In this document: in pieces, positions 1 through 64,000 of the stretch
Layout of the letters: every line of letters begins with the position of its first letter
How positions within the stretch are numbered: the stretch's first letter is position 1
NCBI GenBank assembly: GCA_947626845.1
Contig: CANQTW010000010.1
Location: forward strand, 1-64,000
Source of the DNA: an uncultured Oscillospiraceae bacterium
Lineage (GTDB): Bacteria; Bacillota; Clostridia; Oscillospirales; Oscillospiraceae
Reading direction: 5' to 3'
DNA: 64,000 bases
Notes under the pieces: model-generated
Databases searched by the model: none
What the model was told of the DNA's origin: nothing
Seen by the model: the letters and a program-made list of their open reading frames with translations, nothing else
Program-made: the position numbers and the translations under genes

Positions 1-1531
<1,531 letters not shown>

Positions 1532-1557
<26 letters not shown>

Positions 1558-1678
1558 GCCCGTAGTCATTTACGAGCATACTTTCACCAAAGAAGACGCA
1601 AAGGCGTATTTATATGCCGAGTCCACAAGACATAGAATTTTGTTCTGGCAGGACATCACGGTAAACATTCTCATATAG
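1532..1678 (+). other. Detached 3' segment of the recombinase gene (48 codons plus stop)
   Basis: In the recombinase phase this segment is open from the attL core to TAG at 1676-1678 and reads as protein-like sequence, including VVIYEHTFTKEDAKAYLY and RHRILFWQDITVNILI. It has no start codon of its own. Both attL and attR split the codon AGG in the same phase (1529-1531 and 16480-16482), so in the excised circle the recombinase would continue into this segment. The gene would then be 560 + 48 = 608 aa. That it is translated in the circle is inference. Confidence 0.7.
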
Positions 1679-1682
1679 CAAG

Positions 1683-1722
1683 AATAAAGGGCTATAGCGT
1701 AATGCTGTAGCCCTTTTTGTTA
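1683..1722. terminator. Bidirectional-type terminator after ppdK and the first XRE gene
   Basis: Stem AGGGCTATAGC / GCTGTAGCCCT followed by a T run on the plus strand, with A-rich sequence before it so it can also end the leftward XRE transcript. It is carried by the element and would replace the native ppdK terminator now stranded at 16517-16545. Confidence 0.75.
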
Positions 1723-2022
1723 TATTCGATTGGCTTTGTTCTTGTTTCGTAGCGTTTCTATTGTAAGTAAGATAAATCGCACATCTTCATCCGTCAAATC
1801 TGAGACATCAATCATTTTCTTGTTTTCTACCCCCAGCAAATAATCTGTTGTGGTGTGAAAAATCTGCGACAGCTTTACAAGAACATCCGGTGATGGAGTG
1901 CGTTCTTGACGTTCATAGTAGCTAACGACTGACTTTGTTATATTCAATCGCCGTGCTAACTCAGTTTGTGACATTCCCGCTCCAGTTCTTAATGATTTGA
2001 GCCTATCCCCAAAGTTGACCAT
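1720..2022 (-). CDS. XRE-family HTH transcriptional regulator
   Basis: A 100-aa Cro/C1-type DNA-binding protein. The helix-turn-helix covers about residues 8-60 (FGDRLKSLRTGAGMSQTELA, then ITKSVVSYYERQERTPS), followed by the common DYLLG segment and a short C-terminal helix. It is divergent from the zinc-ribbon gene at 2163, and the gap holds an inverted repeat TTACAG-N5-CTGTAA at 2048-2064, a likely operator. It is a paralogue of the regulator at 5517: both contain YLLGxExKKxIDVSxL. Its position at the left end suggests control of element functions. The target genes are not known. Confidence 0.88.
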   Translation of the reverse strand: MVNFGDRLKSLRTGAGMSQTELARRLNITKSVVSYYERQERTPSPDVLVKLSQIFHTTTDYLLGVENKKMIDVSDLTDEDVRFILLTIETLRNKNKANRI

Positions 2023-2047
2023 ATTAGCACCTCCACCCTAATATAGT

Positions 2048-2064
2048 TTACAGATTTACTGTAA
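2048..2064. promoter_or_regulatory. Putative XRE operator, inverted repeat
   Basis: TTACAG-ATTTA-CTGTAA between the divergent XRE gene and the promoter at 2094. A matching half (TTACAGTAAAT) lies at 5489-5499, just upstream of the second XRE gene. Confidence 0.5.
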
Positions 2065-2093
2065 GTATTAGGTTAACAAAGGTATCAATAATG

Positions 2094-2122
2094 TTGACAA
2101 TCAACGTGAAATTTGTTAAAAT
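2094..2122 (+). promoter_or_regulatory. Sigma-A-type promoter for the zinc-ribbon gene
   Basis: TTGACA at 2094-2099, 17-bp spacer, TAAAAT at 2117-2122, about 40 bp before the ATG at 2163. Confidence 0.75.
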
Positions 2123-2162
2123 GTAATGGTAGTTACCCATTGCTTATGGTGGAGGTATTGCT

Positions 2163-2909
2163 ATGGCTTTAGTAGATTGCCCTGAGTGTGGACATCCCGA
2201 TATTTCAGACACAGCGGAAGCGTGCCCGCAATGCGGTTATGCAATAAAAGAGCATTTCCAACGTGAAAAGCAAAGGAAATTACAGGAAGAAAACCAGCGG
2301 CGCATAGCGGAGGAGAGGCAAAAAGAGGTAGAAGAGCTTAATCTTGAACGTGATAAAAAGTTGCAAGAAATAGATAATCTACCCTATCCAACAAAACCAA
2401 GCCTATTAAATGATATAAAATCACCTCTTGTGGGATGGACGGTTGGCATTATAGTCGGTTCTTTTTTGCTTGCGGGCCTATTCGCAGATACATTCATAAT
2501 GTACTTATGTTCATTGGTTTGCGTTGTTGCATTGGTCATTGGCGCTCCAATAGTAGTGTATGTAGTATTAAGTGACTATAAATCATCAAGAGACTTATAC
2601 CTTGAGTCAACAGAAGATTGGGAGAAATATAAGGACGGCAAAAAGGAAGCAATACGAAAAGAGTATGATGAGTACGCTTCTAACATTACTCAATATGGAA
2701 CGAGGTTTAGGCTTGTGCCGTCTACGCCTCAAGCAACAATGACTACACCCCGCACTCCCCGCAATATACCCAAATGCCCCACTTGCGGTTCAACAAATGT
2801 CAAAAGAATATCTGATACTAAGAAAGCTACTCACGCCATAGCTTTTGGTATATATAGTAAGACTGCTTTTTCTCAATTTGAATGTGAAGATTGCCATTAT
2901 AAATGGTAA
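2163..2909 (+). CDS. Membrane protein with N- and C-terminal zinc ribbons
   Basis: A 248-aa protein of no recognised function. It has an N-terminal zinc ribbon (CPECG...CPQCG, about residues 7-26), a charged coiled-coil stretch (about 30-75), two adjacent hydrophobic segments (about 95-140), a soluble linker, and a second ribbon (CPTCG...CEDC, about 205-245). The ATG follows GGAGGTATTGCT. It stands alone behind the promoter at 2094 and is followed by a terminator at 2932-2968. Similar zinc-ribbon membrane proteins occur on Firmicute mobile elements; a signalling or envelope role is possible but unproven. Confidence 0.8.
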   Translation: MALVDCPECGHPDISDTAEACPQCGYAIKEHFQREKQRKLQEENQRRIAEERQKEVEELNLERDKKLQEIDNLPYPTKPSLLNDIKSPLVGWTVGIIVGSFLLAGLFADTFIMYLCSLVCVVALVIGAPIVVYVVLSDYKSSRDLYLESTEDWEKYKDGKKEAIRKEYDEYASNITQYGTRFRLVPSTPQATMTTPRTPRNIPKCPTCGSTNVKRISDTKKATHAIAFGIYSKTAFSQFECEDCHYKW

Positions 2910-2931
2910 TTAAACTGTTGTTTTATTAACG

Positions 2932-2968
2932 AAAAAGGGCTATTGCATGTGGCAATAGTCCCTTTTTT
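2932..2968 (+). terminator. Intrinsic terminator
   Basis: AAAAAGGGCTATTGC stem with GGCAATAGTCCC and a T6 tail, 23 bp after the zinc-ribbon gene. Confidence 0.8.
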
Positions 2969-3051
2969 ATGTTATTAGTGTTGTTTTCCGGTAATCAGCT
3001 AAGGGCAAAAAGAATAGGCCGTTGCAAGCAACAGCCCATTCAGATTTCTAC

Positions 3052-3258
3052 TTAATCAGCGGCGTACCGCTCCACATCTTCTAAGCTCATTGTGTAACCT
3101 TCGCCAGCTTGAATTATGTTGTTTTCGTCTACTAACATATATCCGCCAGACAGTGAAGCGGTTATACCTATATCATTCCTTCTCCTGTCTTTAACCAGCC
3201 TCAAGCCCTCTTTCCTGAGTGCCCGCCTTACCTTATCCTCTCTTGCCTTATCTGTCAT
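3052..3258 (-). CDS. Small conserved-type hypothetical protein
   Basis: A 68-aa charged protein starting MTDKAREDKVRRALRKEGLR. The ATG at 3258 is preferred over an upstream TTG. It overlaps the end of the gene at 3248-3931 by a few bases, so it is probably translationally coupled as the third gene of the leftward group 4205-3052. Pattern: basic N-terminal helix, then a beta-rich section (GGYMLVDENNIIQAGEGY) ending in SLEDVERYA. No function is recognised. Confidence 0.7.
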   Translation of the reverse strand: MTDKAREDKVRRALRKEGLRLVKDRRRNDIGITASLSGGYMLVDENNIIQAGEGYTMSLEDVERYAAD

Positions 3259-3931
3259 TGTCAATCATCCCCGTTTCAAAATAATAATAATATTCTTGCT
3301 CTAAATCTTCAATCTGTCTGCTGCACTCATCAGCATAATTGGGGTACGCCTCCGCAATTCTTGTAAGAATTAACTTTTTGAAAAACGGGTAAACATCATC
3401 TTTGCCCGTTTTTCCTTTATTACTGAATAACATGGAATCATAGTTAACCAGGTTATGACGGATATAATTAACAACCCATCTTTTAATTGTCTCTTCATCC
3501 GCCCATTCTGTACTTCTTTCGTGCCTCCAGTCAAAATGCAAATCATACCAATATTGCTGTTGGTCGATTGCCTCTTTCCTAAGCTCTTTATCATCAAGAA
3601 GAATTATATAGGCATTCTTTGCGGCCTCTTCCATGGCCTCTTTAAGTTTTCTCTTCTTGGTTTCAACGGCTTTAGCTGAGTTGTTCTTTCGCTGCCGAAT
3701 CCGTGCAAGGTCAGAATTAAAATCCGCTCTCTTTTCGGCGTTCTCTACATCCATCAATTCCCATAATTTCATAGGTGCTGCACATCTATAATGAGGGTTT
3801 CTTACTTCTTTCGGAGCCGGTAGATACTTATCAATTAGTGATTTCGTCCATCCGCGTTGTAGAACCGTTGATTGTGTAATGTATTTGATTTCAGACAAAG
3901 CATCCCGCTCCTTCCCTAATGAGTCTTCCAT
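3248..3931 (-). CDS. Hypothetical protein with mobile-element N-terminal motif
   Basis: A 227-aa protein, second of three leftward genes. The start at 3931 (MEDSLGKERDALSEIKY) is chosen because the longer frame would bury most of the preceding gene. The N-terminal part contains a short motif often seen in phage or element proteins (GWTKSLIDKYLPAP...NPHYRCAAPMKLW), followed by a long lysine-rich coiled coil (about residues 75-120) and an aromatic C-terminal region (YYYYFE). This layout suggests nucleic-acid contact, but no catalytic motif is visible. Confidence 0.7.
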   Translation of the reverse strand: MEDSLGKERDALSEIKYITQSTVLQRGWTKSLIDKYLPAPKEVRNPHYRCAAPMKLWELMDVENAEKRADFNSDLARIRQRKNNSAKAVETKKRKLKEAMEEAAKNAYIILLDDKELRKEAIDQQQYWYDLHFDWRHERSTEWADEETIKRWVVNYIRHNLVNYDSMLFSNKGKTGKDDVYPFFKKLILTRIAEAYPNYADECSRQIEDLEQEYYYYFETGMIDNDR

Positions 3932-4205
3932 TCTCAAAGTACATATACTTGACATTCGACCCGGTGAAGTGAAGTTCAATCAGAACACCGCCATCTTCGT
4001 CAACGTCCCCTATCCCTATCTGAGCTGGAGCAACGGCCTGCACCACATCCCGTAACTCATTCAGGGAAAAGCCCATCGGCCCATCTACGGGTATATAGAG
4101 GATTGAATTTTCCACATACACCTCCGGTAACTCGAAATGGTTTTGAATGCTCTTGCAAGTGTCGAAGGGCTTTCTTGTTTTGATACCTATGAATTTTGCT
4201 TGCAT
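3891..4205 (-). CDS. Hypothetical protein, first gene of a leftward operon
   Basis: A 104-aa predicted alpha/beta protein with no recognised domain. ATG at 4205 follows an AGGAGGT-like site in the leader. It overlaps the start of the next gene by about 40 bp. Transcription is expected from the promoter at 4252-4280. Segments of note are YIPVDGPMGFSLNELRDVV and a C-terminal FTGSNVKYMYFENGRLI. Confidence 0.7.
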   Translation of the reverse strand: MQAKFIGIKTRKPFDTCKSIQNHFELPEVYVENSILYIPVDGPMGFSLNELRDVVQAVAPAQIGIGDVDEDGGVLIELHFTGSNVKYMYFENGRLIREGAGCFV

Positions 4206-4251
4206 TTTTGTTTTACCTCCTGTTTGTTGTTTGGTTTCTTAACTGTCCTGT

Positions 4252-4280
4252 ATTATACCACATAACGCCACAAAAGTCAA
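4252..4280 (-). promoter_or_regulatory. Promoter for the leftward genes 4205-3052
   Basis: On the minus strand TTGACT (4275-4280), 17-bp spacer, TATAAT (4252-4257). The TTGACTTTTG start of this promoter is shared with the resolvase promoter at 8363-8391. Confidence 0.78.
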
Positions 4281-4417
4281 TACGTATTCGTGTATTTTTT
4301 CACACAAATTTGTTGTTAACGCAAAAGTCAACACATTTTTATAATATTTAAAGAAAATGTTGACGGGGGAATAAAACGATTATAATTATTATACCACATA
4401 TACGTTGATATTTCATC

Positions 4418-4446
4418 TTGACATTCACGTTTATATGTAGTATAAT
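4418..4446 (+). promoter_or_regulatory. Consensus promoter for the 187-aa gene
   Basis: TTGACA (4418-4423), 17-bp spacer, TATAAT (4441-4446), 65 bp before the ATG at 4511. Confidence 0.8.
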
Positions 4447-4510
4447 AAAAACTATAACAAGGGCATTAACTTGTGTATTCCAATAAAAGCGAAGATTAAG
4501 AGGTAAGAAT

Positions 4511-5074
4511 ATGGTTAATGTAAATGGTGAACAAATCCAGCGTGATAAAGTGGATAAGGTTGGTAAGGTTGGGTCGTTATCATATTTGTTGTTTAAATTT
4601 CTTCTCAAAGATTCCGGTATGTCGTTGAAGGGGTTTGTAGAGTTGTGGAACAAGTCGCATCCAGACGATAGAACAACAACGCAAAGCTTAAGTAACAAAT
4701 TGGCAAGGGACACACTGAGACTCAATGAGTTTTTGGCCTATACAGAAATGATTGGCTATTCACTTTATTTTGAGAAGATAGGAGCAACAAAGCGGGAAGA
4801 TGAAGCGCCTAAAGTGGAAGCTGAAAGGAAAACTAAGAAATTCGCTGATGCTATAATGGATGGATTGGACGAATGTACAGGGGTTAATTTTAGCTCTATT
4901 CTTATCGCCGGGGAAAATGCAACCGAAGCGGCCCGTTGGATTTCTGATAACCAAGTTGAGGGTATGGCAGAGACACAAGAGCTAATTTTGCTTATTGCTG
5001 CAAACAGGCAATTTCATGTTGTTTGTAAGCCCATATCGAATAGTTCAAATTATGAGATGGTAACACGCGAGTAA
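4511..5074 (+). CDS. Mobile-element hypothetical protein, possible HTH N-terminus
   Basis: A 187-aa soluble protein. The ATG at 4511 follows AAGAGGTAAG. The N-terminal half (LFKFLLKDSGMSLKGFVELW, then TTTQSLSNKLARDTLRLNEF) looks like a divergent helix-turn-helix of the kind seen in small element-encoded regulators, followed by a charged linker and a C-terminal domain rich in aliphatic residues. It has its own strong promoter. Function is unassigned; a regulatory role is only inferred. Confidence 0.72.
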   Translation: MVNVNGEQIQRDKVDKVGKVGSLSYLLFKFLLKDSGMSLKGFVELWNKSHPDDRTTTQSLSNKLARDTLRLNEFLAYTEMIGYSLYFEKIGATKREDEAPKVEAERKTKKFADAIMDGLDECTGVNFSSILIAGENATEAARWISDNQVEGMAETQELILLIAANRQFHVVCKPISNSSNYEMVTRE

Positions 5075-5088
5075 TTAAATAATAGTTG

Positions 5089-5117
5089 TTGACATTACAA
5101 ATTTAAAATGTTATCAT
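5089..5117 (+). promoter_or_regulatory. Promoter for the small coiled-coil gene
   Basis: TTGACA (5089-5094), 17-bp spacer, TATCAT (5112-5117). Confidence 0.65.
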
Positions 5118-5161
5118 TATCATATTGTAAGGCCAACAATAATTATAGGAGGGCATTAAAT

Positions 5162-5389
5162 ATGTCTGAAAGAAAAGTAAGAACATCCGGCGAAAGGATT
5201 GCGGAAATTGATAAAAAGATAGTTTATCATAAAGACTGCATTTCAAAGCTCGAAAAGAAGAAAAAAGCAATTTTAGAGCCAAAAAAGCGCGAAAGAAAAA
5301 TAACAAGTATGAATGGACTTGTGAACAAAGCTAAGAAGTCCGGAATGACATTAGAGGAAATGGCGGAGAAACTTGGAATTAAGATTTAA
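5162..5389 (+). CDS. Small coiled-coil protein
   Basis: A 75-aa basic protein. The ATG at 5162 is preferred because it follows AGGAGGGC at the right distance; an in-frame ATG at 5108 lies inside the promoter. Residues about 10-40 form a predicted coiled coil (ERIAEIDKKIVYHKDCISKL), followed by a short helical tail MNGLVNKAKKSGMTLEEMAE that could be a minimal DNA-binding helix pair. The arrangement resembles small DUF4315-type proteins of conjugative elements, but the match is not certain. Confidence 0.72.
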   Translation: MSERKVRTSGERIAEIDKKIVYHKDCISKLEKKKKAILEPKKRERKITSMNGLVNKAKKSGMTLEEMAEKLGIKI

Positions 5390-5401
5390 TTTATTTCCTG
5401 A

Positions 5402-5433
5402 TTGGCGCGGCTGAAAAGTCGCGTCATTTTTTT
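5402..5433 (+). terminator. Intrinsic terminator
   Basis: GGCGCGGCT-GAAA-AGTCGCGTC stem followed by T7. Confidence 0.8.
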
Positions 5434-5516
5434 GCCTTTTATGTAACAGAATGTTTCGCTAAGTTAACCTATAGTTTCGCAATTTGTGTTACAGTAAATA
5501 AAGGCGGCTGATGTAG

Positions 5517-5801
5517 ATGTATTTACTTCCGGCGAGATTAAAAGAATTGCGAATACAAAAACAGTGGACACAAGAGCAAGTTGCAAGGCGAATTGGAGTT
5601 ACAAGGGCTGCGTTATCAATGTATGAAAATGGAACAAGACAACCAAGTTACGAAATTCTTATTGAGTTTTCAATCCTTTACAATGTCTCTTGTGATTATT
5701 TATTGGGGTGTGAAAGAAAGAAGCTAATTGATGTATCAGGCCTGAATGAATATGATATTGCCGCAGTAGAGCATATAATATCAGCCTTGCGAAATCACTG
5801 A
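5517..5801 (+). CDS. XRE-family HTH transcriptional regulator (second copy)
   Basis: A 94-aa Cro/C1-type regulator. The HTH occupies residues 1-60 (LKELRIQKQWTQEQVARRIG, then VTRAALSMYENGTRQPSYE), then CDYLLGCERKKLIDVSGL, which parallels the first XRE protein. The upstream region 5442-5499 has TGTAACAG and TTACAGTAAAT plus two GTTTCGC copies, likely operator elements. It lies directly before the SLH surface-protein gene (17 bp) and may be cotranscribed with it or control it. Confidence 0.88.
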   Translation: MYLLPARLKELRIQKQWTQEQVARRIGVTRAALSMYENGTRQPSYEILIEFSILYNVSCDYLLGCERKKLIDVSGLNEYDIAAVEHIISALRNH

Positions 5802-5817
5802 TAAGGAATGGTTAAAT

Positions 5818-7461
5818 TTGAAAAAGATAGTTGTTTTACTATTGGCTATTTCCATGATTGCGTATCTGAATGTCTCAGCTCTTGCAGATGAAGAAAACCA
5901 GATATTAAGCACTGAAGATTTAATACAGGCTATTCAGGATGCTGGAGACGGTGACACACTTACACTAATTCAAACGATTTATATTTATAGTGATTGCATT
6001 ATAGGAGACGCAGACAAACAAATTAATATTGTGCTATCCGATGATTTTATGGGGCAACAGGTTTTTTGCCTTTATGATGATGCCGGGAATGTTTCATTTC
6101 AAAATCTGAATATTCAAGTGAATGTGTATGGGCTTGAAGTTTTCGAGGTTTACCACTATGTAGATAATGATATTAATGTTAGCTTGACACTTGACAATAT
6201 AGATATTTCAAATTCTATGTTTTGGCAAATAGCAAATATAGTTTGTGGAGATGCAACTATTAAAAATTGCAATTTCTCAAATAACAATCCACAGCATAGC
6301 GGTATAAGCAATAGAGGAAATCTTATAATACAAGATTGTACCTTTGACGGCAATGTATCAGATAAACCAGGTCTTGTATTAAGCAATTCTGGAATTGCTC
6401 AGATGATAGATTGTACAGTTACCAACAATACAATCAATGACGATGGAACACCGCATAATGGAGTAATTGAATGTAATAACGGCTCAAACACAACAATTAA
6501 AGGCGGTCTGATAACGGGCAACAAAGCCAATTATGGAGGCGCAATTTCAAGTTTTTCAGAGTTAGAGCTTGAAGATGTTGAAATCTATGGTAATGAGGCT
6601 TACAATAAGGCCGCACAAGATATATTTTGCCCTTCCTCTTATATCAAAATAGGTTATACAAACTCTATGTTTGATGTGTACGATGGTGAACCGATTGGGT
6701 TTTATCAGGATGCTGTAGATAACCCCTTTAATAGTGAAAATCCGGTTTTCATTGGTGAAAGCGTTGATATGAAAACACCTGTAAGTTATGGCCTCAGATT
6801 TGTATTCAAGTCGGATTTGCCGGAACCTGAGCCGGAACCGGAACCAGAACCGCAACCGCCTGTTTACTTCCCTCCATATATTCCCCCTGTTATAGATGAA
6901 GAGATTGAAGAGGAACCACCGATAAAGGACAAAAAGCCTGAATTGATACTTGCCCATAATGGAGCGGTCTTTGATACTACAAAGAGATTTGAATTGTTTG
7001 GGTATGAAGACGGCCTCAAACATGAAGAGGATTACTTAACCAGGGCGCAATTTGCGGTACTTGTGTATAGAGCTTTGACGGAGGCAAGCAAAGAAGAGTT
7101 AGAGACAGGCGAATTATATTATTCAGACGTGCAAGAAAATCAGTGGTACACTGAGGCAATCCAGGCATTGACAAAGGCGGGGATTTTCGCCGGGTGTGGA
7201 GATGGTTTATTTATTCCTGATGGGCTTGTATCACAAGGTCAGCTTATAGCCGTATTAACGAGGTTTACAGAGCCGTTGACCGTAGATGTAATAGACGTCA
7301 GCTATAAAGATTCGTGGGCGTACAGCTCAATTCTAACGGCCTACGAGCTAAATTGGATTGACAATTTAGAAGACATTCAAGTTGACCGGCCTGTTACCAG
7401 GGGCGAAGTAGTAGAATTTGTAAATAGCGTGTTCGACATGGTTTTTTCAAAAGCTGAGTGA
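5818..7461 (+). CDS. Secreted beta-helix surface protein with C-terminal SLH domains
   Basis: A 547-aa exported cell-wall protein carried by the mobile element. The start is TTG at 5818, with AAGGA 10 bp upstream; the nearby ATG at 5808 is out of frame. Signal peptide about 1-23 (VVLLLAISMIAYLNVSALA). Residues about 100-300 show repeated short beta strands with N-rich turns, typical of a right-handed parallel beta-helix. A (PE)n linker at about 335-350 leads to SLH domains (about 385-545) that in this family bind pyruvylated wall polymer. It may be an adhesin or polysaccharide-binding cargo; substrate unknown. Low GC matches the element, not the host. Confidence 0.82.
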   Translation: MKKIVVLLLAISMIAYLNVSALADEENQILSTEDLIQAIQDAGDGDTLTLIQTIYIYSDCIIGDADKQINIVLSDDFMGQQVFCLYDDAGNVSFQNLNIQVNVYGLEVFEVYHYVDNDINVSLTLDNIDISNSMFWQIANIVCGDATIKNCNFSNNNPQHSGISNRGNLIIQDCTFDGNVSDKPGLVLSNSGIAQMIDCTVTNNTINDDGTPHNGVIECNNGSNTTIKGGLITGNKANYGGAISSFSELELEDVEIYGNEAYNKAAQDIFCPSSYIKIGYTNSMFDVYDGEPIGFYQDAVDNPFNSENPVFIGESVDMKTPVSYGLRFVFKSDLPEPEPEPEPEPQPPVYFPPYIPPVIDEEIEEEPPIKDKKPELILAHNGAVFDTTKRFELFGYEDGLKHEEDYLTRAQFAVLVYRALTEASKEELETGELYYSDVQENQWYTEAIQALTKAGIFAGCGDGLFIPDGLVSQGQLIAVLTRFTEPLTVDVIDVSYKDSWAYSSILTAYELNWIDNLEDIQVDRPVTRGEVVEFVNSVFDMVFSKAE

Positions 7462-7535
7462 AGAAGGTCACATACCGGCCCTTGTAGTATTTTGCAACAA
7501 AGACCTAATGTTAAATGGCCCCCATATGACACAAA

Positions 7536-7565
7536 GAGCGGGAGAGACAACACCCTCCCGCTCAC
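7536..7565. terminator. Bidirectional terminator between SLH gene and resolvase
   Basis: GAGCGGGAG / CTCCCGCTC inverted repeat between two convergent genes. Confidence 0.65.
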
Positions 7566-7571
7566 CTTGCT

Positions 7572-8309
7572 TTATATGTCGAGCTGCAATTCTCGCTTAT
7601 ACTTATAGTAAGTATTTCGTGACAAATTCAATATTTCAAGAATTTCCCTATCGCTCATATTTCCATCGAAGTCCTTTGACATTTTCTTGATTTTAATTTT
7701 TGCCTCTTTACTCTTTCTTGTTTCAATTGTCTGCCCGTGAACACGTCCGATTTGTTTACGCTCAGATTCCGGCAAAAGCTCATTGTTCAATTTTGTTGTT
7801 TTGATACCCTGAGATATGCGGCTGTGCAAATCGTCAACTTCTTTTTGCGCTTGGTCGAAGGCAACCTTGATTTTTTCCCGCGTCTCGTCATTTTGAAATT
7901 CGGTTATTGCGTCCAGTACAGAGGCAATAAGTTTGTCTACTGACTCCCTCCCGCTCTGCGCTATCTCAATTCTTTTGGCTTCCATCTTCTTGTAATATGA
8001 TGTATTGATATGCGGCTCATTGAGAAAGACAAGCTCAATACCACGCTCCATAAGCTCCATATATAGCTTGTATCCTTCATCGGCTGTGCGGCTCATTCGC
8101 GACACGCTATCAAATATTATTGTATCACCAGGCTGCACAACCTTCAAAAGCCGTTGAAATTCCGGGCGGTCAAGTTTCGTGCCCGTGAATTTTTCCTTGT
8201 AAATTTTTTCAACGTGTTTATCTCCAGCATATTCCAGGATGTTTTTGATTTGCCGGTCAAGCCGTTGCGTCTGAGTGCTTACCCGCGCATATCCGTACAG
8301 TTTACCCAT
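7572..8309 (-). CDS. Small serine recombinase (resolvase/invertase family)
   Basis: A 245-aa site-specific recombinase. The ATG at 8309 follows AGAGG; an upstream GTG is possible. The N-terminal resolvase domain has the catalytic serine in YGYARVS (Ser11) and the family pattern DSVSRMSRT. The C-terminus ends in a Hin-type helix-turn-helix (SDREILEILNLSRNTYYKYK). Its length is slightly above typical Tn3-type resolvases because of a helical insert around 120-170. Upstream lie two copies of TCTAAATTGATACT and a palindrome, which could be res subsites. It may resolve multimers of the circular element or invert a segment. Confidence 0.92.
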   Translation of the reverse strand: MGKLYGYARVSTQTQRLDRQIKNILEYAGDKHVEKIYKEKFTGTKLDRPEFQRLLKVVQPGDTIIFDSVSRMSRTADEGYKLYMELMERGIELVFLNEPHINTSYYKKMEAKRIEIAQSGRESVDKLIASVLDAITEFQNDETREKIKVAFDQAQKEVDDLHSRISQGIKTTKLNNELLPESERKQIGRVHGQTIETRKSKEAKIKIKKMSKDFDGNMSDREILEILNLSRNTYYKYKRELQLDI

Positions 8310-8332
8310 ATTGTACACCTCTTTATGTACTG

Positions 8333-8432
8333 TTTTAGACTAAACTCTAAATTGATACTGATATTGTACCTCCATCAACGGCAAAAGTCAACAGATTTTT
8401 ATACTTTTTGTCATAATGTCTAAATTGATACT
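8333..8432. repeat. Putative res/operator region of the resolvase
   Basis: A palindrome TTTAGACTAAA (8333-8343) and two direct copies of TCTAAATTGATACT (8346-8359 and 8419-8432), 73 bp apart, flank the resolvase promoter. Confidence 0.55.
8363..8391 (-). promoter_or_regulatory. Resolvase promoter
   Basis: Minus strand TTGACT (8386-8391), 17-bp spacer, TACAAT (8363-8368), between the two TCTAAATTGATACT repeats. Confidence 0.7.
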
Positions 8433-8475
8433 ATATCGGGAAAAGGGAAGGGAGGGCGTAACCCCTCCCGCTCCC

Positions 8476-8709
8476 TTAGTCGATTAAATACTTCTTGCTA
8501 ATGTAGTTATCGTATTCATCATCCATTCTGTGATTTACAAAACCTCTCCAGATAGCGTTTCTGAGTTGAACAGCCTTAACATACAGATACAGGAGTGGGC
8601 CGTGCTTAGGCTGATAATAGACCTCTTGGCACTTTTCAAACCCAAGGTAATAAACGAAATCTTCCAGCTCTTCAAAGAATGCAAAAAGCACCTGAGAAAA
8701 CTTATTCAT
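8476..8709 (-). CDS. Small hypothetical protein
   Basis: A 77-aa protein with many aromatic and acidic residues (FFEELEDFVYYLGFEKCQEV). The ATG at 8709 follows GGAGA. It is the last gene of the leftward group 9296-8476. No domain is recognised. A GC-rich inverted repeat at about 8449-8475 may terminate the transcript. Confidence 0.65.
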   Translation of the reverse strand: MNKFSQVLFAFFEELEDFVYYLGFEKCQEVYYQPKHGPLLYLYVKAVQLRNAIWRGFVNHRMDDEYDNYISKKYLID

Positions 8710-8764
8710 TGTGTTCTCCAATCTCCCCGTGTGCCCGATAGGTCAGGCGTGTCTTATTTCTTGT

Positions 8765-8962
8765 TTACTTGCGGTATGCCGCAAAAACCATATGGTACAT
8801 ATCAAGAGACTTCCCTAAAATTCCATAGCGGTCACTTTCGGGGCCACAATAATATGTTGGCTCAGTGAATCCGGCCCTTATTGCGGTGTCCTTTTCCCTG
8901 AATACTTTTTCAATGCGAACCCCAAGAAAGCGCGGTGTCTGAACCCAATTACCTTTTTTCAT
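8765..8962 (-). CDS. Small hypothetical protein
   Basis: A 65-aa protein starting MKKGNWVQTPRFLGVRIEKV; the ATG at 8962 is favoured by a GGGGAGAAAGAG leader, and the longer frame would overlap the upstream gene. It contains EPTYYCGPESDRYGILGKS. It belongs to the leftward group controlled by the promoter at 9486-9514. Function unknown. Confidence 0.65.
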   Translation of the reverse strand: MKKGNWVQTPRFLGVRIEKVFREKDTAIRAGFTEPTYYCGPESDRYGILGKSLDMYHMVFAAYRK

Positions 8963-9020
8963 CGTTTTTCTCTTTCTCCCCGTTAAAAGCCAGATAGGAC
9001 AGCTTATATCGTCTATTGTC

Positions 9021-9296
9021 TTAGGCAATCACAAACCGGCGTGAAGTGCTTGCTTTGGTGAACGCATTAGCAACATCGGGAAGAGCTTTCTTGAGAGCTG
9101 CAACATCCAGGCGGCTTGTAGATACCGTTTTCCAGGTGACGTGCCAATCAGTACCGGCAAGCTCATCAACATTGCGGTTGGTCATTTCGAGCTTGAAAAG
9201 GTCTTGAATTGCCGTGATTTCTGCATCCAATTCATCAGCCATACGGCGAAGTTCACGAAGCTCCTGTACCTTGCTGTTTAACTCTGTGCTGCTCAT
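9021..9296 (-). CDS. Phage-type small protein resembling the tail of YqaJ-family recombinases
   Basis: A 91-aa protein. The ATG at 9296 follows GGAGGT by 7 bp, so the longer frame is rejected. An N-terminal coiled coil (LRELRRMADELDAEITAIQD) is followed by a basic beta-hairpin segment (TDWHVTWKTVSTSRLDVAAL) and a C-terminal ASTSRRFVIA. From memory of the family, the pattern of a WKTV-S-R segment followed by SxRRF is found at the C-terminus of phage YqaJ-type exonucleases; here it stands alone. A role in DNA recombination or binding is inference. First gene of the leftward operon. Confidence 0.72.
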   Translation of the reverse strand: MSSTELNSKVQELRELRRMADELDAEITAIQDLFKLEMTNRNVDELAGTDWHVTWKTVSTSRLDVAALKKALPDVANAFTKASTSRRFVIA

Positions 9297-9485
9297 TGTT
9301 CGTACCTCCATTTTATTTTGTTGGGAGAACTCCGGCGGTGGGTGGCTATCTTTCACTTTTCGTGCGCCTCGTTGGGTCGCCTTACCGAATCCGTTTCCCA
9401 CGCTTACAAGCCGTTCTTGATGCTATCGTCCGCGCTTGCCGGTGCCTATTGCCGTTTTCTTTTGTTCTCCCCTCTTGATGATACC

Positions 9486-9514
9486 ATTATACACTTACAC
9501 AAGTGCAAAGTCAA
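9486..9514 (-). promoter_or_regulatory. Leftward promoter with RHH operator in its spacer
   Basis: Minus strand TTGACT (9509-9514), 17-bp spacer, TATAAT (9486-9491). The spacer is almost exactly filled by the palindrome-like ACACTTACACAAGTG (9491-9505). Confidence 0.75.
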
Positions 9515-9575
9515 TATGGCATTTTCAACAAAGTTGTGTAAGTGTATTTGTGCAAATTGTACACTTGTGTAAGTG
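9491..9575. promoter_or_regulatory. Three operator copies, ACACTTGTGTAAGTG type
   Basis: ACACTTACACAAGTG at 9491-9505, TTGTGTAAGTGTA at 9534-9546 and ACACTTGTGTAAGTG at 9561-9575. Two further copies lie after the regulator gene at 9908-9922 and 9937-9952. Confidence 0.7.
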
Positions 9576-9585
9576 CCGATAATGT
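9557..9585 (+). promoter_or_regulatory. Rightward promoter for the RHH gene
   Basis: TTGTAC (9557-9562), 17-bp spacer containing an operator copy, TAATGT (9580-9585). Confidence 0.55.
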
Positions 9586-9613
9586 GATATACTTGTGTTC
9601 GGAGGTGATAGGC

Positions 9614-9901
9614 ATGGCAGCAATGAGCGAAGCCAAGAAAAAAGCAAATAAAAAATGGAATGACGCGAACCTTAAAGACAGATATGATAGAATACAGTTG
9701 GTTGTACCCAGAGGCCAAAAAGACATTATTCAGGAACACGCAAAAAAACACGGGGTATCACTCAGCGCATATATACTGACATCCGTTAATGAGGCAATGG
9801 AGCGGGATATTCAAGCAATCCCCAAAAGTCCAGATGTAGCGATTATAGAACAATCACAAACCGAGGACGATGAAGACCTCAAGCTCCCCTGGCAGGAATA
9901 A
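9614..9901 (+). CDS. Ribbon-helix-helix (Arc/MetJ-type) regulator
   Basis: A 95-aa protein. The ATG at 9614 follows GGAGGTGATAGGC; the longer frame runs through the promoter. Residues about 25-60 (RIQLVVPRGQKDIIQEHAKK, then HGVSLSAYILTSVNEAM) fit a ribbon-helix-helix: one beta strand then two helices. The acidic C-terminus (TEDDEDLKLPWQE) is variable. It is surrounded by five copies of an ACACTTGTGTAAGTG-like site, two in promoter spacers, so it probably represses itself and the divergent operon. No toxin partner is adjacent. Confidence 0.82.
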   Translation: MAAMSEAKKKANKKWNDANLKDRYDRIQLVVPRGQKDIIQEHAKKHGVSLSAYILTSVNEAMERDIQAIPKSPDVAIIEQSQTEDDEDLKLPWQE

Positions 9902-9907
9902 CCACAA

Positions 9908-9952
9908 TGTTGTGTAAGCGTATCCACGAATACGGTACACTTATGCAAGTGT
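9908..9952. promoter_or_regulatory. Downstream pair of RHH operator copies
   Basis: TGTTGTGTAAGCGTA (9908-9922) and ACACTTATGCAAGTGT (9937-9952), degenerate copies of the site found in the divergent promoters. Confidence 0.5.
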
Positions 9953-10107
9953 AGATAATTAGGAAAGGGAAATAGACACTATTATTACAATTATTGGCAA
10001 ATAGGCTGGATTCTCCGAAAAGTAAGTTTTCTAAACCCTCAATTCAGGGGCGTTTACGAGGGCAAATTTGCTGATAAAATCTGAATTTTATTTGGGGTAA
10101 GAGTATT

Positions 10108-10392
10108 ATGAAGAATAACAAAAGCTCAGGAGACACGCCGCTCCTATTAGCTTTGCTTATGACGTTTGGACTGGCAAAGAGCGGGGAAAATAAGCAAACG
10201 GCAGCCAAAACGTCTAAAAGCGCCGTACCTCTTTGGGCATCTCTATTGGCTATTGCTCTTTGCGTTATTGCTTTCGCTGTAATTTTGAATATGGATATGA
10301 GCCGAGACGCAACAAAGCTCTTATGTGGGCTATTGCTTATTGGGGCGTCCATTGGCGGTTATCTTCTCATGGCAAACGCTCAACAGAAATAA
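10108..10392 (+). CDS. Small membrane protein
   Basis: A 94-aa protein with three hydrophobic stretches: about 12-20 (weak), 42-60 (LWASLLAIALCVIAFAVIL) and 70-88 (LLCGLLLIGASIGGYLLM). The ATG at 10108 follows GGGGTAAGAG. The last two segments form a helical hairpin. No family is recognised. It lies upstream of the structured RNA. Confidence 0.7.
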   Translation: MKNNKSSGDTPLLLALLMTFGLAKSGENKQTAAKTSKSAVPLWASLLAIALCVIAFAVILNMDMSRDATKLLCGLLLIGASIGGYLLMANAQQK

Positions 10393-10535
10393 CTGTGTCA
10401 ACGAAATCTTATAAGTTTCGTCAAAATGATACTTGACATATCAAACTTTTGACGGCAAATAGTAACTGATTTACTATATATTTCAGGAATCCAAAACTAT
10501 TTTGGAGATTGAGGTAATTATTTTGACTTTACCTC

Positions 10536-10564
10536 TTGACAGATTGACCAAAGTGTGGTATAAT
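10536..10564 (+). promoter_or_regulatory. Near-perfect sigma-A promoter of the structured RNA
   Basis: TTGACA (10536-10541), 17-bp spacer, TATAAT (10559-10564). A palindrome ATAGTAA/TTACTAT at 10459-10477 lies upstream and may be an XRE-type operator. Confidence 0.85.
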
Positions 10565-10570
10565 ACGCTC

Positions 10571-10872
10571 AACAATTAAATAATGCTGGCGCATTAGTGA
10601 AATAAACATCACGCGCCGTTAGTGCTTTAATCATTCGGTTTTACCGCAGACAAACAAGTGTTTATATGTGTCATATGCCTTAGTCAGTCGGGGACATATG
10701 AGCGTTGCTTAGGCAGCGTAGCTGATTGACCTCCGGGATGGTCTACCACCGGAGGAGACAAATTTAGAAGATACACGCCGGATAAATGGTGTGCAATGGT
10801 GATTAAGGGCTATCTAATCTTGAGATAGGTAAAGTTATACCTATTTCACGATTGGGTAGCCCTTTTCTTTGC
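10571..10872 (+). ncRNA. Structured RNA of about 300 nt, unassigned family
   Basis: Runs from a consensus promoter to an intrinsic terminator with no credible reading frame. Helices that can be drawn by eye: GGCGC/GCGCC (about 10588-10616), CGGT/ACCG (10636-10646), GUCAGUC/GAUUGAC enclosing GCGUUGC/GCAGCGU (10684-10729), CCUCCGG-GA-UGGU/ACCA-CCGGAGG (10730-10755), CACGCC/GGUGUG (10774-10793), and a terminator AAGGGCTA/TAGCCCTT with an inner ATAGGTA/TACCTAT. The terminator lies 12-30 bp before the ribosome site of the next gene, so the RNA may be a free small RNA, an attenuating leader, or both. No known riboswitch or ribozyme consensus was recognised. Confidence 0.65.
10805..10871 (+). terminator. 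Terminator/attenuator of the structured RNA
   Basis: AAGGGCTATCTAATC pairs with GATTGGGTAGCCCTT, with the inner hairpin ATAGGTA/TACCTAT and a T-rich tail, directly upstream of the gene at 10890. Confidence 0.8.
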
Positions 10873-10889
10873 TTTAAAGGAGGTGTATT

Positions 10890-11072
10890 ATGAAAATATT
10901 TAATCAACGACTTGCCGGATACCTTATGATGCAGGGCTTTAGGCTTGTAACAATCAAGCCAAACACTAAATCAAACCGGTACAATGTATTTGAGTTTGAA
11001 AATTCTGATAAACTCAATCAAACCATTAGAGAATACAAACAAAATAATAGAAATGAAAAGGAATTTAATTAA
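10890..11072 (+). CDS. DUF5659-type small protein
   Basis: A 60-aa protein starting MKIFNQRLAGYLMMQGFRLV with the spaced N-V-FEF-S-L pattern of DUF5659 (from memory of the family). The ATG follows AAAGGAGGTG. Its stop overlaps the HNH gene start (TAATG), so the two are translationally coupled. Proteins of this kind occur on Firmicute elements and phages; their function is unknown. Confidence 0.75.
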   Translation: MKIFNQRLAGYLMMQGFRLVTIKPNTKSNRYNVFEFENSDKLNQTIREYKQNNRNEKEFN

Positions 11073-11734
11073 TGAATAACGATGACGCTATTACAATCAA
11101 TAATGCAGCAAAAATAATGGGCAAAAGTATAAGCTCAATAAGATATTATCTCCACAACAACTTGCTTTCTGGCTTTAAGCCGGAAGGTAAAGGGTTCAGG
11201 GTATATTTAAAGGACGTTCTCAATCTCAAAAAGTGGCTTGATAATCCTATTCAAGAGCCAACAGGCAAGATTAATTTATGGCGTGGTGAAGTATTAAAAA
11301 TATGGGATGGCGGGGGAAATCCTGACCTTTGGACGAGTCAATTATATGGTGTCTCAAATTTTGGAAGAGTCTTTAACTTGACCAAGCGCACGAAGTTGAA
11401 ACAGCACCCCGCAGACCATGGGTATATGCAAGTCTCATTAGCACGAGGGCACACCGGCGATATAATATCCATGCGCGTCCACAGAATGGTTGCTACAATG
11501 TTTTGCAATAATTGTAAAAACAAGGTGGAAGTACACCATATCGACGGTGACAAAGACAACAACAGAGCCAATAATCTATTGTGGGTGACGAAAAAGCAAC
11601 ACGGCAGACTTGATTCCATGTTATACCAAATCAAAAAAGACCCCTCTGACATCGACCTCCAACAAAAATATAGCCGATTGATTGATAGGATACGGAATGA
11701 AAATTACTTTAATGTTAGAGAGTGGGAACCATGA
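11072..11734 (+). CDS. HNH endonuclease with HTH and NUMOD4-like region
   Basis: A 220-aa putative nuclease. Residues about 1-58 form a MerR/excisionase-like helix-turn-helix (AITINNAAKIMGKSISSIRY, then a wing ending LNLKKWL). Residues about 85-130 resemble NUMOD4 (WTSQLYGVSNFGRVFN). The HNH core is at about 150-180 (VEVHHIDGDKDNNRANNL, then WVTKKQHGR), with the His pair and Asn-rich turn present. Related proteins are homing endonucleases or phage nucleases. It sits downstream of the structured RNA and overlaps the replication-type gene by ATGA. Confidence 0.85.
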   Translation: MNNDDAITINNAAKIMGKSISSIRYYLHNNLLSGFKPEGKGFRVYLKDVLNLKKWLDNPIQEPTGKINLWRGEVLKIWDGGGNPDLWTSQLYGVSNFGRVFNLTKRTKLKQHPADHGYMQVSLARGHTGDIISMRVHRMVATMFCNNCKNKVEVHHIDGDKDNNRANNLLWVTKKQHGRLDSMLYQIKKDPSDIDLQQKYSRLIDRIRNENYFNVREWEP

Positions 11735-12693
11735 GCCAAGATAAGTCAATGAGGCTAAACCCGGAACGCTACGAATACCATGATGGATATTGTGTTGACA
11801 GGAAAACAGGGGAGCGCATAGAGACAGCACAAATCACAGCGCCTATTGGCTCCACTCATCGGACTCCCGCTCAACAAGAAGCATACAAAAAGATACAATC
11901 CATAAAAAATTATCAGGAAAAGCGCCGGAGCAACAACAAAGAATTAGGCCCCTTCTATTTTGCTACGCGCCAAAACCATCTCGGAGCTTTAAGCCCTGAG
12001 ACGGCAGCACGGCTAATTTATTTGTGTACATATTTGGGATTTGATAATTATTTCTGGAGAAATAAATCAAAAAAGCTGAAAAAAGCTGATTTAAAATCAC
12101 TTTTGAAGGTATCAGATGGAACGGTTTTTAAGTTTTGGAAAGAGGTTAACCCGCTCTATTTAACTGAGGATGAGGAAGGTTATTTGAGGCTGAACAGTCC
12201 AGATATTGTGCGTGGCCTTATTCGTAACAACAATATATCGTATCAGAGGTTTTTTTCTAAGTTTGTGCGCAAGATTTACGAAGAGACATCCAGCACAAAA
12301 CATAAGCACCTTGGTTATATTTTTCAGATTTTGCCTTTTGTGAGTCTGGAATACAATATATTATGTTGGAACCCGGAGGAAGAAAATCTCGAAGAAATCA
12401 ACGCTTTATCCATAAAGGATTTTTGCGAATTAATCAACTTTGATGCAAGTAATCCAAAACGGCTCATGGACAGGTATAATCAGATAACATTTAACCACAA
12501 TGGGCATCGTGAATATTTCCTGTCTTATGTCTTTAATAGCTCAGAGCGGGGAGCGGGCAAGATGTTCGTTAATCCCAAAATCTTCTATGCCGGAAAGGAT
12601 TACAAACGGGTGGAGATATTGGGAGCATTTACCAAAGAAGACGAAAAGGAAAAGAAATTTGCTGAATATCTTGAATCTCGGAATTTGGCCTAA
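11731..12693 (+). CDS. Putative replication initiator-type or regulatory protein
   Basis: A 320-aa protein. The ATG at 11731 overlaps the HNH stop (ATGA); an upstream GTG at 11722 is possible. The middle part (LSPETAARLIYLCTYLGFDN, then LKSLLKVSDGTVFKFWKEV) looks like a winged-helix domain of the kind in plasmid and phage replication initiators and element regulators. A second such unit may follow (LSIKDFCELINFD...RLMDRYNQI). The C-terminus is charged. No helicase or relaxase motif is present. The replication role is inferred from layout and neighbours. Confidence 0.6.
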   Translation: MSQDKSMRLNPERYEYHDGYCVDRKTGERIETAQITAPIGSTHRTPAQQEAYKKIQSIKNYQEKRRSNNKELGPFYFATRQNHLGALSPETAARLIYLCTYLGFDNYFWRNKSKKLKKADLKSLLKVSDGTVFKFWKEVNPLYLTEDEEGYLRLNSPDIVRGLIRNNNISYQRFFSKFVRKIYEETSSTKHKHLGYIFQILPFVSLEYNILCWNPEEENLEEINALSIKDFCELINFDASNPKRLMDRYNQITFNHNGHREYFLSYVFNSSERGAGKMFVNPKIFYAGKDYKRVEILGAFTKEDEKEKKFAEYLESRNLA

Positions 12694-13139
12694 AATCAGC
12701 CGTAACCACTCCTAAATTGAGGTCTTACGGGCTTCAAACATGATATATGCTTGCTGAATATCTTGAATGCAGAAAAAACGTGAAAACCATTGGGGCAGTA
12801 AGAGTTTCGGGATTTTGAGTCGTTTTTTCCTTCTATTCTTATAGAACTAAATATTGAATGGGCTTATGGTTTTACGAAAGTGGAACCATAAGGCCAGTTG
12901 AGATGAAGATGACATACGAACCATGAGGAAAATAAAAATATAATCATGCAATTTTTCATAAGCGTTAGCGTTGAAAAATGCGGCAGCCCGCCAGGGCGAT
13001 ATAAGAAAACATCCGTGTATTCCTGACGCGCTACGCTTGCCACATCTCATATCTGCGTTAGCCTTTTTGAAATCAGTACATAAACAATATGATGCAGATA
13101 TTCGATGATAATATTATAAAAACTATTAGGAGAAACAAC
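12694..13139. other. 446-bp intergenic region, recombination scars, no credible gene
   Basis: Contains an 18-bp direct repeat of the end of the preceding gene (TTGCTGAATATCTTGAAT at 12659-12676 and 12751-12768) and TTTGAAATCAGTACA at 13066-13080, which recurs after the radical SAM gene. Reading frames of 22-26 codons exist but lack ribosome sites. GC rises locally around 12960-13040, unlike the neighbouring AT-rich genes. Confidence 0.6.
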
Positions 13140-14399
13140 ATGAAATTTGATTACTATATGTCTTGTTTAACCATTGAGATAACAAGACGATGCAATAAAC
13201 ATTGTCTATTTTGTGCAAAGGGAGACGCGCAGAATTTAGATATAACGAAAAAAATAATAGATAAAACACTCAGTGAAGTTAAAGGATGCTTTATTAATAC
13301 ATTGAGAATATCAGGTGGCGAACCTTTACTAAGGCCAGATATTATTTGTTATTTGCTTAATCAAATAATTGAAAAGCATATTATTGTCAATGATGTAGTC
13401 ATGTTTACCAATGGACATTTTACCGGTGATTCTGAGTTGGCTAATTGCATTTGTACGTTTTTGAATTATCTGCGCCAAATCGAGTCAGAGGCGGGAACTA
13501 TTATGCGATGGTCTAACTTTAACTTCACTTCAAAATACAGCAGTATTGCCGCTAAATTTGCCATTATAATTAGCGATGTTGGGAAGGGCCGAAATGTTAG
13601 TCCAGATATGGTAAATGACCTTATTACTTATTATTCCGAAAAAATACAAGATGATGCTTTTTACATAATGAAACAGAGCGAAGATTTTAAGAGCATGGGT
13701 CAAATAACCCTTGAAGGAAACGCAAAGCGAAATTATAAGGACTTGATTGGCGATTCAGTTTATATAAATCAAATCAAAATTTTGAATAACAATTATTGCT
13801 TTGTGACTAATTCTGCAAACAATCCGCACCAACCATTTTTTCATAATACATATTTTGTAATGAAAACCTTAACAGTTTCTGCAAACGGCAATGTATTTCC
13901 TGGCTGTTCGATGTCTTATGTTCGTGTAGATAATAAACCAATGTTTAATATTCTCGATTGCAATAAGAATTTTTTTGAAAAAGTTGATACATTTTGCTGG
14001 AATAATCCAATTTGCGACATGGCAATGTCTAAACGTAACACATTTGCGGCAATGGAGTTTTGCCGAAAAAAGGGCATAAAAATAAAAAACATGACAAAAC
14101 AGGATTATATACTTTTTCAAATGTTGGATGACTTAATAAATCAATACGAAACGATTGCAAGAGATATTCACCCTATGTTACCATACCTGAATCATGCAGA
14201 GATAGATGGCGTAGCGATTGCGATTTTAGTAAACAATCTTTATGAAAAGAAAATCCCAAAAGAGTATATAGATTTTTTCCTCAAAGAATGTACTGATTTC
14301 GGACCTGAAAATATACCCCTTGTTACGCCTGAATGGTGCAGAGGATTTATATTATCATATGTCGAAAAAAATAAAGAGTTGGCACATAAGGCGCAATAA
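13140..14399 (+). CDS. Radical SAM protein with SPASM/Twitch-like C-terminal cysteines
   Basis: A 419-aa AT-rich cargo gene. The ATG at 13140 follows AGGAG. The cluster motif CNKHCLFC (Cys18, 22, 25) binds the SAM-cleaving 4Fe-4S cluster, and SGGEPLL follows at about residue 60. Residues about 245-320 show the SPASM/Twitch layout NGNVFPGCS...C...FCWNNPIC...FC, which usually holds auxiliary clusters. Such enzymes modify peptides or proteins, or mature other enzymes. The last 90 residues are a helical domain. No precursor peptide gene is visible within 450 bp on either side. It is flanked by a 15-bp direct repeat (13066, 14412), which suggests capture as a unit. Confidence 0.85.
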   Translation: MKFDYYMSCLTIEITRRCNKHCLFCAKGDAQNLDITKKIIDKTLSEVKGCFINTLRISGGEPLLRPDIICYLLNQIIEKHIIVNDVVMFTNGHFTGDSELANCICTFLNYLRQIESEAGTIMRWSNFNFTSKYSSIAAKFAIIISDVGKGRNVSPDMVNDLITYYSEKIQDDAFYIMKQSEDFKSMGQITLEGNAKRNYKDLIGDSVYINQIKILNNNYCFVTNSANNPHQPFFHNTYFVMKTLTVSANGNVFPGCSMSYVRVDNKPMFNILDCNKNFFEKVDTFCWNNPICDMAMSKRNTFAAMEFCRKKGIKIKNMTKQDYILFQMLDDLINQYETIARDIHPMLPYLNHAEIDGVAIAILVNNLYEKKIPKEYIDFFLKECTDFGPENIPLVTPEWCRGFILSYVEKNKELAHKAQ

Positions 14400-14411
14400 A
14401 CGTTATCGGAG

Positions 14412-14561
14412 TTTGAAATCGGTACAAGTTTATAATCCCCAATTTATGAGCGTTTAATTGGCAAAAATTCTTGAAAAAAAGCTAAATCGGTAAAATAATC
14501 GGTAAGGCTCCAATTAGGGGCAGTTATAGCTATTTTTGATAATAATAATGGGGAATCGGTA
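14412..14561. repeat. AATCGGTA iteron cluster
   Basis: Four exact copies of AATCGGTA at 14417-14424, 14485-14492, 14497-14504 and 14554-14561. Two related CCAATT...GGGGC motifs lie at 14437-14465 and 14508-14530, in the gap before the recombinase module. This fills the 14400-14611 interval; no gene is seen there. Confidence 0.65.
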
Positions 14562-14611
14562 CACGATATTTTTTGAGTTTAGAGTGAAAAATGATAGGAA
14601 ATTTATAGTAT

Positions 14612-14776
14612 ATGAGAGAGCGCAACAAAGATGAAGAATTGAAATATGCAGCACTGAAATTGATAGAAAATCTATATGAAAAGGGCTTAATTGAAAAGCA
14701 TATATTTCAAAATATATTGAAAGAGTATGGTCAAAAACTTGACTTTCTCCCTTCTAAGAGGTATAATATAGCGTAA
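14612..14776 (+). CDS. Small protein preceding the serine recombinase (SHOCT-like)
   Basis: A 54-aa reading frame: starts MRERNKDEELKYAALKLIEN, ends LPSKRYNIA. It has predicted helices and a G-L-I-x-K-x-I-F pattern resembling the short SHOCT-like proteins commonly found directly upstream of large serine recombinases in Clostridia elements (from memory of such elements). It ends 26 bp before the recombinase ATG, so cotranscription is likely. It could be a recombination directionality or accessory factor; unproven. Confidence 0.65.
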   Translation: MRERNKDEELKYAALKLIENLYEKGLIEKHIFQNILKEYGQKLDFLPSKRYNIA

Positions 14777-14802
14777 CGAAGTTAGGAAATAAAGGGGGAA
14801 TA

Positions 14803-16569
14803 ATGGCTATGACTGATAAGAATAGGAAAGTTGTGATTTATGCGCGGGTGTCCACAGAGCATGAAGCGCAGCTTTCCGCCCTTGAAAACCAAAAGGATTG
14901 GTATGGGCCTATCCTGTCTATGCACCCGGAATGGCAAGTTGTTAGAATGTACGTTGATGAGGGCATCACGGGAACATCGGCGAAAAAGCGGCCTAACTTT
15001 ATGCAAATGATTGAGGACGCAGACAGCGGGGAATTTAATCTTATCCTCACAAGGGAAGTATCAAGATTTGCCCGTAACACGGTTGATACCCTTACATACA
15101 CACGACAGCTTAAGGCAAAGGGCGTTGAGGTCTACTTCATCACTGACAACATAAGAACCTTTGACGGGGATGGCGAATTGCGATTGACGATAATGGCAAC
15201 ATTGGCGCAGGATGAGAGCCGCAAAACCTCCATTCGGGTCAAGAGCGGGCAGCAAACCAGCATGGAGAAAGGCGTTTATTATGGCAATGGGAACATATTG
15301 GGATACGATAGGAGAGGCAAAGAGTATGTAATCAATCCAGAACAGGCAAAAACTGTACGGATGATTTATGATTGGTACTTGGACGGCGTTGGCATTCGCT
15401 CCATACAGTTTCAACTTGAACAAGCCGGACGGCTTACGGCTATGGGAAATGCAAATTGGCACATGGCTAATATTGCTAAAATCTTGAAAAATCCATTCTA
15501 TTGTGGCATTTTGAAATATCATAAGCAGTGGACGCCAGACTTCCTGGAGCAAAAGAAAATAAATAATATCGGGGATATGGACTTTACCGTTGTGCGTGGT
15601 AATCATGAGCCTATTGTAACAGAGGAGGAATTTGACGCTGTGCAAGCCCTTATTGAGAGTAGACACAGAGAGCAAAAAAACAACCCCGCAGGGAAAAAGC
15701 GCGTATTTGGGGAACGTCCACCTTCTGATGTTTGGACAGAGCTTTTAATATGCCAGTGTGGGCATAGATTTAATCGGAAGGTGTGGCATCGGACAGACAC
15801 AGAAATCCAGTATGGTTATCAATGCTACAGCTCAATTCGGAGCGGGACGGTAAAGACCCGGCAAAATAAAGGCCTACCACTGGATGGCGTTTGTACAGTG
15901 CCCATGATTGCCGGTTGGAAATTGCAAATGATGGCAAAACACATATTCCGAGAATACTTACAGGACACAAATAGGGTTTTGGCGTTGGCTGAGTCCATGC
16001 TGTCAAAACACATTGATGACCCTAAGCCAACAGAGGATAACACGAGGATTGTTGAACAAAAGAAGATGGAGCGGGAGAAGTTAACCAGCAGACTCCATAA
16101 TTTGGTTGAAATGCGGGCAGACGGTGAAATCACAAGGGATATGTTTTTGGCAAAGAAAAGCGAAATAGAAAAGCGCCTTGGAGAGATAGAAACAGAGTTA
16201 ACCGCCTTGGAGCCGGAAGAGAATGACCTGGAGGATGAGATTGGGCATGAAGAAAAAATAACCATTCTCAGGTATTACTTGGAGCAATCCGTAAAACCAA
16301 CGGGCACAGGCGACTTGGAAGAGAATGTAATCAGAGCGTTTGTAAAAAAGATTGTTGTACATGAAGACTCTTTTGATTGGTATTTAAGGTTTAGCCCGGA
16401 CGATGACCCGGAGCGCGTCACGGTGAACGGCAAACGCAAACAGAACGCCTCAATTTCCTCCGTTTGCTCATCCCAACACAGGCCGCCATCAAGGGCTGAG
16501 ATACAATTTCGTTTACAAAAGGGTACGCGCAAGCGTACCCTTTTGTTGTGGGCACCCTGTCAGAGCTGA
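14803..16569 (+). CDS. Large serine recombinase (integrase), C-terminus altered by integration
   Basis: A 588-aa integrase in its integrated form. The ATG at 14803 follows AAAGGGGG. Resolvase domain with catalytic Ser17 (YARVSTEH), TREVSRFARN and the Recombinase domain (LGYDRRGKEYVINPEQA) at about 170-275, then a zinc ribbon (CQCGHRF...CYS, about 315-350) and a coiled coil (about 400-490). From codon 561 onward the frame runs through attR into host DNA: the last 28 residues come from the displaced ppdK end and its terminator. In the circle the frame would instead join the 48-codon tail at 1532-1678. The AGG codon is in the same phase at both ends. Confidence 0.95.
   Translation: MAMTDKNRKVVIYARVSTEHEAQLSALENQKDWYGPILSMHPEWQVVRMYVDEGITGTSAKKRPNFMQMIEDADSGEFNLILTREVSRFARNTVDTLTYTRQLKAKGVEVYFITDNIRTFDGDGELRLTIMATLAQDESRKTSIRVKSGQQTSMEKGVYYGNGNILGYDRRGKEYVINPEQAKTVRMIYDWYLDGVGIRSIQFQLEQAGRLTAMGNANWHMANIAKILKNPFYCGILKYHKQWTPDFLEQKKINNIGDMDFTVVRGNHEPIVTEEEFDAVQALIESRHREQKNNPAGKKRVFGERPPSDVWTELLICQCGHRFNRKVWHRTDTEIQYGYQCYSSIRSGTVKTRQNKGLPLDGVCTVPMIAGWKLQMMAKHIFREYLQDTNRVLALAESMLSKHIDDPKPTEDNTRIVEQKKMEREKLTSRLHNLVEMRADGEITRDMFLAKKSEIEKRLGEIETELTALEPEENDLEDEIGHEEKITILRYYLEQSVKPTGTGDLEENVIRAFVKKIVVHEDSFDWYLRFSPDDDPERVTVNGKRKQNASISSVCSSQHRPPSRAEIQFRLQKGTRKRTLLLWAPCQS
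16479..16483. repeat. attR core CAGGC
   Basis: Right attachment core inside the recombinase frame. Host sequence from here reads QAAIKG-stop in the ppdK phase (stop TGA at 16497-16499), a natural end for PPDK. Confidence 0.75.
16484..16499 (+). pseudogene. Displaced native 3' end of ppdK
   Basis: From the CAGGC core the ppdK phase gives AAIKG and a stop. Fused to the host side of attL it yields an uninterrupted PPDK ending RLAAAQAAIKG. It is now out of use unless the element excises. Confidence 0.75.
16517..16545 (+). terminator. Native ppdK terminator, now inside the recombinase frame
   Basis: AAAAGGGTACGC-GCAA-GCGTACCCTTTT, a perfect stem with a T tail. It may stop or attenuate transcripts at the recombinase 3' end. 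Confidence 0.8.
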
Positions 16570-16570
16570 C

Positions 16571-16690
16571 TGGGGCCCCCGCAAAATCGTAGATTTTGTG
16601 GGGAGAGGACGAACGGCGCCTGCGCCTGAGGGTGAATACCTGGAACCCGAAGTTAAGCGGCGCCGATGAGGACGTGCGTACCCTTTTGCT
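16571..16690 (+). repeat. Interspersed hairpin repeat, copy with 5S-like segment
   Basis: GGGGCCCCCGC-AAAATC/GATTTT-GTGGGGAGAGG hairpin of the interspersed family. It lies between direct repeats GCGTACCCTTTTG (16533-16545 and 16676-16688). The 3' part contains CCCGAAGTTAAGC and GCGCCGATGA, resembling 5S rRNA. Confidence 0.6.
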
Positions 16691-16768
16691 TAGCCCTTTT
16701 TTCCTTGTATTTTCCTTTGAAAAGTGGTACTATTCAATAAAGCTTATTGCTTATTGGGAGGCGTGGGT

Positions 16769-17914
16769 ATGGAAAACATTCTGAACATGCTCGATTACAT
16801 TGCCTGGCGCGGGGATATCCCCCTGACCGCCAACGGTTTCAACGAGGCCGACGGGGCGGTGCTGGCCCGCTTTGCCTACATACCGTTTGAATATTTCCAA
16901 ACGCCCCCTACCCAGGGGCTTGTCACGCTCCGCGCCCTGGCGGAGATGTCCCTAAACGACGCGCGGCTGGACCGAGACGGGCGCTGGAAGCTCCGTGACC
17001 GGGAGCTGATGGCCGCCCTGGCCGCCAGCCGCCGCTTCGGGGAGCTGGAGGCCGGCTGGTACTTCAACCGCTTCGACGAGAAGCTGCAGACCCAGTTCTC
17101 CGCCATCACCGTGAAGCTCTCGCCGGACACCTGCCTGCTGGCCTTTCGGGGCACGGACAACACCATCGTGGGCTGGAAGGAGGACCTCAACATGTCCTAC
17201 CTCTGCCCGATCCCCGGCCAGAGGACCGCGGCGGAGTACGCCCAGGCGGTGGCGGAGCGCGTCGGTGGCCGCCTCCTGTTCTGCGGCCACTCCAAGGGCG
17301 GCAACCTGGCCGTCTACGCCGGCGCCTTCTGCGGCCAGGCCGTCCAGGCGCGCCTGGACGCCATCTACAACTACGACGGCCCCGGCTTCTTTGACAATAT
17401 CCTGGAAAGCCCCGGCTACCGCGCCGTCTGCGGACGGATTCACACCTTCATCCCGCAGTTTTCCGTGGTGGGGATGCTCCTGGGCCGCGACGACAGCTCC
17501 GCCGTTGTCCACAGCGCGGAAAACGGCCTCCACCAGCACGATATGTACTCCTGGGAGATTCGCGGCCCCCGCTTCGTCAAGCTGGGCACCGTCACCGGCG
17601 GCAGTAAATTCGTGGACTCCGCCCTCAAGGGCTGGATCGCCCAGATGACGCCGGAGCAGTTCGAGCTGTTCGCCGACGCCATCTACAAGATCATGGAGGA
17701 CACCAACGCCCGCACCCTCCACCAGATGCGCGAGAACCTGGCCGGCACCATCCGTAGCATCGCCCACTCCGTAGGGGACATGGACGAGGCCACCCGCCGC
17801 GCGGTCATCGAGTGCGTCAAGCTCCTGGTCATCAACGCCGGACGCGGCATGAAGGAGGAGCTTATGGAGCGGGGAATCTATGAAAAAAATACAAATTCCC
17901 CCGAAAAATCCTGA
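16769..17914 (+). CDS. DUF2974 (Mbeg1-like) alpha/beta hydrolase
   Basis: A 381-aa protein. The ATG at 16769 follows GGGAGG, and the 45-bp longer frame lacks a site. The N-terminal part (NILNMLDYIAWRGDIPLTAN) and the serine hydrolase elbow FCGHSKGGNLAVYAG (Ser175) are characteristic of DUF2974, a Firmicute family thought to be lipases/esterases; the substrate is not known. It has no signal peptide, so it is probably cytoplasmic. It is the first host gene after the element and may have followed ppdK before the insertion. Confidence 0.88.
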   Translation: MENILNMLDYIAWRGDIPLTANGFNEADGAVLARFAYIPFEYFQTPPTQGLVTLRALAEMSLNDARLDRDGRWKLRDRELMAALAASRRFGELEAGWYFNRFDEKLQTQFSAITVKLSPDTCLLAFRGTDNTIVGWKEDLNMSYLCPIPGQRTAAEYAQAVAERVGGRLLFCGHSKGGNLAVYAGAFCGQAVQARLDAIYNYDGPGFFDNILESPGYRAVCGRIHTFIPQFSVVGMLLGRDDSSAVVHSAENGLHQHDMYSWEIRGPRFVKLGTVTGGSKFVDSALKGWIAQMTPEQFELFADAIYKIMEDTNARTLHQMRENLAGTIRSIAHSVGDMDEATRRAVIECVKLLVINAGRGMKEELMERGIYEKNTNSPEKS

Positions 17915-17922
17915 AAAACCCC

Positions 17923-17951
17923 TTGAAATTCCCGCCGCGTTGTGCTACTAT
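17923..17951 (+). promoter_or_regulatory. Upstream promoter P1 of the S-layer region
   Basis: TTGAAA (17923-17928), 17-bp spacer, TACTAT (17946-17951). The TTATGTAAAC iterons begin at its expected start point. Confidence 0.6.
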
Positions 17952-17955
17952 ACAC

Positions 17956-18018
17956 TTATGTAAACCACATAACTTATGTTAACAAAAGACGTTATGTAAA
18001 CAGAAGAGTTATGTAAAC
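17956..18018. repeat. Four TTATGTAAAC iterons
   Basis: TTATGTAAAC at 17956, TTATGTTAAC at 17974, TTATGTAAAC at 17992 and 18009, with a 17-18 bp period. An inverted fifth copy lies at 18739-18748. They are likely regulator-binding sites for the S-layer transcripts. Confidence 0.75.
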
Positions 18019-18136
18019 ATACCCTTGCGGCCTCCGACGGGGAGCGTCCCAACGGGGGAGGGCAGGGGAGCATACATTATAAAATATATATCTTACCCGC
18101 CCTCTGAAAAATTTCTCCAAAAATGGAAAAAACCAC

Positions 18137-18164
18137 TTGAAACTTCTGATAAAACGTGTAAAAT
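18137..18164 (+). promoter_or_regulatory. Promoter P2 of the S-layer region
   Basis: TTGAAA (18137-18142), 16-bp spacer, TAAAAT (18159-18164). The surrounding 17915-18395 has no gene. Confidence 0.55.
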
Positions 18165-18395
18165 GGAGTCAAGGTGAGGGTAGTTGAACCCGCGTCGCTC
18201 CACGCGGCCCCCTGATTCGGGGGAGGAATGACGGAAAAAAGGGAAAGTAATTAGCTTTTTGGAGAAAAATTCAAAAAAATAGTTTTTAATATTTCTGTAA
18301 CATCTGCCTCGAAAAGTCTCAAAACCCTTGCGCCGCAAGGGTTTTGGGGTTTTCGACGGAGCGATTTTTATTGGCGTCCATTTTCTTCAAAAATG

Positions 18396-18424
18396 TTGAC
18401 ATTGGCCGCGCTATGTGCTAAAAT
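18396..18424 (+). promoter_or_regulatory. Main promoter P3 of the S-layer gene
   Basis: TTGACA (18396-18401), 17-bp spacer, TAAAAT (18419-18424). It leaves a leader of about 385 nt with inverted repeats (GTACGGCG at 18545 / CGCCGTAC at 18586), consistent with a long stabilising leader of an abundant surface protein. Confidence 0.75.
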
Positions 18425-18815
18425 GGCCTTAATTCCGTGGGAAGGTTATGCGCATACCCCCCTCCCCGGAAGGCGTTCTCCGCGACAGGGTCGATTGGAA
18501 CCGGGAGGCGAAAGCCGAATGGGGACAGTCTTCATTATGTAAGTGTACGGCGGAGGAGCATGGAACCGCCCAACCTTGTTCCTTCGCCGTACTCCTCCTT
18601 TGGGAAAACTTTTCACGAATATTTCTCAAAGAAGTGCGGAACAAACGCGAAACGCGCCCCGTCTAAAGGGTGTTCAAGGGCAAAAGCCATCGCCGCATGG
18701 CGACGACGATGTAAAAGGCCGACCGGCTCCGGTCCGGCGTTTACATAAACAAATGTCCGGTTCATGTAACGGACGAAAATCTCATCAACAATTTTTATTA
18801 AGGAGGAAACACTAC

Positions 18816-21800
18816 ATGAAGACTCTGAAGAAGACCCTGTGCCTGGTCTTGGCGGTAGTCATGGTAGTCGGCGTTCTTGTCTTGCCTGCCAACGCGGCGA
18901 CAACGACAGCTGCGGACACCGAAGCCACGGCGGCCTTCGATACCCTGAACGAGTACGGTGTCATGAACGGCGTGGACGCCAACAACAAGCCCGCGCTGGA
19001 CAAGAACATCAACCGTCAGGATATGGCTGCCATTGTCTACCGTATCATGACGGGCGACACGGAGAACAAGTACGTAGGCAACTACGTCGGTTCCGCCGCC
19101 AAATTCGCGGACAGCGCCACGTTTGCCACATGGGCAAAGGGCTACATCGGCTATGTCCGCAACCAGGGCATCTTTGTCGGCGATGAGAAGGGCAACTTCA
19201 AGCCCACCGACAACATCACCGGCGACGAGGTCCTGACGGTCCTGCTCCGCTGCATCGGCTACGGCCAGAACGGTGAGTTCACCGGCGCCTACTGGGCGGA
19301 GAACGCCGAGACCCTGGCCACCCAGATCCATCTGTTCGGCGGCACTAAGCGGTATTCCGTTAAGGCCGACATGTCCCAGGTCATCAACCGCGGCACCGTG
19401 GCCAAGCTGACCAGCAACGCTGTTGACTGCCCCATGGTGACCTACTACAACGGTGCCTACAGCGACAGCACTGTTGATGGCCGTCCCGTGGCCCCCAATA
19501 CCGCGGATGCCAAGACCAATCTCCCTCTGATCAACACCGGCAGCGAAGCTGGTAAGCTTGACTCTGATGATTGGGCTGTTCCCAGCCAGACCTTCACTTC
19601 CTATGTCTACTTCAACTATCCTCAGACCAAGGTTGCGACCTCCACTGAGACCAGCCTGAAGCCTGTGAAGGAGTACTATCACGCCATTACCCAGTGCGAT
19701 CTGGCTGACGATCTCGGCCTGACCAAGGAGACTGAGTTTACCGTCTATGTCAACGGCGAGGTGAATAAGACCACCATCAAGGTCGATCCTCTGAACACCG
19801 CCGCTGAGATCGGCGCTCAGGGCCGTCACACCCTCGTATATGATCTGGTGGAAGATGACAAGAACACTCCCGATACCATCATCTACATCGACACCCTTCT
19901 GGCCGAAGTCACCGACGTAACCAAGGCCACCTTTGACCGCAACAACCACCTTGAGGACCCCGCTACGCTGACTCTGGACGTGTACACTCAGGGCACGGCG
20001 CAGAAGGCAGTGCTTGTGAGCAGTGACAGCAAGGACTACGAATATGCCGTGGGCGACATGCTTCTGGTGAAATACATCCAGAACGGTATTTCTTCCAGCA
20101 CCAATGACGTCTCCGGCGCTTCTGCTGAGGCCAAGGTAATCCTGGGCTCAGATGACAGGGGCAGAGGCAAGAACGTTGAGGTTCTCGGTCTTGCCACCTC
20201 TACTGTAGCCGCTCAGACCGTCATCTATCACAACCAGAACAAGCACGATGTTGGCGGCACCGTTTACGCCGACAACAACCGCTATCATCTTGACGGCGCC
20301 GGTGCTGTTGCTGGTACTTACACCTGGTACTTCGACAACAGCCCTGAGGGCAAGAACCTGATCGGCTCCAAGCAGATCGCCACTTCCTATGCTTATGGCG
20401 TCATCACCCGCATCTGGGCCGAGATTGTTGACCGCGGCGATACCAAGGTGAAGGCCGAGGTCGTATACATGGACGGAGCCACCGCCACCATCGAGGTTGG
20501 TAATATTGTCTACTATAAGGGCTCTGCTGTTAATACTGCTATCGGTAACGATGATACTAACATCGACGGCGGTATCGCGACTTATACCAATGAGGCGAGT
20601 AGCACTAAGCCCCTGATGAAGAAGAGCGGCACGAATGATGCCTCAAATAACGGAATCGTCTACGTGTCCAACAGCTGGCAGGATAACTTGGCTGCTGATA
20701 AGGCTGCTGCTGGAGCAACCGACTACGCCGGCATACTGAACGATCATCTGTTCAAGTTCATCCCCTCCGGCAGCAAGATTAACCTTGTCGAGGTTGCTGG
20801 CAATAACACCGCAGCAACCATTGATGCGGACCATGGCGTGCTGACCGGCCTGAAGTTTGACGGCATGGGCAACGCCACTACCGACATTCTGAAGGGCCGC
20901 GCCACCAACAGTAACACTGGTACTGTTGAGGTCGATGGCAACACTGTGTTCCTTGTCCGCAGCGGCAACGGCTCCACCGTCCCCTACACCTGGAAGACCT
21001 ACGTGGGCTTCAAGAACATTGTTGATTTCGATAGCGGCGAGGTCGACTACGTGAACACCGACAAGGACGATGCGGCTGAGTTTGTGTACATTACCGCTTC
21101 TGCTACGACCTCCGCCGACGCTGGTGAGCACATCTTCGTTTCCACTGCCAACAACAAGACTGACGAGGGCGCCAGCAGCTGGAAGCTCGACTACAGCTAT
21201 GACACCACAAACGGGGTCTACACTGTCAATGGCTGGCTGGATGGCAAAGAAGGTTCTGTCAAGGTCAAGGATGCAGGCATTGTTGCTAACTTCATCACTG
21301 GACAGACCGGCTTCAACGCTTGGCTCGTCACCATTACTAACGGCTATGTGACCGACATTGATGGTACAAACGTGACCCACGCTAACAAGCCTATTACGGA
21401 TTCTGCCAGTACTGAGTACACAACAGGCGTTGAGCTCGATCAGACCAACGGTATGAACACCCCTGTTCCCGATATGTACAAGGGTCAGAGCGTCATCGTC
21501 CACACTGTCAGCACCGCCGCAACTCTTGGCAGCGATACTGTTAAGCTTAATGGCGTGACTGGAACCTTCACCTATGACGGCAATCCTGTCTACGGCAACT
21601 GGAGCGACCTGAAGAAGGAGGACACCGTGGCTGTCTTCGTGTATGACACCGACACCAAGGCTATCTCCCAGGCTTACATCTTCAGGGCCGCCAGCGGTAG
21701 TAGCTATGCTCCTGGCGAAAGTGAGGCTACTGGCTCGCTTGAGTTCGAGAAATCTTCGGCCAGTGCTTCAGCTACTAGCGGCAGCGACGAGATTACTGTC

Positions 21801-22064
21801 TCTGGTCTTACTCTGAAGGGTAGCGATGACTATGAGAATGATGTGACCACCATTACCGCAACTATCGAGAGATTTGATAGAGGCTATTTTGCGTGGGGCA
21901 CTGCTACCGCAGATGATGTGACGGCATCCAGCTCCGGTGGAGCTCTTACCACGCTCACTGCAAGCTCCGAGCTTCAGCCCGGTGAGTACAGACTGACCAT
22001 CACTGCGACATCCGCTGACAAAGAAGTCACCGCGACTGTTCAGCTTTCCTTCACCGTTTCCTAA
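18816..22064 (+). CDS. S-layer-type secreted protein with N-terminal SLH domains
   Basis: A 1082-aa exported protein. The start at 18816 (AGGAGG at 18801) gives a classical signal peptide MKTLKKTLCLVLAVVMVVGV ending ANA; the frame is open further upstream, but that part is leader. SLH-type repeats lie at about 30-210 (LNEYGVMNGVD, FADSATFATWAKGYIGYVRN, FKPTDNITGDEVLTVLLRCI). The rest is Thr/Asn/Asp-rich, Cys-free and beta-rich, ending in an Ig-like fold. Codon use is strongly biased towards a few codons, as for very abundant proteins. Three promoters and iterons lie upstream. Likely a main surface-layer subunit. Confidence 0.85.
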   Translation: MKTLKKTLCLVLAVVMVVGVLVLPANAATTTAADTEATAAFDTLNEYGVMNGVDANNKPALDKNINRQDMAAIVYRIMTGDTENKYVGNYVGSAAKFADSATFATWAKGYIGYVRNQGIFVGDEKGNFKPTDNITGDEVLTVLLRCIGYGQNGEFTGAYWAENAETLATQIHLFGGTKRYSVKADMSQVINRGTVAKLTSNAVDCPMVTYYNGAYSDSTVDGRPVAPNTADAKTNLPLINTGSEAGKLDSDDWAVPSQTFTSYVYFNYPQTKVATSTETSLKPVKEYYHAITQCDLADDLGLTKETEFTVYVNGEVNKTTIKVDPLNTAAEIGAQGRHTLVYDLVEDDKNTPDTIIYIDTLLAEVTDVTKATFDRNNHLEDPATLTLDVYTQGTAQKAVLVSSDSKDYEYAVGDMLLVKYIQNGISSSTNDVSGASAEAKVILGSDDRGRGKNVEVLGLATSTVAAQTVIYHNQNKHDVGGTVYADNNRYHLDGAGAVAGTYTWYFDNSPEGKNLIGSKQIATSYAYGVITRIWAEIVDRGDTKVKAEVVYMDGATATIEVGNIVYYKGSAVNTAIGNDDTNIDGGIATYTNEASSTKPLMKKSGTNDASNNGIVYVSNSWQDNLAADKAAAGATDYAGILNDHLFKFIPSGSKINLVEVAGNNTAATIDADHGVLTGLKFDGMGNATTDILKGRATNSNTGTVEVDGNTVFLVRSGNGSTVPYTWKTYVGFKNIVDFDSGEVDYVNTDKDDAAEFVYITASATTSADAGEHIFVSTANNKTDEGASSWKLDYSYDTTNGVYTVNGWLDGKEGSVKVKDAGIVANFITGQTGFNAWLVTITNGYVTDIDGTNVTHANKPITDSASTEYTTGVELDQTNGMNTPVPDMYKGQSVIVHTVSTAATLGSDTVKLNGVTGTFTYDGNPVYGNWSDLKKEDTVAVFVYDTDTKAISQAYIFRAASGSSYAPGESEATGSLEFEKSSASASATSGSDEITVSGLTLKGSDDYENDVTTITATIERFDRGYFAWGTATADDVTASSSGGALTTLTASSELQPGEYRLTITATSADKEVTATVQLSFTVS

Positions 22065-22098
22065 TCCCCCGCATCCCCTGAAAACTTAACAGCTTTCA

Positions 22099-22131
22099 AA
22101 GCCCCGCGGCACCGCCGCGGGGCTTCTTTTT
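22099..22131 (+). terminator. Terminator of the S-layer gene
   Basis: AGCCCCGCGGC-ACC-GCCGCGGGGCT followed by CTTTTT. Confidence 0.9.
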
Positions 22132-22145
22132 CACTCCTTATTCCC

Positions 22146-23297
22146 TCACCGGCTGCAGCGGCGCTTCACGTACGCCAGCAGGGCTTCCTTTTCGTTGGGA
22201 AGCTCCCCATCGGTGACGGCCAGGGCCAGGGCCAAAAGGGCCTGGGCGATGGCCTCACGCTCCAGGCCCAGCGCGTTAAGGTCAGACCCCTTGACGGCCA
22301 GGTCTTTGGGGCGGGTGTATTGGCGCTCCTCCGCCAGCTCCCTCGCCCGCCCGTATACGCCGCGGGCGGCGCAGGCGGCCAGCACAGGCCGCACGTCCCG
22401 ACGCGCCAGGGCGCGGCGGATATCCCTGTCCGCCGGCTCCTCGGCAAGCTCCTCCAGGGCCGCCCACGCCTCCCGTGCCAGCTTCGCCTCTCTGGCGGGG
22501 GCGCGTAAGGCCCGCAGAAAGTCCCCCGCGTCCCCTGTGCCGCCGGCCTGACGGACCAGCAGGGCAAAAACAGCCGTCCGCAGCTCCTCCGGGATATCAG
22601 CAAGCACGCCGGCGTCGATTTTGCTGTTTTCAGTCATAAACCGCCGCAAAAGGCCATAGTCTATCATCAGCGCCGCCGCTTGGGGCCGCGGGGACCGGAG
22701 CGTCTTTTGCAGCTCCGCCAGCACCCGCTCCGCGGACAGCTTCTCCGTCAGAGGCGCCAGACGGCGCAGGGCGGCCAGGGAGTCGGGGTCAATGGCAAAT
22801 CCCAGGGCGGCGGAAAAACGCACGGCACGGAGCATTCTGAGGGCGTCCTCGGCGAATCTGCGCTCCGGCTCCCCCACACAGCGGATCACGCCGCGGGCCA
22901 GGTCCTCCCGGCCCCCGAACAGGTCCACGATCCGCCCCTGCCCGTCCATGGCCATGGCGTTCACCGTGAAGTCCCGGCGGCTCAGGTCCTCCCGGAGGTC
23001 GGAGACAAACTCCACGTTCTCCGGCCTGCGGCCATTCAGATACGGCCCGTCCCGCCGGAAGGTGGTGACCTCCGCCCGGCCCCCCGGCAGCAGGACGGTG
23101 ACGGTGCCGTATTTCAGGCCGGTGGGGACGGTCCTTTCAAAAAGCGCCGCCACCTCGCCGCAGGAGGCCGAGGCGGCCACGTCCCAGTCGTGGGGCGTGC
23201 GGCCCATCAGCGTGTCCCGGACACAGCCGCCCACGGCGTAGGCGGAAAAGCCCGCGCCGGTCAGGCGTCTGAGGATCTCCAGTATATACTCCGGCAC
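22146..23297 (-). CDS. cca: CCA tRNA nucleotidyltransferase
   Basis: A 383-aa class II nucleotidyltransferase that adds or repairs the CCA end of tRNAs in the cytoplasm. GTG start at 23297 after AAAGGAGGG. Visible: GGCVRD (residues 23-28), metal-binding DWD (37-39), RRDFTVNAMAM (about 108-118) and ERRFAEDALRMLRAVRFSA, followed by the helical C-terminal region. It is divergent from murC. Without an HD domain it fits a plain CCA-adding or poly(A)-type enzyme; cca is the more likely role in Firmicutes. Confidence 0.92.
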   Translation of the reverse strand: MPEYILEILRRLTGAGFSAYAVGGCVRDTLMGRTPHDWDVAASASCGEVAALFERTVPTGLKYGTVTVLLPGGRAEVTTFRRDGPYLNGRRPENVEFVSDLREDLSRRDFTVNAMAMDGQGRIVDLFGGREDLARGVIRCVGEPERRFAEDALRMLRAVRFSAALGFAIDPDSLAALRRLAPLTEKLSAERVLAELQKTLRSPRPQAAALMIDYGLLRRFMTENSKIDAGVLADIPEELRTAVFALLVRQAGGTGDAGDFLRALRAPAREAKLAREAWAALEELAEEPADRDIRRALARRDVRPVLAACAARGVYGRARELAEERQYTRPKDLAVKGSDLNALGLEREAIAQALLALALAVTDGELPNEKEALLAYVKRRCSR

Positions 23298-23396
23298 GTC
23301 TGCGCCCTCCTTTGGAATCCGTGAACGGGAAGCCCTGGGGATCGCCGGACAAATTGACCGTCCGGCGGATCAATTCAGAGATTTTCTAATTATCTG

Positions 23397-23425
23397 TTGT
23401 ATTCTTCCCTCAATTGTATTATAAT
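23397..23425 (+). promoter_or_regulatory. murC promoter
   Basis: TTGTAT (23397-23402), 17-bp spacer, TATAAT (23420-23425). Confidence 0.65.
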
Positions 23426-23467
23426 TACCTTGTATGGCAATTTCAATCTTTTTTATCAGGTGCATGT

Positions 23468-24847
23468 ATGGACAGAATTTCCGAGCTTGAAAAGCTTATC
23501 CTTGAGAAGCGCCGCTGCCACCTTATCGGCATCGGCGGCGTCTCCATGTCGCCCCTGGCCAAGGTGCTCTTTGACCGGGGCGTGCCGGTCACCGGATCGG
23601 ATATCAACGAGAGCGAGACGGTGCGGCAGCTGCGGGAGCAGGGCATCACGGTGTTCATCGGCCACAGGAGCGAAAACGTCACCGGCGCGGCCTTTGTCAT
23701 CCGCACAGCCGCCGCCAGGGACGATAACCCCGAAATCGAGTACGCCAGGGACAACGGCATCCCCGTTTTTGAACGGGCCGAGGCGTGGGGGTGCATCATG
23801 CGCCACTACAAAAACGCCCTGTGCATCTCCGGCACCCATGGGAAGACTACCACCACCTCCATGTGTACCCATATCCTGATGGCCGCCAGGATGGACCCCA
23901 CCGTGATGATCGGCGGCACCCTGGCCCTCCTGCACTCCGGCTACCGGGTAGGCAAGGGGGACACCATCGTTCTGGAGTCCTGCGAATATTACGACTCCTT
24001 CCTCAGCTTCTTCCCCACCCTGGCCGTGATCCTGGACATCGAGGCCGACCATCTGGACTATTTCAAGGACCTGGAGGATGTGAAAAAGTCCTTCCGCAAG
24101 TTCGCCCAGCTGGTCCCCAGCGGCTCCGGCGTGGTGATCGCCAACATCGACGATGAGAACACCATGGACGCCATCGACGGCATCCGCCGCCGGGTGGTGA
24201 CCTTCGGCTTCTCTCCCCTGGCGGATATTCGGGCGAAAAATCTCCGGTGGGAGAACGGCGTCGGCGAGTTTGACGTGGTCTACAAGATGAAAACCTACTG
24301 CCACATAAAGCTCAACGTGCCGGGACTCCACAACGTAAAAAACGCCCTGGCCGCCGCGGCGGCGGCCATAGAGCTGGGCATCCCCGGCGAGGCCGTGTCC
24401 CGCGGGCTTGCCGCCTTCCAGGGGGCCGTCCGGCGCTTTGAGTACAAGGGCGAGGTCAACGGGGCGCGGGTCTACGATGACTATTCCCACCACCCTGGGG
24501 AGCTGAAGGCCCTGCTGGACACCGTGCGCCAGATAAGCTCCGGGCGGGTGATCCTGGCCTTCCAGCCCCACACCTACTCCCGCACCAAAGCCCTGTTTGA
24601 TGACTTCGCCAGGGAGCTCTCCCGCGCGGACAAGGTGTATCTGGCGGAAATCTACGCGGCGCGGGAGCGGAACACCATCGGCATCTCCTCCGCGGACCTG
24701 GCCGCCGCCATCCCCGGCGCCGTCTTCTGCCCCACCCTTGACGAGCTCGCCGGCTGTCTCCGCCGCGAGGCCCATCCGGGAGATGTGATCCTGACCGTGG
24801 GCGCGGGGAATATCTATACCGTGTGCGGCAAGCTGATCGACGGGTAA
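23468..24847 (+). CDS. murC: UDP-N-acetylmuramate--L-alanine ligase
   Basis: A 459-aa cytoplasmic ligase of peptidoglycan synthesis that joins L-Ala to UDP-MurNAc using ATP. The ATG at 23468 is chosen as it places the HLIGIGGVSMSPLAK nucleotide fold at the N-terminus. The ATP site SGTHGKTTTTSM is at about 121-132, the central YYDSFLSFFPTLAVILDIEA-type domain follows, and YDDYSHHPGELKALL with FQPHTYSR marks the C-terminal Rossmann fold. It is a single-gene unit here, not in a dcw cluster. Confidence 0.94.
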   Translation: MDRISELEKLILEKRRCHLIGIGGVSMSPLAKVLFDRGVPVTGSDINESETVRQLREQGITVFIGHRSENVTGAAFVIRTAAARDDNPEIEYARDNGIPVFERAEAWGCIMRHYKNALCISGTHGKTTTTSMCTHILMAARMDPTVMIGGTLALLHSGYRVGKGDTIVLESCEYYDSFLSFFPTLAVILDIEADHLDYFKDLEDVKKSFRKFAQLVPSGSGVVIANIDDENTMDAIDGIRRRVVTFGFSPLADIRAKNLRWENGVGEFDVVYKMKTYCHIKLNVPGLHNVKNALAAAAAAIELGIPGEAVSRGLAAFQGAVRRFEYKGEVNGARVYDDYSHHPGELKALLDTVRQISSGRVILAFQPHTYSRTKALFDDFARELSRADKVYLAEIYAARERNTIGISSADLAAAIPGAVFCPTLDELAGCLRREAHPGDVILTVGAGNIYTVCGKLIDG

Positions 24848-24887
24848 AACCGCCTATAAGCGCCAATACCATTAAAAGCATAAACGT

Positions 24888-24916
24888 AAAGAGCGCCCCG
24901 CGGGGCGCTCTTTTGT
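24888..24916. terminator. Bidirectional terminator between murC and the exporter genes
   Basis: AAAGAGCGCCCCG/CGGGGCGCTCTTTT between convergent genes. Confidence 0.85.
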
Positions 24917-24919
24917 GTC

Positions 24920-25360
24920 TTATTTCGCTTTTTTCCTTCCGGCAAAGACCCTGTTGGGGATCTCCAGCATCAGGACGATACCCAAAACGATGGCCACGGC
25001 CACCCGCACGGCGGTGAAGCCGCGGGTCAGGGCCTCGGAGGTGTTGTTCATGATGAGGTAGTAGGCCGTCCAGTAGACCCCCGCGCCGGGGACCAGCGGG
25101 ATGATGCCGGCGATAAGAAACACGGTCACGGGGCATTTTCTCCATACCGCCGAGACGCGGGAGGACAGGGTAACTACCATCGTCGCCAGGAAGGTGGCCT
25201 CCGTCTGGGACAGGCCCAGCCGCATCAAAAGCTCCACCAGGAAGAACCCCAGCCCGCCGATGACGGCGCACAGGGGATAAAAGCGGGGCGGCACGTCAAA
25301 TATGAGGGCAAAGGCCACGGTGCCTACGGCGGCGGCCAGGAAGTGGATCAACAGCGTCAC
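24920..25360 (-). CDS. Threonine/serine exporter family, small subunit (DUF3815 type)
   Basis: A 146-aa integral membrane protein. GTG start at 25360 overlaps the stop of the upstream gene by GTGA, indicating coupling. It has four to five transmembrane helices and the family core FLIAGIIPLVPGAGVYWTAY. In this family the DUF1212 and DUF3815 halves together equal the single-chain ThrE exporter of Corynebacterium, which exports threonine and serine. The real substrate here is not known. Confidence 0.85.
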   Translation of the reverse strand: MTLLIHFLAAAVGTVAFALIFDVPPRFYPLCAVIGGLGFFLVELLMRLGLSQTEATFLATMVVTLSSRVSAVWRKCPVTVFLIAGIIPLVPGAGVYWTAYYLIMNNTSEALTRGFTAVRVAVAIVLGIVLMLEIPNRVFAGRKKAK

Positions 25361-26154
25361 AGCAGCACACCTCCCGAAATATGGCGGTAGACCGTGAACA
25401 CCACGCCCACGCCTACGGCGATGCACAGGAAGACCAGAAGGGCGTCCAGGAGCCGCACCGCGCCGGAGATATAGTCGCCGTCGGCGATGTCCCGGATGCC
25501 GTTGGTAAAGGCCAGCCCCGGCACCAGCGGGATGATGCCGCCGATGACCATGTGGCTCAGGTCCTGGCCAAAGCCGGCCTTGTAGCACAGGAGGCACACC
25601 ACCGTGGCCAGCGCCCCGCCGATGAGGTTGCCGGAGATTTTGGACATGTGCGGCGCGGAAACGTAGAGCACGAAGGCGTAAAGCAGGAAGCCCGCCAGGC
25701 AGGACGCCGCGCAGTCCGCCGGCCCGCCGCCAAACATACAGCAGAAGGCCGCGGAGCCCAGTCCCGCCGAGAGGATCTGGAGCCATTTGGGCGGTTCGGG
25801 GATGTTCCGGATGCGCTCCAGCTCCCGCTTGACCTCCGGCAGGGTGTACTTCCCCTGCTCGATCTGGCGGGACATCTGGTTGATGGCCACCACCTTGGAC
25901 AGCCGCGCCCCGGTGACGCGGCTCTGCTTCACCTTGGCGAAATGGCCCTTTTCCGTGGTACCCGTGGCAAAAAGGCCGTTTGCCAGCACGAAAAATTCCT
26001 CGTGGCTCTCGTCCACGCCGAAATACGCGCAGATCCGCCGCATGGTCTCCTCCACCCGAAAGATCTCGGCGCCGGATTCCAGCAGGATATGCCCCGCGTC
26101 CACCGCCGTCTCCAGTACCTCGTCCATGGAGTTTTTCACTCTCTCGCCCCCCAT
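25357..26154 (-). CDS. Threonine/serine exporter family, large subunit (DUF1212 type)
   Basis: A 265-aa protein with a soluble N-terminal domain (MDEVLETAVDAGHILLESGA, then EIFRVEETMRRICAYFGVD) and a C-terminal membrane region containing GGIIPLVPGLAFTNGIRD. Start 26154 is the longest; GTG 26139 or ATG 26127 are alternatives. It forms a two-gene unit with the DUF3815 subunit. Expected role: proton-driven amino-acid efflux across the inner membrane. Confidence 0.86.
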   Translation of the reverse strand: MGGERVKNSMDEVLETAVDAGHILLESGAEIFRVEETMRRICAYFGVDESHEEFFVLANGLFATGTTEKGHFAKVKQSRVTGARLSKVVAINQMSRQIEQGKYTLPEVKRELERIRNIPEPPKWLQILSAGLGSAAFCCMFGGGPADCAASCLAGFLLYAFVLYVSAPHMSKISGNLIGGALATVVCLLCYKAGFGQDLSHMVIGGIIPLVPGLAFTNGIRDIADGDYISGAVRLLDALLVFLCIAVGVGVVFTVYRHISGGVLL

Positions 26155-26190
26155 CGCCCAAAGAATACCACACTACATCATAAATATCAA

Positions 26191-26372
26191 TCGATATTTT
26201 TCGCGAGGACATGCGCCTTGCAAAAAATCCCTTATGTTTTGCGGAGTGTGCGGCCCTCCGGGCCGAGCGTGCAGCAAAACAGCAGGGGCCCCGGAGCGAA
26301 ATTACAATTTCGCTCCGGGGTCCCGCACGTTTCCCTATTGGCATTGAAAGCCCCGAAGGGCTTTCAAGCCAG
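26191..26372 (+). repeat. Interspersed hairpin repeat, copy 1
   Basis: Fills most of the 26155-26376 gap. Order: ACATGCGCC hairpin module, TGTTTTGCGGAGTGTGCGG ... GCGTGCAGCAAAACAGCAG, a long hairpin GGACCCCGGAGCGAAATT-type, CCGCACGTTTCCC, and a terminal GAAAGCCC/GGGCTTTC stem. Confidence 0.7.
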
Positions 26373-26376
26373 TTTC

Positions 26377-27810
26377 TCAGATAGCCAGGAAGAACTTCAC
26401 CAGGAACAGCGCGGAGATGACATAGGTGAGGACGGACACGTCCTTGGCCTTGCCGGTGAAGACCTTGACGACGGTGTAGGTGATGAGGCCAAGGCCGATG
26501 CCGTGGCCGATGGAGCCGGAGATGGGCATGGCCAGGAGCATGATGAACACAGGGGCGGCGATGGCCATATCGTTAAAGTCGATGTTCTTGATGCCGCTGA
26601 GCATCAGGATGCCCACGTAGATGAGGGCGGCGGAGGTGGCGGCGGGGGGAATGATGGCGGCGATGGGGCTGATGAAGATGCACGCCAGGAACAGGATGCC
26701 GGTGGTGAGGGAGGTAAGGCCCGTGCGGCCGCCGGCCTCCACGCCGGAGGCGGACTCCACGAAGGTGGTGACGGTGGAGGTGCCGGTGCAGGCGCCGGCG
26801 ATGGTGCCGATGGCGTCGGAGAGGAGCGTCTCGCGCATCTTGGGCATGTTGCCCTTCTCGTCCACCATGCCGGCCCGGTTGGCGGTGGCGACGACGGTGC
26901 CGATGGTGTCAAACATGTCGATGATGCAGAAGGTGACGATCAGCAGGATCACGGTGCCCCAGCCGATGGAGAAGAGCGTCGCGAAGTCGAACTTGAAGAG
27001 CGTGGTTTTCGCCATGTCGCCGAAAGGAGGCAGCCAGCTGGCGGTTTTCAGATTCTCAAAGGGGTTGGCCTTCAGGAAGATGGCCTGACCGGCCCAGTTG
27101 AGGGCGGAGGCGCCCAGCATACCCACAAGGACCGCGCCTTTCATCTTGTAGTGCGCCAGGATGATGATGAGGAAGAGGCCGATGAACATGGTGACAACGG
27201 TCAGGACCATGGGAGCCCAGCTCTCGCCCATCTGCTCCTTGCCGTAGCTGGCGGAGAGCGCGCCAAAGAAGTCCCGCATCACATAGTATTCGCCGGAAGC
27301 GCCCTGGCCGGCGTTGGAGCCGAAGCCGATGTTCATGAGCATCAGGCCGATGCCGGGGCCGATGCCCAGGCGCACGCCAAGGGGAATGGCCTCCACGATC
27401 TTCTGACGGATATTGAAGATGGAGAGGAGCACGAACACGATGCCTTCAACAAGGATGATGCACAGGCCCGCCTGAAGTCCGGCCAGCATGGTGCACCCGG
27501 CACCGGCAGCGATTTGGGCGATAACGACTCCGAAATAAGAGTTGAGGCCCATGCCGGGGGCAAGCGCGAAGGGCTTGTTGGCCAGGAACGCCATGCAGAA
27601 CATAGCCACGGCGGAGGCCAGGCAGGTGGCCATAAAGACGCCGTTCCACGCGGCCTGCGTGTCTGCCCCAAAGCTGGTGTTATTGTACAGAACGATCAGG
27701 TTGGGGTTCAGAGCGATGATGTACGCCATGGTCATGAAGGTGGTAAGACCGGCTACGATCTCGGTGCGGACGGTGGTGCCGTTTTGCTTGAGCTTGAAGA
27801 TTTTCTCCAT
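26377..27810 (-). CDS. NCS2/AzgA-type purine permease
   Basis: A 477-aa inner-membrane permease with 12-14 hydrophobic segments. The N-terminus GTTVRTEIVAGLTTFMTMAY and the segment PGMGLNSYFGVVIAQIA are signatures of the AzgA/PbuG subgroup that imports adenine, guanine or hypoxanthine with protons; DMFDTIGTVVATANRAGMVD and GTSTVTTFVESASGVEAGGR are also present. ATG follows AGGAGGG. A palindrome TTAGAC-AC-GTCTAA at 27900-27913 lies upstream. It is divergent from a phosphoribosyltransferase, which fits purine salvage. Confidence 0.9.
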   Translation of the reverse strand: MEKIFKLKQNGTTVRTEIVAGLTTFMTMAYIIALNPNLIVLYNNTSFGADTQAAWNGVFMATCLASAVAMFCMAFLANKPFALAPGMGLNSYFGVVIAQIAAGAGCTMLAGLQAGLCIILVEGIVFVLLSIFNIRQKIVEAIPLGVRLGIGPGIGLMLMNIGFGSNAGQGASGEYYVMRDFFGALSASYGKEQMGESWAPMVLTVVTMFIGLFLIIILAHYKMKGAVLVGMLGASALNWAGQAIFLKANPFENLKTASWLPPFGDMAKTTLFKFDFATLFSIGWGTVILLIVTFCIIDMFDTIGTVVATANRAGMVDEKGNMPKMRETLLSDAIGTIAGACTGTSTVTTFVESASGVEAGGRTGLTSLTTGILFLACIFISPIAAIIPPAATSAALIYVGILMLSGIKNIDFNDMAIAAPVFIMLLAMPISGSIGHGIGLGLITYTVVKVFTGKAKDVSVLTYVISALFLVKFFLAI

Positions 27811-27899
27811 ATATACCCTCCTAAAGTATTTCTTTGGCCGGTGAAAAACAAAATCGGCGTGCGAAACACATCCTCACGCCTTATGGTTTTTCATCAGCT

Positions 27900-27913
27900 T
27901 TAGACACGTCTAA
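27900..27913. promoter_or_regulatory. Palindromic operator candidate upstream of the purine permease
   Basis: TTAGAC-AC-GTCTAA, about 90 bp before the permease start. No purine riboswitch consensus was found here. Confidence 0.45.
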
Positions 27914-28052
27914 GATACCACATTTTTCATCACATTTCCACGGATTTCTTAAAAAATGTTAAATTTTTTTGAATTTTTGGCGGCTTGACCAAAACTCTCC
28001 CCCATCAGGGGCCCGCCTTGTGCATTTTTACGCGGGCTTTTTCACAATTTCT

Positions 28053-28081
28053 TTGACTACCTCAGGAAACAGTGCTATAAT
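28053..28081 (+). promoter_or_regulatory. Promoter of the phosphoribosyltransferase gene
   Basis: TTGACT (28053-28058), 17-bp spacer, TATAAT (28076-28081). Confidence 0.8.
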
Positions 28082-28130
28082 AGGCAGTGGGAACAGTTTC
28101 CCTAAGAAAATAATATGGAGTGACGGACAA

Positions 28131-28685
28131 ATGACATACGAGCTCAAGGTCGCGGGGCTGAAGCGGGAGCTGACTCTCTGCCCCCTTAACGAGAACCTGT
28201 CCATTGCCGGCTTTGTCATCTTCGGCGATGTGGAGCTGACCTGCGCCTGCGCCAAAGCGCTTTTGGAGAAGGCTCCGGCATACGACTATATGGTGGCACC
28301 GGAGGCCAAGGCCATCCCCCTGATCCACGAGATGGCCAAGCAGGCCGGGAGGAACGACTACTTCCTGGTACGCAAAAAGGCCAAGGCCTATATGCACAAC
28401 GTCTTTAAGGTGGAGGATCACTCCATCACCACCGAGGGCACCCAGTACCTGTACATGGACGGCGATGACGCCGCCAAAATGCGGGGCAAGCGGGTCATCA
28501 TCGTCGACGACGTCATCTCCACCGGCGGCTCCATCGCGGCGGTGGAGGAGCTGGTCCGCGCCGCCGGCGGCATCGTGGCCGCCAAGATGGCGGTGCTGGC
28601 CGAGGGCGACGCCGCCAAGCGGGACGACATCATCTTCTTGGAGCACCTGCCCCTCTTCGACGGCAAGGGCAACCCCATCGGGTAA
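28131..28685 (+). CDS. Adenine/purine phosphoribosyltransferase family protein
   Basis: A 184-aa type I phosphoribosyltransferase. The PRPP-binding motif VIIVDDVISTGGSIAA lies at about 123-138, with a YDYMVAPEAKAIPLIHEMA segment at about 52-70 in place of the usual apt substrate loop. ATG at 28131 has GGAG 10 bp upstream; the longer frame runs through the promoter. It is predicted to make a nucleotide from a purine base and PRPP, or to act as a purine-sensing regulator. Divergent to the permease. apt is the nearest name, but not certain. Confidence 0.8.
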   Translation: MTYELKVAGLKRELTLCPLNENLSIAGFVIFGDVELTCACAKALLEKAPAYDYMVAPEAKAIPLIHEMAKQAGRNDYFLVRKKAKAYMHNVFKVEDHSITTEGTQYLYMDGDDAAKMRGKRVIIVDDVISTGGSIAAVEELVRAAGGIVAAKMAVLAEGDAAKRDDIIFLEHLPLFDGKGNPIG

Positions 28686-28701
28686 ATCGCGATCTTAAAT
28701 A

Positions 28702-28735
28702 AAAAGGCAGCCGCTGTCCGCGGCTGCCTTCTTTT
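28702..28735 (+). terminator. Terminator
   Basis: GGCAGCCGC-TGTCC-GCGGCTGCC followed by TTCTTTT. Confidence 0.88.
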
Positions 28736-28762
28736 CCGTCATCGCGGCTTTGCGCGACAACA

Positions 28763-28839
28763 TGGTACGCCTGAAGGGACTCGAACCCCCGGTCTCGCGG
28801 TTCGTAGCCGCGCACTCTATCCAGCTGAGCTACAGGCGC
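28763..28839 (-). tRNA. tRNA-Arg (ACG)
   Basis: 77 nt with encoded CCA. Acceptor GCGCCTG/CAGGCGT, D arm GCTCAGCTGGATAGAGT, anticodon stem-loop with CTACGAA loop (anticodon ACG), T arm GGGGTTCGAGTCCC. All four arms pair. Confidence 0.95.
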
Positions 28840-28929
28840 ATCTTGCCGCTCCTCTCCGGAGCGCCCTACTATAATACCATCGTGTCCGGAAAAATGCAAG
28901 CATTATTTTCGTGTTTTTGAAAAAAAGTG

Positions 28930-28958
28930 TTGACAACTTCCTGGGCTTGGGTTAAAAT
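28930..28958 (+). promoter_or_regulatory. tRNA-Val promoter
   Basis: TTGACA (28930-28935), 17-bp spacer, TAAAAT (28953-28958). Confidence 0.82.
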
Positions 28959-28971
28959 AGGTGACGCTGAC

Positions 28972-29048
28972 GGACGATTAGCTCAGCTGGTATGAGCATC
29001 CGCTTGACGTGCGGAGGGTCACAGGTTCAAGTCCTGTATCGTCCACCA
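28972..29048 (+). tRNA. tRNA-Val (GAC)
   Basis: 77 nt with encoded CCA. Acceptor GGACGAT/ATCGTCC, anticodon loop TTGACGT (anticodon GAC) closed by CCGC/GCGG, T arm ACAGGTTCAAGTCCTGT. A terminator follows directly at 29052-29079. Confidence 0.95.
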
Positions 29049-29051
29049 AAT

Positions 29052-29079
29052 AAAAAAACCGCCTTCAGGCGGTTTTTTT
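29052..29079 (+). terminator. tRNA-Val terminator
   Basis: ACCGCC-TTCA-GGCGGT with T7. Confidence 0.9.
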
Positions 29080-29169
29080 ATTATAGGCGAAAGGCTGTTT
29101 TTCCGTATGCCGCCGCGCGGCGGCGGAACGCTCGGATCGGAAAAACCTTCCCGCTGGGTTGATCTTGTC

Positions 29170-29592
29170 TCACTTGAGGTTCGCCTTGATCTTCCCAATC
29201 ATCTCCGCGTATTCCTCGTCAGTCAGATACTTCTCGCCGGGGTTCATGGCGAAAACGCCGCCCCACTCATAGCCGTCCTTATACTTGGGGACCAGGTGCA
29301 TGTGGAGGTGGCAGCCGGTGTCGCCGTAAGCGCCGTAGTTGAGCTTGTCGGGGTGGAAGGCCGCGTGGATGGCGCGGGCCGCCCGGTCCACGTCGGCGAA
29401 AAAGGCGTTGCGCTCCTCCTCCGAGATATTGACGATCTCGCTGACGTGATCCTTATAGGCCACGATGCACCTGCCGGGGTGGGACTGCTCCTTGAAGAGG
29501 ATGAGCTGGGAAACGTTCAGGTCGCAGATCTTGATGCCGAAGGCCGCCAGAGGCGCCCCACCCACGCAGTATCCGCAATTTTGATCCTTCAT
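29170..29592 (-). CDS. HIT-family nucleotide-binding protein
   Basis: A 140-aa histidine-triad hydrolase. The HxHxH signature is CHLHMHLVPK (about residues 93-102), with the usual upstream strand LILFKEQSHPGRCIVAYKDH. An N-terminal CGYC and later cysteines could bind zinc. HIT proteins hydrolyse phosphoramidates or dinucleoside polyphosphates in the cytoplasm; the physiological substrate is unknown. It is the second gene after the zinc-ribbon membrane protein (15-bp gap). Confidence 0.9.
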   Translation of the reverse strand: MKDQNCGYCVGGAPLAAFGIKICDLNVSQLILFKEQSHPGRCIVAYKDHVSEIVNISEEERNAFFADVDRAARAIHAAFHPDKLNYGAYGDTGCHLHMHLVPKYKDGYEWGGVFAMNPGEKYLTDEEYAEMIGKIKANLK

Positions 29593-29606
29593 GAATTTAT
29601 CTCCCT

Positions 29607-29906
29607 TCAGTTTTTTCGTTTATTGTTTCCGCCCCTCCTGCCGACCTTCACCACCACGGTGATCTCATGCCCGCAGGATGGACAGTGACAGCCCTTTTTC
29701 AGCCCCCTGAACAGCGCCGAAAGCTCCACGGGTCCGCCGCACCAGGGGCAGTGGAGCCGCCAGACGTTCAGGATGAAGTAACAGGCCAGCGCCGCGGCCG
29801 CCGCGAAGAAGAACCACTTGTTAAAGACCCCCGCCACCAGGAAGACGGCAAAGGCCAGCATGAAGATATACGCCAGGATGATCTCAAAAAGCCGAATGAC
29901 CCTCAT
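29607..29906 (-). CDS. Small membrane protein with C-terminal zinc ribbon
   Basis: A 99-aa protein: two hydrophobic segments (about 8-27 and 29-48), then CPWCGG...CHCPSCGHE (about 53-82) forming a four-cysteine zinc ribbon, ending in a basic tail. Probably cotranscribed with the HIT gene. No function is known. Confidence 0.75.
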   Translation of the reverse strand: MRVIRLFEIILAYIFMLAFAVFLVAGVFNKWFFFAAAAALACYFILNVWRLHCPWCGGPVELSALFRGLKKGCHCPSCGHEITVVVKVGRRGGNNKRKN

Positions 29907-30142
29907 GGCCGCGCTCCTTTCACTTGTTGGCGGACGCCCCGCTTTTTCTATTTTACCGCCATCTGTCTGTCAAGTCAACTAATTTTTCGACCCCATCCGC
30001 CCCAGCTTTTGCGCTTTTGTCTCTTTTCCCAGGGGCGGTTTTGCTTTATAATTTTAAGCCTATCCATCCTTCGGCGGAAAAACACGGCCTGAACGGCCCT
30101 TTTCCCGCCGGAGGGACCAATCTGATTCTTGGGGGAGCTTTT

Positions 30143-30697
30143 ATGACGCCGTCACCCATCACCCTGCGCGTGGCCCGGCCAGAGGACGCGCCCGCCCTGC
30201 TTGAAATTTACGCATGGTACGTGGAAAATACCACCGTGACCTTTGAGGTTGACGTCCCCAGCGCCGCCGAATTTGAGGGGCGCATCCGCCGCACCCTGGC
30301 CCGTTACCCCTATCTGGTGGCGGAACGGGAAGGCCAGATCGTGGGCTACGCCTACGCCGCCCCCTTCCGGGAGCGGGTGGCCTACGCCTGGTGCTGTGAG
30401 GCCAGCGTCTACGTCCGTCGGGACATGCACCGCCTGGGGATAGGCCGTATGCTCTATCAGCGGCTGGAGCAATATCTGCGCGCCCAGAACGTGGCCAGCA
30501 TGGACGCCTGCATCTCCTACCCCAACAAGGACAGCATCAAGTTCCACTCCAGCCTCGATTTCGAGCGGGTGGCCCGTTTCTCCAAGTGCGCCTTCAAAAT
30601 GGGCCGCTGGGTGGATATCGTCTGGATGCAGAAGATTTTAAAGGAATCCGACACCCCTCCTGCCCCCTTCATCCCTTTCGCGGAGCTCAATCTCTAA
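30143..30697 (+). CDS. GNAT acetyltransferase, phosphinothricin acetyltransferase-like
   Basis: A 184-aa acetyl-CoA-dependent N-acetyltransferase. The ATG at 30143 follows GGGGGAG; the longer frame is non-coding leader. TLRVARPEDAPALLEIYAWY, then VENTTVTFE, is the typical start of the PAT/bar-like subgroup; the acetyl-CoA loop is RRDMHRLGIGRMLYQ (about 92-106). The substrate may be an amino acid or a toxic amino-acid analogue. Stands alone. Confidence 0.87.
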   Translation: MTPSPITLRVARPEDAPALLEIYAWYVENTTVTFEVDVPSAAEFEGRIRRTLARYPYLVAEREGQIVGYAYAAPFRERVAYAWCCEASVYVRRDMHRLGIGRMLYQRLEQYLRAQNVASMDACISYPNKDSIKFHSSLDFERVARFSKCAFKMGRWVDIVWMQKILKESDTPPAPFIPFAELNL

Positions 30698-30767
30698 AAG
30701 CCGGAACCGCCAACGGAACCAATTTATTTTCCCAGCATCCTATCCCACGGCGAAAGGGCGATTGAAT

Positions 30768-30799
30768 CGGAAGAGGAACCCTGACGGTTCCTCTTCCCA
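30768..30799 (+). terminator. Terminator-like hairpin with CTGAC loop
   Basis: GGAAGAGGAACC-CTGAC-GGTTCCTCTTCC, similar in loop and layout to the hairpin at 50866-50901. Confidence 0.55.
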
Positions 30800-30859
30800 T
30801 CTCTTCCCTCCGAAACCTTCAGCCGTTACGGAAGACCGTTTGAACCAAAACTCAAATTC

Positions 30860-31137
30860 AATATTTTTCCGGCGACATGTGCGTCGGAAAAAATCCCTTT
30901 TGTCACGCAAGTGTGCTAATGGGGCCCCCGCCGAACGTTAGTTCGGTGGGGAGAGGAGGAGCGAAGTCTGCGACCTTGCCTGCGCGCCTGCGCGGAGGCA
31001 AGGTATCGCGACTTCCGCGACGACGACGGTGCGCGCGGCGTGACGGCAGGGGAAAATACCTGAATTTCGCAAAATTCAGATATTTTCCCCGCACGTTCCC
31101 CTTGTCGGAAAAAGCCCGTCAGGGCTTTTTCCGACAG
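30860..31137 (+). repeat. Interspersed hairpin repeat, copy 2 (longest)
   Basis: Fills the 30800-31193 gap. Modules in order: TTCCGGCGACATGTGCGTCGGAA hairpin region (30866-30888), CACGCAAGTGTGC, GGGGCCCCCGCCGAAC/GTTCGG-GGGGAGAGG, a long stem closed by GAAGTC/GACTTC (31013 region), CGCGACGACGACGG, and the CCGCACGTTCCCC plus AAAGCCCGTCAGGGCTTT terminal hairpin. Confidence 0.75.
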
Positions 31138-31193
31138 CAAAAAAGGAGCGCCTTCCGGCGCTCCTTTTTTGCATTATTTCCCTGTATTCCGTT

Positions 31194-33884
31194 TTATTTC
31201 GCGGTATATCTGGCTATGATGGTGGCGATCTCCGCGCGGCTGATCTCCTTTTCGGGGTTCAGCAGGAGCTTCCCGCCCTGGGCGGCGCCGCCGATGATCT
31301 CGTTGGCGACGGCCCACTGGAACGCCGCCTTGGCCTCGCCGGAGACGCTGGTCCCGTCGGAGAACCGGTCAAGACCGGCCTCGATTTCCGGCTTCTGGAC
31401 CATGCGGTACATCATGATCACCAGCTCCTGACGGGTCAGGTTCTGCTTGCCGTCCTCAAAGCCGTCGTTGATCCCCAGGGACCCCGCCCAGGACAGGCCG
31501 GGCTTTGCCCAGTCCGCGCCGCTGACGTAGGCGTCCACGCCGGACATGCGGGCCAGGATGGTGACCATCATCTCGCGGGTGGTGGTGCCGGTGGGCTCGA
31601 ACTTGCCGCCGCTGCCCTTCATCAGGTTGGAATTCAGGACGGCCTGGACGCCCTCCAGGTACCAGGCGTCCTCCTTGATATCGGAGAACACGGCCACGGC
31701 CTCCACATGATTGGCGGCCTCGTCCCGCTGGGCGGCCAGCTCCTCCGTGGCCAGGTCCTTCAGGGTCTCAACGGTCATGCCGCAGTCGACGCAGGCGCCG
31801 TTCACAATGACGTGCTCCCCCTTGTCGGCCTCCAGGCCGCAGGTTTCGCAGGCGCGCCAATGGCAGCTGCTGTCCATCTTGTACTCCGCGCTGTAGGCGT
31901 GGACATGCACCTCCACCTTCTCAGGCTCCTTCTCGCCGCAGACGGCGCAGACGCCCTTCTCAAAGGTGTGGACGGCGACGTCCTTCCTGTCGCCGCAGGC
32001 ACATTCCTTCCAGTGGCTGACGGAGTCGTGCTTGTCTGTATAGGTGTGGGTGTGGCTCTCCGCCAGGGCGGGGATCTCGGAGCCCTTGATCATCACCGCG
32101 CCGCAGCCTACACAGCAGGTGTCGCCGGTGTATCCGGCCCTGCCCACAGCCGCCGCTCTGACGTTGGTGAGCTTCGTCCCGCCCACGTGGTTATAGGCCA
32201 CGGGCGCGCCGTAGACCTCGCCGCAGACGGCGCAAACGGGCCCGCTGGCGCAATTGCCCTGTCCGCCCGTATGCTTTTCCACGGGTCCCTTGTCGCCGCA
32301 GGCGCACTCATGCCAGTGGCCCTGGCTGTCGTGCCGGACAATATTATAGATATGCGTGTGGTTCTCCTTCAGCGCTTCCAGGGTCATGCCCTTGATCAGG
32401 ACCTCGCCGCAGCCGGCGCAGACGGTATCGCCCGTGTACCCGGCGGCGCCCAGCTGCGCGGGCTTCTCACCGACGATCTTCGTGCCGCCCACATGGGTGG
32501 AGCCGGCCTTGCCGGTGTTAACGGTGGCGCCGCACTTGGTACAGACGGCGTTGCCCTTGCAGTCCACGGGGCCCAGGGTGTGGGTCTCCACCTGCTTCTC
32601 GGTACAGCCGTGGCTGTTGCACACACGGGCGTGGGTGCCGCCCTCGTTGGTCCAGACGCCGTAGCTGTGCTCATGGGCGGCGGTAGTCTGCCCCACGGGG
32701 ACGCCGGTGCTCTTCCGCTCGCCGCAGACGGTACAGCTCAGCACGTTGAAGCCGCCGTCACGGACAGTCGTATAGGTGTGGGGGACGCTCTCGCCGTAGT
32801 GACAGCCACTATTCAGGCACTCGTGGGTATGGGTGCTGTCCGTGCAGCGCCAGGTGCCGAAGTTGTGGTTCTTCTGGCCGTATTTGGCCAGGTGCCCGCA
32901 CTGGCAGTAAAGGTCCTCCGTGCAGTAGGTACGGGGCACCGTAAAGGTGCTCTCACTGCAGTTCACGCTGCGGGTCGCGCCGCACTTCGTACAGCTCTCC
33001 CTGTGGGTAAAGGAGCTGGTCGGCCCGTCGATCTTCCAGGTGTGACTGCACTTGGAGGGGTCGTTGGCCGGCTTGGTGTAGCCGCAGGTGGCGCACTTGT
33101 CCCCCACAAAATCATGGGCGTACTCGCTGGAGACAGCGGAGCAGTTGACGCACTGGAGCCAGTGCTTACTGCCGTTGTAGCGCCAGGTGGAGCCGAAAAC
33201 GTGGCCGGTGCCGGCCTCAGTGGCGCCGCACTTCTCGCAGTGCCGTCCGCCGCCGCAGCTGCCGTCGTCCGCGACCCACCGGTGGCCGGTGGCCTTCATG
33301 CCGGAGGCGACGGTGCTCTCCGTCTGGCAGACGGTGCAGATAACTACCTTATAGCCGTCCTGAGTGCAGGTGGGCTCAACGGTCTCCTTCACGGCCCAGG
33401 TGTGGTTGCCCCTGGTGGGGACGCTCACGGTCTTCTTCTCCTGGCAGTAGGAGCAGGTATCGACCCGCGTGCCGCCGCCGGTGCAGGTGGAGCTGCCCAC
33501 AATGGCGCCCTCCGTCCAGTTGTGGCCGCCCAGGGTGGTCTCTACCGCCTGGCAGACGGTGCATCTCTTCTCCGTGGTGGGATGGCTGGGGCACTCGCTG
33601 TCATAGGTCGTCGTGCTCCAGCTGTGCGTGCCGTTGGTCCTCTCAAAGTTCTCCCCGGAGAGCGGACGGAACGCGCTGTACTCCTTGGCCCCGCAGACGG
33701 TGCAGGTGCGCGAGGACGCCTCGCATCTCCCATAATAGCAGGTGTCCTCGATCTCGGTATGTACCGGGCCCCAGCTGTGGTGTCCCTTGCAGGTCCCGGC
33801 GGCTGACACGGGCAAGACGATCAGCCCCGTCAGCAGTACCGCCGCCAGCAGTACCGGCAGCCATTTGTAAAGCTTCCTCTTCAT
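31194..33884 (-). CDS. Secreted cysteine-knuckle repeat protein with C-terminal SLH domains
   Basis: An 896-aa surface protein. Signal peptide about 1-28 (LLAAVLLTGLIVLPVSAAG). Residues about 30-690 carry many tandem C-x2-C modules (patterns such as CTVCG, CEKCG, CVNC, CAVCGE) with conserved His and Trp, likely metal-binding knuckles in a long rod. Three SLH units occupy about 725-893 (FSDIKEDAWYLEGVQAVLNS, LSWAGSLGINDGFEDG, ISRAEIATIIARYTA) and anchor it to the wall polymer. Function unknown. Confidence 0.82.
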   Translation of the reverse strand: MKRKLYKWLPVLLAAVLLTGLIVLPVSAAGTCKGHHSWGPVHTEIEDTCYYGRCEASSRTCTVCGAKEYSAFRPLSGENFERTNGTHSWSTTTYDSECPSHPTTEKRCTVCQAVETTLGGHNWTEGAIVGSSTCTGGGTRVDTCSYCQEKKTVSVPTRGNHTWAVKETVEPTCTQDGYKVVICTVCQTESTVASGMKATGHRWVADDGSCGGGRHCEKCGATEAGTGHVFGSTWRYNGSKHWLQCVNCSAVSSEYAHDFVGDKCATCGYTKPANDPSKCSHTWKIDGPTSSFTHRESCTKCGATRSVNCSESTFTVPRTYCTEDLYCQCGHLAKYGQKNHNFGTWRCTDSTHTHECLNSGCHYGESVPHTYTTVRDGGFNVLSCTVCGERKSTGVPVGQTTAAHEHSYGVWTNEGGTHARVCNSHGCTEKQVETHTLGPVDCKGNAVCTKCGATVNTGKAGSTHVGGTKIVGEKPAQLGAAGYTGDTVCAGCGEVLIKGMTLEALKENHTHIYNIVRHDSQGHWHECACGDKGPVEKHTGGQGNCASGPVCAVCGEVYGAPVAYNHVGGTKLTNVRAAAVGRAGYTGDTCCVGCGAVMIKGSEIPALAESHTHTYTDKHDSVSHWKECACGDRKDVAVHTFEKGVCAVCGEKEPEKVEVHVHAYSAEYKMDSSCHWRACETCGLEADKGEHVIVNGACVDCGMTVETLKDLATEELAAQRDEAANHVEAVAVFSDIKEDAWYLEGVQAVLNSNLMKGSGGKFEPTGTTTREMMVTILARMSGVDAYVSGADWAKPGLSWAGSLGINDGFEDGKQNLTRQELVIMMYRMVQKPEIEAGLDRFSDGTSVSGEAKAAFQWAVANEIIGGAAQGGKLLLNPEKEISRAEIATIIARYTAK

Positions 33885-34100
33885 AAAAATCTCCCCCTTT
33901 CGGATGACGATCAGGCAAAGTATCTCCTTCCCCGATCCTTCATCCTCATTCTACTATGCCGTTAAAATATTGTCAATATGATTTTCACAAAGTTTTATGC
34001 CTTTTTTTCGCTCCAAATTTTGCCTGTTTCCGGTAAAAATCCGCGTTTATTGTATCAAATTGTTCGTAATTTATCCTGTGAAAGCGCCCCTTGCATAAAA
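33885..34100. other. Promoter region of the Cys-rich SLH gene; no gene
   Basis: AT-rich leader upstream of the minus-strand SLH gene. No confident promoter pair was picked out, and no reading frame is supported. Confidence 0.4.
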
Positions 34101-34126
34101 TTCTTCCCGACGGACGTCGGGAAGAA
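34101..34126 (-). terminator. Terminator of the gal operon
   Basis: TTCTTCCCGAC-GGAC-GTCGGGAAGAA, with TTTTATG following on the minus strand. Confidence 0.8.
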
Positions 34127-34155
34127 AAAAAGTTAAAATTTTTTTGAAAAAGCTC

Positions 34156-34184
34156 TTGACAAGCAAAAGTATTTATGGTATAAT
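34156..34184 (+). promoter_or_regulatory. Consensus promoter pointing antisense into galT
   Basis: TTGACA (34156-34161), 17-bp spacer, TATAAT (34179-34184) on the plus strand. The expected start is within a few bases of the galT stop codon. No plus-strand gene follows for 5 kb. Confidence 0.7.
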
Positions 34185-34189
34185 ACGAA

Positions 34190-35683
34190 TCACACGGATG
34201 AAATAAACCGAATGAACGCCTCTTTCCCCTTTTCATCCCTGGCGTAAACGCCCGCGTGCTCCAGGACCTTGGCGAACACAAGTCCCGTCTCGTACTGCAC
34301 GATCTCCATGGCGTTGTCCGCCGTAATGGCCCCATACTTCGTCCTGAACCCCTCAGCCCAATCGGCGTGCTTTTCTGTAAGAGGGTCGGCTCTCAGGTCA
34401 CGGTCATCGGCCAGGGCGGCGGCCACAGCATGGAGCTCGCCCTTCAGGCGGGCGGGCAGGACGGCCAGGCCCATCACCTCGATAAGGCCGATATTCTCCT
34501 TCTTGATGTGGTGAAGCTCCGCGTGGGGGTGGTAAAGCCCCAGGGGGTGCTGGGGGGTGGTCAGGTTGTTGCGCAGCACCAGGTCCAGCTCAAAGTCCGT
34601 CCCCCGGCGTCTGGCGATGGGGGTAATGGTGTTGTGGGGCTCGCCGTCCGTCTCGGCGTAGATGACGGCGCTCTCGTCCGTATAGCCGCGCCAGGCCGTG
34701 AGAATTTTGTCCGCCAGGTCGATAAGACGGGCGGGCTCCGCGGAGCGCACCCTGATGACGGACATGGGCCACCGGACGATGCCGGCGGTCACGTCCTCAA
34801 AGCCAGGGAACACAACGGGCGTTTCAATGGGCGCCCGCTCCATGGCGAAGGTGTAGTGTCCCCCCTGGAAGTGGTCGTGGGCCAGGATGGAGCCGCCCAC
34901 AATGGGCAGATCGGCGTTGGAGCCCACAAAGTAGTGGGGGAACTGGCCCACAAAGTCCAGGAGCTTGGCAAAGCAGGCCCGGTCTATTTTCATGGGCACA
35001 TGCTCCCGGTTGAAGCAGATGCAGTGCTCGTTGTAGTAGACATAGGGGGAGTACTGCAAAAACCAGGGGGAGCCGTTGATGGTGATAGGCACCGTCCGGT
35101 GGTTCTGTCGGGCCGGGTGGTTGAGCCTGCCGGCGTAGCCCTCGTTCTCGGCGCACAGCTGGCACCGGGGGTAGGCGGAGGCGGGCAGATTCCTGGCGGC
35201 GGCGATGGCCTTGGGGTCCTTCTCCGGCTTGGAGAGGTTCACCGTGATATCCAGCGTCCCGTATTCCGTGTCCGCCGTCCACTTCATATCCCTGGCGATC
35301 CGGTCCCGACGGATGTAGTTGGTGTCCTGGGAAAATGTATAATACCAGTCCGTGGCCGCTTGGGGACTTTCGGCGTAGAGCGCCCGAAATTTTTCGATGA
35401 CCTGGGCGGGCCTTGGCGTCAGCCTGCCCATGAGGGCGGTGTCTAAGAGGTCCCGGTAGTCCGTGGAGTCGCCGGGGATCACGCCGCGCTCATAGGCGTC
35501 GTGGGTCAGCTCGTCCAGGGTGGCGGCAAGGTCGATGTCCCCCCACTCCACGTCGGGATCGGCGTAGGAATCCAGCTTCAGCATCTCCAAAACGGCGTTG
35601 ACCGCCCAAATCTTTTCCGATTCCTCAATCAGCCCCGTCCGCAGGGCGTAGGTTACAAGCTTGGATACAGCTTCATCAATCAT
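34190..35683 (-). CDS. galT: UDP-glucose--hexose-1-phosphate uridylyltransferase, Firmicute type
   Basis: A 497-aa enzyme of the Leloir pathway that exchanges UMP between UDP-glucose and galactose-1-phosphate. Its length and N-terminus (IDEAVSKLVTYALRTGLIEE) fit the type 2 GalT of Firmicutes. Visible: ENEGYAGRLNHPARQNHRTV and GSILAHDHFQGG with the active-site His region. Last gene of galK-galE-galT. A consensus promoter on the opposite strand starts at its stop codon. Confidence 0.94.
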   Translation of the reverse strand: MIDEAVSKLVTYALRTGLIEESEKIWAVNAVLEMLKLDSYADPDVEWGDIDLAATLDELTHDAYERGVIPGDSTDYRDLLDTALMGRLTPRPAQVIEKFRALYAESPQAATDWYYTFSQDTNYIRRDRIARDMKWTADTEYGTLDITVNLSKPEKDPKAIAAARNLPASAYPRCQLCAENEGYAGRLNHPARQNHRTVPITINGSPWFLQYSPYVYYNEHCICFNREHVPMKIDRACFAKLLDFVGQFPHYFVGSNADLPIVGGSILAHDHFQGGHYTFAMERAPIETPVVFPGFEDVTAGIVRWPMSVIRVRSAEPARLIDLADKILTAWRGYTDESAVIYAETDGEPHNTITPIARRRGTDFELDLVLRNNLTTPQHPLGLYHPHAELHHIKKENIGLIEVMGLAVLPARLKGELHAVAAALADDRDLRADPLTEKHADWAEGFRTKYGAITADNAMEIVQYETGLVFAKVLEHAGVYARDEKGKEAFIRFISSV

Positions 35684-35708
35684 AGAAACATCACCTCATA
35701 GGTTTCAA

Positions 35709-35825
35709 TTGGGGCCCCCGCGGAACGCCGCGCGTTTCGTGGGGAAAGGAGGAGCGACGGAACGAGTGAGCTTTCGACGTCAGTCGGAAGCGAGGGATGC
35801 GGAGTCCGCGACGACGTATCCGTTT
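35709..35825 (+). repeat. Interspersed hairpin repeat, partial copy overlapping galE 3' end
   Basis: GGGGCCCCCGCGGAACGC/GCGTTTCGTGGGGAAAGGAGGAGCGA, then GCTTTCGAC-GTCA-GTCGGAAGC and CGCGACGACG. The last 46 bp are also the coding 3' end of galE. Confidence 0.65.
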
Positions 35826-36796
35826 GGGTGGTTCTTGTGCCACTGCCAGGCGGTGGAGATGATGGTATTGAGATCGGCGTACTGGGGGTCCCAGCCCAGG
35901 ACGGTCTTGGCCTTCTCGCTGGAGGCCACAAGCCGCGCCGGATCGCCGGGACGGCGGGGGCCGATCTGGGCGGGGATGGGATGTCCCGTGACAGCGCGGG
36001 CCACGTCCACCACCTCCTTGTTGGAGAAGCCCACGCCGTTGCCCAGGTTAAAGACGTTGTTCTCCCCGCCGTCCATCAGGTAGTCCAGGGCCAGGATATG
36101 GGCCTGGGCCAGGTCCGTGACGTGGATATAGTCGCGGATACAGGTGCCGTCGGGGGTGGGATAGTCCTCCCCGTAGATGGTCAGCTTTTCCCGCTGGCCG
36201 TTGGGCACCTGAAGGATGATGGGGATCAGGTGCGTCTCCGGGTCGTGGGCCTCGCCGATCTTCCCGCTGGGGTGGGCGCCGCAGGCGTTGAAGTACCGCA
36301 GGGCCACGTACCGAAGGCCGTGGGCCTTGGAGCACCAGCCCATCATCTTCTCCATGCTGAGCTTCGTCTCGCCGTAGGTGTTGGTGGGCTGGGTGCGGTC
36401 CGTCTCCAGGATGGGCACCCGCTCCGGCTCGCCGTAGGTGGCGGCGGTGGAGGAGAAGACGATCTTGTCAACGCCGTGGGCCACCATGGCGGAGAGCAGG
36501 ACCATGGTGCCGTGGAGGTTGTTGTCGTAGTATTTCAGGGGGTCGCGCATGGACTCCGCCACCTGGGAGCAGGCGGCAAAGTGGATCACGCCGTCGATCT
36601 TCTCGGCCTGGAACAGCACATCCAGGGCCTCCCTGTCCCGGATGTCCAGCTTGTAGAAGCGGGCCTTGGGATGGACGGCCTCCTTAAAGCCGGTCTGCAG
36701 GTTGTCCGCCACCACCACGTCGCGTCCCGCCTCGCAGAGCTCCCAGACGGTGTGGGAGCCGATGTAGCCGGCTCCGCCAAGGACTAAAATTGCCAT
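35780..36796 (-). CDS. galE: UDP-glucose 4-epimerase
   Basis: A 338-aa NAD-dependent epimerase. The ATG at 36796 follows GGAGGT. Rossmann motif GGAGYIGSHT (about 7-16), catalytic SSTAATYGEPE (Ser about 121) and Tyr in YGETKLSMEKMM (about 145). Interconverts UDP-galactose and UDP-glucose in the cytoplasm. The natural end for the family is near NHPNGY; here 11 extra residues (VVADSASLASD) come from the interspersed repeat, so the stop codon appears to have been moved by repeat insertion. Confidence 0.95.
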   Translation of the reverse strand: MAILVLGGAGYIGSHTVWELCEAGRDVVVADNLQTGFKEAVHPKARFYKLDIRDREALDVLFQAEKIDGVIHFAACSQVAESMRDPLKYYDNNLHGTMVLLSAMVAHGVDKIVFSSTAATYGEPERVPILETDRTQPTNTYGETKLSMEKMMGWCSKAHGLRYVALRYFNACGAHPSGKIGEAHDPETHLIPIILQVPNGQREKLTIYGEDYPTPDGTCIRDYIHVTDLAQAHILALDYLMDGGENNVFNLGNGVGFSNKEVVDVARAVTGHPIPAQIGPRRPGDPARLVASSEKAKTVLGWDPQYADLNTIISTAWQWHKNHPNGYVVADSASLASD

Positions 36797-36911
36797 AGAA
36801 TTTACCTCCAATCAGTTTTTCAGGCACAGGCCGGACCTCCGGCCCGCAGGGGGTGGGATATGTCCCCAGGCCCCGTATCAACATAAACGGGTTTTCGCGA
36901 ACTGTCGGTTT

Positions 36912-38186
36912 TCACACGATGGCCGCGCCGCCGGTGGGGCGGATATGGAGCACGTGGCACGCGCCCTCCCGGAAAACGGCCTCGATGCCGGCCTTGAAGG
37001 CCGCCACGGCCTCCTCCGGCACAAAGGCCTGGACCGTGCCGGCGAAGCCGCCGCCGTGGACGCGGATGGCGCCCTTCCCCGCCAGCAGCTCCCGTCCCAG
37101 GGCCAGGGCCACGGACACCGCCTGCTTTTCCGGCTTTGCCGGGGACCAGATGTTCTGCAGGAGCGTCTCGGAGGACAGGCCGGACTCGTTCACAAGCCGC
37201 AGAAATTCGTTGAAATCGCCCCTCTTTAGAGCCTCGGCCTCGGCCTGGGCGCGCCTGTCGTCGGCGTAGAAGTGCATAGCCCGCAGGACGGCCCTGTCGC
37301 CGCATTTTTCCCGCAGAGCGGGGACGGCGGCGCGGAAAGCCGCCTCCGGCACCTCCCGAAGCCAGCGCTTGCCGAAATGGGCGGCAACCGCCCCCATCTC
37401 GTGGGTGATGGCGGCGTAGTCGCCGGTGAGATCGGCGTGGTCGGAGCGGGTATCGACGATGCACAGGGCGTGGCCGGAGGCGGCGAAGTCGTAGCGGACC
37501 GGGGCGATCACCGGGTTCACGGGATCGGCGAAGTCGATGGCCACCGCGCCGCCCACGCTGGAGCCCATCTGGTCCATAAGGCCGCAGGGCTTGCCGAAGT
37601 AGACGTTCTCGGCGTACTGGCCGATCTTGGCGATGGTCACGGCGTCCAACTGTCCCTCACAGCACAGGGCGTTCAGGATGTTCCCCACCAGCACCTCAAA
37701 GGCCGCGGAGGAGGAGAGGCCCGAACCGGACAGCACCGTGGAGACGGCGCAGGCGTCAAAGCCGGAGAGCCGGTAGCCCAGGTTCCTGATCCCCGCCGCC
37801 ACGCCGCGGATCAGGCCGGCGGTGGTGCCGTACTCGGATTTGCGGGGCTCCAGGTCGGAAAGCTCCACGGCGATGGGGGCGTACCCGGCGCTCTGCATAC
37901 GGACCGTGCCGGTGCCGTTCAGGGCCGCGGCGGCCAGCACGTCCAGGTCCACACTGCCGCACAGCACGTGCCCGTGCTGGTGGTCGGTGTGGTTGCCGCC
38001 GATCTCCGTCCTGCCGGGGCCGGAGAAGATACCGGCCCGCCCCTTGGGGGCGTAGGTATCGGCCAGGGTCTGGGCCACCCCCAGCGCCCGCTCCCGGACG
38101 GAGGCGGCGGGGCCGTCCAGGACCTGGCAAAGCCGGCTGTCCAGGGCCCCCGATTTGATCTTTTCTATCAGCGCGGAAAGTTCCAT
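36912..38186 (-). CDS. galK: Galactokinase
   Basis: A 424-aa GHMP kinase that phosphorylates galactose at C1. The ATG at 38186 follows GGGGGAG. Signature GRTEIGGNHTDHQHG (about 62-76), ATP loop VLSGSGLSSSAAFEV (about 150-164), and C-terminal RVHGGGFAGTVQAFV. First gene of the leftward galKET operon, with four GTTTACCG sites just upstream. Confidence 0.95.
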   Translation of the reverse strand: MELSALIEKIKSGALDSRLCQVLDGPAASVRERALGVAQTLADTYAPKGRAGIFSGPGRTEIGGNHTDHQHGHVLCGSVDLDVLAAAALNGTGTVRMQSAGYAPIAVELSDLEPRKSEYGTTAGLIRGVAAGIRNLGYRLSGFDACAVSTVLSGSGLSSSAAFEVLVGNILNALCCEGQLDAVTIAKIGQYAENVYFGKPCGLMDQMGSSVGGAVAIDFADPVNPVIAPVRYDFAASGHALCIVDTRSDHADLTGDYAAITHEMGAVAAHFGKRWLREVPEAAFRAAVPALREKCGDRAVLRAMHFYADDRRAQAEAEALKRGDFNEFLRLVNESGLSSETLLQNIWSPAKPEKQAVSVALALGRELLAGKGAIRVHGGGFAGTVQAFVPEEAVAAFKAGIEAVFREGACHVLHIRPTGGAAIV

Positions 38187-38216
38187 TGGCGTTTCTCCCC
38201 CTTGATCCAATTGACT

Positions 38217-38301
38217 GTTTACCGATGTTTACCGAATCGTCTTGAGCCGATGTGCTGTTTACCGTATTGCCTTATGGTATGAGCCGGTCCACGGTTTACC
38301 G
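38217..38301. repeat. Four GTTTACCG repeats upstream of galK
   Basis: Exact 8-mers at 38217, 38227, 38257 and 38294 (all same strand) between galK and the hydrolase gene. The pattern fits an operator array for the galactose operon. Confidence 0.6.
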
Positions 38302-39207
38302 TACCGGTCCTGCCCCGTATGTCCGGCCCGTGACCCGGTCCAGGAACGCCAGCACCGTCCCCCATTTCAGGTCCCGGTCCTGCTTTTCGTTTAAAAACTC
38401 GTGGCGGGAGTGGTCGAAAAGCGCCACGGTCACGTCCTCCATGCCCGCCTTTTCCGTGTAAAACGCCTGGAGCTTCCTGACCCCCGCGCCCATGTTCCCC
38501 ACCGGGTCCTCCGCGCCGGAGGCCAGCAGGAGGGGAAGCTCACGGGGCAGGCCCGCGATGTAGGAGGGGGTGTAGAGGCCCCGCAGGCCCCGGAAAAAGT
38601 CCCGGTAGAACCTGGCCGAGCAGGTAAAGCCGCACAGGGGGTCGCCCTCGTAGGCGGCGTTGTTCTCCGGGTCGTTGGAGATCCACTTCCCGTCCGCAAA
38701 GCATTTGGCGTAGGCCCCGAAGGAGAGCTTTTCGATGAAGGCCGCCGGCTTTTTGGCGGGGATGACCGCCGCCGCGGCGGTGCCCAGGTAGACGTCGAAG
38801 TCCTTCTTATAGGAGCTGCCGCCGATGACGGCCCCATCCAGCTTATCCCCATACCGGGCAAGATAGCTCTGGGTCACAAAGGAGCCGAAGGAGAAGCCGA
38901 AAAGGATGTACGGAAGGCCCGGATACCTGGCCTTATAATAGTCCGTCAGGGCGGCCTCGTCCCGCACCACGTCGCCGAACATGTCCCCCTCGCTCCAGCC
39001 GGGGGTGTCCCCGCCGGTCCTCCCGTGGCCCCGGTGGTCGTCCGCCGCCACAAGATAGCCGTGGGCGTTGAGGAACGCGGCGAAGGGCGCGTACCGGGCG
39101 GCGTGCTCCGCCATCCCGTGGACGATCTGGACAAAGCCCACCGGCTCCTTCACATCCAGCCACTCGTATACGTACAGCTCTTTTCCGTCAAAGCTCTTAA
39201 ATTCCAT
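38296..39207 (-). CDS. Alpha/beta hydrolase, monoglyceride-lipase-like (serine aminopeptidase S33 type)
   Basis: A 303-aa soluble hydrolase. The ATG at 39207 is preferred (GGGGCGGGG leader, MEFKSFDGKELYVYEWL start). Oxyanion/HG motif IVHGMAEHAARY, DHRGHGRT, and the nucleophile elbow FGFSFGSF (Ser about residue 113); a C-terminal FDHSRHEFL gives the catalytic His. Probably a lysophospholipase or carboxylesterase. Just upstream of the gal operon but ends before its promoter. Confidence 0.88.
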   Translation of the reverse strand: MEFKSFDGKELYVYEWLDVKEPVGFVQIVHGMAEHAARYAPFAAFLNAHGYLVAADDHRGHGRTGGDTPGWSEGDMFGDVVRDEAALTDYYKARYPGLPYILFGFSFGSFVTQSYLARYGDKLDGAVIGGSSYKKDFDVYLGTAAAAVIPAKKPAAFIEKLSFGAYAKCFADGKWISNDPENNAAYEGDPLCGFTCSARFYRDFFRGLRGLYTPSYIAGLPRELPLLLASGAEDPVGNMGAGVRKLQAFYTEKAGMEDVTVALFDHSRHEFLNEKQDRDLKWGTVLAFLDRVTGRTYGAGPVR

Positions 39208-39370
39208 ATTCCCCGCCCCTTTCACGCTTTCTGATGCCATTATATTTCTTTTTCCCGCAAATTGCAACAATAAAGCGAGCCGGCTATTCCAAAATTTATT
39301 CAAATGTGCTATACTGAAAAATACCGGCGTATGCCCGCCATACCGCCGGAGCTATAGGGAGGGTATTCGT

Positions 39371-40150
39371 ATGGGACTTTTTCTGACGCTGGCGTTTCTC
39401 TTTTTCATCGGCTCGGTCTTTGGCTGGGTGCTGGAGCTGTTCTACCGGCGGTTTTTCTCCGGAGCCAACCCGGAGCGCAAGTGGATCAACCCCGGCTTCT
39501 GCACGGGCCCCTATGTGCCGCTCTACGGGATGGGGCTGTGCATCCTGTTCCTCATCGCCTCTCTGGAAAACACCACCTGGATCGAGAACCCCTTCTGGGA
39601 GAAGGCGGCGCTCTTTATCTTCATGGCGGTGTGCATGACGCTCATCGAGTACATAGCCGGCATTCTGAGCATCAAGATCGCCCATGTGCGGCTGTGGGAC
39701 TACTCCGGCCAGTGGGGCAACCTTCAGGGCATCATCTGCCCGCTGTTCTCCTTCTTCTGGGCCGTTTTGGGGGCGGTCTACTACTTCCTGATCCACCCGC
39801 GCATCCTGGGCGCGCTGAACTGGCTGGCCAACAACCTGGCCTTCTCCTTTGTCATCGGCATGTTCTACGGCGTGTTCATCATCGACCTGTGCCACTCCCT
39901 GCAGCTGATGGCGCGGCTGCGGAAATTCGCCCGTGAGAACGACGTGGACATCCGATATGAAAATCTCAAGGCGCACATCCGCTCGGTCCAGGACAGGGCC
40001 CACGAGAAGGCCCGCTTCTTCCGGCCCTTCCAGTCGGAAAAGCCCCTGTCGGAGCAGCTGCGGGAGCGCCTTGAGGCGGCCCGAAAGGGCGGAGATACCG
40101 TGTTCGGCGCCATATCGCGCCGAAACGGCGGGAGAGGAGGAAAGGCATGA
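39371..40150 (+). CDS. CmpB-type putative ABC transporter permease (PF06541 family)
   Basis: A 259-aa membrane protein. The ATG at 39371 gives an N-terminal membrane helix (MGLFLTLAFLFFIGSVFGWV), then the family motif LELFYRRFF...WINPGFCTGPYVPLYG and IEYIAG...WDYSG, five to six membrane helices, and a charged cytoplasmic tail of about 70 residues. The family is widespread in Firmicutes and has no proven transport role. Its stop overlaps fbp (ATGA). Confidence 0.85.
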   Translation: MGLFLTLAFLFFIGSVFGWVLELFYRRFFSGANPERKWINPGFCTGPYVPLYGMGLCILFLIASLENTTWIENPFWEKAALFIFMAVCMTLIEYIAGILSIKIAHVRLWDYSGQWGNLQGIICPLFSFFWAVLGAVYYFLIHPRILGALNWLANNLAFSFVIGMFYGVFIIDLCHSLQLMARLRKFARENDVDIRYENLKAHIRSVQDRAHEKARFFRPFQSEKPLSEQLRERLEAARKGGDTVFGAISRRNGGRGGKA

Positions 40151-42123
40151 CCGGCGACAGCCAGAGGCTGAGATATCTGACGCTCTTATCCGCGAAATAT
40201 CCCACGGTGGCGGCGGCGTCCAGCGAAATCATCCGGATGGAGGCCGTCCTGCGCCTGCCCAAGGGGACGGAGCACTTCATGTCCGATCTCCACGGGGAGA
40301 ACGAGGCCTTTATCCACATCCTGAACAACGCCTCCGGGTACATCCGGGAGAAGATCGACACGGTGTTCGGGGAGGAGCTGTCCCCGACGGACCGGGCGGA
40401 CCTGGCCACGCTGATCTACTACCCCGAAAAGAAGCTCCCCCAGCTCAAGGCCGCCCAGGCGGACCTGGGCCGGTGGTACGATCTCACCCTGATGCGGCTC
40501 ATCCGGCTCTGCCGGTTCGTGTCCTCCAAGCACACCCGCGCCCATGTGCGCTCCTGTCTGCCGGAGGCCTGCGCCCATGTGCTGGACGAGCTTCTCCACG
40601 CCCATTTTGAGGATCACGACAAGAAGCTCTATTACGAGACCATCGTGGACTCCATCATCGCCTACGGCCGGGCAGACGCCTACATCACCCGCTTCTGCGA
40701 GCTGATCAAGCGGCTGGCGGTGGACTCCCTGCATATTGTGGGGGACCTCTTTGACCGGGGGCCCCGTCCCGACCTGATCTTGGAGCGGCTCATCGGCCAC
40801 CACGGGGTAGACATACAGTGGGGCAACCATGACGTGGTGTGGATGGGCGCCGCGGCAGGCAGTCCCGTCTGCGTGCTGACGGTGCTGAAAACCACCCTGG
40901 CCTACAACAACACCGACACCCTGGAGCACGGCTACGGCATCAGTCTGCGGGAGCTGGACCACCTGGCCCAGGAGTATTACGAGGCTTCCGATCTGACCCG
41001 CTGGACGCCCAAGACCGACAGCCGCAAAAGCGCCTCCCGCGAGGCTCTCTGCCGGGCGGCCCAGATGCACAAGGCCGTGACGGTGATGATGCTGAAGGCC
41101 GAGGCGCAGGTCATCGACAGGAATCCGGACTTTAAAATGGCGGGCCGGGACTATCTGCGGCACATCGACTATGAACGGGGCACCGTGGTCTGCGGCGGGC
41201 GCGAATACCCCCTGCTGGAGTGCGACTTCCCCACGGTGGACCCGCAGGCGCCGGAGCGATTCACCGCCCGCGAGCTGGACGTCCTGCGGGACCTGGTGCG
41301 GGGCTTCCGGCACAGCAAGCTTTTGCAGAAGCACGTGCAGTTCCTCTACTCCTCCGGCTCCGTCTACAAGGTGACCAACGGGAACCTCCTCTACCACGGG
41401 GCCGTCCCCATGACGCCGGAGGGGGACTTCGCCAAGGAGACCTTTGAGGGCAGGGAATACGCCGGCAAAGCGCTCTTTGACTACTGCGACAGGCGGGCCC
41501 GCCAGGGCTATTTCGCCCCGGAGGGTTCCCCCCAGCGCCAGGCGGGGCAGGATTTCCTCTGGTATCTGTGGTGCGGCGCCAAAAGCCCCATCTACGGGCG
41601 CAGCGCCATGACCACCTTTGAGCGGCTGTTCATCGCCGATCCGGAGACTCACAGGGAGATCAAGGACCCCTATTACAGGCTCATCAACCAGACCGCCACG
41701 GCGGAGAAGATTCTCTCCGAGTTCGGCCTGACGGAGGAGGGCGACCACATCGTCAACGGCCACGTCCCGGTGCGGGCCGTGGAGGGGGAGAGTCCGGTCA
41801 AGGGCGGGGGGAGGCTCATCGTCATTGACGGCGGCTTCTGCCGGGCCTACCACGAGAAAACCGGCATCGCCGGGTACACGCTGGTGTACAACTCCCGCGG
41901 CCTGACGCTCCGCACCCACCAGCCCTTTGAAAGCGCCGCCAAGGCGGTGCTGGAGGACGAGGACATCGCCTCCTCCAGCGAGTATATCTACACGCCCTCC
42001 GCCCGCCTGCTGGTGGCCGACACCGACGAGGGGAAGCGGATGCGCAGTCTCATCGGCGATCTTACCGAGCTGGTGCGCGCCTATCAGGACGGCGTCATCC
42101 GGGAGCGGGAGCTGCGGACATAA
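40147..42123 (+). CDS. fbp: Fructose-1,6-bisphosphatase class III
   Basis: A 658-aa cytoplasmic phosphatase of gluconeogenesis. Metallophosphatase motifs HFMSDLHGENEAF (about 40-52), GDLFDRGPRPD (about 199-209), WGNHDVVWMG (about 221-230) and NGHVPVR (about 538) are all present. Length fits the Bacillus Fbp type found in Firmicutes. Coupled to the upstream membrane gene and followed by deoC after 20 bp. Confidence 0.94.
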   Translation: MTGDSQRLRYLTLLSAKYPTVAAASSEIIRMEAVLRLPKGTEHFMSDLHGENEAFIHILNNASGYIREKIDTVFGEELSPTDRADLATLIYYPEKKLPQLKAAQADLGRWYDLTLMRLIRLCRFVSSKHTRAHVRSCLPEACAHVLDELLHAHFEDHDKKLYYETIVDSIIAYGRADAYITRFCELIKRLAVDSLHIVGDLFDRGPRPDLILERLIGHHGVDIQWGNHDVVWMGAAAGSPVCVLTVLKTTLAYNNTDTLEHGYGISLRELDHLAQEYYEASDLTRWTPKTDSRKSASREALCRAAQMHKAVTVMMLKAEAQVIDRNPDFKMAGRDYLRHIDYERGTVVCGGREYPLLECDFPTVDPQAPERFTARELDVLRDLVRGFRHSKLLQKHVQFLYSSGSVYKVTNGNLLYHGAVPMTPEGDFAKETFEGREYAGKALFDYCDRRARQGYFAPEGSPQRQAGQDFLWYLWCGAKSPIYGRSAMTTFERLFIADPETHREIKDPYYRLINQTATAEKILSEFGLTEEGDHIVNGHVPVRAVEGESPVKGGGRLIVIDGGFCRAYHEKTGIAGYTLVYNSRGLTLRTHQPFESAAKAVLEDEDIASSSEYIYTPSARLLVADTDEGKRMRSLIGDLTELVRAYQDGVIRERELRT

Positions 42124-42143
42124 ACATTTGAAAGGAGATAAAC

Positions 42144-42812
42144 ATGGAGCTTTCCGAGATACTGAAAAGGGTGGATCACACACTGCTTGCCCAGACGGCA
42201 ACCTGGGAGGAGATCAGGGAGGTCTGTGACGACGGGATGAAGTACCGCACCGCCAGCGTCTGCATCCCGCCCAGCTTCGTCCGGGCGGCAAAGGGCTATG
42301 TGGGCGCGGCGCTGCCCGTCTGCACCGTCGTCGGCTTCCCCAACGGGTATGCCACCACGACGGCCAAGGTGTTTGAGACGGCGGACGCGGCGCAGAACGG
42401 GGCCGATGAGATCGACATGGTGGTGAACCTGGGCTGGGTGCGGGACGGGCGCTGGGACGATATCCTGGAGGAGCTTCGCGCCGTCAAGGCCGTCTGCGGG
42501 AAGCGGGTCCTGAAGGTCATCGTGGAGACGTGCCTGCTGACGGAGGCGGAAAAGGTGAAGCTGTGTGAGATCGTCTCCGCCTCTGGCGCCGACTTCATCA
42601 AGACCTCCACGGGCTTTGCCGGCGGCGGGGCCACCGGGGAGGACGTGGCGCTCTTCGCCGCCCACGCGGCGCCCCACTTGAAGATCAAGGCCGCCGGCGG
42701 CATAAGCACCCTTGAGGACGCGGAGACATTTATCCGGCTGGGCGCCTCGCGCCTGGGCACGAGCCGGATCGTGAAGATCGTGAAGCGGATGGAGAAGGAG
42801 GGGTTGGCATGA
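42144..42812 (+). CDS. deoC: Deoxyribose-phosphate aldolase
   Basis: A 222-aa class I aldolase that splits deoxyribose-5-phosphate into glyceraldehyde-3-phosphate and acetaldehyde. The Schiff-base lysine lies in LKVIVET (about residue 153), with DFIKTSTGF and KAAGGI completing the barrel. ATG follows AAAGGAG. Overlaps udp by ATGA, forming a nucleoside catabolism operon deoC-udp-cdd. Confidence 0.95.
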
Positions 42813-43582
42813 TCCAGCATGAAAAACAGTACCATATCCAATGCGAAGCGGGCGACGTGGGCCGGTATGTGATCCTCCCCGGCGATCCGGGCCGGTGCCA
42901 GTCCATCGCGGCGCTTTTTGACGGCGCGGAGTTCGTGGCCTCCAACCGGGAGTTCACCACCTACACCGGCACCCTTTTCGGGGAGAAGGTCTCCGTCTGC
43001 TCCACGGGCATCGGCGGGCCGTCGGCGGCCATCGCCATAGAGGAGCTCCACGCCATCGGCGCGGACACCTTCGTGCGGGTGGGCACCTGCGGCGGCATCG
43101 ACCTCGATGTACAGGCGGGGGACCTTGTGGTGGCCACCGGAGCTATACGGTATGAGCATACGAGCCGGGAATACGCGCCCATCGAATATCCCGCCGTGCC
43201 GGATTTTGACGTGACGGCGGCGCTGCGGGCGGCGGCTCTGGAGCTGGGGTACAGGACCCACACCGGCGTCGTTCAGTGCAAGGACAGCTTCTACGGCCAG
43301 CACTCCCCGGAGAGGATGCCGGTGAGCTGGGAGCTTACGCAAAAATGGGAGGCGTGGAAGCGGCTGGGCGTCAAGGCCAGCGAAATGGAGTCCGCCGCCC
43401 TCTTTGTGGCGGCGGCGGCGTTGAAGGTCCGGTGCGGCAGCTGCTTCCAGGTGGTCTGGAACCAGGAGCGCCAGGCGGCGGGCCTGGACCAGGAGGAATG
43501 TCACGACACCTCCGCCGCCGTGAAGGCGGCGGTCCTGGCGGTGAAAAAGCTTATCAAACAGGACAGGGAGCTGGGAATATGA
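42809..43582 (+). CDS. udp: Uridine phosphorylase
   Basis: A 257-aa nucleoside phosphorylase of the NP-I family. ILPGDPGRC (about 23-31), VGTCGGID (about 90-97) and [13 protein letters not shown] (about 190-202) identify the PNP/UDP group; ESAALF and Gln-containing FQVV favour uridine phosphorylase. It releases uracil and ribose-1-phosphate. Both neighbours overlap by four bases. Confidence 0.9.
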
Positions 43583-43971
43583 CGGTGGAGGAGCTTTGCC
43601 AAACGGCTGTCAGGATGAAGGAGATGGCCTACGCGCCCTACTCCCGCTTCCGCGTGGGGGCGGCGGTGGAGTGCGACGACGGGACGGTGTTTACCGGGTG
43701 CAACATCGAAAACGCCGCCTACGGCCCCACCAACTGCGCCGAGCGCACGGCCATCTTCAAGGCCGTCAGCGAGGGGCACAGGCGCTTCCGCCGTATCGCC
43801 GTGGCCGCGGACGCGGAGGGCTTCACCTCCCCCTGCGGCGTCTGCCGCCAGGTGATGGCGGAATTCTCGCCGGATATGGACGTGATCTTAGTGAACAGCG
43901 GCGGAGACACAAAGACCGTAAATCTGCGGGAGCTGTTCCCCATGGGCTTTGGGAAAGAGGACCTTTCTTGA
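43579..43971 (+). CDS. cdd: Cytidine deaminase
   Basis: A 130-aa tetrameric-type zinc deaminase. NCAERTAIF (about 53-61) supplies the first zinc Cys and the catalytic Glu; PCGVCRQ (about 86-92) supplies the other cysteines. [13 protein letters not shown] marks the N-terminal strand. Converts cytidine to uridine for the adjacent Udp. Last gene of the operon. Confidence 0.95.
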
Positions 43972-44153
43972 CTATCAAAAAAGCCCTGACGGGCTTTTTC
44001 GACAAGGGGAAACGTCGGGGGAATGGGTCAAAATTGGAATTTTGACCCATTCCCCCTGCTGTTTTGCTGCGCGCACGCCTTTTGGGGCGCACACTTGCAA
44101 AACAAGCTGGGATTTTCGCGACGTACATGCCGCCGCGAAAATCATCAAATCGT
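43972..44153 (-). repeat. Interspersed hairpin repeat, copy 3 (minus orientation)
   Basis: On the minus strand: GATTTTCGCG-GGCATGTACGT-CGCGAAAATC hairpin, TTGTTTTGCAAGTGTGCG...GCGCAGCAAAACAGCAG, a long inner hairpin with GGGGGAATGGGTC arms, CGACGTTTCCCC, and AAAGCCC/GGGCTTT. Confidence 0.72.
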
Positions 44154-44167
44154 TTTTTGACAACCGA

Positions 44168-44199
44168 AAAGGCCCTCCCCGACGTGGAGAGGGCCTTTA
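44168..44199. terminator. Terminator between cdd and ybaB
   Basis: AAAGGCCCTCC/GGAGAGGGCCTTT between convergent genes; a further TGACGGG-loop hairpin lies at 44210-44233. Confidence 0.75.
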
Positions 44200-44240
44200 T
44201 AGACTGTTGAAAATGCCCTGACGGGCTTTTTCAGGCCGTT

Positions 44241-44594
44241 TTAAAAGCCCAGGTTCAGGCCGCCGGTGAGCTTGCCCATGGCGGCGGACAGCTCGGCCTC
44301 GGCCTTGGACATGGCCTCGTTGACGGCGGCGATCACCGCGTCGGAGATCATCTCCACGTCCTCCGGCTCCGCCGCGTCGATGACGGCGTCGGGGTCGATG
44401 GTCAGCTTCAGCAGGGTCTTTTTGCCGTTCACCGTGGCGGTGACCATGCCGCCGCCGGCGGAGGCCTCGAACTGGCGCTCCTCCACCTCCTGCTGCTGGC
44501 GCATGAGCTCCTGCTGCATCCGCTGGGCCTGCTTGATCATGTTCATGTTCACGCCTCCCGGCATCCTGCCGCCGGGGAATCCGCCTTTTGCCAT
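44241..44594 (-). CDS. ybaB: Nucleoid-associated protein YbaB/EbfC family
   Basis: A 117-aa small DNA-binding protein. NMIKQAQRMQQELMRQQQEV with EASAGGGMVTATVNGKKTLL is the standard family pattern; the acidic segment DPDAVIDAAEPEDVEMI follows. Starts MAKGGFPGGRMPGG. It follows dnaX by 40 bp, a linkage typical of bacteria (dnaX-ybaB-recR; recR is not here). Confidence 0.93.
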   Translation of the reverse strand: MAKGGFPGGRMPGGVNMNMIKQAQRMQQELMRQQQEVEERQFEASAGGGMVTATVNGKKTLLKLTIDPDAVIDAAEPEDVEMISDAVIAAVNEAMSKAEAELSAAMGKLTGGLNLGF

Positions 44595-44634
44595 TTTTGT
44601 GTACCTCCTGAAATTTATTTATATCACGTATATA

Positions 44635-46374
44635 TCACGTAAATTTTACGATGCCGTCGAACCGGGCCAAATCGTCAAGGCCGGGCTTTTTGGGGGCGGC
44701 GGCGTCCTCCGGGGGCGTGCCGATCACCACGCTGACGCCGATGGGCTTCCCCAGCACCTCCGCGGCGGCTTTGGAGACGGCGTCGCGGACGGAGTCGGTG
44801 TCGATCATCATCTGGACGAACATGTTCCGGGCGTAGAGCGTCAGGCGCGTGTCCGCCAGCCGGGGGACGGCGCTCTCCCTGGCGGAGAGGGGCCCCATCT
44901 GGGTGGGGTCCAGCAGGGCGGCGCATTTTTTCAGCACACGGCCCCACCAGTCGCCCTGTACGTCCCCCGCCGGCTCCGCCGCGGACGCCGGTACAGGTTC
45001 CGGCATGGGCGCGGGCACAGGCTCCGGCGCGGGTTCCGCCGGCATATCCTCCCAGGGCGGGGCGGGGGGCTCCTCTCCGGGCTCCGGCGGGATATCCCCG
45101 TCCTCCCAGGGGGGCAGGTCCGGCTCCGGGTCCGGCGCAGGGGCGGCCTTCTCCGAAGCGGTCATCTCCGTCATCGGGGCCGGAGAACCTGGCTCCGGCG
45201 CCTGTTTTTCCCGTTGGGGCGCGGCCTCACGCGGCTCCGCGGGCTTTGTGGGGGCGGGGGCCGGGGCGAAGCTCTCCGGCGGCGCGTAGGCGCCGGTGAG
45301 GGCGCCGATGACCTTTACAAGGCACAGCTCGGCCTTGACGCGCTTGTCGCGGGCGTCCTTCATGGAGTTCACGTCCTCCTGCAGAAGCTCCGAAACGGCC
45401 ACCAGGCGGCCCGTATCCACGGTTTTGCACAGCTCCGCGAGCCTGCCGGCATCGAAGGCGCCGGTGAGCAGAGACGCGCTCCCCTGGGGCGCCACGCGGA
45501 CCATGAGCATGTCCCTGGTCAGGCTGAGAAGGTCCCGCAGGATGGAGATGGGCTCGGCCCCGCCCCGGTAGCTTTTGTCAAAGAGGCTCAGGGCCAGGGC
45601 GGTATCCCGACTGGCCGCGGCGTTCCAGAGCCTGACCGTGTCCTCCGCGCCCATGATGCCCACGGCGCGGATGACGGCGTCCTCGTCCACCCGATTGGCG
45701 GGCAGGCACTGATCCAGCAGGGACAGGGCGTCGCGCATGGAGCCGTCGCCCAGGCGGGCCAAAAGGCCCGCCGCGCCCTCCGTCAGCGCGAAGCCCTCCT
45801 GGCCGGCCACATATTTGAGCCGGCCGGCGATGTCCTCCGGCATGATCCGGCGGAAGGAGAAGTGCTGGCACCGGGACAGGATGGTGATGGGAATTTTGGC
45901 AAGGTCGGTGGTGGCCAGGATGAACACCAGATGCTCCGGCGGCTCCTCCAAAATCTTCAGCAGGGCCGGGAAGGCGGCGGTGCTGAGCATGTGGGCCTCG
46001 TCCAGGATGTAGACGCGCTTGCGCACGTCGGCGGGGGTGTAGTTGGCCGCCTCCCGCAGGGCGCGGATGTCCTCTACGCCGCCGTTGGAGGCCGCGTCGA
46101 TCTCGATGACGTCCATGATGGCGCCGGAGTCGATGCCCCGACAGGCGTCGCACTCGTTGCAGGGGTCGCCGTTGACCGGGTGGCGGCAGTTCAGGGCCTT
46201 GGACAGTATCTTGGCGCAGGTGGTCTTGCCGGTGCCGCGGGTGCCCACGAAGATGTAGGCGTGGCCCGTCCGGCCCGTCTCCACCTGGCGGCGGAGGGTC
46301 TGGGTGATGTGATCCTGGCCCACCACGTCCTCAAACCGCCGGGGACGGTATTTTCTGTAAAGCGCCTGGTACAT
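44635..46374 (-). CDS. dnaX: DNA polymerase III subunit gamma/tau
   Basis: A 579-aa clamp-loader ATPase. The ATG at 46374 gives MYQALYRKYRPRRFEDVVGQ, the usual start. Walker A GTRGTGKTT (about 44-52), zinc module CRHPVNGDPCNECDAC, Walker B VYILDEAHML, sensor ILATTDLAKIPITILSRCQ. The C-terminal third has a Pro/Glu/Ala-rich linker and a tau-like domain. SRP RNA lies upstream, as in Bacillus. Confidence 0.95.
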   Translation of the reverse strand: MYQALYRKYRPRRFEDVVGQDHITQTLRRQVETGRTGHAYIFVGTRGTGKTTCAKILSKALNCRHPVNGDPCNECDACRGIDSGAIMDVIEIDAASNGGVEDIRALREAANYTPADVRKRVYILDEAHMLSTAAFPALLKILEEPPEHLVFILATTDLAKIPITILSRCQHFSFRRIMPEDIAGRLKYVAGQEGFALTEGAAGLLARLGDGSMRDALSLLDQCLPANRVDEDAVIRAVGIMGAEDTVRLWNAAASRDTALALSLFDKSYRGGAEPISILRDLLSLTRDMLMVRVAPQGSASLLTGAFDAGRLAELCKTVDTGRLVAVSELLQEDVNSMKDARDKRVKAELCLVKVIGALTGAYAPPESFAPAPAPTKPAEPREAAPQREKQAPEPGSPAPMTEMTASEKAAPAPDPEPDLPPWEDGDIPPEPGEEPPAPPWEDMPAEPAPEPVPAPMPEPVPASAAEPAGDVQGDWWGRVLKKCAALLDPTQMGPLSARESAVPRLADTRLTLYARNMFVQMMIDTDSVRDAVSKAAAEVLGKPIGVSVVIGTPPEDAAAPKKPGLDDLARFDGIVKFT

Positions 46375-46436
46375 ATGCTCACCCCGCAATAATCAAAAAA
46401 CCCGGTTTTCCGGGCTTTCCAGCTTGTCAAAAACTC

Positions 46437-46643
46437 AATTTCAAACTATTTCCCGACGGCATACGCATCGGATAAAATACCCATTTGCCGCGCAAGCGCT
46501 CTCATGGGAATCTGACGGGCCGCTTTTCGGGACCCCGACGGGCTGTGGCCCGGCGGGGAGAGAAGGAGCGAACGCCGCGCCTGAACCGTCACGCTTTGCG
46601 TGGCGGCTCAGGCATCGCACGTTCCGCGACGACGACGGCGCGC
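46437..46643 (+). repeat. Interspersed hairpin repeat, copy 4, abutting the SRP RNA 3' end
   Basis: CCGACG-GCATACGC-ATCGG module, CGCGCAAGCGCTC, CCCCGACGGGC-TGTG-GCCCGGCGGGGAGAG, then a stem closed by GAACG/CGTTC and CGCGACGACGACGG. The final CCGCACGTTCCCC plus hairpin module is missing. Confidence 0.7.
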
Positions 46644-46925
46644 AGAGGAGCCGCGAACCTGCCTTTGACGGTGCGGTATACCCGGTACATCAGGAAACGG
46701 CTCAGAGCCGGCTGGCTCGCGGCACACGCCGGTTTCCGCTTAATGCTGCTCGGTTCCCCGCCTGACATGGTTCACGATCCGGCGTTGCGTGAGACCGGCT
46801 CATCAACACCCTTTCCTGAGGGCAGACGATACACCACACGGCCGGGGGCAGGACTTCATCCCCGCTATAGCGGATCGCGGGTCACAGGGCACCGCTATCT
46901 CCCCGACTATCGCGGCTCTTCTCCG
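46644..46925 (-). ncRNA. ffs: Signal recognition particle RNA, large Bacillus type
   Basis: About 280 nt on the minus strand. The domain IV core reads GTCAGGCGGGGAACCGAGCA and GCATTAAG, the conserved Ffh-binding hairpin. The 5' region AGATAGCGGTGCCCTGTGAC and CCGCTATAGCGGGG matches the Alu-type domain of Firmicute SRP RNA. The ends AGAAGAGCCGCGA and TCGCGGCTCCTCT pair to close the molecule. Ends are placed from pairing and are accurate to a few bases. It lies upstream of dnaX. Confidence 0.92.
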
Positions 46926-46950
46926 CGCCGTAACGGTTTGCGAATTTTAT

Positions 46951-47112
46951 ATACTAATATCCATTTAAAAGGGGACACCGAGCGGCGAGGATTTTTCGTG
47001 TCAGACAAGGAAGACGCCGCAGGGAATACCCATTGGTATTTCCAAGGCGGCTGACGCAGTATGACGCGAAAAAGACCGCCGCGAATGTCTTGTTTTAATT
47101 GGATATTAGTAT
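46951..47112. mobile_element. 162-bp palindromic MITE-like insert at the SRP RNA promoter
   Basis: Outer arms ATACTAATATCC/GGATATTAGTAT, then TTTAAAA/TTTTAA, GACA...GCGGCG...TTTTTCG.GTCA against its inverted copy, and an inner GGAATACC-CATT-GGTATTTCC. The whole sequence folds into one hairpin. TAT flanks both ends (46948-46950 and 47113-47115), as for a 3-bp target duplication. No coding capacity. Confidence 0.75.
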
Positions 47113-47139
47113 TATACACCATAACCAAGAAAATATCAA
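47111..47139 (-). promoter_or_regulatory. Promoter reading through the palindrome to the SRP RNA
   Basis: Minus strand TTGATA (47134-47139), 17-bp spacer, TATAAT (47111-47116). The -10 box overlaps the outer edge of the palindromic insert; the SRP RNA starts about 185 bp further on. Confidence 0.7.
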
Positions 47140-47283
47140 CAGTTAAATTACATGCCCGCACGGCGCTTCGCCGCCGTTTTTATCTCCACCGAAAAAGGGG
47201 CGGGCAGGCCCGCGGGGGTTCTCTGTTGCTTTTTCCGCCCCGTTGAACTATAATTGCCTTATGGATCGAAAGGAGCTGAGGGG

Positions 47284-48003
47284 ATGGACGGATTTGCGCT
47301 GTGGCCGGACGGGCCGTGGATGGAGACGTCCCCGGACGCCGAGCCGGTCTGTACCGACTCCGTGCTGCTGGCGGATTTTCCCTCCCTGCGCGGCGTCACA
47401 AGGGCGGCGGACTTCGGGGCGGGGAGCGGCGTGCTGTCGCTGATCCTGGCCGCCAGGTCCCCCGCTGTCCATATCGACCTGGTGGAGCTGTCCGGCCCCG
47501 CCGCCGGCGTGGCGGAGCGGAACATCGCCCGCAACGGCCTCTCCGGCAGGCTCCGCGTCCTGCGGCGGGACCTGCGGACCCTGACCGAGGCGGAGACGGG
47601 GCGGTATCAGCTGATCGTCTCCAATCCGCCGTATTACGCCCTGGGCTCCGGAACGGCCCCGGCCTCCTCCCGGCAGAATGCCCGTCAGGAAGCCTCCTGC
47701 ACTCTGGAGGAGCTGGCGGACAGCGCCGCGCGGCTTTTAGGCGACGGCGGGCGGCTGGCGCTGGTCTATCCCTGCGCGCGTCTCAGCCACGCGCTGGTGA
47801 CCCTGACGGCGGCGCGGCTGGAGCCCAAGCGGCTGCGGCTGGTGCAGGGGCGGGCGGACAAGGCCCCCGGCCTGGCCCTCATCGAGTGCCGGAAGGGCGG
47901 GCGTCCGGGCCTTCGGGCGGAACCGGCGCTGATTCTGAAAAATCCCGACGGCACGGACACCGCCGAGGCGCGGCGAATCTACCGCATGGAGGAAATACAA
48001 TGA
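47284..48003 (+). CDS. TrmN6-like tRNA (adenine-N6) methyltransferase family protein
   Basis: A 239-aa SAM-dependent methyltransferase. The ATG at 47284 follows AAAGGAG. SAM loop ADFGAGSGVLSLILA (about 40-54) and the N6-adenine motif NPPYY (about 114-118). Family members modify A37 of tRNA-Val or act on other RNA. It overlaps rsmI by ATGA, a pairing common in Firmicutes. Confidence 0.86.
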   Translation: MDGFALWPDGPWMETSPDAEPVCTDSVLLADFPSLRGVTRAADFGAGSGVLSLILAARSPAVHIDLVELSGPAAGVAERNIARNGLSGRLRVLRRDLRTLTEAETGRYQLIVSNPPYYALGSGTAPASSRQNARQEASCTLEELADSAARLLGDGGRLALVYPCARLSHALVTLTAARLEPKRLRLVQGRADKAPGLALIECRKGGRPGLRAEPALILKNPDGTDTAEARRIYRMEEIQ

Positions 48004-48827
48004 CAGGCATCCTATATATCGTGGGAACGCCCATCGGCAACCTGGGCGACATCTCCCCCAGGGCCGTGGCGACCCTGGAAAAAGCGGATTTTGTGGCGGC
48101 GGAGGATACCCGCGTCACCCTGAAGCTGTTGACCCACCTGGGGCTTCAGCGCCCCCTGGTGAGCTACTACGAGCACAATAAGGCCGAGAGCGGCAGGGCC
48201 ATCCTGCGCCGGCTTCAGGCGGGCGAGAGCTGCGCCCTGGTGACGGACGCGGGGATGCCGGCCATCTCCGACCCCGGTGAGGACCTGGTACGGCTCTGCG
48301 CGGAAAACGGCGTGCCCGTGGCGGTGGTCCCCGGCCCCAGCGCCGTGATCTCCGCGCTGGCTCTGTCCGGCCTCCCCACGGGCCGGTTCACCTTCGAGGG
48401 GTTCCTGTCCGTCAACAAGAGCGCCCGGTTTGAGCATCTGGACTCCCTGCGCGGGGAGACGCGCACCATGGTATTTTACGAGGCCCCCCACAAGCTCTCC
48501 GGGACGCTGCGGGATATGCTGGAGGTCCTGGGCGACAGGCCGGTGGCCCTGTGCCGGGAGCTGACGAAAATACATGAGGAGACCGTCCGCACCACGCTCT
48601 CCCAGGCCGCGGCCTATTACAGCGAAAACGTCCCCCGCGGGGAATATGTGCTGGTGGTCGCCGGCGCCGCCGGAGAATCCGGCCCCGCCGTCTCCTTGGA
48701 GGAGGCCGTGGCGATGGCGCTGGAGCTGCGTGCCTCCGGCATGAGCCTCAAGGACGCCGCTAAACGGGCCAGCCAGCGCACGGGCGTCCCGAAAAACGAC
48801 ATCTACGACGCGGCGGTGGGGAAATGA
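48000..48827 (+). CDS. rsmI: 16S rRNA (cytidine-1402-2'-O)-methyltransferase
   Basis: A 275-aa SAM-dependent tetrapyrrole-methylase-fold enzyme that methylates C1402 in the ribosomal P site. Signatures LYIVGTPIGNLGDISPRA (about 5-22), AAEDTR, LVTDAGMPAISDPG and VVPGPSAVISALALSGLP are complete. Coupled to the preceding methyltransferase. Confidence 0.95.
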   Translation: MTGILYIVGTPIGNLGDISPRAVATLEKADFVAAEDTRVTLKLLTHLGLQRPLVSYYEHNKAESGRAILRRLQAGESCALVTDAGMPAISDPGEDLVRLCAENGVPVAVVPGPSAVISALALSGLPTGRFTFEGFLSVNKSARFEHLDSLRGETRTMVFYEAPHKLSGTLRDMLEVLGDRPVALCRELTKIHEETVRTTLSQAAAYYSENVPRGEYVLVVAGAAGESGPAVSLEEAVAMALELRASGMSLKDAAKRASQRTGVPKNDIYDAAVGK

Positions 48828-48970
48828 ACGGCGGGGGAGTATGATTTTCTCCCCCGATCGGTCCGGGGCCCCGGGGACCGCGATCCAGGGCCGACGCGCG
48901 GTATGGGCCGGGTATCACGCGGGGCGGAACTCCGAGATTATTTCAAAAACTATTTTTTTGTTGCTTTCTG

Positions 48971-48999
48971 TTGACTTTTGCCATTTTTAGTATTAAAAT
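48971..48999 (+). promoter_or_regulatory. Promoter for the 49033 gene pair
   Basis: TTGACT (48971-48976), 17-bp spacer, TAAAAT (48994-48999), with GGGAGG before the ATG at 49033. Confidence 0.75.
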
Positions 49000-49032
49000 T
49001 TCCATTGCAAAAAATAGTGGGAGGTTTTTTTC

Positions 49033-49617
49033 ATGTCTGGGGAAAAAGTAAAAAAGATTGATTGGGGTTACACACTGATTTACATCTTCGCGCCCATTGT
49101 ACTCATCGTTGTGGGTACGTTTCTGGCGGTGAAGCTGATGCCCGACAGCAGCGCGGGTCCGTTCATTCCCATGGTCCTTTTCCTGCTCTCCATGGCCTGG
49201 TGGCTCATGGGCGGCAGGAACGCTCTGAAAAACGGGGCGACCAAGCTGGCCAAAGAGATGGACGCGCAGGGACTCACCCGCAACATGACCTTCAACGGCA
49301 GGGGCTGTGTGGTCGTTGTGGACACCGTTCACGGCAAGCTCGGCCTCGTATACGCCTGGAACCCCCGCAAGCAGTACATTATTCCCGCCTCCCGGGTGGA
49401 GAAGGCCTGGGTTGACGACGGTAGATCCGGCAAGGGGATCACGGAGGGCAGTGGCCGCGTCAGCTTCCTCTTCACTGTGGACGGCGTGAAAAACCGGGTG
49501 GACACCTTCGCCTCCAACACCAGATTCAAGATGAACGACAACCGCATCCTCACCGGCATCTCCAAGGCGGACTCCATGGTGGAGCTGATCAACGCCGCGA
49601 AGGAGGCCGCCCGCTGA
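49033..49617 (+). CDS. Membrane-anchored hypothetical protein
   Basis: A 194-aa protein with two N-terminal membrane helices (about 14-35 and 44-60) and a cytoplasmic beta-rich domain (VVVVDTVHGKLGLVYAWNPR ... GVKNRVDTFASNTRFKMND) reminiscent of PH-like membrane-associated folds. One-base overlap with the next gene. Function unknown. Confidence 0.75.
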   Translation: MSGEKVKKIDWGYTLIYIFAPIVLIVVGTFLAVKLMPDSSAGPFIPMVLFLLSMAWWLMGGRNALKNGATKLAKEMDAQGLTRNMTFNGRGCVVVVDTVHGKLGLVYAWNPRKQYIIPASRVEKAWVDDGRSGKGITEGSGRVSFLFTVDGVKNRVDTFASNTRFKMNDNRILTGISKADSMVELINAAKEAAR

Positions 49618-49958
49618 TGGGCCTGTTTTCAAAGGGCCCCAAGGGCGAGAAGTGCAAGGTCTGCAAGGAGATCCTGGAAAAGAGGGGGGAACGGCTCTAC
49701 GCCATGCCAGGCGTCTATGTGGGGCACTATAAGGAGCATACCCACGGGGCCTGGTATCGGGATAACCTGGTCCCCATCGACTCCAAAGCCCAGATCCCCA
49801 CCGGCATATACGCCGCCCGGGTGGAGCTTTTCAAATGCCCTCGCTGCGGTAAGGAAAAGGCCGTTGTCCGCCCCTTTCTCTCTGTGCGCGACAGCGAGGT
49901 GACCGAGTTCCCCGTCACGCTGGAGTATCTGGAGCTGGATGCCTTTCTGGGAAGATGA
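49617..49958 (+). CDS. Zinc-ribbon hypothetical protein
   Basis: A 113-aa soluble protein with a CKVCKE...FKCPRCGKEK cysteine arrangement that could bind one zinc ion. It contains HYKEHTHGAWYRDNL and a C-terminal YLELDAFLGR. Cotranscribed with the preceding membrane protein. Unassigned. Confidence 0.72.
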   Translation: MGLFSKGPKGEKCKVCKEILEKRGERLYAMPGVYVGHYKEHTHGAWYRDNLVPIDSKAQIPTGIYAARVELFKCPRCGKEKAVVRPFLSVRDSEVTEFPVTLEYLELDAFLGR

Positions 49959-50000
49959 ACGATTCCCGCGTACGAAATGCGGCAGATTGTAAAACAGTAT

Positions 50001-50048
50001 AAAAAGACCGTTGACACACTGGCGAGCCGGTGTGTCAACGGTCTTTTT
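50001..50048 (+). terminator. Terminator
   Basis: AAAAAGACCGTTGACACA ... TGTGTCAACGGTCTTTTT, a long perfect stem. Confidence 0.88.
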
Positions 50049-50183
50049 CCGATATTCAGTTTTTAGGCTTGTCGAACAGTCGCCCACTCGACATTTAATA
50101 TTATACCACCCGAATGAAGAAATCTACTGTCCGTTAAGACGGTTGATCGACAAAAACGGAGCGGCGAGGATTATCGTCTAAAT

Positions 50184-50210
50184 TTAGCACTCTTCCTCCA
50201 AGAGTGCTAA
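50184..50210. promoter_or_regulatory. CIRCE element (HrcA operator)
   Basis: TTAGCACTC-N9-GAGTGCTAA, exact match to the consensus. A possible promoter TCGACA (about 50145) / ATTAT (about 50170) ends just before it, so HrcA could block initiation there. Confidence 0.95.
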
Positions 50211-50238
50211 ATTTAACAAATATTTCATAAAAGTTCCA

Positions 50239-50266
50239 TTGATTGTTCATAATGTGGGTCTATTAT
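50239..50266 (+). promoter_or_regulatory. Second promoter of hsp20, downstream of CIRCE
   Basis: TTGATT (50239-50244), 16-bp spacer, TATTAT (50261-50266), followed by a leader of about 115 nt. Confidence 0.55.
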
Positions 50267-50384
50267 ACAGAGCATAAGGCAAGGCGATAAAGCCAAGCCC
50301 GCAACCGACCCCATCCTGCCCCATCGGTCAAGCTCATCAAATACGAGAGGGCGGACATAATAATTTTTATTGGAGGTATTTATT

Positions 50385-50840
50385 ATGTTTGAACTCAGAC
50401 CTTTCCACCGCAATCAGGACATCACCTACAACCCCTTCAAGGCCATGGAGGACTTTGAGAAGCGGTTCTTTGAGGACCCCTTCACCGGCTTTTTCGAGAC
50501 CGGCGACATCGCGGAATTCAAGACCGACATCTCCGACCAGGGCGACAGCTACCTTTTGGAGGCCGATCTGCCCGGCTTTGAGAAGAAGGACATCCACCTG
50601 GACGTCCACGGCGACGTGCTGACCATCAACGCCGAGCGCCACTCCCAGCATGAGGACAAGGACAAGAAGGGCAATTACGTCCGTCTTGAGCGCTCCTACG
50701 GCCAGTACAGCCGCCAGTTCGACGTCTCCGGCATCGACGCCCACGGCATAAAGGCCAAATATGAAAACGGCGTCCTGAAGCTCACCATGCCCAAAAAGCA
50801 GGAGGCGCTCCCTGAGAGCCACACGCTGGAAATCGAGTAA
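50385..50840 (+). CDS. Small heat-shock protein Hsp20
   Basis: A 151-aa alpha-crystallin-domain chaperone that binds unfolding proteins. The ATG at 50385 follows TGGAGG. The domain spans about 40-140 with FKTDISDQGDSYLLEADLPG, RSYGQYSRQF and the closing YENGVLKLTMPKK. Regulated by the CIRCE site upstream. No GroE or DnaK genes are in the window. Confidence 0.93.
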   Translation: MFELRPFHRNQDITYNPFKAMEDFEKRFFEDPFTGFFETGDIAEFKTDISDQGDSYLLEADLPGFEKKDIHLDVHGDVLTINAERHSQHEDKDKKGNYVRLERSYGQYSRQFDVSGIDAHGIKAKYENGVLKLTMPKKQEALPESHTLEIE

Positions 50841-50865
50841 CCGGCCGCCGCTGGGCGGCCCTGTC

Positions 50866-50901
50866 ACCGGGAAGGGAACCCTGACGGATTCCCTTCCGCT
50901 T
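50866..50901 (+). terminator. Terminator of hsp20
   Basis: GGAAGGGAA-CCCTGACGG-ATTCCCTTCC followed by GCTTTTT. Confidence 0.8.
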
Positions 50902-51013
50902 TTTCTCTGTCCAAACCCATGCGGACACGATACATACAAGCGCCAACATATGGGCCGGAGGCCGCAAAGGCCAAACGTCACATTTGTAAAATAAAATTGG
51001 GGGTATATGAAAC

Positions 51014-51637
51014 ATGGAGAAAATCATTTCCGCTATTTTCAAGGTCGAGAGCGAGGGCTATCAGGCCATCACGGAGCTCAAGAGAGCGCCCATCACCAAC
51101 GACTACACGGTGTCGCAGGCGGTGCTGGTCAAGAAGGAGAACGGCGCCATCAGGACGCTGGACACCTTTGACACGGGCCTGGAGACCTCCAACGACACGG
51201 CCACGGGAAGCCTGATCGGGAGCCTGCTGGGCATTCTGGGCGGCCCTCTGGGCGTGCTGCTGGGCGGGAGCATCGGCATCCTGGCCGGCAGTGCCATCGA
51301 CGCTGGGGACGCGGCCCACAACGCCTCCCTTATCGAGCTGGTCACGGAACAGCTGGTGGACGGCGAGGTGGTGCTGATTGCCCTGGAGCAGGAGGCCGTG
51401 GAGGGCGCGGCGCGCCGCGCGCTGAGCAAATTTGACATCTCCATCGTGGAGGAGGACGCGGCGGAGGTGGCCGAGGAGGTCAAAGCCGCCGAGGAAGCCC
51501 AGAAGGAGATGGAGCGGGAGGCCCGCGCCAAGCTGCGCGAGGCCAAGAAGGCCGAGCGCAAGCAGAAGGTGGAGGAGAACCGGGCCAAGATCAAGGCCGA
51601 TTTCGATGCCTTCAAGGCAAAGTTCAAGAAGGACTGA
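51014..51637 (+). CDS. DUF1269-type glycine-zipper protein with coiled-coil tail
   Basis: A 207-aa protein. Residues about 60-95 hold a Gly-rich hydrophobic hairpin (IGSLLGILGGPLGVLLGGSI) typical of DUF1269 (membrane-associated). The N-terminal domain begins EKIISAIFKVESEGYQAITE. The last 60 residues are a highly charged coiled coil (AEEAQKEMEREARAKLREAK). It follows hsp20 and may be a stress-related envelope protein; unproven. Confidence 0.82.
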   Translation: MEKIISAIFKVESEGYQAITELKRAPITNDYTVSQAVLVKKENGAIRTLDTFDTGLETSNDTATGSLIGSLLGILGGPLGVLLGGSIGILAGSAIDAGDAAHNASLIELVTEQLVDGEVVLIALEQEAVEGAARRALSKFDISIVEEDAAEVAEEVKAAEEAQKEMEREARAKLREAKKAERKQKVEENRAKIKADFDAFKAKFKKD

Positions 51638-51655
51638 TTTATCTATTACATACAA

Positions 51656-51722
51656 GCACCTCGGAAAGACATCTTTCCGAGGCGCTTCAGTCTGTCGAAA
51701 AAGCCCTGACGGGCTTTTTCCG
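51656..51722. terminator. Tandem terminators between DUF1269 gene and galU
   Basis: CCTCGGAAAG/CTTTCCGAGG (51656-51685), then AAAAAGCCC-TGAC-GGGCTTTTT (51695-51721), between convergent genes. Confidence 0.8.
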
Positions 51723-51734
51723 AGGCGCTTGATT

Positions 51735-52604
51735 TCAGAGGGTTTTTGCCTTGTTTTTGATATACTCTCTCAGCCACGGGGCGGTCTCCTCGTTTTTGAG
51801 GGCGAACTCCATGGTGGCCTCCAAAAAGCCGGTCAGGTTGCCGGTATCGAACCGGCGGCCCTCAAAGTCCACATAGACCATCCGCTTCTGGTGGCACAGG
51901 GCGGCGAGGCCGTCGGTGAGCTGGATCTCCCCGTTGCGTCCCGGCGGCGTGGAGTCCAGAATATCGAAGATGTCTGGCGTCAGCACATAGCGGCCCAGGA
52001 TGGCGAAGTTGCTCATGAACTCCTCCGGCTTGGGCTTCTCGATGATGTGGTGGATGTCGTAGACCCGTCCCTCCACATGGGTCAGGTCGGTGGTGCAGTA
52101 GGCGGGGAGCGCCTCGTCGGAGACGGCCTGTCCGCCCACGCAGGAGCAGTTGTACTTTTCCGCCGCGTCGATCAGCTGCTTGAGAACGGGGGTCTCCGAC
52201 ATCATGATATCGTCGCCCAGCAGCACCGCGAAGGGCTCGTCCCCCACAAAGCGGCGGGCGCGGGCGATGGCGTGGCCCAGGCCCTTTGTCTCACGCTGGC
52301 GGACATAGAAGAAGTTGGCCATATCCGCCACCCGACGCAGCTCCCTGGCCTGCTCCTCCTTGCCGGAGCGGTAAAGCCGGTGCTCCAGCTCCGGGAAGTA
52401 GTCAAAATAGTCGTCCATGGCGGACTTGGCTCTGTTGGTAACGATGAGGATATCCTCGATGCCGGATTCCACGGCCTCCTCGATGATGTATTGCAGGACG
52501 GGCTTGTCCACCAAGGGGAGCATCTCCTTGGGGACGGTCTTGGTGGCGGGGAGCATACGTGTACCGAGACCCGCCGCGGGAATAACGGCCTTTTTGACTT
52601 TCAT
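51735..52604 (-). CDS. galU: UTP--glucose-1-phosphate uridylyltransferase
   Basis: A 289-aa nucleotidyltransferase making UDP-glucose, the co-substrate of GalT and donor for envelope glycans. VKKAVIPAAGLGTRMLPATK at the N-terminus is the nucleotide loop; KPVLQYIIEEAVESGIEDIL, LGDDIMM and the IEKPKPEEF motif follow. ATG at 52604. Confidence 0.95.
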   Translation of the reverse strand: MKVKKAVIPAAGLGTRMLPATKTVPKEMLPLVDKPVLQYIIEEAVESGIEDILIVTNRAKSAMDDYFDYFPELEHRLYRSGKEEQARELRRVADMANFFYVRQRETKGLGHAIARARRFVGDEPFAVLLGDDIMMSETPVLKQLIDAAEKYNCSCVGGQAVSDEALPAYCTTDLTHVEGRVYDIHHIIEKPKPEEFMSNFAILGRYVLTPDIFDILDSTPPGRNGEIQLTDGLAALCHQKRMVYVDFEGRRFDTGNLTGFLEATMEFALKNEETAPWLREYIKNKAKTL

Positions 52605-52660
52605 GGCGGAAACCTCTCTTTTCGCGAAAAAATACTGTCTCTACAGGGCGCGCCGGGATG

Positions 52661-53173
52661 TCAGGCGTGGACGCCCAGGCGTTTGGCCATACCGCTTTTC
52701 TCCAGGGCGTCCACCAGGATGACGCCGGGGATAAAGCACAGCACCGCCTCAGAGGCGGAAACGGTGAGGAGATTCAGCCCCCAGGCGGCCCAGAAGGCGG
52801 ATGTGAAGCCCGCCTCGGCGTAGGCGATGACCGCGCTGACGATGAGTCCGTTGCACACCACCGGCGGGATGGCCGCCGTCCACTTGCTGTGGCATCCGGC
52901 TGTCCAGAGGCCCGCGAGGAGCGTGGCCAGGGAGCCGAAGACGATGTCCACAACGCCGTACTGGCTTAAAAGATTGGTGAGAATACACCCCACGAACAGG
53001 CCCCAGGCCGTCTCCGGAAACAGGAAGGGCAGCACGGTAAGCGCTTCGGAGAGCCGGAACTGCACCGGCGCGAAGGCCAGGTTCAGGGTGTAGGCCACAT
53101 AGCTCAGGGCGGTGTACAGGGCCGCCGTCACGGCGGCGACGGCAAGCCTGCGGGCGGGGAATTTCTCGGACAT
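52661..53173 (-). CDS. queT: QueT-family transporter (ECF S component-like)
   Basis: A 170-aa membrane protein with six predicted helices. The ATG at 53173 follows GGAGG. AAVTAALYTALSYVAYTLNL, VQFRLSEALTVLPFLFPETA and FGSLATLLAGL match the QueT family, predicted to take up queuosine precursors with the shared ECF module. It lies 165 bp after queH in the same direction, a clear queuosine salvage link. Confidence 0.9.
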   Translation of the reverse strand: MSEKFPARRLAVAAVTAALYTALSYVAYTLNLAFAPVQFRLSEALTVLPFLFPETAWGLFVGCILTNLLSQYGVVDIVFGSLATLLAGLWTAGCHSKWTAAIPPVVCNGLIVSAVIAYAEAGFTSAFWAAWGLNLLTVSASEAVLCFIPGVILVDALEKSGMAKRLGVHA

Positions 53174-53236
53174 TGTTAAGTTACCTCCATTTTTTGTTTT
53201 TAGAAGCCGCGGCGGTGACATTTGTTTACGCGGCTG

Positions 53237-53338
53237 GACAGGGTGTGGAAACCTGTCGGAGGTATCTTAGCATAATGCGAATGTTTCCGCAAGGGGGGCC
53301 GGCGGAAATTAATAAAACTTTTGAATAAATCTCCCCTC
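53237..53338 (-). promoter_or_regulatory. Leader between queH and queT with promoter and hairpin
   Basis: Minus strand TTGCGG, 17-bp spacer, TAAGAT (about 53266-53294), then a leader with GACAGG-TTTCCACA-CCTGTC (53237-53257). A preQ1-responsive element would fit the context, but no class I/II consensus can be completed by eye. Confidence 0.35.
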
Positions 53339-53956
53339 TTACTCCGCTCCGCCGGACCGCTCCCCGGAGGAGTAGAGGCACCCGCACCAGCACTGGCGGT
53401 AGATGCCGTACTGCTGGCAGAGGCGTATGGAGCGGAGATACCCGTCCCGCTTTTTGAAATCCGCGGGCAGCCAGGGAACGCCGCACCGCCCCGCAAGGGA
53501 CTCCCCGACGGAATTGATGAGCGGGGCATTTTTGTGGGGGCTGACGGTGAGGGTGGTGCAGAAAAAGTCATACCCGCCCGCTTTGGCGTACTCCGCCGCC
53601 GCCGTCAGGCGCAGTTCAAAGCACTTTTCACACCTGGCCCCGCCCTCCGGGGCGGCCTCCAGGCCCTTCGCGGCCTGGAAAAACGGCGCAGGATCGTAGG
53701 GGGGGACGATCAGCTCCACGTCCTCTCTATGGGACAAGGACAGGAGCTTTGAAAACTCCCCGGCGCGCTTGGCGTACTCCTCCGCCGGGTGGATATTGGG
53801 GTTATAATAGAAGAGCGTCACATGAAAATGGGGATAGAGCCGCTCCAGCACGGAGCTTGTGCAGGGGGCGCAGCAGGCGTGGAGCAAAAGCCGCGGGCGG
53901 CGGCCCTGAAGCGAAGCCAGGACAGCCTCCATCTCCCGGTTGTAGTCGCGGTTCAT
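53339..53956 (-). CDS. queH: Epoxyqueuosine reductase QueH
   Basis: A 205-aa iron-sulfur enzyme for the last step of queuosine synthesis. The ATG at 53956 follows AAAGGGGGGC. Motifs LLLHACCAPCTSSVLE (about 23-38), FYYNPNIHP (about 50-58), CEKCFELRL and the C-terminal CWCGCLYS hold the cluster and redox cysteines. It pairs with queT. Confidence 0.93.
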   Translation of the reverse strand: MNRDYNREMEAVLASLQGRRPRLLLHACCAPCTSSVLERLYPHFHVTLFYYNPNIHPAEEYAKRAGEFSKLLSLSHREDVELIVPPYDPAPFFQAAKGLEAAPEGGARCEKCFELRLTAAAEYAKAGGYDFFCTTLTVSPHKNAPLINSVGESLAGRCGVPWLPADFKKRDGYLRSIRLCQQYGIYRQCWCGCLYSSGERSGGAE

Positions 53957-54035
53957 CCAAGCCCCCCTTTGCGGCAATTTTCTCTCATTTTAAGCCCTTT
54001 GGCCGGAAAATTCAAGGATTTTTGTAAATTTGCTC

Positions 54036-54063
54036 TTGACAAATCTTCACTTTCAGGTATAAT
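54036..54063 (+). promoter_or_regulatory. Promoter of the rpsF operon
   Basis: TTGACA (54036-54041), 16-bp spacer, TATAAT (54058-54063). Confidence 0.85.
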
Positions 54064-54067
54064 TTAT

Positions 54068-54136
54068 AGGCTTGCTGTCAGAAGCCTGACAGGATGCGAC
54101 CCTTGCCTCCGATTGCCCGGAGGCCATAAGTCCAAA
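54068..54136 (+). promoter_or_regulatory. Candidate S6:S18 autoregulatory leader
   Basis: Leader with CTGTCAG/CTGACAG (54075-54092) and GCCTCCG-ATTGCC-CGGAGGC (54105-54124) just before the ribosome site. Many bacteria repress rpsF with the S6:S18 pair through such a leader; the match is by position and shape only. Confidence 0.5.
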
Positions 54137-54152
54137 AGGAGGTGCAAAAAGC

Positions 54153-54449
54153 ATGGCAAAAACCGCGGAAAAGTACGAGCTGCTGTACATCATCGACCCG
54201 GATCTCAATGAGGAGGACACTGCCGCTATTGTGGAGAAGTTCAAGACCCTCATCGAGCAGAACGGCACCCTGGGCGAGGTTGAGGAGTGGGGCAAGAGAA
54301 AGCTTGCCTATCTCATCAACGACAAGCCTGAGGGCTACTATGTGCTGGTGAAGTTCACCGCCGCCCCTGAGTTCCCCGCGGAGCTCTATCGCGTTCTCGG
54401 CATCACCGAGGGCGTGATGCGGTCCCTCATCACCGTTCAGCCGGAATAA
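54153..54449 (+). CDS. rpsF: 30S ribosomal protein S6
   Basis: A 98-aa ribosomal protein with ferredoxin-like fold (YELLYIIDPDLNEEDTAAIV, KRKLAYLINDKPEGYYVL). ATG at 54153 after AAAGGAGGTG. First gene of rpsF-ssb-rpsR. Confidence 0.96.
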   Translation: MAKTAEKYELLYIIDPDLNEEDTAAIVEKFKTLIEQNGTLGEVEEWGKRKLAYLINDKPEGYYVLVKFTAAPEFPAELYRVLGITEGVMRSLITVQPE

Positions 54450-54461
54450 GGAGGAACGGAA

Positions 54462-54968
54462 ATGCTCAATCATATTGTGATCATGGGCCGCCTGACCCGT
54501 GACCCGGAGCTGAGACGCACCCAATCCGGTACGCCGGTGGTGTCCTTCTCCCTGGCCGTTGACCGGGACTTCGCCTCCCGCGAGGGCGGCGAGCGCCAGA
54601 CCGACTTCATTGACGTGGTGGCCTGGCGGGGGACCGCCGAGTTCGTCTCCAAGTATTTCTCCAAAGGCCGTATGGCCGTGGTGTCCGGCCGTCTCCAGAT
54701 CAGGGATTGGCAGGACAAGGAGGGCAACAAGCGCCGCACCGCCGAGGTGGTGGCCGACAACGTGTATTTCGGCGACTCCAAGCGCGACGGCGACAGCCAG
54801 TCCGGCGGCAATTACAGCCGCGGCTACGACGCCCCCGCCAGCGGAAGCTACGGCGGTCAGTCCGGTTACGGTGACCGAGGCAGTTATTCCGCCCAGGGCG
54901 GTTATTCCGCGCCGGCCGGCTCCGATTTCGCGGAGCTTTCCGACGATGACGGAGACCTGCCCTTCTGA
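54462..54968 (+). CDS. ssb: Single-stranded DNA-binding protein
   Basis: A 168-aa tetrameric SSB. OB fold over about 1-110 (MLNHIVIMGRLTRDPELRRT, TDFIDVVAWRGTAEFVSKYF), a Gly/Ser/Tyr-rich linker, and the acidic tip DDDGDLPF that recruits repair and replication proteins. Confidence 0.96.
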   Translation: MLNHIVIMGRLTRDPELRRTQSGTPVVSFSLAVDRDFASREGGERQTDFIDVVAWRGTAEFVSKYFSKGRMAVVSGRLQIRDWQDKEGNKRRTAEVVADNVYFGDSKRDGDSQSGGNYSRGYDAPASGSYGGQSGYGDRGSYSAQGGYSAPAGSDFAELSDDDGDLPF

Positions 54969-55017
54969 GTTTGATCCAAACAACTTTTTATAAACCTTAA
55001 AAAAGGAGGTTAAGACA

Positions 55018-55272
55018 ATGACCAACGAGAGAGAAGCCCGTCCCGCTCGTCCCGCCCAGGTCCGCAAGCGCCGCAAGGTCTGCCAGTTCTGCGTGGACAA
55101 GTGCCAGTATATCGACTACAAGGACACCGCGAAGCTCCGCCGCTATCTTTCCGAGCGCAGCAAGATCCTTCCCCGCCGCGCCACCGGCACCTGCGCGATG
55201 CATCAGCGCCAGCTGACCACCGCCATCAAGCAGGCCCGTCAGATCGCCCTACTTCCCTATGTGACCGACTGA
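55018..55272 (+). CDS. rpsR: 30S ribosomal protein S18, zinc-type
   Basis: An 84-aa protein with [20 protein letters not shown], where the Cys set marks the zinc-containing (C+) variant, and the conserved [23 protein letters not shown] follows AAAGGAGG. Confidence 0.95.
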
Positions 55273-55295
55273 CATAACGTCAAACACAAGTTCAA

Positions 55296-55328
55296 AAGAG
55301 GACGTCCCCCAAAGGACGTCTTCTTTTT
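55296..55328 (+). terminator. Terminator of the rpsF operon
   Basis: AAGAGGACGTCC / GGACGTCTTCTT with T6. Confidence 0.85.
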
Positions 55329-55407
55329 TATCTCAAAATGGACAAATCGATCCGATTGTGCTACAATTGGCCCATACCGTATGAACCTATTTTCGGGAGG
55401 CATACCC

Positions 55408-57729
55408 ATGAAAAAATATGATTTCAACGACGGATGGACGTTCCTGAAGGCGGGCGGCGAGGCGCGGCCTGTGACGCTCCCTCACGACGCCATGCAGACG
55501 GAGGAGCGCGTCGCCGGCAACCCCTCCGGGTCGGGCTGCGCCTATTACGGCGCAGGGGTGTACCGGTACGAAAAGCGCTTCCTTCCCCCGGCGGCGTGGG
55601 CCGGGAAGCGGGTGATCTTTGAGTTTGAGGGCGCCTATCCCCAGGCGGAGGTGACCCTGAACGGCGTTCCCGTGGGCGGCTGCGCCTACGGCTATGAGCA
55701 GTTCGCCGTCCCCGGAGACGGCCTGCGGCAGGGCGAGGAGAATATCCTGTCCGTCCTGGTGGACAACTCCGCCGTTCCCAACTCCCGCTGGTACTCCGGC
55801 GCGGGGCTCCACAGGCCCGTCTTTGTCCATGTGGGGGAGGCGGATCACATCGTCCCCTACGGTCTCCGGGTCAGGACGCTGAGCGTCAATCCCGCCGCCG
55901 TAGAGATCACCGTCTCCCACACCGGCCTGGGGGAGCCGGAGATCGGCCTCTATGACGGGGATACTCTTGTAGCCACGGGGCGGGGTGACCGGACGCGGCT
56001 GGAGATACCGGAGGCCAGGCTCTGGAGCGATGAGACGCCGTATCTTTACACCTGCCGCGCCGTACTGCCCTCCGGGGACGAGGCGGAGACCCGTTTCGGC
56101 GTGCGGACGCTGGCATGGGATACCCGCGGCCTGCGGGTCAACGGCGTGACGGTCAAACTCCGGGGCGGGTGCGTCCACCATGACAACGGCATCCTGGGCG
56201 CGCGCAGTTACCCGGAGGCGGAGCGGCGGCGGATGAATATCCTGAAGAACGCCGGCTTCAACGCCATCCGTTCCGCCCATAACCCCGCCTCCCGTAGTCT
56301 GCTGGAGGCCTGCGACCAGCTGGGCCTCTACGTGATGGACGAGGGCTGGGACATGTGGTTCTGTCCCAAAAACCCCGGCGACTACGCCAATCGCTTTATG
56401 GAGCACTGGGAGCGTGATCTGGAGGCCATGGTGGAAAAGGATTTCAACCACCCCTGTGTGATCATGTACTCCATCGGCAACGAGGTGTCCGAGCCGGCCT
56501 CCAATCAGGGCCTGGCCCTGGCAAAGCGGCTGGTAGACACCCTCCACGCGCTGGACGATACCCGCCCCGTCACGTCGGGCGCCAACTTGGTGATCCTCAC
56601 GGAGGCGTACTATAAGCATCAGGGCGGCGGCATCGGCGCGGACCGGGCCACGGACAGCGCGGAATTCAACAGGCTTTTGGCGGAGCAGTTCCACGGCATG
56701 TGTACGTTTTCCGCCCGGCCTGAGGTGGACAGGGCCGTGGACCCCTACTTCGAGCTGCTGGATATCGCCGGGTATAATTACGCCTCCGCCAGATACGCCT
56801 TTGAGGGCCAGAGGCACCCGGAGCGGATCGTGGTGGGCAGCGAGACCTTCCCCTTCCAGCTGGCGGAAAACTGGGAGGCGGTGGAACGGAACGACTGGCT
56901 CATCGGCGATTTCATGTGGACGGCCTGGGACTACCTGGGGGAGACGGGCATCGGCGCCTGGACATACGAGCGGGACGCCATGGCCTTCGCCAAGCCCTGT
57001 CCCTGGCTTCTGGCCGATTCCGGCGCCTTTGACATCCTGGGAAACGACAACGCCGAGGCGGGACTTGCCATGGTGACCTGGGGCGCCCGCGAAGCGCCCT
57101 ATATCGGCGTGGCGCCGCCGAATGCCCCCGACAGGCCCCAGTACCGGGGCGCGTGGCGCGGCACCGACGCGCTGCCCTCCTGGTCCTGGCGGGGCTGTGA
57201 GGGGAACAGGACGCGGGTGGAGGTCTACACAAAGGCTCCCCAGGCCGCCCTTTATCTGAATGACCGGCTGGTGGGCGTCAGGGAGACGCGGGGACACCGC
57301 GCGGATTTCACCCTGTCCTATGAGCCGGGGGTCCTGAGAGCCGTGGCGCTGGACCATGACGGCAATGCCCTGAACGACGCGCGCCTGTGCTCGGCCCAGG
57401 GCGGGCTTTCCCTGCGCCTGACGCCGGAGTCCGCGCCCAGATCGGGCAGGCCACTCTACCTTGCCGTGGAGATCGTGGGGGAGAACGGCGTTGTGGAGTC
57501 CAACGCCGACAGGATGCTGGAGGTGGAGGTCGCCGGTGGCCGGCTCCTGGCCTTTGGAAGCGCCCAGCCCCGCACCGAAAGCCGCTTCGAGACTGGCCGG
57601 TACGAATCCTACCGGGGCCGCGCCCAGGCGGTGGTCGTGCCCGAAGAGGAGATCACCGTCCGTGTCCGCGGCCAGGGCCTTCCCGAAACGGTATGGACGG
57701 CCAGACTTTCGCCGTCTTTAAACAGTTAA
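55408..57729 (+). CDS. Glycoside hydrolase family 2 beta-galactosidase
   Basis: A 773-aa cytoplasmic enzyme (no signal peptide). ATG at 55408 follows GGGAGG. GH2 order: jelly-roll sugar-binding domain (about 1-160), Ig-like domain, TIM barrel with acid/base Glu in YSIGNEVSEP (about Glu359) and nucleophile in VVGSETFPF (about Glu479), then C-terminal DUF4982-like and Ig domains. Activity on beta-galactosides is the likeliest; beta-glucuronidase cannot be excluded. Confidence 0.88.
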   Translation: MKKYDFNDGWTFLKAGGEARPVTLPHDAMQTEERVAGNPSGSGCAYYGAGVYRYEKRFLPPAAWAGKRVIFEFEGAYPQAEVTLNGVPVGGCAYGYEQFAVPGDGLRQGEENILSVLVDNSAVPNSRWYSGAGLHRPVFVHVGEADHIVPYGLRVRTLSVNPAAVEITVSHTGLGEPEIGLYDGDTLVATGRGDRTRLEIPEARLWSDETPYLYTCRAVLPSGDEAETRFGVRTLAWDTRGLRVNGVTVKLRGGCVHHDNGILGARSYPEAERRRMNILKNAGFNAIRSAHNPASRSLLEACDQLGLYVMDEGWDMWFCPKNPGDYANRFMEHWERDLEAMVEKDFNHPCVIMYSIGNEVSEPASNQGLALAKRLVDTLHALDDTRPVTSGANLVILTEAYYKHQGGGIGADRATDSAEFNRLLAEQFHGMCTFSARPEVDRAVDPYFELLDIAGYNYASARYAFEGQRHPERIVVGSETFPFQLAENWEAVERNDWLIGDFMWTAWDYLGETGIGAWTYERDAMAFAKPCPWLLADSGAFDILGNDNAEAGLAMVTWGAREAPYIGVAPPNAPDRPQYRGAWRGTDALPSWSWRGCEGNRTRVEVYTKAPQAALYLNDRLVGVRETRGHRADFTLSYEPGVLRAVALDHDGNALNDARLCSAQGGLSLRLTPESAPRSGRPLYLAVEIVGENGVVESNADRMLEVEVAGGRLLAFGSAQPRTESRFETGRYESYRGRAQAVVVPEEEITVRVRGQGLPETVWTARLSPSLNS

Positions 57730-57775
57730 CGTGGCAGTTTAACAGAAAATTCACCCTTGACGTAGGAAATATGTT

Positions 57776-57800
57776 ATAATACAATACTATATTGTATTAT
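57776..57800. promoter_or_regulatory. Perfect inverted repeat at the two-component promoter
   Basis: ATAATACAATA-CTA-TATTGTATTAT with 11-bp arms. The left arm overlaps a TATAAT -10 box (57775-57780). Confidence 0.7.
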
Positions 57801-57848
57801 GGTTTTTTATCCGCGATTGAGCAAGCGGTCAAAAGGGGGAAAGAAAAA

Positions 57849-58550
57849 ATGGCTGAAAAGATACTTGTGGTGGAGGATGACGCCAACATCGTGGAGCTTC
57901 TGCGGCTCTATCTGGAGCGGGAGGGCTTTGAGACGGCCATCGCCCACGACGGCGAGGCGGGCGTGACGGAGTTCGAGCGCTCCAAGCCCGCGCTGGTGCT
58001 GTTGGACATTATGCTTCCCGGCCTTGACGGGTGGGGCGTTCTGCGGAAGATCCGAGCCCAGGCCGAGACGCCGGTGATCATGCTGACGGCCAAGGGCGAG
58101 ACCTTTGACAAGGTGACGGGCCTGGAGATGGGCGCCGACGACTACATCACCAAGCCCTTTGACATGAAGGAGGTCGTGGCCCGCATCCGGGCGGTCCTGC
58201 GCCGTTACGGCGGCGGGGAGAACGCCCAGAGCAAGCGCCGGCTGGTCTTTGACAAGCTCATCATCGACATGGAGTCCTTCGTACTGACGGTGGACGGCAA
58301 GCGGGTGGATATCCCGCCCAAGGAGATGGAGCTTCTCTACCACCTGGCCCTGTCGCCCAACCGGGTCTATACCAGGAATCAGCTGCTGGACGAGGTATGG
58401 GGATTCGACTATTTCGGCGATTCCCGCACGGTGGACGTACATATCAAGCGCCTGCGGGAGAAGCTGGAGAATGTGTCTCCCCAGTGGAGCCTGAAGACCG
58501 TCTGGGGCGTGGGCTACAAGTTTGAATTGACCGCCGGCCAAAATTCGTGA
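57849..58550 (+). CDS. OmpR/PhoB-family response regulator
   Basis: A 233-aa DNA-binding regulator. Receiver domain 1-120 with EDD (9-11), phospho-acceptor Asp53 (LLDIMLPGLDG), Thr in IMLTAK and Lys in DYITKPFD. Winged helix at about 130-230 (DVHIKRLREKLE). ATG at 57849 after AGGGGGAAAG. 13 bp before its kinase. Confidence 0.94.
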   Translation: MAEKILVVEDDANIVELLRLYLEREGFETAIAHDGEAGVTEFERSKPALVLLDIMLPGLDGWGVLRKIRAQAETPVIMLTAKGETFDKVTGLEMGADDYITKPFDMKEVVARIRAVLRRYGGGENAQSKRRLVFDKLIIDMESFVLTVDGKRVDIPPKEMELLYHLALSPNRVYTRNQLLDEVWGFDYFGDSRTVDVHIKRLREKLENVSPQWSLKTVWGVGYKFELTAGQNS

Positions 58551-58563
58551 GCGGGGCGTTACG

Positions 58564-60036
58564 ATGCGTTATCTTCGCAGTGTCTATTTTAAAAATTTTG
58601 CCGCCGTCATGGTGCTCTTCTGCCTGAGCTTCGCCATTTTGGGCGCGGCCTTTGCCGGTATGAGCTACTCCTTCATCATCAAGGAGCGCAGCCAGGGGAT
58701 GCTGGATTCCGCCGGCACCGCCGGCGTGATGCTCCGCTCCTACGCCCAGCAGTGGGATACGGGGTACGACGGCATCGACATGCGGTCCATGCTGACGCTG
58801 ACCGCCGACATCGCCGGGTATCACATGCTGATCACCGACGGCCACGGACAGATCGTCAACTGCTCTGACCGAGAGGTGACCTGCGGCCACACGGGCCTCT
58901 CCGTGCCGGCAGCCGCCGTCTCCGCCATCAACACCCACGGCAAATTCCAGGGCGTCACCGACCTGGGCGGCGTGTTCTCCGCCCCCCGGTTCGTGGTGGG
59001 GGCCGCTATCCCCGCCGGACCCAGCCAGGCGTATATCTTCGTCTCCGACAGCGCCGGCAGGATGGGCGGCATCTGGCGGAGCTTCGCCAGGATCTTCCTG
59101 GCCGCCGCCGCCATAGTGGTGGTGCTGTCCTTCATCACCGCCTACTGGGTCGTGCGGAAGATGTCCAGGCCCATCAAGGAGATGTCCGACGCCGCCAGGA
59201 GCTACAGCCAGGGCGACTTCTCCCCCCGCGTCCACACCGAGGGCCGCCAAGACGAGGTGGGAGAATTGGCGGAGGCCTTCAATGTGATGGCCGATTCCCT
59301 GGAGCGCAGTGAGCAGAGCCGCCGGGACCTGATCGCCAACGTGTCCCACGAGCTGAAGACCCCCATGACCACCATCGCCGGCTTTGCCGACGGCATCCTG
59401 GACGGGACCATCCCGCCGGAAAAGGAGCGGGAGTATCTGGAGGTGGTGTCCGCCGAGACGAAGCGCCTCTCCCGGCTTGTCCGCGGGATGCTGGATATGT
59501 CCCAGCTCCAGTCCGTCACCCCCATGGAGCTTTCCTCCCGGTCCTTTGACCTGCTGGAGGTCTGCTGTCAGTCCCTTCTGAGCCTGGAGAGCAAGATCAC
59601 CTCCCGGAACCTGGACGTGGAGACGGTGCTCCCGGAGGAGCCCATCTACGCCGTAGGCGACGGCGACGCCATCACCCAGGTGGTCCACAATCTGCTGGAC
59701 AATGCCGCCAAATTCGCCGCCCCCGGCTCCGTCCTGACCCTGAAGCTGTGGCGGGAGGACGGCAAGGCCTATGTGTCCGTCTCCAACCGGGGCGAGACTA
59801 TCCCCAAGGAGGAGCTGCCCCTCATCTTCGAGCGGTTCCACAAGACCGACAGGTCCAGAAGCCAGGATCGGGACGGCGTGGGCCTGGGTCTCTATATCGT
59901 CAAGACCATTCTGGACAGCCACCGGGGCAATATTTTCGTCACCAGCCGGGACGGCCTGACCACGTTCACATTTTGCCTCCGGTTGGCAAAGCAGAAGCCC
60001 CTTCCCGAACGGGCCGATAGGAACGGCTCGTACTGA
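58564..60036 (+). CDS. Sensor histidine kinase
   Basis: A 490-aa membrane kinase. Membrane helices at about 15-38 and 175-200 enclose an extracytoplasmic sensor domain. HAMP at about 200-250, phospho-accepting His262 in NVSHELKTPMTTIAGFADGI, ATPase motifs DNAAKFAAPGS (N box) and DGVGLGLYIVKTILDSHRG (G boxes). It is the partner of the response regulator; the signal is unknown. Confidence 0.94.
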   Translation: MRYLRSVYFKNFAAVMVLFCLSFAILGAAFAGMSYSFIIKERSQGMLDSAGTAGVMLRSYAQQWDTGYDGIDMRSMLTLTADIAGYHMLITDGHGQIVNCSDREVTCGHTGLSVPAAAVSAINTHGKFQGVTDLGGVFSAPRFVVGAAIPAGPSQAYIFVSDSAGRMGGIWRSFARIFLAAAAIVVVLSFITAYWVVRKMSRPIKEMSDAARSYSQGDFSPRVHTEGRQDEVGELAEAFNVMADSLERSEQSRRDLIANVSHELKTPMTTIAGFADGILDGTIPPEKEREYLEVVSAETKRLSRLVRGMLDMSQLQSVTPMELSSRSFDLLEVCCQSLLSLESKITSRNLDVETVLPEEPIYAVGDGDAITQVVHNLLDNAAKFAAPGSVLTLKLWREDGKAYVSVSNRGETIPKEELPLIFERFHKTDRSRSQDRDGVGLGLYIVKTILDSHRGNIFVTSRDGLTTFTFCLRLAKQKPLPERADRNGSY

Positions 60037-60440
60037 TGCCGCCAAAGTCGCGCCCCGGAGGCGTAAAACGGCCTGCGCGGATGCCTGAAATCTGATAAAT
60101 TCCGCATTAAAATCCTGATTCTGGATCGTTTGTTTACAAAATGTATAAAATTTATTCACACTCTTCCAAAGGCGGCACAGTATAATATACTTGAAGCGAT
60201 TCCTCCATATCGCGGTGATATTGCCCCCAAAATATTGCCGCAAATCTGCTTCAGCGGATGTCTCCCAATCCGCAAGCTTGGATTGCCCAAGCGTTTCTCC
60301 CTCATTTTTGCGAAATGCCCCCGTCCCACCCCGGACGGGGGCATTTCCTGCCCATAGAAGATAATAGAAGATATCTGACAAATTGAGATCCCCCCGGCTT
60401 GCCGGGGGGATCGTATGTATCCTTGATTGAAAGAAGAGGT
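60037..60440. other. Intergenic region, two terminators and no gene
   Basis: Holds GAAATGCCCCCGTCC/GGACGGGGGCATTTC (60312-60347) and GATCCCCCCGG-CTTG-CCGGGGGGATC (60387-60412), which terminate the kinase and ABC ATPase transcripts from either side. A TATAAT at about 60180 without a well-spaced -35 is not supported as a promoter. Confidence 0.6.
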
Positions 60441-61619
60441 TTACAGCAGGTTGTTGCCGTCCTCGCCGAAGAGGTGGCAGAGGGCGGGATTGAAGGAGAA
60501 GTTGACGCTCTTGCCGATGGAGTGAGCGGATACATCCAGGCCCGCCGTGGGGATCACCGCCACCACGTCGTTCCCCTGCACGTTCATGTGCAGATGAAGC
60601 TCCGAGCCCATCATCTCGCTGACGTCGATCTTGCCCGTGAACCCGCCTTCGTCCAGCTGCATATGTACAGGACGAATGCCCAGCGTCACGCTGCAGGGCT
60701 TCACGCCCTTGGCCGCCAGCGCCTTGTTCTGGCCCTCCGTCAGCGCGATCTTCTTCCCAAGCACCTCCACGGAGTACTTCCCCGCGTCCACGCTCAGCGC
60801 GCAGTTCTCAAAGAAGTTCATCTGAGGCGTCCCGATGAAGCCCGCCACAAACAGGTTGATCGGATGGTTGAACACCTCCTGTGGTGTGCCGATCTGCTGG
60901 ATGAAGCCATCCTTCATGATCACGATCCTGTCGCCCAGCGTCATGGCCTCCGTCTGGTCGTGGGTCACGTAGATGAACGTGGTGTTGATCTTCTGGCGGA
61001 GCTTGATGATCTCAGCGCGCATCTGGTTGCGCAGCTTCGCGTCCAGGTTGGAGAGCGGCTCGTCCATCAGCAGCACCTTCGGCTCACGCACGATGGCGCG
61101 CCCTATGGCCACACGCTGCCGCTGGCCGCCGGAAAGCGCCTTCGGCTTACGGTCAAGATACTGCGTGATGTCCAGAATCTCCGCCGCCTCGCGCACCTTC
61201 TTGTCGATCTCCGCCTTCGGCGTCTTCTTCAGCTTCAGGGAGAACGCCATGTTGTCGTACACCGTCATGTGCGGATACAGCGCGTAGGACTGGAACACCA
61301 TGGCGATATCGCGATCCTTGGGCGCCACGTCGTTCACCAGCCGGTCCCCGATGTACAGCTCGCCGGAGCTGATCTCCTCAAGTCCCGCGATCATGCGAAG
61401 CGTGGTGGACTTGCCGCAACCGGACGGTCCGACCAGGACGATGAACTCCTTGTCCGCGATGTCCAGGCTGAACTGCTGCACCGCTACAACGCCCTCGTCC
61501 GTGATCTGCAGATTCGCCTTCTGCTTCTCAGGCTCGTCGCCCTTCTTCTTTTTCTTCGACTTCTTCTCTTCGCTGTTGGGGTAGACCTTCTTGATGTCTT
61601 TCAGGGTAAGGCTTGCCAT
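60441..61619 (-). CDS. Carbohydrate ABC transporter ATPase (MsmX/UgpC family)
   Basis: A 392-aa ATPase that powers sugar importers, often shared by several. Walker [11 protein letters not shown] loop [11 protein letters not shown], signature [14 protein letters not shown], Walker [13 protein letters not shown], and a C-terminal MalK-type OB domain. Between the first strand ([12 protein letters not shown]) and [11 protein letters not shown] lies a lysine-rich insertion of about 25-30 residues ([16 protein letters not shown]) not found in standard MsmX. No permease genes are adjacent. Confidence 0.93.
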
Positions 61620-61825
61620 AGTTTTTCTGCTCTGACACAGGAGCCTCCGCTGGCCTGTGCCTCACGTCCGTCGCGATAGGCGGTCCGTATATACGACAGG
61701 TCTCCACACTGCCGCACCGTGAGCAAACGGTTTTTTCCTCCTTTTTTCGGGCTCAACGGCATTATGTTGTGGAGTAATGCCGCCGGCCTTAATTAAAGTG
61801 TGAGGTAAAAACTACCTCGTTTATC

Positions 61826-61854
61826 ATTTTAAACTTTTTGATTGGGCGTGTCAA
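61826..61854 (-). promoter_or_regulatory. Promoter of the ABC ATPase gene
   Basis: Minus strand TTGACA (61849-61854), 17-bp spacer, TAAAAT (61826-61831). It leaves a leader of about 200 nt with a GAGGTA/TACCTC hairpin at its start; no reading frame is seen in the leader. Confidence 0.8.
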
Positions 61855-61928
61855 TAAAAAATTTGTATTATTTCATAAAAAATCCGACCTTTTTCCCCTC
61901 CCATCCCCCTTTGGCGCCGTGTCCGCCC

Positions 61929-61957
61929 TTGTAATTTTCGGGAAGCTTTGCTATACT
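61929..61957 (+). promoter_or_regulatory. Promoter of the alpha-galactosidase gene
   Basis: TTGTAA (61929-61934), 17-bp spacer, TATACT (61952-61957). Confidence 0.7.
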
Positions 61958-61986
61958 GTCCAATAGATGAAAAAGGGGGTGCTCAG

Positions 61987-63237
61987 ATGGATCAAAAATG
62001 CGCCGCGCCGCGGCCTCCTATGGGCTGGAACAGCTACGACTACTACGACACGGCGGTCACGGAGGCCGACGTCAGGAAAAACGCCCGGATACTGGCGGAG
62101 AGGCTGAGGGCGTATGGCTGGGAATATGTGGTGGTGGATATCCAATGGTATGCCCACAGGCCCGACAGGATGCGGGAGAAATATCAGTATATACCTTTCA
62201 ATACGCTCCATATGGATGGGTATTCCCGCCTGATCCCCGACCCGGAGCGCTTCCCCTCCGCCGCCGGCGGAGGGGGCTTCAAGCCTCTGGCGGACTATGT
62301 CCATGAGCTGGGCCTCAAGTTCGGCATCCACATCATGCGCGGTATCCCGCGGATCGCCGCCCAGGAGCACCGTCCCGTCCTGGGGACGGAGCAAACCGCC
62401 GATGAGATCGCCGACCCCGCCGATGTGTGCCGCTGGAACCCGGATATGTACGGCGTCCGGGACACAGAGGCCGGACAGGCGTATTACGACAGCCTTGTGG
62501 CGCTCTATGCCTCCTGGGGCGTGGACTTTATCAAGTGCGATGACATCTGCAACACGGACAACTGGGCGGAGCCCTCGGACCGCGCCAGGGCGGGGCGGCA
62601 CGAGATGCGTATGCTCCGCCGCGCCATTGACCGCTGTGGCCGCCCCATTGTTCTGTCCCTGTCCCCCGGCCCCGCGCTTCTGGATATGGCCGATGAGTAC
62701 GCCCGGTGCGCCAATATGTGGCGCATCACCGACGACATGTGGGACAGGTGGGAGCATGTGAGGAACATGTTTGACCGGTGCCGCCTCTGGCAGGGGCTGG
62801 GCCGCGCCGGTGCCTATCCCGACTGCGATATGCTCCCCCTGGGCGTCATCGGCGGGAAGTTTCGGGAGGAGCGTCCCACACGTCTGACGCGGGACGAACA
62901 GCGCACGGTGATGACCCTCTGGTGCGTCTTTGGCTCGCCGCTGATGCTGGGCGCGGAGCTGACGAAGCTGGACGGATGGACGCTGTCGCTTCTGACGAAC
63001 AGGGAACTTTTGGCGCTTTTGGAGCCGGCCAACGCAAGGCGGGAGCTTTCCCATGCCGGGGAGCGAGTGGTCTGGGAGGTCACAACGCCCGCGGGAAGCC
63101 GCTTTCTGGCGGTTTTCAATCTGTCCGATAAACCGATGCCGGGGCTTGACCTTTCCGGCGCCGTGGAGCTGTGGACGGGCGGCGAAGCAGGACCTCTTCT
63201 TCCGCCCCACGGGTGCGGGCTATATAAAATGCCCTGA
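61987..63237 (+). CDS. Glycoside hydrolase family 27 alpha-galactosidase
   Basis: A 416-aa cytoplasmic retaining hydrolase. ATG at 61987 follows GGGGGT. Family start PPMGWNSYDYYDTAV, nucleophile Asp185 in VDFIKCDD, and a later acid/base region (WRITDDMWD, about 240-250). A short beta-sandwich domain closes the protein. Expected to release galactose from raffinose-type sugars or galactomannan fragments, feeding galKET. Confidence 0.9.
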   Translation: MDQKCAAPRPPMGWNSYDYYDTAVTEADVRKNARILAERLRAYGWEYVVVDIQWYAHRPDRMREKYQYIPFNTLHMDGYSRLIPDPERFPSAAGGGGFKPLADYVHELGLKFGIHIMRGIPRIAAQEHRPVLGTEQTADEIADPADVCRWNPDMYGVRDTEAGQAYYDSLVALYASWGVDFIKCDDICNTDNWAEPSDRARAGRHEMRMLRRAIDRCGRPIVLSLSPGPALLDMADEYARCANMWRITDDMWDRWEHVRNMFDRCRLWQGLGRAGAYPDCDMLPLGVIGGKFREERPTRLTRDEQRTVMTLWCVFGSPLMLGAELTKLDGWTLSLLTNRELLALLEPANARRELSHAGERVVWEVTTPAGSRFLAVFNLSDKPMPGLDLSGAVELWTGGEAGPLLPPHGCGLYKMP

Positions 63238-63264
63238 AAAACGCCGTTATTGTGGGGGAGAAAG

Positions 63265-64000
63265 ATGGAGAAGAAAGAGCTTTGGCAACTCTATGAAAAT
63301 ATCCTGAAAAACGAGCTGGTGCCCGCCATGGGCTGTACGGAACCTGTGGCGGTTGCTCTGGCCGGAGCTCTGGCGAGACGGGCTTTGGGCGCCCTGCCGG
63401 AGCGGGTGGAGCTCTCTGTGTCGGGAAACATCATCAAAAACGTCAAAAGCGTCATCGTGCCCCACACCGGAGGCCGACGGGGCCTGCGCACCGCCGTGGC
63501 GGCGGGGATCGTCTGCGGCGACGCCTCCGCCGGTCTGGAGGTGCTCTCCGCCGTCACACAGGCGGACATGGGGGCGCTGGACGCCTATCTTGACACCGCT
63601 GTCATCGTTTTAGAGAAATCCGCCGCCCTGAACCCCTTCGATATCCAGGTGCGCCTCTACGCGGGCGTGGATACCGCCTATGTACGCATCCTCGGCCACC
63701 ATACCAACGTGGTGCGGGTGGAGAAAAACGGCGCGGCCACCGTGGACGTGCCCTATACCGACGGTCCGGCACTTACCTCGGAGGAGAAAAAATATCTGAC
63801 CATCCGAGACATCGTGGACTACGCGGAGAACGCCTGTCTGGAGGCCGTCCGCCCCACCCTCACCCGACAGATGGAGTACAACATGGCCATCGCCCAGGAG
63901 GGCCTTTCCGGCGCCTGGGGCGCGCAGATCGGCAGGACGCTCCTGCACGCCTACGGCGGCACCGTCTGGAACCGCGCCAAGGCCATGGCCGCCGCCGGAT
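63265..64000 (+). CDS. Serine dehydratase alpha-like / L-cysteine desulfidase family protein (3' end outside window)
   Basis: The first 245 residues are seen; the frame is open to the window end. ATG at 63265 follows GGGGGAG. LVPAMGCTEPVAVALAGALA and VSGNIIKNVKSVIVPHTGG are the marks of the UPF0597/CyuA (YhaM) family of iron-sulfur L-cysteine desulfidases, which make pyruvate, ammonia and sulfide. Serine deamination is an alternative. It lies 27 bp after the GH27 gene. Confidence 0.88.
   Translation, partial: MEKKELWQLYENILKNELVPAMGCTEPVAVALAGALARRALGALPERVELSVSGNIIKNVKSVIVPHTGGRRGLRTAVAAGIVCGDASAGLEVLSAVTQADMGALDAYLDTAVIVLEKSAALNPFDIQVRLYAGVDTAYVRILGHHTNVVRVEKNGAATVDVPYTDGPALTSEEKKYLTIRDIVDYAENACLEAVRPTLTRQMEYNMAIAQEGLSGAWGAQIGRTLLHAYGGTVWNRAKAMAAAG

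Follow-up and report, generated by a model that had tools for sequence, protein, structure and literature searches.

Insertion cuts a conserved tail off the integrase gene in some elements and phages of gut-type bacteria

The integrase of an element inserted near the start of the window (the whole 64,000-nucleotide stretch of Oscillospiraceae DNA analysed here, from a source genome of 2.58 Mb in 68 contigs) reads across the right-hand junction of the element and ends on host codons. This locus raises the question of whether a single integrase gene has been divided at its own attachment site, and of what the separated part would do for the enzyme. Comparison with related genomes and viral contigs demonstrated that, in some elements and phages of gut-type bacteria, a conserved integrase tail is cut off by insertion, and that free phages carry the gene uncut.

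The element in ppdK and its integrase gene

The integrated element (about 14.95 kb, 1532..16482, no strand assigned) lies inside the 3' end of ppdK, with CAGGC at both junctions (attL core, 1528..1532; attR core, 16479..16483; both + strand). The 3' part of ppdK is in the window (16..1557, + strand; PEP-utilizers_C and PEP-utilizers domains). Its codons after the core are derived from the element, and its native end (QAAIKG and a stop) is displaced to 16479..16499 on the + strand. The ppdK C-terminus is re-supplied by the left end of the element, with AAISEMGK replacing AAIKG, and the left ends read in other genomes likewise ended ppdK properly (18-genome phase comparison). The stretch concerned (1533..1557, + strand) is read in two frames, the ppdK C-terminus in one and the integrase tail in the other; this left arm is the new ppdK end when the element is inserted and integrase tail when it is free. 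After the host flanks were rejoined and compared with the uninterrupted site of a congener (G030:C3), 416 of 449 nt matched, the match extending 19 nt past the junction, and the downstream gene of that site aligned separately with that of the window (71%). Recombination between attP and attB was seen only through its products, the empty site and both junctions, and a crossover anywhere within CAGGC gives an identical protein. The element also encodes a second, small serine recombinase of the resolvase type (7572-8318, minus strand) and a cargo protein with an S-layer homology domain and a beta-helix region (5818-7461).

The integrase body (14803..16482, + strand) is a large serine recombinase matching the phrog_95 integrases. 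Its Resolvase (PF00239) and Recombinase (PF07508) domains both scored above cut-off, and both are kept in the inserted reading frame. Serine 17, in the motif YARVST, was invariant among 15 aligned relatives and is presumably the catalytic serine. Comparison with the NCBIfam equivalogs for SCCmec Ccr recombinases did not place the protein among them (CcrB, 132.6 bits against a cut-off of 900). The inserted frame (14803-16569, 588 aa) crosses the attR core at codon 560, AGG 16480-16482, and is completed by 28 host-encoded codons and a stop fused onto the body (16483..16569, + strand). At the other end of the element, the AGG codon at 1529-1531 is in matching phase and is followed by the detached tail, 48 open codons and TAG with no start of their own (1532..1678, + strand). 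A terminator-like hairpin found by pattern scan, which is not evidence of function, lies directly after the tail stop (1686..1716, + strand). The preliminary description had placed both junctions at these positions, and its coordinates hold; the ends joined at CAGGC form the one 608-codon gene that it predicted (560 + 48).

The tail in cut and uncut genes

The detached tail was compared with an HMM built from the C-termini of 10 uncut relatives. The window tail scored 48.8 bits, against 6.8 bits for the best of 420 shuffles. All 21 tails compared, split or free, outscored every one of the 420 shuffles, the weakest, from phage L187, only just (8.4 vs 6.8 bits). Full-length recombinases with a similar tail, which the preliminary description had proposed to look for, were found by tblastn with the 48-residue tail: it matched the contiguous integrase C-termini of L044, L045 and L046 (47-50%, E 1e-9 to 5e-9) and the integrase C-terminus of L012 (39%, E 3e-4). 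The tail alone had no match in Pfam at E 0.001. It is placed after the zinc and coiled-coil region, and alignment of the family profile with solved serine integrases such as SPbeta YokA ended at profile position 515 of 592, before the tail.

G101 and G106 differ at 15 nt in the 38-residue tail domain yet encode the same residues there, and this stretch read in the two other frames has 10 and 13 residue differences of 37, plus stops. The whole tail of this pair gave a dN/dS of 0.04 (20 synonymous, 5 nonsynonymous) and is under purifying selection; across seven other pairs with defined dS the tail values lay between 0.12 and 0.52, and G607-G626 (0.52) was the least favourable. The dS of G101/G106 was far higher in the tail domain (1.23) than in the integrase body (0.29); an exchange of bodies and tails among elements, or different histories of the two, may account for this. 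Recombination at the shared core may allow such an exchange.

Cut copies recurred in other genomes. Among the closest ten integrase loci (62-79%), seven (L039-L043, L047 and L048) enter accidental tails at the ppdK site, and in the other three (L044-L046) the first integrase is uncut. Genome searches at E up to 1e-100 found a related integrase, cut or not, in 11 of 400, 22 of 394 and 4 of 391 genomes and supplied more cut copies, and searches with the tail and with ppdK ends located detached tails directly behind ppdK in further genomes. We assembled 28 hand-chosen inserted copies, of which 27 have the core (L096 lacks it). In these 27 the integrase stop lies 10-124 nt from the core start (median 31). 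The body is fused to about 2-40 host-encoded codons in the inserted copies, and these host-encoded tails are arbitrary in length and sequence.

Both ends were readable in 18 of the 24 genomes entered, and in all 18 the integrase phase at attR equalled that of the tail at attL; one phase accounted for 13 genomes and the second for 5. Full concordance would arise from random pairing of these 13 and 5 with a probability of 1.2e-4, a value to be read with the related genomes not being independent. On a quick tree, from which protein rows below 500 residues were left out and in which states were labelled by hand, the minority phase required at least two changes. Both ends lie on one contig in 8 of the 18 (G000, G101, G106, G105, G030, G720, G390 and G867). 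In the other 10 the ends are on separate contigs and could come from different elements, which is likely for G445 and G100, where the tail is cut by the contig end and probably comes from another element; the G445 left end is identical to phage L165 at 120 of 139 nt, and the G445 integrase is only 42% identical to that of the window. The entered genomes outside the 18 were G503, G308 and G636 (attR core not found), G755 (early stop in the left-end frame), G715 (uncut junction) and G738 (no left end entered, no ppdK match). G099, G102, G107, G394, G486 and G1060 have cut integrases with no tail-bearing left end and were not entered. A tail search of 12 genomes gave a match of any kind at E up to 10 in 9, the best in G102 (E 0.19) looking like chance, and no match in G099, G100 or G107.

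Viral contigs scanned with the window integrase alone gave no match, and the family alignment as query gave 35 loci. Free relatives with a recombinase ending before attP had been named in the preliminary description as evidence against a divided gene; ten IMG/VR contigs of six lineages (L165/L166, L167/L168, L170/L187, L171/L181, L182 and L184, pairs being near copies) instead have an unbroken integrase running through the attP core into the tail, with a mimic of the ppdK end in another frame at the core. Three further viral loci (L172, L173 and L183) look inserted. Free L165 is 98.3% identical to inserted L106 over 1672 bp, the match ending 6 nt past the core, and 97.3% identical to inserted L087 over 1676 bp, the match ending 10 nt past the core. 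Of eight of these viral records compared with ppdK, none had a match, a weak result as the records are fragments. Terminal overlaps, a sign of circular contigs, were absent from 16 contigs or stretches; for the viral loci, mostly fragments, this test carries little weight. The window's own attP junction, sought among the viral contigs as an exact 21-nt string, gave 0 matches, and the window element was unseen in free form. The genes beside attP in L165 and L167 include those for endolysins and anaerobic ribonucleotide reductase, and in L167 one for a head maturation protease. A reverse transcriptase gene (phrog_1423) lies a few kb from attP in both (L165:16327-17529; L167:16422-17711).

Taken with the tail homology and the phase, the uncut phage copies strongly support the reading put forward in the preliminary description, one gene cut at attP with a conserved tail swapped for accidental host codons. 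They also rule out a chance open frame, and an assembly artefact is scarcely credible: most sources are metagenome assemblies and, in G755, the ppdK end and the int-attP junction are oddly identical over 49 bp, but genomes, contigs and viral collections agree independently. G755 and G715 contain the uncut int-attP-tail junction in a cellular contig as well; these are perhaps tandem insertions, and G755 may be a misassembly. L097 (G636) looked uncut, had no ppdK core and was not counted as an uncut attP form.

In an integrase alignment, attP sits in the linker that separates the motif FDWYLRF from the tail, and this linker is much shorter in uncut sisters (the first integrase of L045, L174, L175 and L178). 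Some sister integrases have a contiguous tail and no attP in the gene (the first integrase of L044-L046, L012 and L174-L178), and a convergent ppdK element in G159 keeps the tail on its integrase with attP outside the gene, indicating that the in-gene site is a changeable, evolved trait of the lineage.

Possible consequences of losing the tail

In the reading we favour, attP occupies a variable linker within the 3' portion of the integrase gene, with the conserved recombinase body on one side and a small, conserved C-terminal segment on the other. The gene is whole in the free genome. When attP recombines with attB in the 3' end of ppdK, host-encoded codons are added to the body at attR, and the tail codons are stranded, start-less, behind ppdK at attL. 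The left arm gives ppdK a new end in another frame, so that the host gene keeps a full reading frame, and excision at the same core would rebuild the integrase gene exactly. The tail may aid the free enzyme in integration, assembly or stability, and its loss may attenuate or alter the chromosomal integrase, which would make insertion self-limiting. The anatomy, the phase, the conservation and the uncut and inserted forms are observed. From these sequence comparisons, we consider the case for an in-gene attP whose tail serves the free enzyme, with an attenuated or altered form left after insertion, to be about evenly balanced. It is the most likely of the readings weighed here, followed by a passive overlap, with a switch of direction as the bold case. 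The conserved tail and phase indicate that a full-length product is important while the element is free, and the arbitrariness of the host tails suggests that the element, once inserted, does not need it. The tail is kept in cellular genomes by L012, L044-L046 and G159, which counts against attenuation and indicates that the tail is not incompatible with the chromosomal state. The dS gap of G101/G106, the dN/dS of G607-G626 and the 10 of 18 genomes with split contigs also weigh against it.

The same arbitrary host tails, the uncut relatives in cellular genomes and the YokA alignment (to 515 of 592), which contains no counterpart of the tail, are also compatible with a passive overlap, in which attP landed in a tolerant linker and a useful tail is cut without regulatory meaning. 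We regard this as a real but lesser possibility, since tail and phase are retained in the lineages read, two phases included, and a useless tail should have decayed, contrary to the identical tail domain of G101 and G106 with its 15 nt differences.

The preliminary description had suggested that insertion could switch the activity or direction of the integrase. In a direction switch, the full-length enzyme would integrate and the tail-less chromosomal form would excise, largely or wholly independently of a directionality factor. This would fit a tail lying beyond the zinc and coiled-coil region, and a study of phage LI integrase (PMC10754689) reports that its coiled coil helps control direction. 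Uncut relatives in cellular genomes presumably excise with the tail on, and we consider a direction switch unlikely. If true, the gene of the enzyme would itself record whether the element is in or out.

It is improbable that the inserted integrase is simply lost, as an unstable protein or through a stopless mRNA caused by a ppdK terminator inside the chimeric frame. A dedicated hairpin search found a hairpin with a T-rich end, perhaps the ppdK terminator, within the chimeric frame and ahead of its stop (16519..16542, + strand), and L039, L048 and L183 also have a hairpin ahead of the integrase stop. These and the window are only 4 of 27 copies; in the other 23 the stop comes earlier or no hairpin was found, and the standard terminator scan found none at 16519..16542. 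A stopless mRNA was accordingly rejected as the general cause. A degradation tag is unlikely as the main role of the tail, which is a conserved segment, and 0 of 21 split or free tails end in AA as an ssrA-like tag would.

The closest known designs come from archaea and mycobacteriophages. Archaeal SSV-type 'suicidal' tyrosine integrases (SSV1, pTN3, pT26-2) have attP in their own integrase gene (PMC8371274), and a 2021 review calls 'suicidal' integrases exclusively archaeal. As in those systems, attP here lies in the element's own gene, insertion splits the gene and excision would rebuild it; unlike them, the enzyme is a serine recombinase of bacteria and their phages, and the catalytic part stays in one piece, with only the C-terminal 40-60 residues lost. 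Mycobacteriophages such as BPs, described in work on integration-dependent immunity (PMC4557955, PMC9934374), have attP inside the repressor gene. Both designs place attP inside a phage gene whose inserted form has a shortened C-terminus, but there the repressor loses a degradation tag, whereas here the integrase loses a conserved segment with an ending that is not tag-like. A term search of a survey of large serine recombinases (PMC10083194) returned no passage on attP within the gene, and a literature search of partial coverage returned no serine integrase with attP in its own gene.

The integrases of SPbeta (YokA) and Listeria phage A118, which have solved structures, share the resolvase and recombinase domains with the window enzyme, and the alignment of the family profile with YokA extends through the coiled coil; the tail, unlike these parts, has no counterpart in that alignment. 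We take attP to lie outside the gene in both phages. The clade described here extends the own-gene attP design to bacteria, phages and the serine family. Full-length and tail-less enzymes occur in it as natural pairs whose attP and attB can be read. This allows a direct test of what sets the direction of serine integrases, and the pairs might be a source of integrases that are self-disarming after use. Automatic annotation of such inserted elements yields integrases with accidental C-termini.

Further arrangements at the insertion site

L045 has tandem integrases (9926-13539), the first with a contiguous tail and the second cut at attR; L044 and L046 look like it, and their contigs end within the second integrase. 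In L048 (11660-11915; G106:C16 near 73,000), attR is followed after about 97 nt by a second core and then by a further tail, which is divergent and lies in the other phase; a second element may have its left end here. The integrases of L093 and L095 (G608 and G680) converge on ppdK, and the C-terminus of each resembles antisense ppdK, which may represent the same cut in mirror image. At the right end of L010 (G030:C35 near 21,100), the DNA after attR resembles, by eye, the start of a G608/G680-type element, which suggests stacked insertions at ppdK.
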